Virus record (IMG/VR): IMGVR_UViG_3300010300_000053
Coordinates: 1-32,727 of that record
Reading direction: 5' to 3' (one strand)
DNA length: 32,727 nt
DNA from: a virus
Shown here: piece after piece, positions 1 through 32,727 of the stretch
Layout: each line of letters begins with the position of its first letter
Position numbering within the stretch: the stretch's first letter is position 1
Notes under the pieces: model-generated
The model's input: the letters and a program-made list of their open reading frames with translations, nothing else
Told to the model about the DNA's origin: nothing
Database searches by the model: none
Made by a program: the position numbers and the translations under genes

Positions 1-1354
1 CTTTTGTTTTTGCAAGAATTCTTTGCTTAGCATCATATGCTGGTTTGTTAGGACCATCTTGTGCCATCTGACCTTCTCTTCTAGCACTCAGTCTTGCAAC
101 TAATTCTGCTGGTGCTCTTCTGGTGTCAACCTCTTCCTTTTTAAATGAAGGTAAAGAAGTTCCTGCTTTACGTGCAGCAGCACTTCTTTCTCCTTCAGTA
201 GATCCTCTTTGTGCTAATGCATCAATTTTTTTCTGCCTTTCTGCTTTTCTGACATCTGCTGATGTGTGCTTAATTTCAAATGATGCCTCAGTAACCAAAG
301 GTTCTGCTTCAATAATATCAATGAACTCATACTCCATTGCCTTGAAGTCTTCTCTCCAGTTAGAGTAATCATAGTCATCTGACAGATGCTTTTTACCTTG
401 CTTGAGCATCGCACCTGTTGCAGCACCTAATCCTGCACCAATCTGACTTGCTACAGACCCACCTTCTTTCTTTTTCTTCATAGCAGCTTTATGTCCTTGC
501 CATGCAGAAAGTGCTCCTCTTGCTAAGGTATCTGCTACACCTTTTGCGAGAGTAGATTTAACTGGTTTCTTTTCGGGTTGCTTTTCTTTTGCAGTATCTA
601 AAGCAGATTTTGTTGATTTCTTGGTAGAAAGACCTGCCTTTTCTCTAGCTGCAGCAATTCTAGTTTCTTTTGTCTCACCCTTTTTATACTTATATCTTTT
701 TGCTGCTCTTTCTTCTTGAAGATCTACATCTTCGGCAAGATCATATACAAACTCAACAAACGATTCTAAACCAAGTTCTTCGATAAAAATTTGCAATCCA
801 TCTTCATTAAGACCTTCGTTAAACAAATACTCAGCAGCAGTATTTACTACCCACTCTTCTTTCTTATCTTCTTTCTTTTCTTGTTCTTTCTTTTTAAATA
901 CTTTATCTCTAATTTTATTCTGAGTTTCTTGTGCTCTTTTTCTAAAAGAAGAATAATCCATTTCCTCACTCTTATTTCCGTAGTTAGCAGCACCTTTCTT
1001 ACGGCATTGAACTAAACGTCCAGAAGCATAAGCAGATGGCCAAACTTTAGCACTTGCCTTGATCTTTTTATAGCAAGCGTCTTTTTTGGTTTCTTCTTGA
1101 GTCACGATTTTTGCCTTTCCTGTTCTATCTGGATTTGGATCTTCTCTACGTTTTTTAGCAGCTCTTTTGTCCCTTTCATCTTTACTCATTGCTGCACGAT
1201 CATCAGAGTCACGGCAGTAAGGTTTTGTGGTTTGTCCTGGTTGTTTAGCACATGGTTTTCCATCATACCTACCACCAGTTTGTTTCCATCCACCACCTTT
1301 AAACCAGTCGCGGAGTGAATAACCTTTATCTTTGGAAGACTTACCGTCTCTCAT
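1..1354 (-). CDS. Lys-rich DUF5872-like phage protein (3' end beyond window)
   Basis: An uninterrupted frame of about 451 codons runs from an ATG at 1354 through the left edge, so the C-terminus is missing. The N-terminal 75 residues carry a Trp/Cys pattern (DWFKGGGWKQTGGRYDG, then KPCAKQ and PYCRD) that resembles DUF5872, a family of unknown function that I recall from marine phages and large viruses. A second Cys pair follows in KKDACYKKIKASAKVW and SAYASGRLVQCRKKG, a segment familiar from marine T4-like phages. The rest is charged and Lys/Ala-rich, with an acidic stretch (LGLESFVEFVYDLAEDVD) around residues 195-215 and a Gly/Ala-rich patch near residue 290. No membrane helix stands out. 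It begins 7 nt after gp16, in the place where large terminase might be expected. Its function is unknown; a DNA-binding or head-related role is only a guess from its charge. Confidence 0.75.
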   Translation of the reverse strand, partial: MRDGKSSKDKGYSLRDWFKGGGWKQTGGRYDGKPCAKQPGQTTKPYCRDSDDRAAMSKDERDKRAAKKRREDPNPDRTGKAKIVTQEETKKDACYKKIKASAKVWPSAYASGRLVQCRKKGAANYGNKSEEMDYSSFRKRAQETQNKIRDKVFKKKEQEKKEDKKEEWVVNTAAEYLFNEGLNEDGLQIFIEELGLESFVEFVYDLAEDVDLQEERAAKRYKYKKGETKETRIAAAREKAGLSTKKSTKSALDTAKEKQPEKKPVKSTLAKGVADTLARGALSAWQGHKAAMKKKKEGGSVASQIGAGLGAATGAMLKQGKKHLSDDYDYSNWREDFKAMEYEFIDIIEAEPLVTEASFEIKHTSADVRKAERQKKIDALAQRGSTEGERSAAARKAGTSLPSFKKEEVDTRRAPAELVARLSARREGQMAQDGPNKPAYDAKQRILAKTK

Positions 1355-1360
1355 AATTTT

Positions 1361-1792
1361 TTAATTATTATCCTTATTATTTAGAAAACCTTGCTTTAGC
1401 ATTTTTTGTAATTCAGATGTCGATCCAACAAACACTGCGTTATTAGTAACATTATTTGTAGTCTTTTTAGAATCCTCTCCAACATCCTTAAGCTTTTTCT
1501 GTAAATCGATCAATTTATCAGTAGTGTCAGCAACACTCTTAATCAACTGTCCTGCAACTTCATATGCTCTTGGACTTCCACCCTCTTCAGCAACTTCCAT
1601 GATGCCGTTAATTGCCTCCTGGCCCTTCTCTATGAGGGAATAGAGGTTTGCACGACTATATTCATAATCTTTATCTAAGTGCCCTTCACGAACGGTTTCA
1701 ATGGGTTTTATGGTAGGTTTAGTACTCTCTACTTCAACAATGTCACTCGTTGTATTGAGTGCATTATCTATAGAATTATAATTGTTAGACAT
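1361..1792 (-). CDS. 16: Terminase small subunit, gp16-like
   Basis: The product has 143 residues, against about 164 for T4 gp16, and would be the DNA-recognition and regulatory subunit of the packaging motor working with gp17. The centre (about residues 45-105) is a predicted helical, coiled-coil-like region with spaced Leu/Ile (LIKSVADTTDKLIDLQKK), as expected for the oligomerising core of T4-type small terminases. The N-terminus is polar and probably flexible. The C-terminus has a short helix (ELQKMLKQGFL). The gene lies directly after gp15, as in T4, with 5 nt between them. The assignment rests on synteny, length and helical pattern, since small terminases diverge strongly. The large subunit is not inside the window. 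Confidence 0.8.
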   Translation of the reverse strand: MSNNYNSIDNALNTTSDIVEVESTKPTIKPIETVREGHLDKDYEYSRANLYSLIEKGQEAINGIMEVAEEGGSPRAYEVAGQLIKSVADTTDKLIDLQKKLKDVGEDSKKTTNNVTNNAVFVGSTSELQKMLKQGFLNNKDNN

Positions 1793-1797
1793 AACTA

Positions 1798-2598
1798 TTA
1801 AATATCAGTTTGTTGTGTTGGACTGTATTCTTTGGAGTCAGTAAAATCTTGCCATGTCTCACTAAATCCAAAATCATCTCCAAGTTCTGCTGTGATTGGA
1901 TCTGGTACTGCTGTATACCTCATTTCCCTCTTAGCAGTTTGAGTATTTGTATTTGAATACATATCAACTTGAACCTTACGAATTAAACCTTCGGTAGATT
2001 CTGCAATTGGTCCAAACATATAAGTCTTTGCACTAAATCTAAGAGTATAAATTAGTGCCCTTCTTGCTTGAAAAGATCCCTCATAATCATCTTGAAAATC
2101 AATATTATCAAGAACAATGGGAATATCTTTTTTCTCACCAATTGAGTCAATCAAATCAATTGTGATATTGAAAGATGGTTGAAAAAATGGTAGAATCTGT
2201 TCTATAATTTGTAAAGCATCATCATTTAACTTAGTAAAAATACTCAATTCAAATCCAATTGTATATGGAACTGGCATGAATACTTTTTTAACATTTCCCT
2301 GATCATCACATGCCTTAAATGTTTGTGTCACACCAGTTTTTCTGGCAGCATCATATTGAATACTAACCATTTCAAATGACATTCTTGGTAATGTCAATGC
2401 GACAGGTTTATTTAATTCTGCTTGCTCCCTTATTTTAGCAAGAAACTTTTGGGTAGGACCATAAGAAAGTGCAACTTTTGTATCATCTACTATAGAACCA
2501 TCTTCTTTTAAATGTCTAATATTAATGTCATTAAATAAAGTTCCAAAACCAATAATGGTTTTTCTTATTATTTCGTGATAAAAATAAGTTCCTAACAT
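1798..2598 (-). CDS. 15: Tail terminator / sheath stabiliser, gp15-like
   Basis: The product has 266 residues, close to the 272 of T4 gp15, which caps the finished tail as a hexameric ring and forms the joint to the neck. The N-terminus (MLGTYFYHEIIRKTIIGFG) and the segment KPVALTLPRMSFEM are the parts I recognise as typical of marine T4-like gp15. The fold appears mixed alpha/beta without repeats or membrane segments. The start codon overlaps the gp14 stop by one base (TAATG), so translation is probably coupled. Its position between gp14 and gp16 is exactly that of T4. The C-terminal 40 residues are acidic and polar and may be a disordered tail. Confidence 0.87.
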   Translation of the reverse strand: MLGTYFYHEIIRKTIIGFGTLFNDINIRHLKEDGSIVDDTKVALSYGPTQKFLAKIREQAELNKPVALTLPRMSFEMVSIQYDAARKTGVTQTFKACDDQGNVKKVFMPVPYTIGFELSIFTKLNDDALQIIEQILPFFQPSFNITIDLIDSIGEKKDIPIVLDNIDFQDDYEGSFQARRALIYTLRFSAKTYMFGPIAESTEGLIRKVQVDMYSNTNTQTAKREMRYTAVPDPITAELGDDFGFSETWQDFTDSKEYSPTQQTDI

Positions 2599-4031
2599 TA
2601 ATATTCTCCAAAGGGATTAGTTTCTGTAAAATCTAATATGTTGTCTGCTTCAATTTCAAATTGTTCATTGGAATCATATTCATCCTCAAAACTATTTAAA
2701 TCGTGATTTTTGACCATATATCTTGCGGATGAAGACGATCCAACTACCGTTTCACCAGCATAGAATTTACCTGTATTTAGATATACTTGGAGATCGATAT
2801 TGATAGGTTGATCAAGAGCATTAAATGTAGTGTTAAAGTCTTTAACTCTTGCAGTAACTCCAGAACTTTGTCCCACTACCTCTTCATTATATACAAAAGT
2901 TCCAACACCAATTGTGGAAACTCCAGCAATGGTTATGGTAGGTGCTTCTGTATATCCTATTCCAGCATTTAAAAGTCTAATAGATGATAATTTGCCATCA
3001 GAATTGATTGTGGATACTGCACTTGCTCCAGATCCACCTCCACCAGAAATAGTTACATCTGGTGGTATTGCATATCCAGATCCCTGATTCTGAATACTAA
3101 TAGATTTGATACTAAACTGAGTTCCTCCAATAGAGCATGTTGCAGCAGCTCCTGTTCCTCCTCCACCCGAAATGGTAATTGTTGGTGCTTCTACATATCC
3201 AGATCCACCATCAATGATTTCAATCCTTAAAATTGATCTCACATTCGCAACACTAGTAGTAATTGCAACTGCTGTAGCAGCAGAACCACCAGATAAAATG
3301 TTTGGTGGATCAGAAAAAGTTACCGTTGGTGTAGAAGTATATCCAGATCCATCATTATTCAATGTGATTGTATTTACAGAACTATTTGATATTGTGGCAG
3401 TTGCAGATGCTGTATTTGCAAACGGTGCTAAAGATAATGTTGTAATATATCCTTCGTCTTCTGTTACAGAATCAACTTCCTCTACAGTAGTATTAATTTC
3501 TTCGTTTTCATATTCATAAAGTTCACATTGTAGTTCATAAATGTAATTTCTTCCCAATTGATAAAATGGTTTTTCAAATTCAACTCTTTTGACTTCAAAT
3601 AATCTCTCACCAAGAGGAAAATAAATTAGATCTCCTTCCAATGGTCTCTCGACACTGTTCAAATCAAACACATCATCACTTTTACCTTCTCTTACTCCAG
3701 CAGCAATTCCTTCTAAAAATGGTGATATAAATTCCTCGTATCGTTCTCTAGAAATAATTAAATTGACTTCATTTTTTAGTCTCAATCCAAATTTAGTCAT
3801 AATATCACTATCTGGAGCGTATCCATCATAATTATTCAAATATGCTTCAATCAAAAATGAATCATCAAATTTTGATGACTGTATTTCTCTAATTATATTA
3901 TCCTCTTTAAATACTTTTCGGGGTAGATAATATACATCAACACCATATATTTTTAATTGTTCATTAATTAAATCTTGAACAAGAAATTGTTCATTGGTAG
4001 AACCTTGTAAGAAAAAAGGATTTAATGCCAT
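2598..4031 (-). CDS. 14: Neck protein gp14-like with inserted GGSGY repeats
   Basis: T4 gp14 (256 aa) closes the head after packaging and provides the neck to which the tail docks. This product has 477 residues. Residues 1-200 (MALNPFFLQG, then YYLPRKVFKEDNIIRE and LIISRERYEEFISPF) look like a normal gp14, and the end (NPFGEY) also looks native. Between about residues 205 and 385 lie four copies of a beta-rich repeat of the form GSGYxxxPTVTISGGGGxGAxA. Without this block the protein would be about 300 residues, near the usual size. The same repeat occurs in the giant baseplate protein and in gp8. The insert is a plausible surface decoration on the neck. The gene sits 6 nt after gp13 and overlaps gp15 by one base. 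Confidence 0.87.
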   Translation of the reverse strand: MALNPFFLQGSTNEQFLVQDLINEQLKIYGVDVYYLPRKVFKEDNIIREIQSSKFDDSFLIEAYLNNYDGYAPDSDIMTKFGLRLKNEVNLIISRERYEEFISPFLEGIAAGVREGKSDDVFDLNSVERPLEGDLIYFPLGERLFEVKRVEFEKPFYQLGRNYIYELQCELYEYENEEINTTVEEVDSVTEDEGYITTLSLAPFANTASATATISNSSVNTITLNNDGSGYTSTPTVTFSDPPNILSGGSAATAVAITTSVANVRSILRIEIIDGGSGYVEAPTITISGGGGTGAAATCSIGGTQFSIKSISIQNQGSGYAIPPDVTISGGGGSGASAVSTINSDGKLSSIRLLNAGIGYTEAPTITIAGVSTIGVGTFVYNEEVVGQSSGVTARVKDFNTTFNALDQPINIDLQVYLNTGKFYAGETVVGSSSSARYMVKNHDLNSFEDEYDSNEQFEIEADNILDFTETNPFGEY

Positions 4032-4037
4032 TGTTTA

Positions 4038-4874
4038 TCAACCTATAAAATCAAGAGGAGGTAATTCATACTCCATAGACATACGTTGCTTAATATCTTC
4101 TAATTCTCTTTCTGCATCATCATACATTTGTCTTCCGTTAAGTTCAATTCCACCTGGGAGTTTTACACCATTAAACTTAATAAGGTTTTGACCCCACTGT
4201 CTCTTAATTAATGAAGTTAAGTATTTTTTCAAGAAACTATCATTATATATTTTTGAAAAATCATTGGGATCTAATGCTCTATAACAATCAATAATAAAGA
4301 AAGTATCTTTTTTCTGAGACTTCCAATCTATATCAAGATACAATCTATTTTGTCTTTTATTGAATCTTATCTGCTTATCCGTAGTTAATAAGAAATCAAT
4401 ATCTTCCAAATAAGATTTAGTCATTGCATATTGTAAAAGTTCAACAGAGTTGAAATAATACAAATCATTTAAAAATAATTGATATTTAATACTAAACATT
4501 CCACCAGAAATAGAACTAGTATCAAATTTAAATATTCTTTCAATTCCTATTACAGAATCTGGAACTTGTATAAAATTAGAAGTTTCGTAAAAATTGAATG
4601 TAGTGGCCGCAATTCCTGTGGAAGTTCCTGTAGTTGTTACAATTCCTGGGCCAGAAGTTCCTCCTGCAGATCCTCTATTAACATCTTCTTCAGTTACTTT
4701 ATACTTGAGATACATTCTCTCAACACCATCATAATGCCTTTCATTAAAATACTGAATGGCATCATCAACCAAATCATCAATTTGATCATCATCAACATTA
4801 ATTTCTAGTACTGGTGCTCCAAGTCTCCTTAAGCAATAATCGACAAGTTCTTGTCTGGTACTTGGTTTTGCCAT
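4038..4874 (-). CDS. 13: Neck protein, gp13-like
   Basis: The product has 278 residues, against 309 for T4 gp13, which builds the neck with gp14 and prepares the filled head for tail joining. The N-terminus (STRQELVDYCLRRLGAP, then DDQIDDLVDDAIQYFNE) is a helical segment that I recognise as characteristic of marine T4-like gp13. A Gly/Thr-rich loop lies near residues 68-90 (GGTSGPGIVTTTGTSTG). The C-terminal half has a helix-rich region (LIKRQWGQNLIKF) and ends with an acidic helix (RELEDIKQRMSMEYELPP). The start codon overlaps the upstream fibre gene's stop by one base (TGATG), and gp14 follows after 6 nt. Order and length agree with T4. Confidence 0.87.
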   Translation of the reverse strand: MAKPSTRQELVDYCLRRLGAPVLEINVDDDQIDDLVDDAIQYFNERHYDGVERMYLKYKVTEEDVNRGSAGGTSGPGIVTTTGTSTGIAATTFNFYETSNFIQVPDSVIGIERIFKFDTSSISGGMFSIKYQLFLNDLYYFNSVELLQYAMTKSYLEDIDFLLTTDKQIRFNKRQNRLYLDIDWKSQKKDTFFIIDCYRALDPNDFSKIYNDSFLKKYLTSLIKRQWGQNLIKFNGVKLPGGIELNGRQMYDDAERELEDIKQRMSMEYELPPLDFIG

Positions 4875-5854
4875 CAGAATACTCCTCCATCAATTACTGA
4901 AGTCCAGGTTGGAATTCCTACTGCATCTGTTGTCAATACAAAAAATGATTCTGTAATTGCATTTTCTGTACTAGCAGCACCAATTAATTTTCCTGTATTA
5001 TCAAAATATGCAATTCCATTTGGTCCATCATAATCATCTGAATCATAATATAAACCTTCGGTTACACTTACAAATCCAGTAATCGTAACATCACTATTGA
5101 TTTCAATATCACCAGCAAATGTTGAAGTATCTGATACATATAAATTGGTTGTTGTTACTAACCCAGAGAATCTACCATTTCTCCATCTCTGAGTAGTAAT
5201 TCCAAGATCATAAGTATCATCATCATTTGGAACTAAATTAGATACAAACTCACCACCAACATCAATATCATCAGTTACGGAATCACCAATTCCAATTGTT
5301 CCTCCCCTAAAAGTGGCATTTCCAATAAATTCTGATGTACCTTCAACCTTTAAGTTTCTACCAATAAAGGTATCGTTACCAACATACAAATCTCCACCAG
5401 TAGTTGTAATTCCACCAGCAGATGCCAGAGTTGTAACTCCTACAGATTTAAAGGTAGAATTTACAGTTAGTGTGTATAAAATATCAACATTCGAGTCGAT
5501 ATTTAAATCAGATAAAAAGGTAGATACTCCAGATACAACTAACCTTTCACCTACATTTAAGTTCTTTCCTACTCCAAGTCCACCATCAACAACTAATGCA
5601 CCAGTAGTGACAGAATCTGACTGCTCGGTATTTGTGAAAGTTACAATACCAGTTGCCACTAAAGTTGACGAATCAATAGTGTCCGTCATTACAAATTTTT
5701 CGGTGGTAAGATCCCAAACCAGGATCATGCCATCTCTAGTCTTTAGAGTACTATCAACGTCTACTAAATTAATTAATGTTGTAGGTGGTGCTGAAGCATT
5801 GGATAAAACTCTGATTACATTCTGAGATCCAATTCTATCGTTAATACTAGGCAT
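4874..5854 (-). CDS. Fibre-like structural protein at the fibritin (wac) position
   Basis: The product has 326 residues and low-complexity, beta-rich sequence. It consists of recurrent units such as GALVVDGGLGVGKNLNVG, TTGGDLYVGNDTFIGRNLKV and STFAGDIEINSDVTITG, each an alternation of short beta strands and Gly/Asn turns. This is typical of trimeric fibre shafts in marine myoviruses. The unit DTYDLGITTQRWRNGRFSG matches a motif often seen just before the C-terminal part of tail-fibre and chaperone-like domains. It is encoded where T4 has wac, just before gene 13, so it may form collar whiskers or another thin fibre. Fibritin homology itself is not visible; I infer only the place and shape. 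It overlaps gp13 by one base, and its own start overlaps the preceding stop (TAATG). Confidence 0.7.
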   Translation of the reverse strand: MPSINDRIGSQNVIRVLSNASAPPTTLINLVDVDSTLKTRDGMILVWDLTTEKFVMTDTIDSSTLVATGIVTFTNTEQSDSVTTGALVVDGGLGVGKNLNVGERLVVSGVSTFLSDLNIDSNVDILYTLTVNSTFKSVGVTTLASAGGITTTGGDLYVGNDTFIGRNLKVEGTSEFIGNATFRGGTIGIGDSVTDDIDVGGEFVSNLVPNDDDTYDLGITTQRWRNGRFSGLVTTTNLYVSDTSTFAGDIEINSDVTITGFVSVTEGLYYDSDDYDGPNGIAYFDNTGKLIGAASTENAITESFFVLTTDAVGIPTWTSVIDGGVF

Positions 5855-6189
5855 TACCTGGTTACCCCTGCTCTTACTAGTGCTGCCCCTTCTACAGCTT
5901 TATACTCTCGACCATTATTTAAGATTTTTACATCATAAACATATCTTCCAGGTTTTAAACTAACACTTTGAGCAGCGGTTAATGATATTTGAATAATACC
6001 TAGCTCTGCATTTGTTATTGTTGAAGCAAATGAGACCGAAGTGGAAGCACCATAATGTTTTCTCAATTGCGCCTCAGTGGAAGCATCAATCAATTTCAAC
6101 GGCGTATTAGTTCTAGTATCTGCTAACTGAAAGGACGTATCAAAATCGTATCCTTGTTCAATTACAATATTGGATACATAAACTGCCAT
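5854..6189 (-). CDS. Small virion protein with Ig-like beta sandwich (putative)
   Basis: The product has 111 residues and looks entirely beta-stranded: VYVSNIVIEQGYDFDTSFQL, then a polar loop, LKLIDASTEAQLRKHYG, an allowed turn, and SLKPGRYVYDVKILNNGREY. This layout (a linear input term, then LxxGxYxYDV) is like the small N-terminal domains of phage baseplate or fibre-attachment proteins such as BppU. I recall similar short proteins next to fibre genes in cyanophages. It opens a transcription unit behind a TATAAATA late promoter and overlaps the following fibre gene by one base, so an adaptor role for that fibre is a reasonable inference. No family name can be assigned with certainty. Confidence 0.6.
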   Translation of the reverse strand: MAVYVSNIVIEQGYDFDTSFQLADTRTNTPLKLIDASTEAQLRKHYGASTSVSFASTITNAELGIIQISLTAAQSVSLKPGRYVYDVKILNNGREYKAVEGAALVRAGVTR

Positions 6190-6214
6190 TATTTTATTCT
6201 GATGTACCTAAAGG

Positions 6215-6222
6215 TATTTATA
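6215..6222 (-). promoter_or_regulatory. T4-type late promoter TATAAATA before the 111-aa gene
   Basis: The minus strand reads TATAAATA here, identical to the T4 late consensus and matching the NATAAATA motif described for cyanophage S-PM2. It begins right after the stop codon of the 68-aa gene (6223-6225) and lies about 25 nt before the 6189 start codon, so it would give a short leader. It likely drives the fibre, neck and packaging genes to its left. Motif and placement are seen; activity is inferred. Confidence 0.65.
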
Positions 6223-6429
6223 TTAATTACCCAATCCACTATTTAGCACCTGCTTTAATAAACATTTTAATTCATTAATCTCATTTCTCATGTCATCAAG
6301 TTCTTTTTTTCTTAACTCTTGCCTTGTCTTTGAGTTTACATATTGATTGTATGAAGTGCTATCACAATTTATGATAGCACCACTATTTTCGTCACGATAT
6401 AAATTTGGATGTCCTTCTACTTTTATCAT
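6223..6429 (-). CDS. Conserved small phage protein with C-terminal coiled coil
   Basis: The product has 68 residues. The N-terminal half (MIKVEGHPNLYRDENSGAII) resembles a short protein that is widespread in marine T4-like phages and normally lies in the structural cluster. The C-terminal half (LRKKELDDMRNEINELKCL) has a clear heptad-like spacing of Leu/Met/Ile and should form a short coiled coil. Its start overlaps the stop of the large preceding frame by four bases (ATGA), which suggests translational coupling to the baseplate or fibre protein upstream. A partner or assembly factor for that protein is possible, but no biochemical role is known to me. Confidence 0.7.
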   Translation of the reverse strand: MIKVEGHPNLYRDENSGAIINCDSTSYNQYVNSKTRQELRKKELDDMRNEINELKCLLKQVLNSGLGN

Positions 6430-9400
6430 CTGACTGCTATTGCCCTCAAATCTGAGATTCTTGGAGTTACAGCCTGATTAGTTGAAGACATTACAATTTT
6501 AATGCTAAATCCTGTAAATAAATCAAGATTATCTGCAGTGAATTCATACTCAAGGAATTGTCCATCCAAACTTGCAGGAACTCTTCTATCAGGAAGACCA
6601 CTGTTTTTAGATTCATCTACAACTAAAAATCCATCAGTTGTTTCATTTAAATTTGTATATCCTGGGAACAATTCAAACGATTGTTCAATCTCACTAGAAT
6701 CTGCTCTAACCAAATTATAAAGGACTCTAAAATCAGTAGATTCTGGTCTCTCAGCAGTTAAGATAACTTTTAATGATGATGCTGGATTTTCAAGACTTAC
6801 CGTATTTGAGTAGTATACGGATGCATGTGGATCATTTAAGATAGAATTGACTCTATTATCAGATGAATAATTTGAAATAGGATTATTCAGTCTATTTGAA
6901 TAAAATTCAGTAAATGCTGTGTCAAGATTTAATATTGGTGAAAGATTTGAATTTTGAGTATTAAATGTAATTGCAGTTGTGAGAGATTTCTTTCTTGGTA
7001 AAGAAGTTAAATATTCATTCTGATTTATTTCAGAACAAACAATTCTTGGTGTGTTAAAAGAATTTAATGTATTTAATTGGATACTTTCATATCCATTATC
7101 ATTGAAAGAACTTTCTGTTCCATCTACACTAGTACCACTAACTGTTCTTATAGTAGCATTTGCAGATGTTAAAGATCCTGGAGTTTGAATATCATATGTT
7201 GGAACTACCCCACCATATATGATATTTTCTGTTGCAGTTACGTTAGATCCACCTAATACATTAGTATCATTAAAAGAAATTTGTGGTGCTCCAGAAGTTG
7301 TTGCATCTCCACTCCTATCTTTATTTCCATTTGATGAACTTCTATCAAACTTGACATAATAACTATCTAAATCAATAGGTTCACTAATCGAAGTTGTAAT
7401 GCCATTAATTCTTCTCAGTGAAACTCCGGCAAGTTCATATTTTTGTACAACTGATCCTGTTGGATGATTAATTGCAATAGTATTATCAAATCCTCTACCA
7501 CTTGCAGTAATATTGAGTTCTCCATTAGAGACTGAATCATATTCGATAATTTCAGTTCCAATTTTTACATATCCTGGATAAGATCCAGAAACATTTTGTC
7601 CCTCAAATGTGGAGAAGTTTGATGTATTTGCAATACTTATTGTATTAGTTTCTGAAGTAGTTAATTCACTCGAAAGTATCGTTGATGGGACATTAGATTC
7701 TATTTGATCTAAAACCAATTTATTAGTCGAAGAATACATTCCATGGTTAAAGTGATCAACTCTTACATATTCTCCATTGTTAATGCCACCATCTCCTGTA
7801 GCACTAGTAATAGTTGTTCCTGCTAAAGAAACTAAAGTTCCAGAATCATTAAAGTAACTTACGGCAGCACCAACAGCAAATTCTTTACCAGATCCATTGA
7901 TTCCAAACTCACCCTGAACATTAGTAAGATATAATGTATCTAATCCTGTAATTGCTCCGATAGTAATTCTTGCATCTCTTCCTGTAGTTGTCGAAGTTGA
8001 TGATGTAACAATTCCAACAACATCACCTACCTGATATCCATTACCATAACTAATTGCAGAACTTGCGGCACCTGTAATAGCACCATCTGCATCAGTTGTA
8101 ATAAGTAGTTTCAGATTTTGTCCTCTACCAACTATATTGAAAGTATCAACAATCTCATTTGTAACACTTGCTGGATAATTTTGACCGGCATTTGTTATTT
8201 CGGAAGCAGTATTTACTGAACTTCCAGATCCAACAACTATTGCAGATCCAGAGTTTCCATTTACTCCAGAAAGTTTTCTTCCTGCAGAAAGGGTACTAAT
8301 AACACTTGAATTTGTTGTTGTAGTTAAACCAATTCTTCCTGTTTTTGGTAAAACAGTAATTGGATCAGGAATAAGAGTTGGAATATATCCATTACTCTCA
8401 TCAAGGGGTGGATTATAAAAATATGCAGTTCCTGTTGTAGAAGTAAATTCTGCTTTGTATAATTTGAATTTCAAATCTTGGTATTGATTTGTAGTCCAAA
8501 TAGATCCATTTTGTGATTTAAACAATGAACCTAAAGCAAACTGTTGTGTATATCTAATAGAATCGACATCGGGTAATGTTTGTGTGCTAATGGTTTTTTC
8601 ACCCATAACAGCAGTCCACAATTCATAAGCATCACTTTGATCAGAAATAATTACAACAGCATACTCTCTTCCTGGAGATAAGAAAATTGGTTCTGGGAAT
8701 TTAACATTAGTTGCAACTTCTCCCGTAGTTGAAGTTTGAATATTTACAACTTCGTTGCCATTTTGATCTACACCTCGTGGTCTGAGAGTTACTGGTTTTC
8801 CAATAACATCTAATGTAGGAGTGCCAAGTTCAACAGATCTAATTTCAACTCTAACTTCTGCATTTCCACTATCAATATTAGCAAAGAATAAATCCACAGA
8901 AGTTAAAAATACTCCATTTACATCATCACTAGTATCGATCGTTGATTTGACATCAATATTTCCACCTACTGTGAAAGTTTGTGCTAAAGGATCTCTTCTA
9001 CGTCTTCTTCTCCTTGTTATAGTTCTAGTAACTTGTGTGGTTATAGTTCTGCGGAATCTTATAACAGTTCCAGTTGCTGTATAGTTAGTTTCCGCATCTG
9101 TTATGGCAGTGCTTCCTGGAAGAACAGGTTGATTAGTACTACTTGATGTTAACCTATAGGTTCTAGTTCCTGTTCTTACTCTTACTGATGGTGCTGGTGA
9201 AGAGTATGGATTTCTCAAGAAGAAAGAACCAATCAAATCTCCAAAATTATCAGAAATTAATCTGATTGGTTTCACAAAAGCAATAGCACCACTAGTTTGC
9301 CCAACTAGTTGCATACCTTGCTGAATGTATCCAGAGAATCTACCCTGTGCTTGAGCAGAAAGAGATTTAGTATCTACATTAAGAACTTTTGAGCTTGAAC

Positions 9401-11021
9401 TGTACCCTGCTCCTAATGAAGTTTTATCATATGGATTTTGGTTGTATATAGTTGTAGGATTATCAAATCGACCAGACTTATGATTTGGAGTACAGACTCT
9501 AAATCTAATTCTTTCTCTTCCATTTATTGTACCAACTACAGTTTCACCAACTCTAAATGCAGCCGATGCCCCTGAGATTTGAAGTGTTCTATTATTTGCA
9601 ATTTCAATTAATTTTGGAATTACATCAACATTACTTTTACCGTCAAGGAATTGATAAAATCTTGTATTTGGTTTTAGTGAACTAGATCTAAACTCAACAT
9701 TTCTTGATCTTATAAATTGATCTTCTGAAGACCCAACTAGATCATTTCTAACACTAGTTCTAACAGAATCACGAACAGAACTTCTTCCTCCAGTTCTTCG
9801 TATTACTCGTGTAATGCCTCGATTTATTCGTCTATCTGGAAGTTGAACTCTTCTAGTCCATGAATCGGACTCTGGAGATAATTGTACTTCACCAGTGTAT
9901 ACAATAACATTAAATGGGTTTACATTTTCTACCCTAGTTGCAAATGGTTGCTCCAACCAATCAATTTCATCATAAGCAAGTGTAATTGATTTTCCAGTTT
10001 TTTGTACTGAAGGATCTAATAATACAAAATCTTCATCTAAATCTATATCTTCTGGAGACACATCTTCCTTAGAAGCAACCAATGATTCTAATGTATCTCT
10101 GGAAATATCGGAAATTAAGTTGGAATCATCAGAATCAACAAGTGTTGTTGATTCCTCATTAATTCTGGAATAATCTAAAAAGTCATCAGCAAAGAATCCA
10201 CTCTTAAATCTATCTAATCCTTCAGAATCTCTAATTTGTAGTGTTTGTGTATTTAATTCTAATAAAGAAAGACTAGTTACTTCTTCTAAAGTCTCAACTC
10301 TATCTTCAATAGATCCAATATCTCTCATAGTATATCTTCTGTTATCAGTCAAAACTATTTTTGCATCATCTGGATTGTAAAGATATGCAGGAAGAGTTAT
10401 TGTTCCTAATTCTAGTAACTCACTATTTTTTACTGGTGCTTTTGGATTCTTAGCAGATAATCCTTTATCAATAATAAAATTTCCTAAAGTATCTAAGTAA
10501 ACTTTATCAATTCTTGAAAGATAGAAAGATTCTGTTACCAGAGATCCTTCACCTGGAGATAATAATCTTAATGGTACACTATTAAATTGTGTGGTTCTTG
10601 CATTAAAATCAAATGGAGATCTATCAGTAGTTACTAATGGATCAAAAAATGCAACTCTTGGCCTAAAATCAAGAGTATCAGATGCTTTTATAGAACCTCC
10701 AATATTTGGAATATCATTTTCAAATCTTTCATTATCGTAACTGAGAACAGTAAAAACATCACCACCATCATTTGTTGGAACATTATATCGATCAAAAACA
10801 ACTAATATTCTTCTTGATGGATCTTGAGTATTTTTGTTTCTCACAAGTTTCGAATAATCATAATATTGTTCTTTTTGTCCACGATCAAGTGTGAAAGATA
10901 AGGTAATATCCTTATAAGATCCATTAACAATAGATTCTACCGAAGTTCTTATATTACTCTCTTCAAAAGTAACATTTTCCCCTACAGAGATTGTTTTTTC
11001 ATTTAAATAAACTACACCCAA
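6426..11021 (-). CDS. C-terminal part of DUF4815-type baseplate/fibre protein (frameshifted)
   Basis: This frame gives 1531 residues if it starts at the TTG at 11021, but that start has no convincing ribosome site and the frame is open far upstream (to 11849), so the true N-terminus is probably the gene at 11794-13662. The first 120 residues (ILVVFDRYNVP, then DTLDFRPRV) look like the end of a DUF4815-type domain, which is cut off from its beginning. From about residue 673 follows DPLAQTFTVGG and a domain with LTSVDLFFANID, VEIRSVELGTP and GSLFKSQNGSIW, a pattern I know from large structural proteins of marine T4-like phages. Near residue 1150-1190 is an ITASGRGFDNT turn module that also occurs in the giant protein. 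It sits between gp8 and the neck genes, where T4 encodes gp9 to gp12. Confidence 0.75.
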   Translation of the reverse strand: MGVVYLNEKTISVGENVTFEESNIRTSVESIVNGSYKDITLSFTLDRGQKEQYYDYSKLVRNKNTQDPSRRILVVFDRYNVPTNDGGDVFTVLSYDNERFENDIPNIGGSIKASDTLDFRPRVAFFDPLVTTDRSPFDFNARTTQFNSVPLRLLSPGEGSLVTESFYLSRIDKVYLDTLGNFIIDKGLSAKNPKAPVKNSELLELGTITLPAYLYNPDDAKIVLTDNRRYTMRDIGSIEDRVETLEEVTSLSLLELNTQTLQIRDSEGLDRFKSGFFADDFLDYSRINEESTTLVDSDDSNLISDISRDTLESLVASKEDVSPEDIDLDEDFVLLDPSVQKTGKSITLAYDEIDWLEQPFATRVENVNPFNVIVYTGEVQLSPESDSWTRRVQLPDRRINRGITRVIRRTGGRSSVRDSVRTSVRNDLVGSSEDQFIRSRNVEFRSSSLKPNTRFYQFLDGKSNVDVIPKLIEIANNRTLQISGASAAFRVGETVVGTINGRERIRFRVCTPNHKSGRFDNPTTIYNQNPYDKTSLGAGYSSSSKVLNVDTKSLSAQAQGRFSGYIQQGMQLVGQTSGAIAFVKPIRLISDNFGDLIGSFFLRNPYSSPAPSVRVRTGTRTYRLTSSSTNQPVLPGSTAITDAETNYTATGTVIRFRRTITTQVTRTITRRRRRRRDPLAQTFTVGGNIDVKSTIDTSDDVNGVFLTSVDLFFANIDSGNAEVRVEIRSVELGTPTLDVIGKPVTLRPRGVDQNGNEVVNIQTSTTGEVATNVKFPEPIFLSPGREYAVVIISDQSDAYELWTAVMGEKTISTQTLPDVDSIRYTQQFALGSLFKSQNGSIWTTNQYQDLKFKLYKAEFTSTTGTAYFYNPPLDESNGYIPTLIPDPITVLPKTGRIGLTTTTNSSVISTLSAGRKLSGVNGNSGSAIVVGSGSSVNTASEITNAGQNYPASVTNEIVDTFNIVGRGQNLKLLITTDADGAITGAASSAISYGNGYQVGDVVGIVTSSTSTTTGRDARITIGAITGLDTLYLTNVQGEFGINGSGKEFAVGAAVSYFNDSGTLVSLAGTTITSATGDGGINNGEYVRVDHFNHGMYSSTNKLVLDQIESNVPSTILSSELTTSETNTISIANTSNFSTFEGQNVSGSYPGYVKIGTEIIEYDSVSNGELNITASGRGFDNTIAINHPTGSVVQKYELAGVSLRRINGITTSISEPIDLDSYYVKFDRSSSNGNKDRSGDATTSGAPQISFNDTNVLGGSNVTATENIIYGGVVPTYDIQTPGSLTSANATIRTVSGTSVDGTESSFNDNGYESIQLNTLNSFNTPRIVCSEINQNEYLTSLPRKKSLTTAITFNTQNSNLSPILNLDTAFTEFYSNRLNNPISNYSSDNRVNSILNDPHASVYYSNTVSLENPASSLKVILTAERPESTDFRVLYNLVRADSSEIEQSFELFPGYTNLNETTDGFLVVDESKNSGLPDRRVPASLDGQFLEYEFTADNLDLFTGFSIKIVMSSTNQAVTPRISDLRAIAVR

Positions 11022-11793
11022 TATGTTTGCGGATGGTTTTGTAACAACTCTTGCAACAGAACCTGAAGAGCTTATAATATTTTCTCCAATTAATGCATTT
11101 GAAGTTACATTTGCGGATGAGGTGAATTCAATCCTATCTAATACTGGATCTGATGAATTGAGTGATTCGTAAATTGCTAAAACTTTTACTACATCTGGAT
11201 AGTTTAATGAAATTTCTTCGTCTTGAACTCTTAATCCATAATATTGATTGTAAGTTAAACCATCATTTTTTGTATTGTTTTCGGTAGTTCCAGATTCTTC
11301 TAATTTTGATCTTGTTACATTCAGTATATTACTTCTTGAAAAAGTTTTTATCTTACTCTGAATTCCATTTTTAATTGCTGTAACGTTGACAACAGTATCA
11401 TTACTAGAAAGTGCGTTATTTAAAGACTTTAAAGTTAAATTATCACCAGATAATTCAAATGAATCTTCACTTAATGTTTGAATTGTTCCGTCACTGTATA
11501 CTACACTATATCTTTCTTGATCAAATGTTGACCAACTTGCACTAGAAATTCCAGAAAAATCTGATGATGCTGAAAGTACTATTTCATCGTTTATATCTAC
11601 ATCCTTACCATCTAATTGATCAATAATATAAAGATTCGATGATGATAAATTTACTGAAGATGCATTTGGTTCTGGTAACCTTGCATATAAAGTTCCAGAA
11701 CCTCTTACTTCTGGAGATCCAAGGAATCCATTAACTTGAATTTCAGAAGATGGTAAATTACCATCAAAAACTCCAAGAACACTAGTAATAGAA
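11022..11793 (-). pseudogene. Open coding segment without start codon, linking two halves of one gene
   Basis: There is no annotatable gene start here, yet the minus strand is open for its whole length in the same frame as the 1531-aa product. I translated it base by base and found no stop and no in-frame ATG, GTG or TTG. The encoded sequence is ordinary virion-protein sequence: LSSITSVLGVFDGNLPSSE, then LYIIDQLDGKDVDINDEIV, then GLTYNQYYGLRVQDEEISL. It has the same AT-rich composition as its neighbours. The frame continues upstream past the stop of the 622-aa gene and closes only at a TAA at 11850-11852. So this is the middle of one gene of about 2,400 codons that needs a +1 shift between 11849 and 11794. 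Confidence 0.8.
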
Positions 11794-11803
11794 CTAAGTT
11801 CTA
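11789..11803. repeat. Short inverted repeat over the frame-ending stop codon
   Basis: Six-base arms (tagaac and gttcta on the plus strand) flank three bases. On the minus strand this reads TAGAACTTAGTTCTA, and the stop codon TAG of the 622-aa frame lies inside it. In RNA it could form a small hairpin. It is short and AT-rich, so it may be chance, but it coincides with the point where the reading frame changes. Confidence 0.4.
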
Positions 11804-13662
11804 GATAAAGAATCTGCAGAAACTGAAGATACTCTATTATAGGTCTCTGTTAATAAACCAACCTGCTGATATCTAACGATAGTATCAGTCTTTATTCCGA
11901 CAAATGCTTTTCCTGTAGATGTTACAGTGGAAATACCTCCACTTTCAGCAGTAATTGATATTTGAGAAATTCCATTGGAAAGTCTAAATTTTTCCAAAAC
12001 AGCATCTGCAGTAAAATCTGTTCCATATCCGAATGGATCAGTTTGTTTTACTGATTTTATATTTTGTGTATTGTAAACATGAACTTCTTTTATGCTTCTG
12101 GATATATCAAGTCCGTTAACAATCAAAGATTCACCCTTTACAAATGATCCTGATGTTTGTCTTAAGTAAATTACAGATGAAGATCCGTCTGCAGTCGCAA
12201 ATCCAGTTGCACCAGAACTTTTTCCCTTTACGAAGAAAGATTCTTTTATTTCTGATGAGGTTACTGCCTGATTTAAAGTTACTTTTGTATATGTTTGAAT
12301 ATCATATAATCTCAAATCCCAATTAGTTGTGTTATCAGAGTACGGAGCATCTTTTAAATTAAAAGAATATACTCTAGCTTCTCCTATCTGTACATCTGTT
12401 GATCCAAGTTGTGAGTATAAATTAATAGTTTGTCTTATTTTTGGTGTGTTTGAAACATTGTTAACTCTCAAAACATTTCCCATTTCAAAGGGAACAGTTA
12501 CATTTGAAATTGTTTCAGTATCTCTTGATTTATCAAAATCTAAGATAGTATTTCCAGTCTTTTCAATATCATAACCTCTAACATAAGCTTTTCCTGGAGA
12601 AATTTTCAAACATGCCAAATCATTTGATGGGATGTTTCCTTGTTCTGTCAATTCTCCAGGAAAAAAGACCCCATCATTACCAAGTCTATCATTTAATGAG
12701 TTTTCTACATTTAACTCAAATGGTACTGTGGTATAGTCTCCAGATTCATCATATGTTCTTTCTGCAATATAATCTCTTATTAAATTATAATTAGTTTTAG
12801 TGGTAATTTTTTCAATTTTTCCATTTTTAACTCTCAATAACTCTACGAAATCTGTGTCATTAGTATCATCTAAAGTTTTTTTATCTAAAGTTAATTCTAT
12901 TTTTAATCTATCTGCTCCAGGTGCAGCAAAATTTGTAAATCCTTTTGCATTATCATATAAAGACTCATCATCTTTTGCTGTTACCAAAGATTCTTTTATC
13001 TTTAAACCAACTCTATACGAAGGTGTATTTGTATAATAATCTAAGATGATATTTTGAGAAGAGACATTAACAAAATATCCTCTAATGAAGTATACACCAT
13101 CATTAATAAAAGATGCTGATCCAACTGATGTTGCGGAAGAAGCAATTAATGATGCAAATGAAGTGCCTCCGGAAATCGTAGTGTTTCCATAAGTTACATT
13201 TTCATTTGCAAATAATAATTCACCATCTTCAAATTGACTATACTCAAAATTATTATCAGATCCTAAGTATTTTACATATAATGTAATGTATTCTAATTCA
13301 TCACTTTCATCTGGAAAGACTACTTTTTGAATTTTAGCAGTGTTTCCAGAAGATTGTCCTGTTACGGTTTTTCCTACAAAATTTTCAATGTAAACCGATA
13401 CATCAGTACCAAATTGTGTAGGATTTATCTTTACCGAATAAAACTCATTATCATATGTAATTCCACCAGGAATTACTACAGATCCTTCTTTAAATATATG
13501 ACTACCAAAATCTTCAACTTGGTTTTGTAATATTGATTGAAGAGTTGTTAATTCTCTAGACTGAACTGGAAACCCTGGTTTGAAAAGAACTTTATAAAAA
13601 TTCTTTTCACTATCAAAATCATCGTAATATGGATTGATATTTAAATTTGTTTTTTGGGACAT
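11794..13662 (-). CDS. DUF4815-type baseplate/fibre protein, N-terminal part
   Basis: The product has 622 residues. The start (NLNINPYYDDFDSEKNFYKV, then FPVQSRELTTLQSILQNQVE) is the hallmark of DUF4815-type proteins of T4-like phages: a virion component near the baseplate that probably carries or connects fibres. It continues with VVIPGGITYDNEFYSV and YFIRGYFVNV, then ACLKISPGKAYVRGYDIEKT, all recognisable parts of that domain. The protein ends abruptly after YNRVSSVSADSLSRT at a TAG, in the middle of what is normally a continuing beta-rich region; the sequence that should follow lies in the +1 frame downstream. It starts 6 nt after the gp8 stop. I therefore treat it as the front part of a single gene spanning 6426-13662. 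Confidence 0.8.
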   Translation of the reverse strand: MSQKTNLNINPYYDDFDSEKNFYKVLFKPGFPVQSRELTTLQSILQNQVEDFGSHIFKEGSVVIPGGITYDNEFYSVKINPTQFGTDVSVYIENFVGKTVTGQSSGNTAKIQKVVFPDESDELEYITLYVKYLGSDNNFEYSQFEDGELLFANENVTYGNTTISGGTSFASLIASSATSVGSASFINDGVYFIRGYFVNVSSQNIILDYYTNTPSYRVGLKIKESLVTAKDDESLYDNAKGFTNFAAPGADRLKIELTLDKKTLDDTNDTDFVELLRVKNGKIEKITTKTNYNLIRDYIAERTYDESGDYTTVPFELNVENSLNDRLGNDGVFFPGELTEQGNIPSNDLACLKISPGKAYVRGYDIEKTGNTILDFDKSRDTETISNVTVPFEMGNVLRVNNVSNTPKIRQTINLYSQLGSTDVQIGEARVYSFNLKDAPYSDNTTNWDLRLYDIQTYTKVTLNQAVTSSEIKESFFVKGKSSGATGFATADGSSSVIYLRQTSGSFVKGESLIVNGLDISRSIKEVHVYNTQNIKSVKQTDPFGYGTDFTADAVLEKFRLSNGISQISITAESGGISTVTSTGKAFVGIKTDTIVRYQQVGLLTETYNRVSSVSADSLSRT

Positions 13663-13668
13663 TGCTCT

Positions 13669-15219
13669 TTAGAATTCCAGAATAATTTTAACGTCTTCTT
13701 TTTGACTAGGCTCTCTTGATATAGGAGACCGGTTGTCAATGTAAATAACATCTCCTGTATTCTTATTTATCTCTGGATCTGCAAGTCCATTTGAAAAAGT
13801 GACACCGAGATTTATTTGTTTTGAGCCTGATGTAATTACACTTCCATTTAAAGATGTATCAATACTTCCTGTAGGACTTATAGATCCTCCTGTAGAACTA
13901 AAAGATAATACTTTACCTTTTGTGGAAACATCATTAGCATCTATTTGATTATAATTATTTGAAAAATAAAGAGATCTATCTTGATAATATTTTAAAATTT
14001 TTGTTTCTTCATCGTAAGATGTAACATATCCTCTAGCAGTACCACCACTAACAGTCTGTGTAATTTCATCACCAATACTTGGTACTGAATTTACAGTGTC
14101 AATTGCAATAGAACCTAAAGAAGAATATTCTGCACTAGTAAAAATTTCTGATGAATTATACTTTTGTGGGTTTTTTATAATTCCAATTTGTGAAAATACT
14201 GTATCTATTGGAAAATCTTTTGTTGAATCATCAAATCGTGCATAAATTAAAACTTTATCAGATCCCAATTCAGAGTATATATCGTATCCATGACCTTTTG
14301 ATGGTGGGATGATTGGAATTAGTTTTGCAGGATTTGATACTGTTCCTGTTGATTCTAAATCGACAATTCCAAAGGTGTATCCAGATCCACCCGAAACAAT
14401 CTTTGTACCTGTTATTGTTCCTGAGGAATTACAAGTTACTGCAACTTTTCCTCCTGTTCCATCACCAATAATGTCATATGTTTTTGAAGAATATCCACTT
14501 CCACCATCTTCAATATAAACAGTTTTAATCTGGTTATTATTGATATCAGAATCACCAGATTCTCTTACACTTTGAATTTGGAAATCGGTAGAAGTTGACC
14601 AATCACTTGGTAAGATGATATACTCTGTAGAATCGAATTTAATAATATCAGATGGGGAAATTGTAAAAAGATATTTCCATATATAAGGATCATTTACTCC
14701 AGCAGCAGATGGTTCTAAGTCAGTAAAAGTTGGTTCATCTTGAGATGTTACTCCTCTTGCTGTACTAGAACTTGAAGATCCATAACCACCATTATAAAGA
14801 CAAATATAAACCTTAAAGTCACTATTTACAACATAATAATTTGAATCATATAATCTAGCACTTTTGGCATTAGGACTTAGATTTGCAGAACTGTAATCAT
14901 GACGATACATATCGTATCGAGTATTAGCACTCCAATTTACCTTTCTTATAACTCTTCTAACATTAGAACCAGTAATTTTTCTTCCAAATAATGCAGTATT
15001 TCTGTAGTGTGACAAGTACTGCAGATTATCTACTGGATTTGGTGGGTCTGATGGAGTATCTCCCCAAGAAGAAGTTCTGCCAAATCCAATAGGATCACTA
15101 GTTGTTCCTGGATTTGATAAACCAAGAAACACATAATATGAATTACTTGAATCTAGTACAGATTCTACAAAATTACTGGCATTAGAAATTCTAAATTGAT
15201 CTGTTACAATTGCGGCCAT
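13669..15219 (-). CDS. 8: Baseplate wedge protein, gp8-like
   Basis: T4 gp8 (334 aa) is a dimeric wedge subunit that contacts gp7, gp10 and gp6. This product has 516 residues. Its first 200 residues (VTDQFRISNASNFVESV, then YYVFLGLSNPG, WSANTRYDMYRHDY and NDPYIWKYLFTISPSD) agree with gp8 of marine T4-like phages. At about residues 235-290 lie two copies of a GGSGY repeat (DGGSGYSSKTYDI and GGSGYTFGIVDL), the same type as in gp14 and the giant protein, which helps explain the extra length. The C-terminal part is beta-rich and ends QKEDVKIILEF. It begins 18 nt after a TATAAATA late promoter. The assignment is by sequence impression plus position after the gp7-like gene. Confidence 0.87.
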   Translation of the reverse strand: MAAIVTDQFRISNASNFVESVLDSSNSYYVFLGLSNPGTTSDPIGFGRTSSWGDTPSDPPNPVDNLQYLSHYRNTALFGRKITGSNVRRVIRKVNWSANTRYDMYRHDYSSANLSPNAKSARLYDSNYYVVNSDFKVYICLYNGGYGSSSSSTARGVTSQDEPTFTDLEPSAAGVNDPYIWKYLFTISPSDIIKFDSTEYIILPSDWSTSTDFQIQSVRESGDSDINNNQIKTVYIEDGGSGYSSKTYDIIGDGTGGKVAVTCNSSGTITGTKIVSGGSGYTFGIVDLESTGTVSNPAKLIPIIPPSKGHGYDIYSELGSDKVLIYARFDDSTKDFPIDTVFSQIGIIKNPQKYNSSEIFTSAEYSSLGSIAIDTVNSVPSIGDEITQTVSGGTARGYVTSYDEETKILKYYQDRSLYFSNNYNQIDANDVSTKGKVLSFSSTGGSISPTGSIDTSLNGSVITSGSKQINLGVTFSNGLADPEINKNTGDVIYIDNRSPISREPSQKEDVKIILEF

Positions 15220-15236
15220 ATTACACGTTTTTTAGA

Positions 15237-15244
15237 TATTTATA
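15237..15244 (-). promoter_or_regulatory. T4-type late promoter TATAAATA before gp8
   Basis: The minus strand reads TATAAATA, the T4 late consensus, 18 nt before the gp8 ATG at 15219 and just after the stop of the 12.7-kb gene (15250-15252). This would allow strong expression of gp8 and the genes behind it without transcribing the giant gene. The leader would be only about 10 nt. The match is exact; use in vivo is inferred. Confidence 0.65.
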
Positions 15245-15249
15245 ACCAA

Positions 15250-18200
15250 TTACGAAGTAATCTTCTCATTGAGTGCTCCAGTTTCTCTTAACCCATCATT
15301 CCTTCTTTGAATTGATGGGAATGTAGATAAACCAACATCTACAGTTCTTCCGGTCACTCCGATAGAAATTGGTGAAGATGATCTTGTAATTGTACCAAAA
15401 CGACCCCAAGAAAAGTCTCCAACATGATTACCAATCGTAGATAGTCCAGCAGTTGGGGTAGAAGAATCTATATTACAAGTTACTATTCCAATAGAACCAT
15501 TAGAACTTACCAAACTTACATAATAAATGTTATCAAGGAAACTTGTTCCTATTCCAACTACTTCAGAGTCTGAAGAATCTACAGAAATAACACCAGATCC
15601 AATGCTAGTATTCTTAACTAAAATTGGGTATCCAGGTTGTAGAATATTTGGAGAGTTATTGAATGTTCCATCAACCTTTAATGTGAATTTCAATGCAAGT
15701 TGACCAGAGTTAGTGGTGACATCAATTGCTGTTATAATGCCAGAGAATCCTTTAATATCTTCTATTTTAGTGATAATTTCAATTTCTGGATCTGGTCTTT
15801 CAACAATAGTCAATGGAGCAGAAGCATAACCGAGTCCTGGATTTGTAATATTAATTGGTGTAGTTAAAGATCCATTACTTCCGACTGTTACAGTTGCAGT
15901 AGCAGTAGATCCAACACCAACACCAATTGTTGGTGGGGCAATAAATTTAACATCAATTGTAGACCCAGAATATCCAGATCCACCATCAACAATTGTTAAT
16001 AAATTCACAGATCCATTTCCATCAATTGATGAGGTAATTTTTGCTGCAGATTTGTTATCTTGCCCAACAAGAATTGCCCCGAATGTATAAGGTGAAGAAT
16101 TAGCATATCCAAAAAGATCAGCATTATCTACAAATATCTCATTATCGGATGATGAAATATCTTTGATAACTTTTGCAGTTGGATAAACTTGCGAAATTAA
16201 TGATTGTCTCGTTTTATAAACAAATTCACCATTTACGGATCGATCAGTCTTTTGTTTAGTCCATGACATTGGCTTTAAATTATCCGTATCAATACCATCT
16301 CTATCATAGAAGTTGGTCTCAAATACATCGGATAGAGACAAATCAAATATTGTTCTACTATCTTGTGCAACTGTTCCAGAAATTTCATTATTTTTGAATA
16401 TTTGAACAATATCACCTCTTTCTAGTGTGGGGAGAATATTAGTTACGAAAACATCATCTACTCCCTTTGTTCCTCTATAGAAAAATACTGCAAGATCATC
16501 ATCTGTTTTTGGTGGGTTTGTGAATACGAAAGAAGTTCCACCATTAAATGTATAGGAAACTCCTGGATCTTGTAGAATGCCATTTATGAATATTAATAAT
16601 GAGTTTGACAGGTTAACAGAACCCTGCTCATTTTCATCAACTTCAAAACTTAACAATGATCCATTGTATAACAGTGGGAATCTCAATCTTTCACCATCCT
16701 GATAAGATTTTAATGAATCTATGTAATCAAATTCACCAAATTGCCAAGACCCAAAATTATCACTAAAAGTATCTAATACTGTAAGTTCATATCTAGAAAG
16801 TGGTGAAGAAAGTCTTCCATCAGTTACTAATCCAACAGGAGTAAATACATCACCTTTTCTGAATGAATATCCAGATCTCTTAATTGTGAAGTTGGAAATT
16901 TCAAAATAAGTTGATCCTATACCAGTAGAGTTGCTGGAACCAACTTCAACATCTATCAATAGTCCAACCCCAGTATCTGTTGTAGCACCAACTCCAATTC
17001 TAGATATGCCAGTAACTTCAAGATTTTCATAAGACGGTTCCGAAACTATAATAGTTGGATTTGTATATCCACTTCCACCAGTAACAATATTAAATATAAC
17101 GGTTCCACCTATTCCAGCAACTCCAGTGATGCTTGCTGCAGTTCCAATATGACCTTCTTCAAAGATAGTAACTCCAATTGAAACTATTCCATTATATCCA
17201 GATCCATAAGATCCACCAGCAAAATTAGTGCTGAGATCAGTAATAGATCCTGCAGAAACTACAGCACTAACGGCAGCACCAGCAAGAGGTGCATATCCAA
17301 GTCCACCAGAAGATCCAAGAGAAACTATAATTCCACCTCTAGGAATTTGATTTTGATTAATATCATTTTCAACTGCTAAAACACTACTTGGATCACCAGA
17401 ATCTGTTCTAATCCCACTGAAAGTAATCTCTGTCGATGTACCATTATCAACAATACTAAAGTTATTATTAGGATTATTATCTGTTGTAGGTGTTTGGAAA
17501 ATTCCATTAATGAAGACGACACCATTATCACCAATACTACCTATTCCAGAAGTATTTGCTCCACCAACAGTTAATGTGAATGTTCTTCCGATACCAGTAA
17601 ATTCACTACTAATATCATCATATATTCTGTTAGTATCATAACTATTTCTAAGGAATACTCTTCCAGTAAAATCAGAAGTCTCAAAAATAAAATTATTTTC
17701 TGTTCTTGTTATAGCAGTATTTCCTCTTGGTGCCTTTGTAAAATAAATGGTATCATTAACAATATTATAAGACCCTTTATAAACATCAATAGTATCACCA
17801 TCATTATGTGATGTTGCCGAAGATCCAACAAATCCTCTATTAACTTGTACTAATTTTTCATTACCAGTATTTGTAATTGGTCCTACATTAAGAGTTCCAA
17901 AACCAACATTAACAATCTCCATATATTCATCATTAACTTTCAAGATATCATTTGGATTTAAAGTAGAAATTCCACTTAATGCAAATATTTCATCCGATGA
18001 AGAAATACTTCCACCATTTCCAGAAAGTGATGTTTGTAGTTTAGTTAGAATTAATGGATATTGTGTAATATTATCAATCGTAATAATTGCCTTTGTATTA
18101 GATTGACTCATCGCAAATATGTGCTGATTCCCTTCACCAAGAGATGTAAATGTTAAAGGGGATCCAGATTTTGTATCTGAAACTTGGAAAGTATCATTAG

Positions 18201-21200
18201 TTTTATTAACAACAAACACTGAAGATGGTAATGGTGTCCCACCACCATAAGCTAAAGGAGTTGCACCAACACCAATAAATGTAGATCCAGGAGTATAAAT
18301 TAACTCTTCATTTTCACTGAAGAAATGATCTTGTATTGAAAATACTCCAGTAGATGGATTTAAGATACTCGAATCATTAGGATTAAATTTCTTTGCAAAA
18401 ATTGGTGTCCCATCAGTTGTCAATACGAAATCTAATTTATTAATTCTATCTCCATTGATAGCAAAATATTGATCTGCTAATACAGATTCTATAGAATTGC
18501 CAATCGTTAGATCTGGATAGATATTAATATTATCAATATCCGAATACAAACACTCATTGAAAGAAGAGATAATGATATCATCTGATGAATCTGGATAGAA
18601 CTTAAGTTCAAATTTATCAGATCCTACATATTCACCACCAAATGTTCCTATTCCCAAATTATCATTGACAGAAAGGAATTGTGCCTCTCTTACATAAATG
18701 TTAGATTGATCTTGGACCAAGAAAACATTATATAATGATTTTGTATTTCCAATACCAACTTCGACAAGAGCATTTACTGAATCAAAGTTGGACTTATCCA
18801 AAGTAATGACAGAAGTTGATAATCCAGAAGTTGTGGATGAATAATTGGATTGATATATTGCAGATCTTTCATTTCCATCTGATTGTCCATCCAATTTAAA
18901 TCTATAAGTCCCTACTCCTACAGAAGTATTGCCGAAACCTATTATTTTAGAATTAACATCAATATCATACGAAGTATCATTAATAAATTGTAAAACTAAT
19001 GATCCAGAGTCAACAAAAGCTGTAAACAACCCTACGATGTTGTTAGATCTTCCAATAGGAGTGTTATCAAAGTAGTATTCAGAAATAGTTGTGTCTGTTC
19101 CATCATATGTGACAAGTAATTCTACAAAATTAATTTCATTTGTAGAATTTTGAACAACATGGGATTTTACATATAAGGAATTAAAATCTGATGCGGAGAA
19201 TTGTGCTACACTCGATGTAGTAGAAGACGGTACTTCTAAAACTGATGACACAACATCAACAAATCCAATTGAAGTAGTTCCCAGTCCTACTCCAGGAAGA
19301 ACTTTTTTCTGAATGTACTTTAGATCATATTCTGTATCGAAAGGATCTTCAGGACTAAATCTTAAATAAGAGACTCCAAATTCATCAATTTCAATAGAAA
19401 AGTCTGCGTATACTTGATTTCCTTCTTTATTAGATAAAGAATTTTTTTCTAATATGTACGAATTATTTGAAATTTCATCATTAATGATAACAACATTGGT
19501 TAATTGTACTTCTGTCCCTTCAGAGTTAGAAACTTTGAATAAGTAGTTTGAATATGTCTCAGTTATATCAATTTCAAATAAATCTTTGTACTCCAGTGGA
19601 TCCGAATTGAAGTTTGAGAATTGATCACTAATATCGTCTATTCTCAATACAATATTTGATCCTATTTCATTGTAATTTACAAGTTTTTTAGAATTTAATT
19701 TTATAAACCTTGCAGTATTGTTTACAACATCAACATCAGTTACAAAGTCAAAATTATAAATTGTATCAACTCTTTTTTCGTTAATAATATCTTTTAGAAT
19801 TGTTGTTTGGTTTGAAGTAGAATTTACTCCGATTTTTTCATCTGGAAGTACTCTGGAAATAATTTGAGTATCTGAGAAATTTTTTAATCCGGATGTATGC
19901 ACCAAATTATTTACAGGAGTTTTAATATCTTTCCACTGCTGTAAACTCTTCACAGAATAAGATAGGTTTTGATAATAATCGTTGTCAGGTAATACCTGAT
20001 AATCTTCATTTAATTTTCCTGTTTCATTAGACCACCCCTCATTTTTTCTCGATGAGAAATCAACTTTAAATTTTCCATCATATGAGTTTAAACTTTTTAT
20101 TGTGGCAGTATTTCCAGTGGTTTTTCCTGTAATTACCTCACCTACAGATAAATCATAGCTACCAAATACTTTGATTGATGAATTTCCATCATACTCGACA
20201 ATTTCAAGATCTCTTTCTATTCCATTTGAGATAATTTTTTCTCCAATTTCAAAGAAAAATGGACTTAATGATATGGTAAATGATGGATAATTTTTCCTAT
20301 TTACAATTGTACCTGTAGAATCTTGAATAGTTTTTGCAATTCCAGTATTTGTAGTCAAATCTGAAATGTTTATAGTAATTCTAACATCATCTACTCCACC
20401 ACCATCATTGTAATTAGATATAGTGAAAAACTTATATCCATAATCACTTGAATTAAATCCATCACCATCAGAACTATATTTTTGAATACCTTCTATAAAA
20501 ACTTCATCGTTAGTATCAAATGGATTTTCACTAAATCCACTATCAGGTGTGGTCAAAATACAAGTAAAAATTCCAGATGAAGAAGATTCTACTTCTTTAA
20601 TACTAACACCATTGGTATTGTTTATTGCAAATAATTCGGCAGATTGATCAGAAATTCCTTTTGGTGCATTTGAAATGACCACTTCAGAAATCGAAGGTCC
20701 AACCAAAATTGATTCTAGAATCCCATTATTTAAAACTTCTCTTGTATCATTATTTACTATTGCAATTTGTGGTGGAGTAATATAATTATTTCCACCACTA
20801 ACCACAGTTATTTCATCTATTGTATTAGAATCACTTAGTGTTATGCTTGGAGATATAAATGCTTGTGGTTGTAAAGTTCTGTCGGAAGAATATTCAAATC
20901 CTTCATTAATGATCCTTACTTGATTAATAATACCAATATCATTTGTTTTTGGATTGACAGAAAGATTTTTACCACTAGTGGAATCTGATCCAGATAATTT
21001 TGGAAGTTTTTTATATCCTTGCCCACTAGAAATAATTTTAATTTTGTCAACAGATCCTTGGGTCAAACTAGATGTAGTTGAATATTTCAATTCATCACAT
21101 TCGGATGAAGTGTATGATAGTTTTTCTGGATTTTCTGAAATATTAATTCTAAATGTTGTTACTCCAACATCAAATATTGAATATGAATTTGTGTAAACAC

Positions 21201-24200
21201 TATCCACGTAAGATATTTCTGAATAATTTTTGACATCTTTGTCTGATGTGCTTATATACCCAGATTTTTCTAAATTATAATACAGTTTTTGTGGTATATT
21301 TTTAGAATAATTAATCGTTAAGGATGCAGTTGATGATACACCAACAGTCCCAACACCAGATATGTTAAATGATGTGGTTGATCCAGTCGAAACAAAATTA
21401 TTATTAAATTCTTGATCGTAATAAATTTTAAATTCATATCCACTGAGTGAAGAATCTGAAAGATTAAATACGAGATTATTATTTTTAACTGAGTAAATTT
21501 GTGGATTGATTAATGAGATGGATTGTGAAGAACTTCCTGTAGAAGCAAAACTTACCACTACAGGTGGATTTGAATTTGCGTTCTTAAGAGTATCACAGAA
21601 TTTTATAGTATTTTCATCAATTTTATAGATGAAATATTCACTCTCAGTAAGTGGAGATGGTCTCCTGTATCTTTTAACTATATCATCACCAGAAGAAACA
21701 ATATAGAAATTTTCTTCATCTGGGGAGACATATACTCCAGATGGATTTAAAAATGCAAACCTATCAATTTCAACACCAGTCGTGATGTCCCATGGTGTTG
21801 ATAATTCATAAATGTATAATTGGTCTACAGAAATTCCCACCCAATATACTATGGTGCCAGAAGAATTAATGTGTATATCGTAAGGATTACCATCTGGTGG
21901 GTTAATATCTAATCTGCCCGTAGAATCTCCAGAATAAGATGCTGTTGTAATGTCCCATGGGGTAGAAAGATCTAATTGATGAATAAAATCTCCACTTCTT
22001 CCAATTATGTAAAGTACAGTACCATCATATTTAAAATAAATTCCTTCCGGAACTAATTGAACAAATCCTAGACTATTTCCAGACCCAACATATAAACTTA
22101 CATTATCATAACTTGCAGTACTGATGTCCCATGCAGTAGACATAGAATATTGATATATTCTATCATTCGTATGCCCACAAACCCAGAACTTAAGACCATC
22201 ATCTCTAATATAAATTCCAGATGGGCTGACATCCTCACTAGTAACGTCTATAAGATTTGTAAATGTTGCCGTGCTTGGACTCCATGGTGTTGAAAGTTCA
22301 TACTCATTAACTTCATTAGCAGATCTACCAACAACATACATCTTCGTGCCATCAGGTTTGAAGAATATTGATTCTGGAGTAGAATCTTGAGAAGTGGTAT
22401 CGATCTGATCATTAGTATCAATTAAATACTCAAAAGTATCATCTTCATAATAAACCTTATCGCCAGTTTCTAATCCGTGATCAGTGATAGTGATTTCATT
22501 TGTAGTTGTATTAATTCCGGTGGAATTAAATCCAATAGGATTAATTACAATTGCATCAATTTCCGACTTGTAAAGAACTCTGACTGCTGTTGAAGTTCCA
22601 ATACCAACCGAAAGATTTGGTTTTACGGTGAGAGATATTGTATCTCCATTTGAAAGTCCATGTGAGGTTGATACAGAAACTGTAGATACGATTTTTTTAA
22701 CATTCGACAATTCCTGTTTGAATGTAGATTCAAAATAATAATCATCAACATCATCACCATTTGTTCTGAAGAATACCTCATCTCCGGATATTGTTGTTTT
22801 TATTCCAATAGTATTTGGTGACTTATTTACAACATATACTGATGGTGGCAAATCATATGGGGTGCTTGTTGGGGTATTTGAGATAGAAATTGCACCATTC
22901 CCATTTGCATTAAAATCTACTAATTGATTTGTAGTAAATTGATGATTTTCCAAATATATCCTTTGTGTTGGGATATTTCTGGTAATAGTTTCATTGCCTA
23001 AAGAGAAGGAAATTTCATTACCTACTCCCGTAATAGTTCCAACACCAATCGATTCATTTGGATTAAAATATACTTTATCGTCAAATTTAGATTCGAAGTA
23101 ATCTAAGTCTACATCCAAAGTAAATTTGTTTGGTTTAATGGATATTTGTTCTCCAGTAGTATGTGATATTCCGGGAATGCCCCTCTTAACTCTTAAAATA
23201 TTTTTATCAGAAAATACATTCAATACCTCAAGAGTCTCTGTACCAATGCCAATATTAGTTCCCGGTAAAATTGAAGAAGGAACATTAGTTACATAAATTT
23301 CTAATGATTCTCCAGATGCTTGAATTTCTGTAGTTAATCCGATATTATTGGATACAGGTACTGTAATCCTATAGGATTCATTTAATTCTGATAAAATTGA
23401 TGTTGAAAATCCAGAAATAATTACAAAATCACCACTGGATAATTGGTGGAAAGGTTCAATATACACTTCAATTTTATCTTTATCCCATACAAAAATTGAA
23501 TTATTGTATGTTTCTAAAGTTGTTGTAATATCATTAATATTTTTTCCTTCAATAGATGAGATAATTGCTTGGAGACCACCACCTTCTGTTCCATCATTAT
23601 CGAAAGTTAATTTATCACCAACTTTATAATCATCTCCAGAATTAATTATATCAAACCCAGAAATAGATCCTCGACTTACAGAATCAACTTCTATTTTTTG
23701 CCTCTTAATCTCATTTGTTTCTGTAATAAAATCATTATCTGCAAACTGTTCGGCAACTTTGTATGGGAAAGTATTTCTAACTAAATTTGAGTTATTAAAA
23801 TCAAAATCTTGATCTAATTCAAAATTTTCACTTAAAGTATTAGATCTATAAGTATTTCCAATAAAATATGGGAATTGTGGATTTCCTACAGAATCTATTG
23901 TTGCATAGTATGCGTAAACTCCATTTGGAAAATCAGTTGTTTTTGAATATCTTCCATTATGTTGGTCAAGATCTCCACTCGAAGGACTATACTTATAATC
24001 TTCGACAAAAAACCCAAGTGGAAAGTCTGATGTTGATGGTCTATCTAAAATATTAGAAGAATCTTTTGTATAACTCGATTGTAATGTTTTTACTACGGAG
24101 TTTAAATCTGTAGGATCACTTAATGCATAAGATCCATAAATTGGATTTCCATCATATGCCCACCCAATAATTCCAGACAATTCTGCATCATCTTCTTGGA

Positions 24201-27200
24201 AAGAAGTTCTTATATTCTCAGAATATGCAGAAACAAAATATTGCAATTTATCGTCAATATCTTTATAAGTTTCATAATTATTAGGTGTCAGTTTCTCAAC
24301 TTCATTTATAGATAATGCTCTAACTGAAGAATCAAATACAGCATCAGATCCAGAAGAGACTACATTTACCACAGTGGATGTTGAATATCCAATGCCAGGA
24401 TTAATAATTTCTACATCTGAAATTTTACCATTAGATATAAGAGCTCTAAGTGTTGCTCCACTACCAGATCCGGTTGGATCAAATACTTCTAAATCCGGAA
24501 CTGAAAAATATTCAAAACCACCAAACTGGAGATTAACTTGACTAATTGAACCATTTACAATAATTGGTTCAATTGATCCGTTTCTACCATTTTTGATACT
24601 TAAAATTGGTTTTAATTCATTATTAATAATCGATGACCCATATCCTGTACCAGAATCATACAAATAGAGGTCAGAAATAGATCCTTTTACTTCTGCTGTT
24701 GCAGTGATAGTATTTGTTTGAATTGCACTCGCAACTCCAACTGTAGTAAATTCTATAGAAACTTCAACATCGGGATACTTAAATTCTTGGAATCCAGACC
24801 CTGCTGATGAAAATTTCTCATAGTTTTCTTGATCAAAATTGGATGTTATAGTTCCACCAATACCAGCATCACATAACCTAAAAGAATTTTCATTATCTGC
24901 TAAAATATAATATTGGTTTGTGGTTGATAATCCAGAAATACCGGAAGTTCCACTAACATACTCTACAATATCTCCATTTAAAAATCCGTGATTTTCAAAT
25001 TTAATTAAATTTTCAGATACAGATACTTTTGAAGAATCGACCAATAGTTTTCTATTAGTAAGAGATCCTCCGTCAAGAATTTTAATTTCGGATATTGTAT
25101 TTTTTTCCTGACCAACTAAGAATTTATGTGTTCCAGTAAGAGAAGAGGAAGAAAATTCTATAACATTTGATAATGATGAGTAATCTTCAAAAGTTGGGAA
25201 TAGTTGAATAGTTGTATTATTATCTACTTTTGCAAAATATGTTCCATTATTAACCAAAGTCGATGATCCCAATCCAATAGAAATGTCAGGATTTCCATTA
25301 TTAACATATACTATTTCTTCACCATTACTAAAATTATGATTGGATAAAAATTCTAATTGTGATGTAGATACATCAATTCCACCACCACTTGTAGTTGGTC
25401 TTGCATCAAATAAAACTTCTCGCCTTCTCTTAACTAAAATAGGTTCAAAACTTCCACCTTTAATATTAAGTCCACTAACATTTACTGACAATACCTGGTT
25501 TATATCAAAATCTTGAGAATCTACAAATATATTTGTTACAGTTCCGGATAAAACAGGTTGAACTAATGCAGTTGTTCCTACACTAGAAGAAACTTCAATT
25601 TTAGGAGGATTTACAACATCAAAATTACTACCACCATTCAATACTGAAACCGAATCTAAAGGTCCATAATAAACTTTATCCTGAGACTTATAGTTAAAAA
25701 TTTCAACACCATTGATCAACATTCCAGTAGACCCTGGAATAGTATTTTCATTAGATCCACTTTTTACTAAATTTAAATCAAATTTTTTAAAGATATTAGA
25801 AGATCCTAAAGTTCTTGATTTTTGGGATATTAATGTAAACTTATGAGATTCTAACGGGATTTCTGAGGATGCAAATTGAAGAGCATTAGAATCACTACCA
25901 ACAAATGAACGTGATGAATAAAGTCTTATAGTCTTTGGATTTGTATCAGATACTCTGACAAAATATGATCCAGTGCTTAGTCCAACAAGAGATTTTTGAT
26001 CTGGTTGATAGAAAATTTCATCTCCAGTCACAAATGGAACATTTTCATCAAAAAGAATTTCTGTATAAAAATCTGATGACAATCCTGCTAATTGACCCGA
26101 AGAAGCATTTAAAATAGATTGACTAAGACCTTTGTCTAACTGATATGTGTAGAAATTAGATTGTTCTGAATCATATGATGGTAATGAATTTGATGCTACA
26201 TATGCAAAGTCACCATCCACATAAACATTTTGAATATCTGATATTAAACTCTCATTTCCATATTCAAAACTTACTTTTGAACTTGATGCCTTATTAATTT
26301 TTCTTCTTAATGCATAATTTTCTGGACTTCCTGTAGATATTTGTGTACCAGAAATATCAAATCCAGATAAAAGTACAATATTAGATTCAAATTCAATATT
26401 ATCACTTACATAAGGTTGATCACTCGACTCAGTTGGATACAAAATTGTATTTGTATCAATATCAATGATTTCAACTTTGTCACCTTTTTTAAATTGTGAT
26501 CTATCAACAAAAGTTTTTAAAGTGACACCATTTCCATCGAAACTTTGAATTTGAACCGAACTACTTGTGTTATAAATCCAAGAGTTTGCAAAAATTTCTT
26601 TATATGTTTTATTACTTTCTGGATTTCTTATTAGTTCTCCAAGATTTTTGACTGTTAATATTTGGCCCTCTTCTGCAGAGACAAAATCCGATGACTGCTC
26701 AAATTCTCTTAATACCCCAGTCAATCTTAATTCTACTTTTTTTGATGTGTCACCATTTTCATAACCAAAATAGGTATCTGTGGAAGAAAATACATTACTA
26801 GTTTCTGAAATTTCTTCTACAATTCCAGAACAATTTAAAAACTGATTGATATTTTTATCTGTATATGTTATAGTGTTATTTCCAGATTTAATAGTTCCGG
26901 AAGGGTCAAACCCAATCGTTGAATCGACAGATATAACTTTAGAATCAATAAGAACTTTTTCTAAACACTTTGTGTTTGGTGTAATCTTAAAAGTACCTTC
27001 AATTGTATTGGAATCATCATATCCAACAAAAAGATAAATTTTAAAGTATTGAATATTTTTTCTAGTAAATGGTTCAATAGCAGAAATAGAAGCTTTTGTT
27101 GCAGTATCGTCAGTTTTGAATAAAGTTTGTCCAACAAGTTTGCTAGGATCTCCAGAAATTGCTTCTGCAACGGCAATCTCTCTTCTAAGAAACTGTGCAT

Positions 27201-27906
27201 CTGATGGCTTTAAAAGATACTCCTCAAGATTAATTACCTTTGGAGTTTCTCCAAAAAGAACATTAAACAGAATTTTGAATGATTCATTAGTTCCTTTTGA
27301 CTCATAAAAAGATCTTGCTTCTTTTATAAAATTACCGACATTTAATTGTGAGTCAAATTCTCTATCTTCAAATCCTGGAGTAAAAGTATACTTAATTTTT
27401 TTATAAAATTCTTTTAGGAATAAAGAACTTAGATTTTCAACACTAGATCCACTAGAATGCTCTGCGGCATTGGATTGAGTAAAAACTAACTCTTCACCGT
27501 TTAATTCGTGGTGGTAATTGGTAACTCCACTAAATCCACGAACACATCCGGTAAATGAATGTGCTGTTGATCCAGTGTATGTAATAATCTCATCATCAAT
27601 TTTAAAGAGACCATACTTATTTGGGAATCCCTTGGTGCTTGATACATTAATTGTAGTAGCACTAGAAGTACAAGATTGTGTAGTAGCAGTACTATCAACA
27701 ATTACTTCTGGTGTTAAATTGTCAACTTTTAAATACTGATCTAAATTTTCTGCAATATCAATAGGTCCACCTTGATATTCTTGAGAAATATAGTATTGCT
27801 TTAAAAAGTCAACTGCCTTTGGACTTTCGTCCAAGACAAATTCTGGAACTTGGTTTAAGACTATATCTTGAATCTTTACTCTAGATTCAAATCCAGTTTG
27901 TATCAT
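15250..27906 (-). CDS. 7: Giant modular baseplate protein at the gp7 position
   Basis: The product has 4218 residues, about four times T4 gp7 (1032 aa), the wedge protein between gp6 and gp8. The first 290 residues (MIQTGFESRVKIQDIVLNQ, then FNVLFGETPKVINLEEYLL) look like the conserved head domain of cyanophage gp7-position proteins. The rest is an array of short beta modules: a GDEIFY/GxYFV module near residues 600-1100 and again later, and GGSGY-type repeats near 780, 1190, 3300-3500 and 3970-4030. There is a YHYH-type domain at about 1225-1355 (GWAYDGNPIYGSYAL, then LDQHNGRY) and a beta-propeller-like block of five repeats at about 1835-2085. The reading frame is intact throughout. It lies 1 nt behind gp6. 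A structural and possibly host- or glycan-contacting role is inferred. Confidence 0.82.
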   Translation of the reverse strand: MIQTGFESRVKIQDIVLNQVPEFVLDESPKAVDFLKQYYISQEYQGGPIDIAENLDQYLKVDNLTPEVIVDSTATTQSCTSSATTINVSSTKGFPNKYGLFKIDDEIITYTGSTAHSFTGCVRGFSGVTNYHHELNGEELVFTQSNAAEHSSGSSVENLSSLFLKEFYKKIKYTFTPGFEDREFDSQLNVGNFIKEARSFYESKGTNESFKILFNVLFGETPKVINLEEYLLKPSDAQFLRREIAVAEAISGDPSKLVGQTLFKTDDTATKASISAIEPFTRKNIQYFKIYLFVGYDDSNTIEGTFKITPNTKCLEKVLIDSKVISVDSTIGFDPSGTIKSGNNTITYTDKNINQFLNCSGIVEEISETSNVFSSTDTYFGYENGDTSKKVELRLTGVLREFEQSSDFVSAEEGQILTVKNLGELIRNPESNKTYKEIFANSWIYNTSSSVQIQSFDGNGVTLKTFVDRSQFKKGDKVEIIDIDTNTILYPTESSDQPYVSDNIEFESNIVLLSGFDISGTQISTGSPENYALRRKINKASSSKVSFEYGNESLISDIQNVYVDGDFAYVASNSLPSYDSEQSNFYTYQLDKGLSQSILNASSGQLAGLSSDFYTEILFDENVPFVTGDEIFYQPDQKSLVGLSTGSYFVRVSDTNPKTIRLYSSRSFVGSDSNALQFASSEIPLESHKFTLISQKSRTLGSSNIFKKFDLNLVKSGSNENTIPGSTGMLINGVEIFNYKSQDKVYYGPLDSVSVLNGGSNFDVVNPPKIEVSSSVGTTALVQPVLSGTVTNIFVDSQDFDINQVLSVNVSGLNIKGGSFEPILVKRRREVLFDARPTTSGGGIDVSTSQLEFLSNHNFSNGEEIVYVNNGNPDISIGLGSSTLVNNGTYFAKVDNNTTIQLFPTFEDYSSLSNVIEFSSSSLTGTHKFLVGQEKNTISEIKILDGGSLTNRKLLVDSSKVSVSENLIKFENHGFLNGDIVEYVSGTSGISGLSTTNQYYILADNENSFRLCDAGIGGTITSNFDQENYEKFSSAGSGFQEFKYPDVEVSIEFTTVGVASAIQTNTITATAEVKGSISDLYLYDSGTGYGSSIINNELKPILSIKNGRNGSIEPIIVNGSISQVNLQFGGFEYFSVPDLEVFDPTGSGSGATLRALISNGKISDVEIINPGIGYSTSTVVNVVSSGSDAVFDSSVRALSINEVEKLTPNNYETYKDIDDKLQYFVSAYSENIRTSFQEDDAELSGIIGWAYDGNPIYGSYALSDPTDLNSVVKTLQSSYTKDSSNILDRPSTSDFPLGFFVEDYKYSPSSGDLDQHNGRYSKTTDFPNGVYAYYATIDSVGNPQFPYFIGNTYRSNTLSENFELDQDFDFNNSNLVRNTFPYKVAEQFADNDFITETNEIKRQKIEVDSVSRGSISGFDIINSGDDYKVGDKLTFDNDGTEGGGLQAIISSIEGKNINDITTTLETYNNSIFVWDKDKIEVYIEPFHQLSSGDFVIISGFSTSILSELNESYRITVPVSNNIGLTTEIQASGESLEIYVTNVPSSILPGTNIGIGTETLEVLNVFSDKNILRVKRGIPGISHTTGEQISIKPNKFTLDVDLDYFESKFDDKVYFNPNESIGVGTITGVGNEISFSLGNETITRNIPTQRIYLENHQFTTNQLVDFNANGNGAISISNTPTSTPYDLPPSVYVVNKSPNTIGIKTTISGDEVFFRTNGDDVDDYYFESTFKQELSNVKKIVSTVSVSTSHGLSNGDTISLTVKPNLSVGIGTSTAVRVLYKSEIDAIVINPIGFNSTGINTTTNEITITDHGLETGDKVYYEDDTFEYLIDTNDQIDTTSQDSTPESIFFKPDGTKMYVVGRSANEVNEYELSTPWSPSTATFTNLIDVTSEDVSPSGIYIRDDGLKFWVCGHTNDRIYQYSMSTAWDISTASYDNVSLYVGSGNSLGFVQLVPEGIYFKYDGTVLYIIGRSGDFIHQLDLSTPWDITTASYSGDSTGRLDINPPDGNPYDIHINSSGTIVYWVGISVDQLYIYELSTPWDITTGVEIDRFAFLNPSGVYVSPDEENFYIVSSGDDIVKRYRRPSPLTESEYFIYKIDENTIKFCDTLKNANSNPPVVVSFASTGSSSQSISLINPQIYSVKNNNLVFNLSDSSLSGYEFKIYYDQEFNNNFVSTGSTTSFNISGVGTVGVSSTASLTINYSKNIPQKLYYNLEKSGYISTSDKDVKNYSEISYVDSVYTNSYSIFDVGVTTFRINISENPEKLSYTSSECDELKYSTTSSLTQGSVDKIKIISSGQGYKKLPKLSGSDSTSGKNLSVNPKTNDIGIINQVRIINEGFEYSSDRTLQPQAFISPSITLSDSNTIDEITVVSGGNNYITPPQIAIVNNDTREVLNNGILESILVGPSISEVVISNAPKGISDQSAELFAINNTNGVSIKEVESSSSGIFTCILTTPDSGFSENPFDTNDEVFIEGIQKYSSDGDGFNSSDYGYKFFTISNYNDGGGVDDVRITINISDLTTNTGIAKTIQDSTGTIVNRKNYPSFTISLSPFFFEIGEKIISNGIERDLEIVEYDGNSSIKVFGSYDLSVGEVITGKTTGNTATIKSLNSYDGKFKVDFSSRKNEGWSNETGKLNEDYQVLPDNDYYQNLSYSVKSLQQWKDIKTPVNNLVHTSGLKNFSDTQIISRVLPDEKIGVNSTSNQTTILKDIINEKRVDTIYNFDFVTDVDVVNNTARFIKLNSKKLVNYNEIGSNIVLRIDDISDQFSNFNSDPLEYKDLFEIDITETYSNYLFKVSNSEGTEVQLTNVVIINDEISNNSYILEKNSLSNKEGNQVYADFSIEIDEFGVSYLRFSPEDPFDTEYDLKYIQKKVLPGVGLGTTSIGFVDVVSSVLEVPSSTTSSVAQFSASDFNSLYVKSHVVQNSTNEINFVELLVTYDGTDTTISEYYFDNTPIGRSNNIVGLFTAFVDSGSLVLQFINDTSYDIDVNSKIIGFGNTSVGVGTYRFKLDGQSDGNERSAIYQSNYSSTTSGLSTSVITLDKSNFDSVNALVEVGIGNTKSLYNVFLVQDQSNIYVREAQFLSVNDNLGIGTFGGEYVGSDKFELKFYPDSSDDIIISSFNECLYSDIDNINIYPDLTIGNSIESVLADQYFAINGDRINKLDFVLTTDGTPIFAKKFNPNDSSILNPSTGVFSIQDHFFSENEELIYTPGSTFIGVGATPLAYGGGTPLPSSVFVVNKTNDTFQVSDTKSGSPLTFTSLGEGNQHIFAMSQSNTKAIITIDNITQYPLILTKLQTSLSGNGGSISSSDEIFALSGISTLNPNDILKVNDEYMEIVNVGFGTLNVGPITNTGNEKLVQVNRGFVGSSATSHNDGDTIDVYKGSYNIVNDTIYFTKAPRGNTAITRTENNFIFETSDFTGRVFLRNSYDTNRIYDDISSEFTGIGRTFTLTVGGANTSGIGSIGDNGVVFINGIFQTPTTDNNPNNNFSIVDNGTSTEITFSGIRTDSGDPSSVLAVENDINQNQIPRGGIIVSLGSSGGLGYAPLAGAAVSAVVSAGSITDLSTNFAGGSYGSGYNGIVSIGVTIFEEGHIGTAASITGVAGIGGTVIFNIVTGGSGYTNPTIIVSEPSYENLEVTGISRIGVGATTDTGVGLLIDVEVGSSNSTGIGSTYFEISNFTIKRSGYSFRKGDVFTPVGLVTDGRLSSPLSRYELTVLDTFSDNFGSWQFGEFDYIDSLKSYQDGERLRFPLLYNGSLLSFEVDENEQGSVNLSNSLLIFINGILQDPGVSYTFNGGTSFVFTNPPKTDDDLAVFFYRGTKGVDDVFVTNILPTLERGDIVQIFKNNEISGTVAQDSRTIFDLSLSDVFETNFYDRDGIDTDNLKPMSWTKQKTDRSVNGEFVYKTRQSLISQVYPTAKVIKDISSSDNEIFVDNADLFGYANSSPYTFGAILVGQDNKSAAKITSSIDGNGSVNLLTIVDGGSGYSGSTIDVKFIAPPTIGVGVGSTATATVTVGSNGSLTTPINITNPGLGYASAPLTIVERPDPEIEIITKIEDIKGFSGIITAIDVTTNSGQLALKFTLKVDGTFNNSPNILQPGYPILVKNTSIGSGVISVDSSDSEVVGIGTSFLDNIYYVSLVSSNGSIGIVTCNIDSSTPTAGLSTIGNHVGDFSWGRFGTITRSSSPISIGVTGRTVDVGLSTFPSIQRRNDGLRETGALNEKITS

Positions 27907-27907
27907 A

Positions 27908-29836
27908 TTACTCTCTGATTAAATTCCCGTTTGAGTAGCTAGATGTATAAAAATCTCTGGTAAATACTGTTCCAGAAATTTCATCTCCCGATGTAATAAC
28001 ATCCTTTATCATATTTATTTTGCTTTTTGAGATATCTAATTCTAAGTAGAGGTCTCTAAGTCCCACAACATCATTAGATTCTGGAAATGCTTGGATTTCT
28101 ACAATATTATTTGGTTTTTCTGTTGATATGATATTTACTGTTGATAGACTTATTTCCCCCTTCACATAATCAACAGTTCCTGCTGATTTACTAATAACTC
28201 TTACAGTTCCATCATCTAAAGGTTTAACAATAGATAAGATTCCAGTTTTCTTGTCATTATTTGGCACATCAGTAAGATAAACTGTCCCACTATTATTAGA
28301 AATTGTAAATCCAGTAGATTTAATATTAAATCCACTTTGATTCACATGGAACTGATTTCCAAAACATAATTCATACTGTGCAAATTGATTTGGCAATGCA
28401 ACCAGATTTCTTCTAATTGTAACTCTAGTAATGTTAGAAGAAATTGCAGTGTCTGTGTTATCAATAGTTTTGAGAACTTTACTGTATCTAAATCTACCAC
28501 CAAACTTGTTAAGTTCTAATGAATTTGAATAACTTGTCAGTGAATTAGAAATTTGAGATTTTAGTGTATCTGCAGTAGATACTTGTGAATCATTGTAATA
28601 AACAAATGAATCCAATTCAACATAAAGAATTTTAAGATCAACTATTGTTTGATTGATTCCAGAAACAGAATACTGCTTTAATTGTGAAAGAATTCTGCTT
28701 TTATTGAAATCAGATACAAAGTTTCCATTTTTAGGTTTAATTGATATTTGAACAGTTCCAAATTGTGGGGGATCTAATTCTTCACCACCAACAACAGAAA
28801 CAGATTCTGTATCTGGATATATCTTCTTGATAATTGACTCATAATCACGTCCTGTAACTGCTCTGTTTTGTGCAGAGTATATTCTAGGTGCAAAGTACTT
28901 GATAGAGTCTATAGGCTCGATCTCAGCACCATTCTGTGCAGAGGATTGAGTTGTTACTGTGAATGGTTGTAATGTGAGAGGAGATCCAATGTCATTTTGA
29001 ATTGATCCTGCAAATGAAAATACCGAAGGTCCATTACCTGCAATACCATCAGTTACAATATAATTGATAGTGATAATACTACCATCCTCTATTTTTTTGC
29101 CAATTAAACCATCACCAAATAAAAGTTCATACTTTTCATCTTGAACTTCTTGTAAAAGATATATTAATGATGTTCCATCTACATTAATAATATCTTCAAC
29201 TAACTTATACTCAAGACCTAGTTCAGACTCATTATCACTAACGTATACTCTAATTGTAGAGGTATCAATAAATGGATTATCTAAAATAAATCTTTGATCT
29301 AATGATCCATCAAAAACAAATTGTTTGGTTAAATACGTTCCTTGAAATATTTCTACATTACTAAATGTTGCTCTACGAGCATTTACATTTGCACCACCTT
29401 CATTAATAAAATCTATATTTTCTGTTGGTTGCTGTATATCCTCTACAATCGAAAACACATATGATGAACTATTTGAATTTCCAACACAAACAAGACCCGA
29501 CTTTAAATTCATTGTCGGTGTTTCTGTATTATAAACATCAACAGTAAATGATACTGTTGCCTTTGCTGCTGATCTTGATCTAGGAACATATCCAATGTTT
29601 CTTGCCAATGATACAACATTCTCTCTCAATGTCGCAGAGTCTAAGAAAGACTCATTGACAATCATGTTTGAGTTGAATGCAGTAATATAAGTGTTATATG
29701 CAAGAGTGTCAATCAATACAGAAAAATTAGACCCCTCAAAGTCAAATCCTGTAAAGTCAGAATTTGCTCTGAGGTAGTCTTTAATCGATTCTTTTATCTG
29801 ATCGAAATCTAGATTAGTATATTTTGTAAAAGGCAT
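27908..29836 (-). CDS. 6: Baseplate wedge protein, gp6-like
   Basis: The product has 642 residues, near the 660 of T4 gp6, which forms the inner ring that ties the six wedges of the baseplate together. It belongs to the baseplate J/gp6 superfamily. The N-terminus (KYTNLDFDQIKESIKDYL, then GSNFSVLIDTLAYNTYI and RENVVSLARNIGYVPRS) is the typical gp6 opening. The middle has the family segment YFAPRIYSAQNRAVTGRDY around residues 310-330, followed by IKKIYPDTESVSVVGGEE. The C-terminal region is beta-rich. It starts 1 nt behind the gp25 stop and is followed after 1 nt by the giant gene, so gp25, gp6 and gp7 form one tight unit. Confidence 0.92.
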   Translation of the reverse strand: MPFTKYTNLDFDQIKESIKDYLRANSDFTGFDFEGSNFSVLIDTLAYNTYITAFNSNMIVNESFLDSATLRENVVSLARNIGYVPRSRSAAKATVSFTVDVYNTETPTMNLKSGLVCVGNSNSSSYVFSIVEDIQQPTENIDFINEGGANVNARRATFSNVEIFQGTYLTKQFVFDGSLDQRFILDNPFIDTSTIRVYVSDNESELGLEYKLVEDIINVDGTSLIYLLQEVQDEKYELLFGDGLIGKKIEDGSIITINYIVTDGIAGNGPSVFSFAGSIQNDIGSPLTLQPFTVTTQSSAQNGAEIEPIDSIKYFAPRIYSAQNRAVTGRDYESIIKKIYPDTESVSVVGGEELDPPQFGTVQISIKPKNGNFVSDFNKSRILSQLKQYSVSGINQTIVDLKILYVELDSFVYYNDSQVSTADTLKSQISNSLTSYSNSLELNKFGGRFRYSKVLKTIDNTDTAISSNITRVTIRRNLVALPNQFAQYELCFGNQFHVNQSGFNIKSTGFTISNNSGTVYLTDVPNNDKKTGILSIVKPLDDGTVRVISKSAGTVDYVKGEISLSTVNIISTEKPNNIVEIQAFPESNDVVGLRDLYLELDISKSKINMIKDVITSGDEISGTVFTRDFYTSSYSNGNLIRE

Positions 29837-29837
29837 A

Positions 29838-30239
29838 TTATCTTGTTGCCTCTAATAGAAACGAATATTCTTGTGTTGGAAACTCTTGTCCAATAATATC
29901 AAAGATTACAGTCACATTAAAAGCATTTTGATCTGGTCTTGGTTGAACTTCTACTTGAAGATTATCAACCCTTGGCTCAAAATTTTCGATTGATATTTGA
30001 ATTTGATCACTAATAACTGAGGCAGTACCAAAGTCTACGAATTCAAACAAACTTCCCCTCACATCAGATCCAAATATAGGATTAAAAAACTTTTCGGTAG
30101 GGATAGTTTGAACAATATTCCTTACAGATCTTCTGATTGCTGCCTCATTTTTAAGTGCAGAAATATCTTTTGTCACAGGATGGGGCACAAAAGACAAACT
30201 AATGTCCTTAAATGCCCGTGATATCCTCTGAATTGCCAT
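29838..30239 (-). CDS. 25: Baseplate wedge protein, gp25-like
   Basis: The product has 133 residues (T4 gp25 has 132). This family, with a lysozyme-like fold but no retained enzyme function, forms part of the inner baseplate with gp6 and gp53 and has relatives in type VI secretion (TssE). The sequence shows the expected order: SLSFVPHPVTKDISALKNE near residues 14-32, AAIRRSVRNIVQTIPTEKF at 33-51, and FNPIFGSDVRGSLFEF at 51-66. It ends with a beta hairpin (NAFNVTVIFDIIGQ). The gene starts a late transcription unit behind TATAAATA at 30262-30269 and is followed after 1 nt by gp6. I am confident of the assignment. Confidence 0.94.
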   Translation of the reverse strand: MAIQRISRAFKDISLSFVPHPVTKDISALKNEAAIRRSVRNIVQTIPTEKFFNPIFGSDVRGSLFEFVDFGTASVISDQIQISIENFEPRVDNLQVEVQPRPDQNAFNVTVIFDIIGQEFPTQEYSFLLEATR

Positions 30240-30261
30240 TTTGACTAGAGTTTTCTGAATT

Positions 30262-30269
30262 TATTTATA
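30262..30269 (-). promoter_or_regulatory. T4-type late promoter TATAAATA before gp25
   Basis: The minus strand reads TATAAATA 22 nt before the gp25 start at 30239 and 3 nt past the stop of the 82-aa gene (30273-30275). The match to the T4 late consensus is exact. It should drive gp25, gp6 and the giant gene. Its position at the junction of two genes repeats the pattern seen at 15237 and 6215, which strengthens the call. Confidence 0.68.
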
Positions 30270-30272
30270 CCT

Positions 30273-30521
30273 CTATCCGTAGATTGGTTCTGTACCATAC
30301 TCCCAATCATCATAATCTTCGTCATTACGAATTTTTTCATGCAATTCTGCCTGTTTTTTCAAATCATGACGTTTTCCTTTGTCGTACATGACCTCAGAAA
30401 GTACTCTTTCTTCGGGATCATTCGTTTTTTGTGGCATTGACCAGTAGTCTGTTGTTAAACTTGATGTTCCCCACATAGACCTCATGTAATCTTTATCTCT
30501 ATCGACGGGTGAGTTGCCCAT
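30273..30521 (-). CDS. Small acidic hypothetical phage protein (82 aa)
   Basis: The product has 82 residues, is rich in charged residues, and has a mid-part of alternating Lys and Glu (KGKRHDLKKQAELHEKIRND) that should form a single helix, followed by an acidic tail with several Tyr and Trp (YDDWEYGTEPIYG). No cysteine, signal peptide or membrane span is present. The start is well supported by an AGGAG ribosome site about 7 nt upstream. It comes after a late-promoter-like AATAAATA and ahead of gp25, so it is probably expressed late with the baseplate. I do not recognise its function. Confidence 0.7.
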   Translation of the reverse strand: MGNSPVDRDKDYMRSMWGTSSLTTDYWSMPQKTNDPEERVLSEVMYDKGKRHDLKKQAELHEKIRNDEDYDDWEYGTEPIYG

Positions 30522-30576
30522 TTTGACTCCTGATTAGTGAAAATCAGAACTTTTTGAGGGGTTGCTATCCCTTGAA

Positions 30577-30584
30577 TATTTATT
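30577..30584 (-). promoter_or_regulatory. Late-promoter-like AATAAATA before the 82-aa gene
   Basis: The minus strand reads AATAAATA, one base away from T4 TATAAATA and compatible with the NATAAATA pattern reported for S-PM2. It covers the stop codon of the 198-aa gene (30580-30582) and lies about 55 nt before the 30521 start, so the leader would be longer than at the other three sites. The region is AT-rich, so chance is more likely than for the exact matches. Confidence 0.45.
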
Positions 30585-31176
30585 TTATCCAAAAACCTTT
30601 GCGAAGATAGTCAAAATCTTCTATATATTGATATTTTGTGTCAAAATTTACATCGTTTTTATCCCATACAGGTATTGCTTCTGTATTATTATATCGAAAA
30701 TCTGGATTTTGTCGAAAATGTACTTCAATGAGTTTATTTCCTATAAATTCGCAGTTGATCCAATCATAATTACCAATCAAATCATTTAAAATTGAAGGAA
30801 AAATAACCTTATAATCAATTTTTTCCCATTTTTTCCATTTATATAAAGGATCATAAGAATTACGAGTTCCTAATACCACTAATTTTGATTCTTTTTGATA
30901 AAAATCAACACTAATATGATCCCCCTCAAAAATTTCACACCAAAACTCTGATGGATGATATAAATCAGTGCCCTTATAGATATACTCAATACGAGAAAAA
31001 CGTCCCATACCAAGTAGATTCATAGAAGGACGCACAACATAAAAGTCGGACTTAGGTACATCAGTCCCAACAGGACCACATGTATAACCTAACTTCCGAC
31101 TTAAAATTAACTTATTGTAAACCCAAAGGTCATCAGTGTGAATTTGATTCCATTCCTGATTTCCTTCTAGATACAT
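30580..31176 (-). CDS. Hypothetical protein, tentative ATP-grasp-like (198 aa)
   Basis: The product has 198 residues and is rich in aromatic residues. A segment near residues 40-60 (PKSDFYVVRPSMNLLGMG) resembles the nucleotide-binding strand and Gly-rich loop of ATP-grasp proteins. The parts FWCEIFEGDHISVDF (about 78-92) and INCEFIGNKLIEVHFRQNPD (about 140-160) resemble the strand pairs holding the metal ligands. This is a remote impression, and the protein is shorter than usual ATP-grasp enzymes, so I give it low weight. It overlaps the stop of the upstream 33-aa gene by one base (TAATG). It may be a moron gene carried between the small genes and the baseplate unit. Confidence 0.6.
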   Translation of the reverse strand: MYLEGNQEWNQIHTDDLWVYNKLILSRKLGYTCGPVGTDVPKSDFYVVRPSMNLLGMGRFSRIEYIYKGTDLYHPSEFWCEIFEGDHISVDFYQKESKLVVLGTRNSYDPLYKWKKWEKIDYKVIFPSILNDLIGNYDWINCEFIGNKLIEVHFRQNPDFRYNNTEAIPVWDKNDVNFDTKYQYIEDFDYLRKGFWIK

Positions 31177-31277
31177 TATTTTTTCTTTTTGCGTTTAGCA
31201 CATTTTTTAGGAGACAAAACGTTTTTACAACGTTTATCAGGTCTTGATTTGCCTCCTTTATGTATCCAACGTCCCAT
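31176..31277 (-). CDS. Tiny basic Cys-containing protein (33 aa)
   Basis: This 33-residue frame starts MGRWIHKGGKSRPDKRCK and ends with CAKRKKKK. It contains two Cys 14 residues apart, and more than a third of the residues are Lys or Arg. Both ends overlap neighbouring genes by exactly one base (TAATG), which argues that it is a real gene in a coupled chain. Such charge suggests nucleic-acid binding, but there is no recognised domain. It would be missed by most gene callers because of its length. Confidence 0.6.
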   Translation of the reverse strand: MGRWIHKGGKSRPDKRCKNVLSPKKCAKRKKKK

Positions 31278-31426
31278 TATCGTCCTTGACCCCGATACAT
31301 CTTACGCTTCCCATTACGAGATGTAGCTGCATACTTCGTGTGCTTACCACTTCCTTGACGAGTTTTTTTGGGTTTCCCAGGCATAAACCCGTCTTTGACT
31401 AATCCAACCTTTGAACGTACTGCCAT
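31277..31426 (-). CDS. Small basic protein (49 aa), marine phage type
   Basis: The product has 49 residues: an opening MAVRSKVGLVKDGFMPGKPK, then a Lys/Arg/Gly-rich middle, then ATSRNGKRKMYRGQGR. It has no acidic residue except one Asp. An AAGGAG ribosome site lies about 7 nt before the ATG. The stop overlaps the next start by one base (TAATG). I recall similar short basic proteins from cyanophage genomes, always hypothetical. Binding to DNA or RNA is the natural guess from the charge. Confidence 0.68.
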   Translation of the reverse strand: MAVRSKVGLVKDGFMPGKPKKTRQGSGKHTKYAATSRNGKRKMYRGQGR

Positions 31427-31435
31427 AATAACTCC

Positions 31436-31597
31436 TTAAATCTTAATAATCTTAGTTTCTAAATCTTGTGGTCTTGGAGAACCTTTCTGATAATACTCTA
31501 TCGAAAGGTCCTCCATAATATCAAAGTATTCCTCCTGAGTCAATCCCTTATACAGAACTTTTCCTTTCTGGAGAATTGTATACTTTTCGTCAGACAT
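31436..31597 (-). CDS. Small acidic/basic hypothetical protein (53 aa)
   Basis: The product has 53 residues. The first half looks like a beta hairpin (YTILQKGKVLYKGLT) followed by a helix (QEEYFDIMEDLSIEYYQKG), a common shape for tiny adaptor proteins of phages. Its start overlaps the glycosyltransferase-like gene's stop by one base (TGATG), so it should be translated together with that gene. The next start lies 9 nt past its stop. No function is known to me. Confidence 0.68.
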   Translation of the reverse strand: MSDEKYTILQKGKVLYKGLTQEEYFDIMEDLSIEYYQKGSPRPQDLETKIIKI

Positions 31598-32355
31598 CAA
31601 ATCACTCTTGTCTTTTCGTGACCAACGCGTATACGAGGATCACACCAAATCTCAAAGCCTGCTTCCTTTGCATCCAGACAGAAACTTACATCCTCTCCAC
31701 ACATGTCCTGAACTTCCCCAGACTCAAAGACTTGCATCTTTGGTGCAAACCATGGATACTTCATCTCCTCGTGCTCAAAGACTCCGTACTTGATCAACAA
31801 CCATCCAAATCCTGCATAATCAACAGTAAATGGCTTGCGACGTTTGCCGATACTCTCAAGTGTTTCATGATTCATTACACCACCATTGTTACGGAAATCA
31901 TCCTCTTCCATCCAGTGTGCAACACTCGTCGTGCGACCGTCTTCTGTACAATACCATCCACTTGCAATATCAACATCCATCAGAACCAATTGATAGAACT
32001 TCTCAGTGCTGAACACAATGTCACTATCAATCCACAACTGATAATCATATTGCAACTTTCCATCCCAGGGAACTTGATCCGGTCCTCGCAGTACATTCGC
32101 ACCTAAACATTTGCATCTTGCAAAGTTTACCATCGATGAATAGTCTTGCGAAATCTGGATGCTTGCCCCTGCTTGTACAAGATCAAAACAAAGTTGTACA
32201 AAATTTTTCAGATACGTATAAGAAACTCCTCTACCAGGTAGACAAAAGACAATGGCCTTGCCTTTTACCATTTCCTTTGCTTTCTCATAGTCCCATTCTT
32301 GCTTGCTCTGAGACGCTTGTGGTGCCTTTGCTTTAACAGTAAATCCTTTAGCCAT
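31597..32355 (-). CDS. Glycosyltransferase-like protein (GT-A type)
   Basis: The product has 252 residues. It starts with a polar stretch and then a beta strand, KAIVFCLPGRGVSYTYL (about 33-49). The central QLWIDSDIVF (about 106-115) has the DSD form of the metal- and nucleotide-sugar-binding DXD motif of GT-A enzymes. Later parts fit an acceptor and catalytic side: YAGFGWLLIKYG (180-191), then CGEDVSFC (219-226) and a terminal VGHEKTRVI with a possible metal-binding His. It probably transfers a sugar to DNA, a virion protein or a host surface glycan; the substrate is not visible. Rough G+C is about 45% in the lines counted, above the structural genes, which suggests a separate origin. A sigma70-like promoter precedes it. 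Confidence 0.72.
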   Translation of the reverse strand: MAKGFTVKAKAPQASQSKQEWDYEKAKEMVKGKAIVFCLPGRGVSYTYLKNFVQLCFDLVQAGASIQISQDYSSMVNFARCKCLGANVLRGPDQVPWDGKLQYDYQLWIDSDIVFSTEKFYQLVLMDVDIASGWYCTEDGRTTSVAHWMEEDDFRNNGGVMNHETLESIGKRRKPFTVDYAGFGWLLIKYGVFEHEEMKYPWFAPKMQVFESGEVQDMCGEDVSFCLDAKEAGFEIWCDPRIRVGHEKTRVI

Positions 32356-32378
32356 AATAGTAAGTAACTACATCAAGT

Positions 32379-32407
32379 ATCATAACACTCTATCTATACA
32401 AAGTCAA
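32379..32407 (-). promoter_or_regulatory. Sigma70-type promoter before the glycosyltransferase gene
   Basis: On the minus strand TTGACT (32402-32407) is followed after exactly 17 bases by TATGAT (32379-32384). These match bacterial -35 and -10 consensus at five of six positions each with ideal spacing. The start codon at 32355 lies about 23 nt beyond. It differs in type from the TATAAATA late promoters and suggests that host polymerase can transcribe this gene set early. Confidence 0.62.
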
Positions 32408-32599
32408 TTACTCAAGATCTCGAATAATAATGCAGTCGTTCTCAACCTCGATGTTTACTTCGACTCCCTCGTACCACCCCTTCTCATCACAAATCCATTC
32501 AGGAATTGTGATGTAATGCTCTCCCGATACTGGATCGATCTCTATGGTCGTAAAATTTTCCTGGGGATTTTTTTGCATATTTCTGAATCCTGTTGCCAT
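32408..32599 (-). CDS. Small AbrB/SpoVT-like hairpin protein (63 aa)
   Basis: The product has 63 residues. The segment from about residue 18 to the end (TIEIDPVSGEHYITIPEWIC, then GVEVNIEVENDCIIIRDLE) follows the swapped-hairpin AbrB/MazE pattern: a strand, an ITIP strand, a short helix, and a final pair of strands around a Gly turn. Such domains bind DNA as dimers. The N-terminal arm (MATGFRNMQKN) is basic. There is no clear ribosome site, so the second Met at residue 8 is a possible alternative start. It sits directly downstream of an A/T palindrome and tandem repeats, which makes local autoregulation an attractive but untested idea. Confidence 0.6.
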   Translation of the reverse strand: MATGFRNMQKNPQENFTTIEIDPVSGEHYITIPEWICDEKGWYEGVEVNIEVENDCIIIRDLE

Positions 32600-32607
32600 G
32601 TTTTTAT

Positions 32608-32629
32608 ATATGAAAAAATTTTTTTATAT
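32608..32629. repeat. A/T palindrome in front of the 63-aa gene
   Basis: Two 11-base arms (ATATGAAAAAA and TTTTTTTATAT on the plus strand) mirror each other with one mismatch and no spacer. The site is 9 nt upstream of the 32599 start. It could be an operator or a bent A-tract. With only A and T runs, chance is possible. Confidence 0.45.
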
Positions 32630-32638
32630 GAGAGGATC

Positions 32639-32727
32639 TTTGAGTCTTATTTTAAATTTCTTTGAGTCTTATTTTAAATTTCTTTGAGTCTTATTTTAAA
32701 TTTCTTTGAGTCTTATATTTAAAGGTC
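32639..32727. repeat. 22-bp direct tandem repeat array, runs off right edge
   Basis: Three identical head-to-tail units of 22 bp (plus strand core TTTGAGTCTTATTTTAAA) occupy 32639-32660, 32661-32682 and 32683-32704. A fourth begins at 32705 and diverges after 12 bases by an inserted A. The array is in a gene-free stretch of about 130 bp and reaches the window end, so its true size is unknown. The period is close to two helical turns, as in operator or iteron arrays. Confidence 0.85.

Follow-up and report, generated by a model that had tools for sequence, protein, structure and literature searches.

A frame break in a phrog_358/DUF4815 virion gene of a T4-like phage contig very probably reflects a sequence error or recent mutation rather than programmed frameshifting

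In T4-like cyanophages, the gene known as phrog_358, T4-GC 109 or 'VriC' is intact; in S-SRM01 (QPX48161.1) and P-SSM2 (PSSM2_113) it lies directly after gp8, and in most relatives a small ORF comes after it. The copy described here has the same place and matches these genes over both of its parts, but it has a frame break. Bacterial +1 frameshifting is known at CUU_U, UCC_U and homopolymer codons; in the release factor 2 gene (RF2, prfB) the site carries UGA C and is preceded by a Shine-Dalgarno element (PMC5009743, PMC10885494). Our literature search found no paper joining cyanophages with programmed frameshifting, or VriC with cyanophages; the papers naming DUF4815 were, by title, not on this gene.

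The window, i.e., the whole stretch of DNA analysed, is an IMG/VR record of a linear virus fragment of 32,727 bases with a T4-like, cyanophage-type baseplate-to-neck gene block on its minus strand. The block includes a gp6-like gene, a gp7-like baseplate wedge gene (15250-27906; 4,218 codons), gp8 (ORF 15219-13669, matching phrog_438 and PF09215) and, directly downstream, the split phrog_358/DUF4815 gene, which starts at 13662 and ends at 6426. A fibre-assembly-like gene, head-tail adaptor and head-closure (gp13/gp14-like) genes and a tail-sheath stabiliser belong to the same block and strand. A predicted ORF of 68 residues (6223-6429, minus strand), which overlaps the 3′ end of the split gene by 4 nt, sits where most relatives have a matching small ORF; it is separate from the lesion and shows the 3′ end of the split gene to be normal. 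The gp7-like gene contains stretches common to several virion structural protein families, and phrog_701, 4406, 2885 and 19630 match both this gene and the gp14-like gene (2598-4031); a repeated domain that the two may share is suggested. At 31597-32355, a 252-residue phrog_1574 protein with a weak glycosyltransferase-type match adjoins the baseplate genes.

The initial annotation of this DNA described a 622-residue frame that stops at 11794-11796 and is continued in the +1 frame from 11849 to 6426, and took the two for pieces of a single ~2,400-codon gene divided by a net shift of +1; the present analysis bears this out. The 5′ part of the gene (11794-13662, minus strand) is a 622-codon frame that begins at 13662 and is ended by a premature TAG at 11796-11794. 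On the same strand the +1 frame stays open between 11849 and 6426, a length of 1808 codons including the stop; it is homologous to relatives from about 11804-11801 onward, the 3′ part being 6426-11801. Positions 1-561 of phrog_358 match the first part (E = 8e-199) and positions 1170-2054, the best stretch of two, match the second (E = 0). Similarly, positions 66-200 of Pfam DUF4815, in its N-terminal part, match the first part as the best of three stretches (E = 8.8e-39), and positions 371-565 match the second (E = 1.2e-19). At the level of sequence, these matches and the comparison with relatives confirm that both parts are one gene of ~2,400 codons and of one family. The match over both parts and the place downstream of gp8 are as in other phrog_358/DUF4815 genes; the single open frame of the family, about 2,330 to 2,516 codons in complete copies from relatives, is broken in the window copy at ~11802-11806. 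We take this copy as a damaged or mis-sequenced member of the family, not as a different family.

The break lies at about 11802-11806 (minus strand), where the window has two bases fewer than its 15 nearest relatives; in the nucleotide alignment with these relatives, the 2-nt gap falls exactly at the frame switch. Frame 0 fits the relatives' pattern up to a Ser codon at 11805-11803, and the +1 frame fits it from a Leu codon at 11804-11802, giving a frame-0 Ser and then a Leu/Phe-Glu pair in +1. Most relatives, the nearest among them, have 25 residues from Tyr/Phe-Asn-Arg-Val/Ile to Val-x-Gly-Val (NRV...V.GV), a spacing that the window matches only if two bases are missing, which argues for a two-base loss. 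When +1 and -2 joins of the two frames were scored against a profile built on 30 relatives, the top score, 298.6 bits, went to a -2 join placed after codon 11805-11803, with neighbouring -2 joins at 294-295 bits; the best +1 join scored 289.3 bits and the +1 join at ACT|TAG 286.6 bits. With score differences this modest, the base concerned can be placed only to within a few positions; even so, profile scores and nucleotide alignment agree in ranking -2 over +1. The interval 11794-11849 to which the shift had been assigned can be narrowed, with the break placed before the stop rather than on it; the gain of a single base is less likely, on the alignment and the profile scores, than a net loss of two bases relative to relatives. 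This shortfall in the family gene next to gp8 shifts everything after it into the +1 frame, and the TAG two to three codons later is its consequence.

Protein searches matched the first part of the gene to 1,434 phage records and an 808-residue query from the second part to 976, and further loci came from IMG/VR scans. Each fetched locus spanning the site was scored for a change of frame between its two sides. A single frame was kept in 147 of 147 loci, all of the nearest relatives included. As judged by contig names, 11 of these loci are duplicates and the distinct records number 136, none with a frame break at this site. Identity over the aligned gene ranged from 73% to 38%, the nearest relatives (L008, L009 and L010) being at 73%, 71% and 67%, and unbroken copies from cultured phages included those of S-SRM01, S-T4, P-SSM2, S-SSM7 and ACG-2014f. 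The case raised in the initial annotation, relatives in which the two frames are separate genes with their own starts, was not seen: relatives have one unbroken gene. Database searches, in collections from which very close records may have been removed, found no near-identical record for comparison, the nearest relative that spans the site being only ~73% identical, and a search of genome contigs gave only two distant matches, both in metagenome-assembled genomes. A metagenome-assembled genome labelled Euryarchaeota archaeon carries a relative of the split gene with 46% identity on NZRR01000014.1, which is probably a misbinned phage contig.

In the 22.7 kb of the window covered by relatives' ORFs, this is the sole frame change. 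In both halves of the gene, the third codon position varies more freely than the first two in comparison with the nearest relatives; against L009, identities at the three positions are.80/.88/.59 upstream of the break and.76/.86/.60 downstream. The persistence of this pattern beyond the break implies that the downstream part has not decayed and has been under normal coding constraint and, with no other break in the 22.7 kb, fits either an error or a mutation of very recent date. Taken together, we put at roughly 0.93 the probability that the lesion is peculiar to this contig, being a sequencing or assembly error or a recent loss-of-frame mutation, and is not programmed.

A programmed +1 (or -2) ribosomal frameshift, which would yield short and long forms of the protein, had been regarded as equally open. 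The arrangement itself, with overlapping frames and a stop inside the overlap, is in its favor, as is the 101-nt fold around the site (z = -2.96 versus shuffles). However, the two-frame arrangement is kept in 0 of the 136 distinct relatives, 5.8% of all 101-nt windows on the contig strand reach the fold energy of the site, and the relatives examined have differing structures there; RNA structure as a stimulator was rejected on the last two grounds. The 6-bp inverted repeat TAGAAC-TTA-GTTCTA reported around the stop is present but carries no information by itself. The window has 31 repeats of this 6+3+6 form (7-27 in base-shuffled copies), and the repeat was dismissed as a signal because it is not special. 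Nor does the overlap near the break contain a clear slip site: the ACT to CTT hop proposed in the initial annotation keeps 1/3 codon bases and scores 12 bits below the best join, and the protein made by a +1 hop lacks one residue compared with most relatives and scores 9-12 bits lower on the profile. A CUU_U, UCC_U or homopolymer context and an upstream Shine-Dalgarno-like stimulator are absent from the site, and its stop is TAG then T, not UGA C. As the arrangement is not conserved, no clear slip site is present and the product would be off by one residue, we rejected a programmed +1/-2 shift as very improbable, and conclude that there is nothing programmed about the frame break. A recent slip specific to this lineage, by which some ribosomes would restore the frame and so make short and long forms of a giant baseplate/fibre protein, has a smaller chance still of being correct. 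The same low odds attach to a separate second gene that has a start of its own, since relatives have one gene across the site and the +1 frame has no ATG, GTG or TTG between 11849 and 11022. A second gene starting at 11021 would miss ~260 conserved residues; with no usual start codon for ~830 nt of the +1 frame, an independent second gene was rejected.

There remain error and mutation, both of which the initial annotation had kept open and which gain from a break found only in this contig and a gene intact in relatives. We lean toward a sequencing or assembly error, i.e., toward the phage gene being intact and the contig consensus having dropped two bases. Consistent with this, the break is unique to the window contig among all 136 records and alone in the covered 22.7 kb, and beyond it 1,800 codons follow without further interruption. 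Metagenome assemblies are also known to retain residual indels, especially long-read ones (PMC6487183). The S-SKS1 copy, broken elsewhere by apparently two A-run errors, indicates that records of this gene are not free of such errors. On the other hand, the site has no homopolymer run, the most frequent source of errors of this type, and the part of the contig covered by relatives' ORFs showed no second indel. Two-base errors are, moreover, uncommon in short-read consensus sequences. Less probable, though still a substantial candidate, is that the sampled phage itself recently lost two bases, or that the contig represents a minority variant; the same sequence evidence applies to this reading. 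A two-base loss near short repeats and a weak imperfect hairpin could result from ordinary replication slippage, and a real deletion would truncate the virion protein at 622 of ~2,410 residues. Against a real deletion, the gene is whole in every relative sampled and sits beside the baseplate gene gp8, so that its fixed loss would probably be harmful, and there is no decay elsewhere in the gene. Error thus seems somewhat more likely than mutation, by about 6 to 4.

Cyanophage virion genes accordingly offer one candidate fewer for programmed frameshifting, and split virion genes catalogued from metagenomic contigs need checking against relatives. The unannotated copy in the S-SKS1 reference genome merits re-examination by its depositors. 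In S-SKS1 (HQ633071), the nearest cultured phage, the gene (HQ633071.1 118772-126331, equivalent to L001 8001-15360) is likewise broken in the record and has no annotated CDS; the locus tag SWZG_00161 is absent from the CDS list. Its break, however, is at about codon 270 in A-rich runs, near L001 8816-8851, with apparently two indels, both one-base losses, and its frame through the window's site is intact. A lesion shared with S-SKS1 was rejected because the S-SKS1 break is elsewhere.

Among described frameshifts, the window resembles that of RF2 in having a net +1 change around an in-frame stop. The RF2 site differs in its CUU_U, Shine-Dalgarno stimulator and UGA C, none of which the window has, its stop context being TAG T; further, the break in the window is upstream of the stop and is not conserved. 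The lambda gpG/gpGT tail-assembly-chaperone frameshift and its +1 counterparts also resemble the window, in that a tail-region gene is read in two frames. Those systems, however, are chaperone pairs that bind the tape measure protein, whereas the window has a 2,400-codon gene beside gp8 whose relatives are all in one frame.
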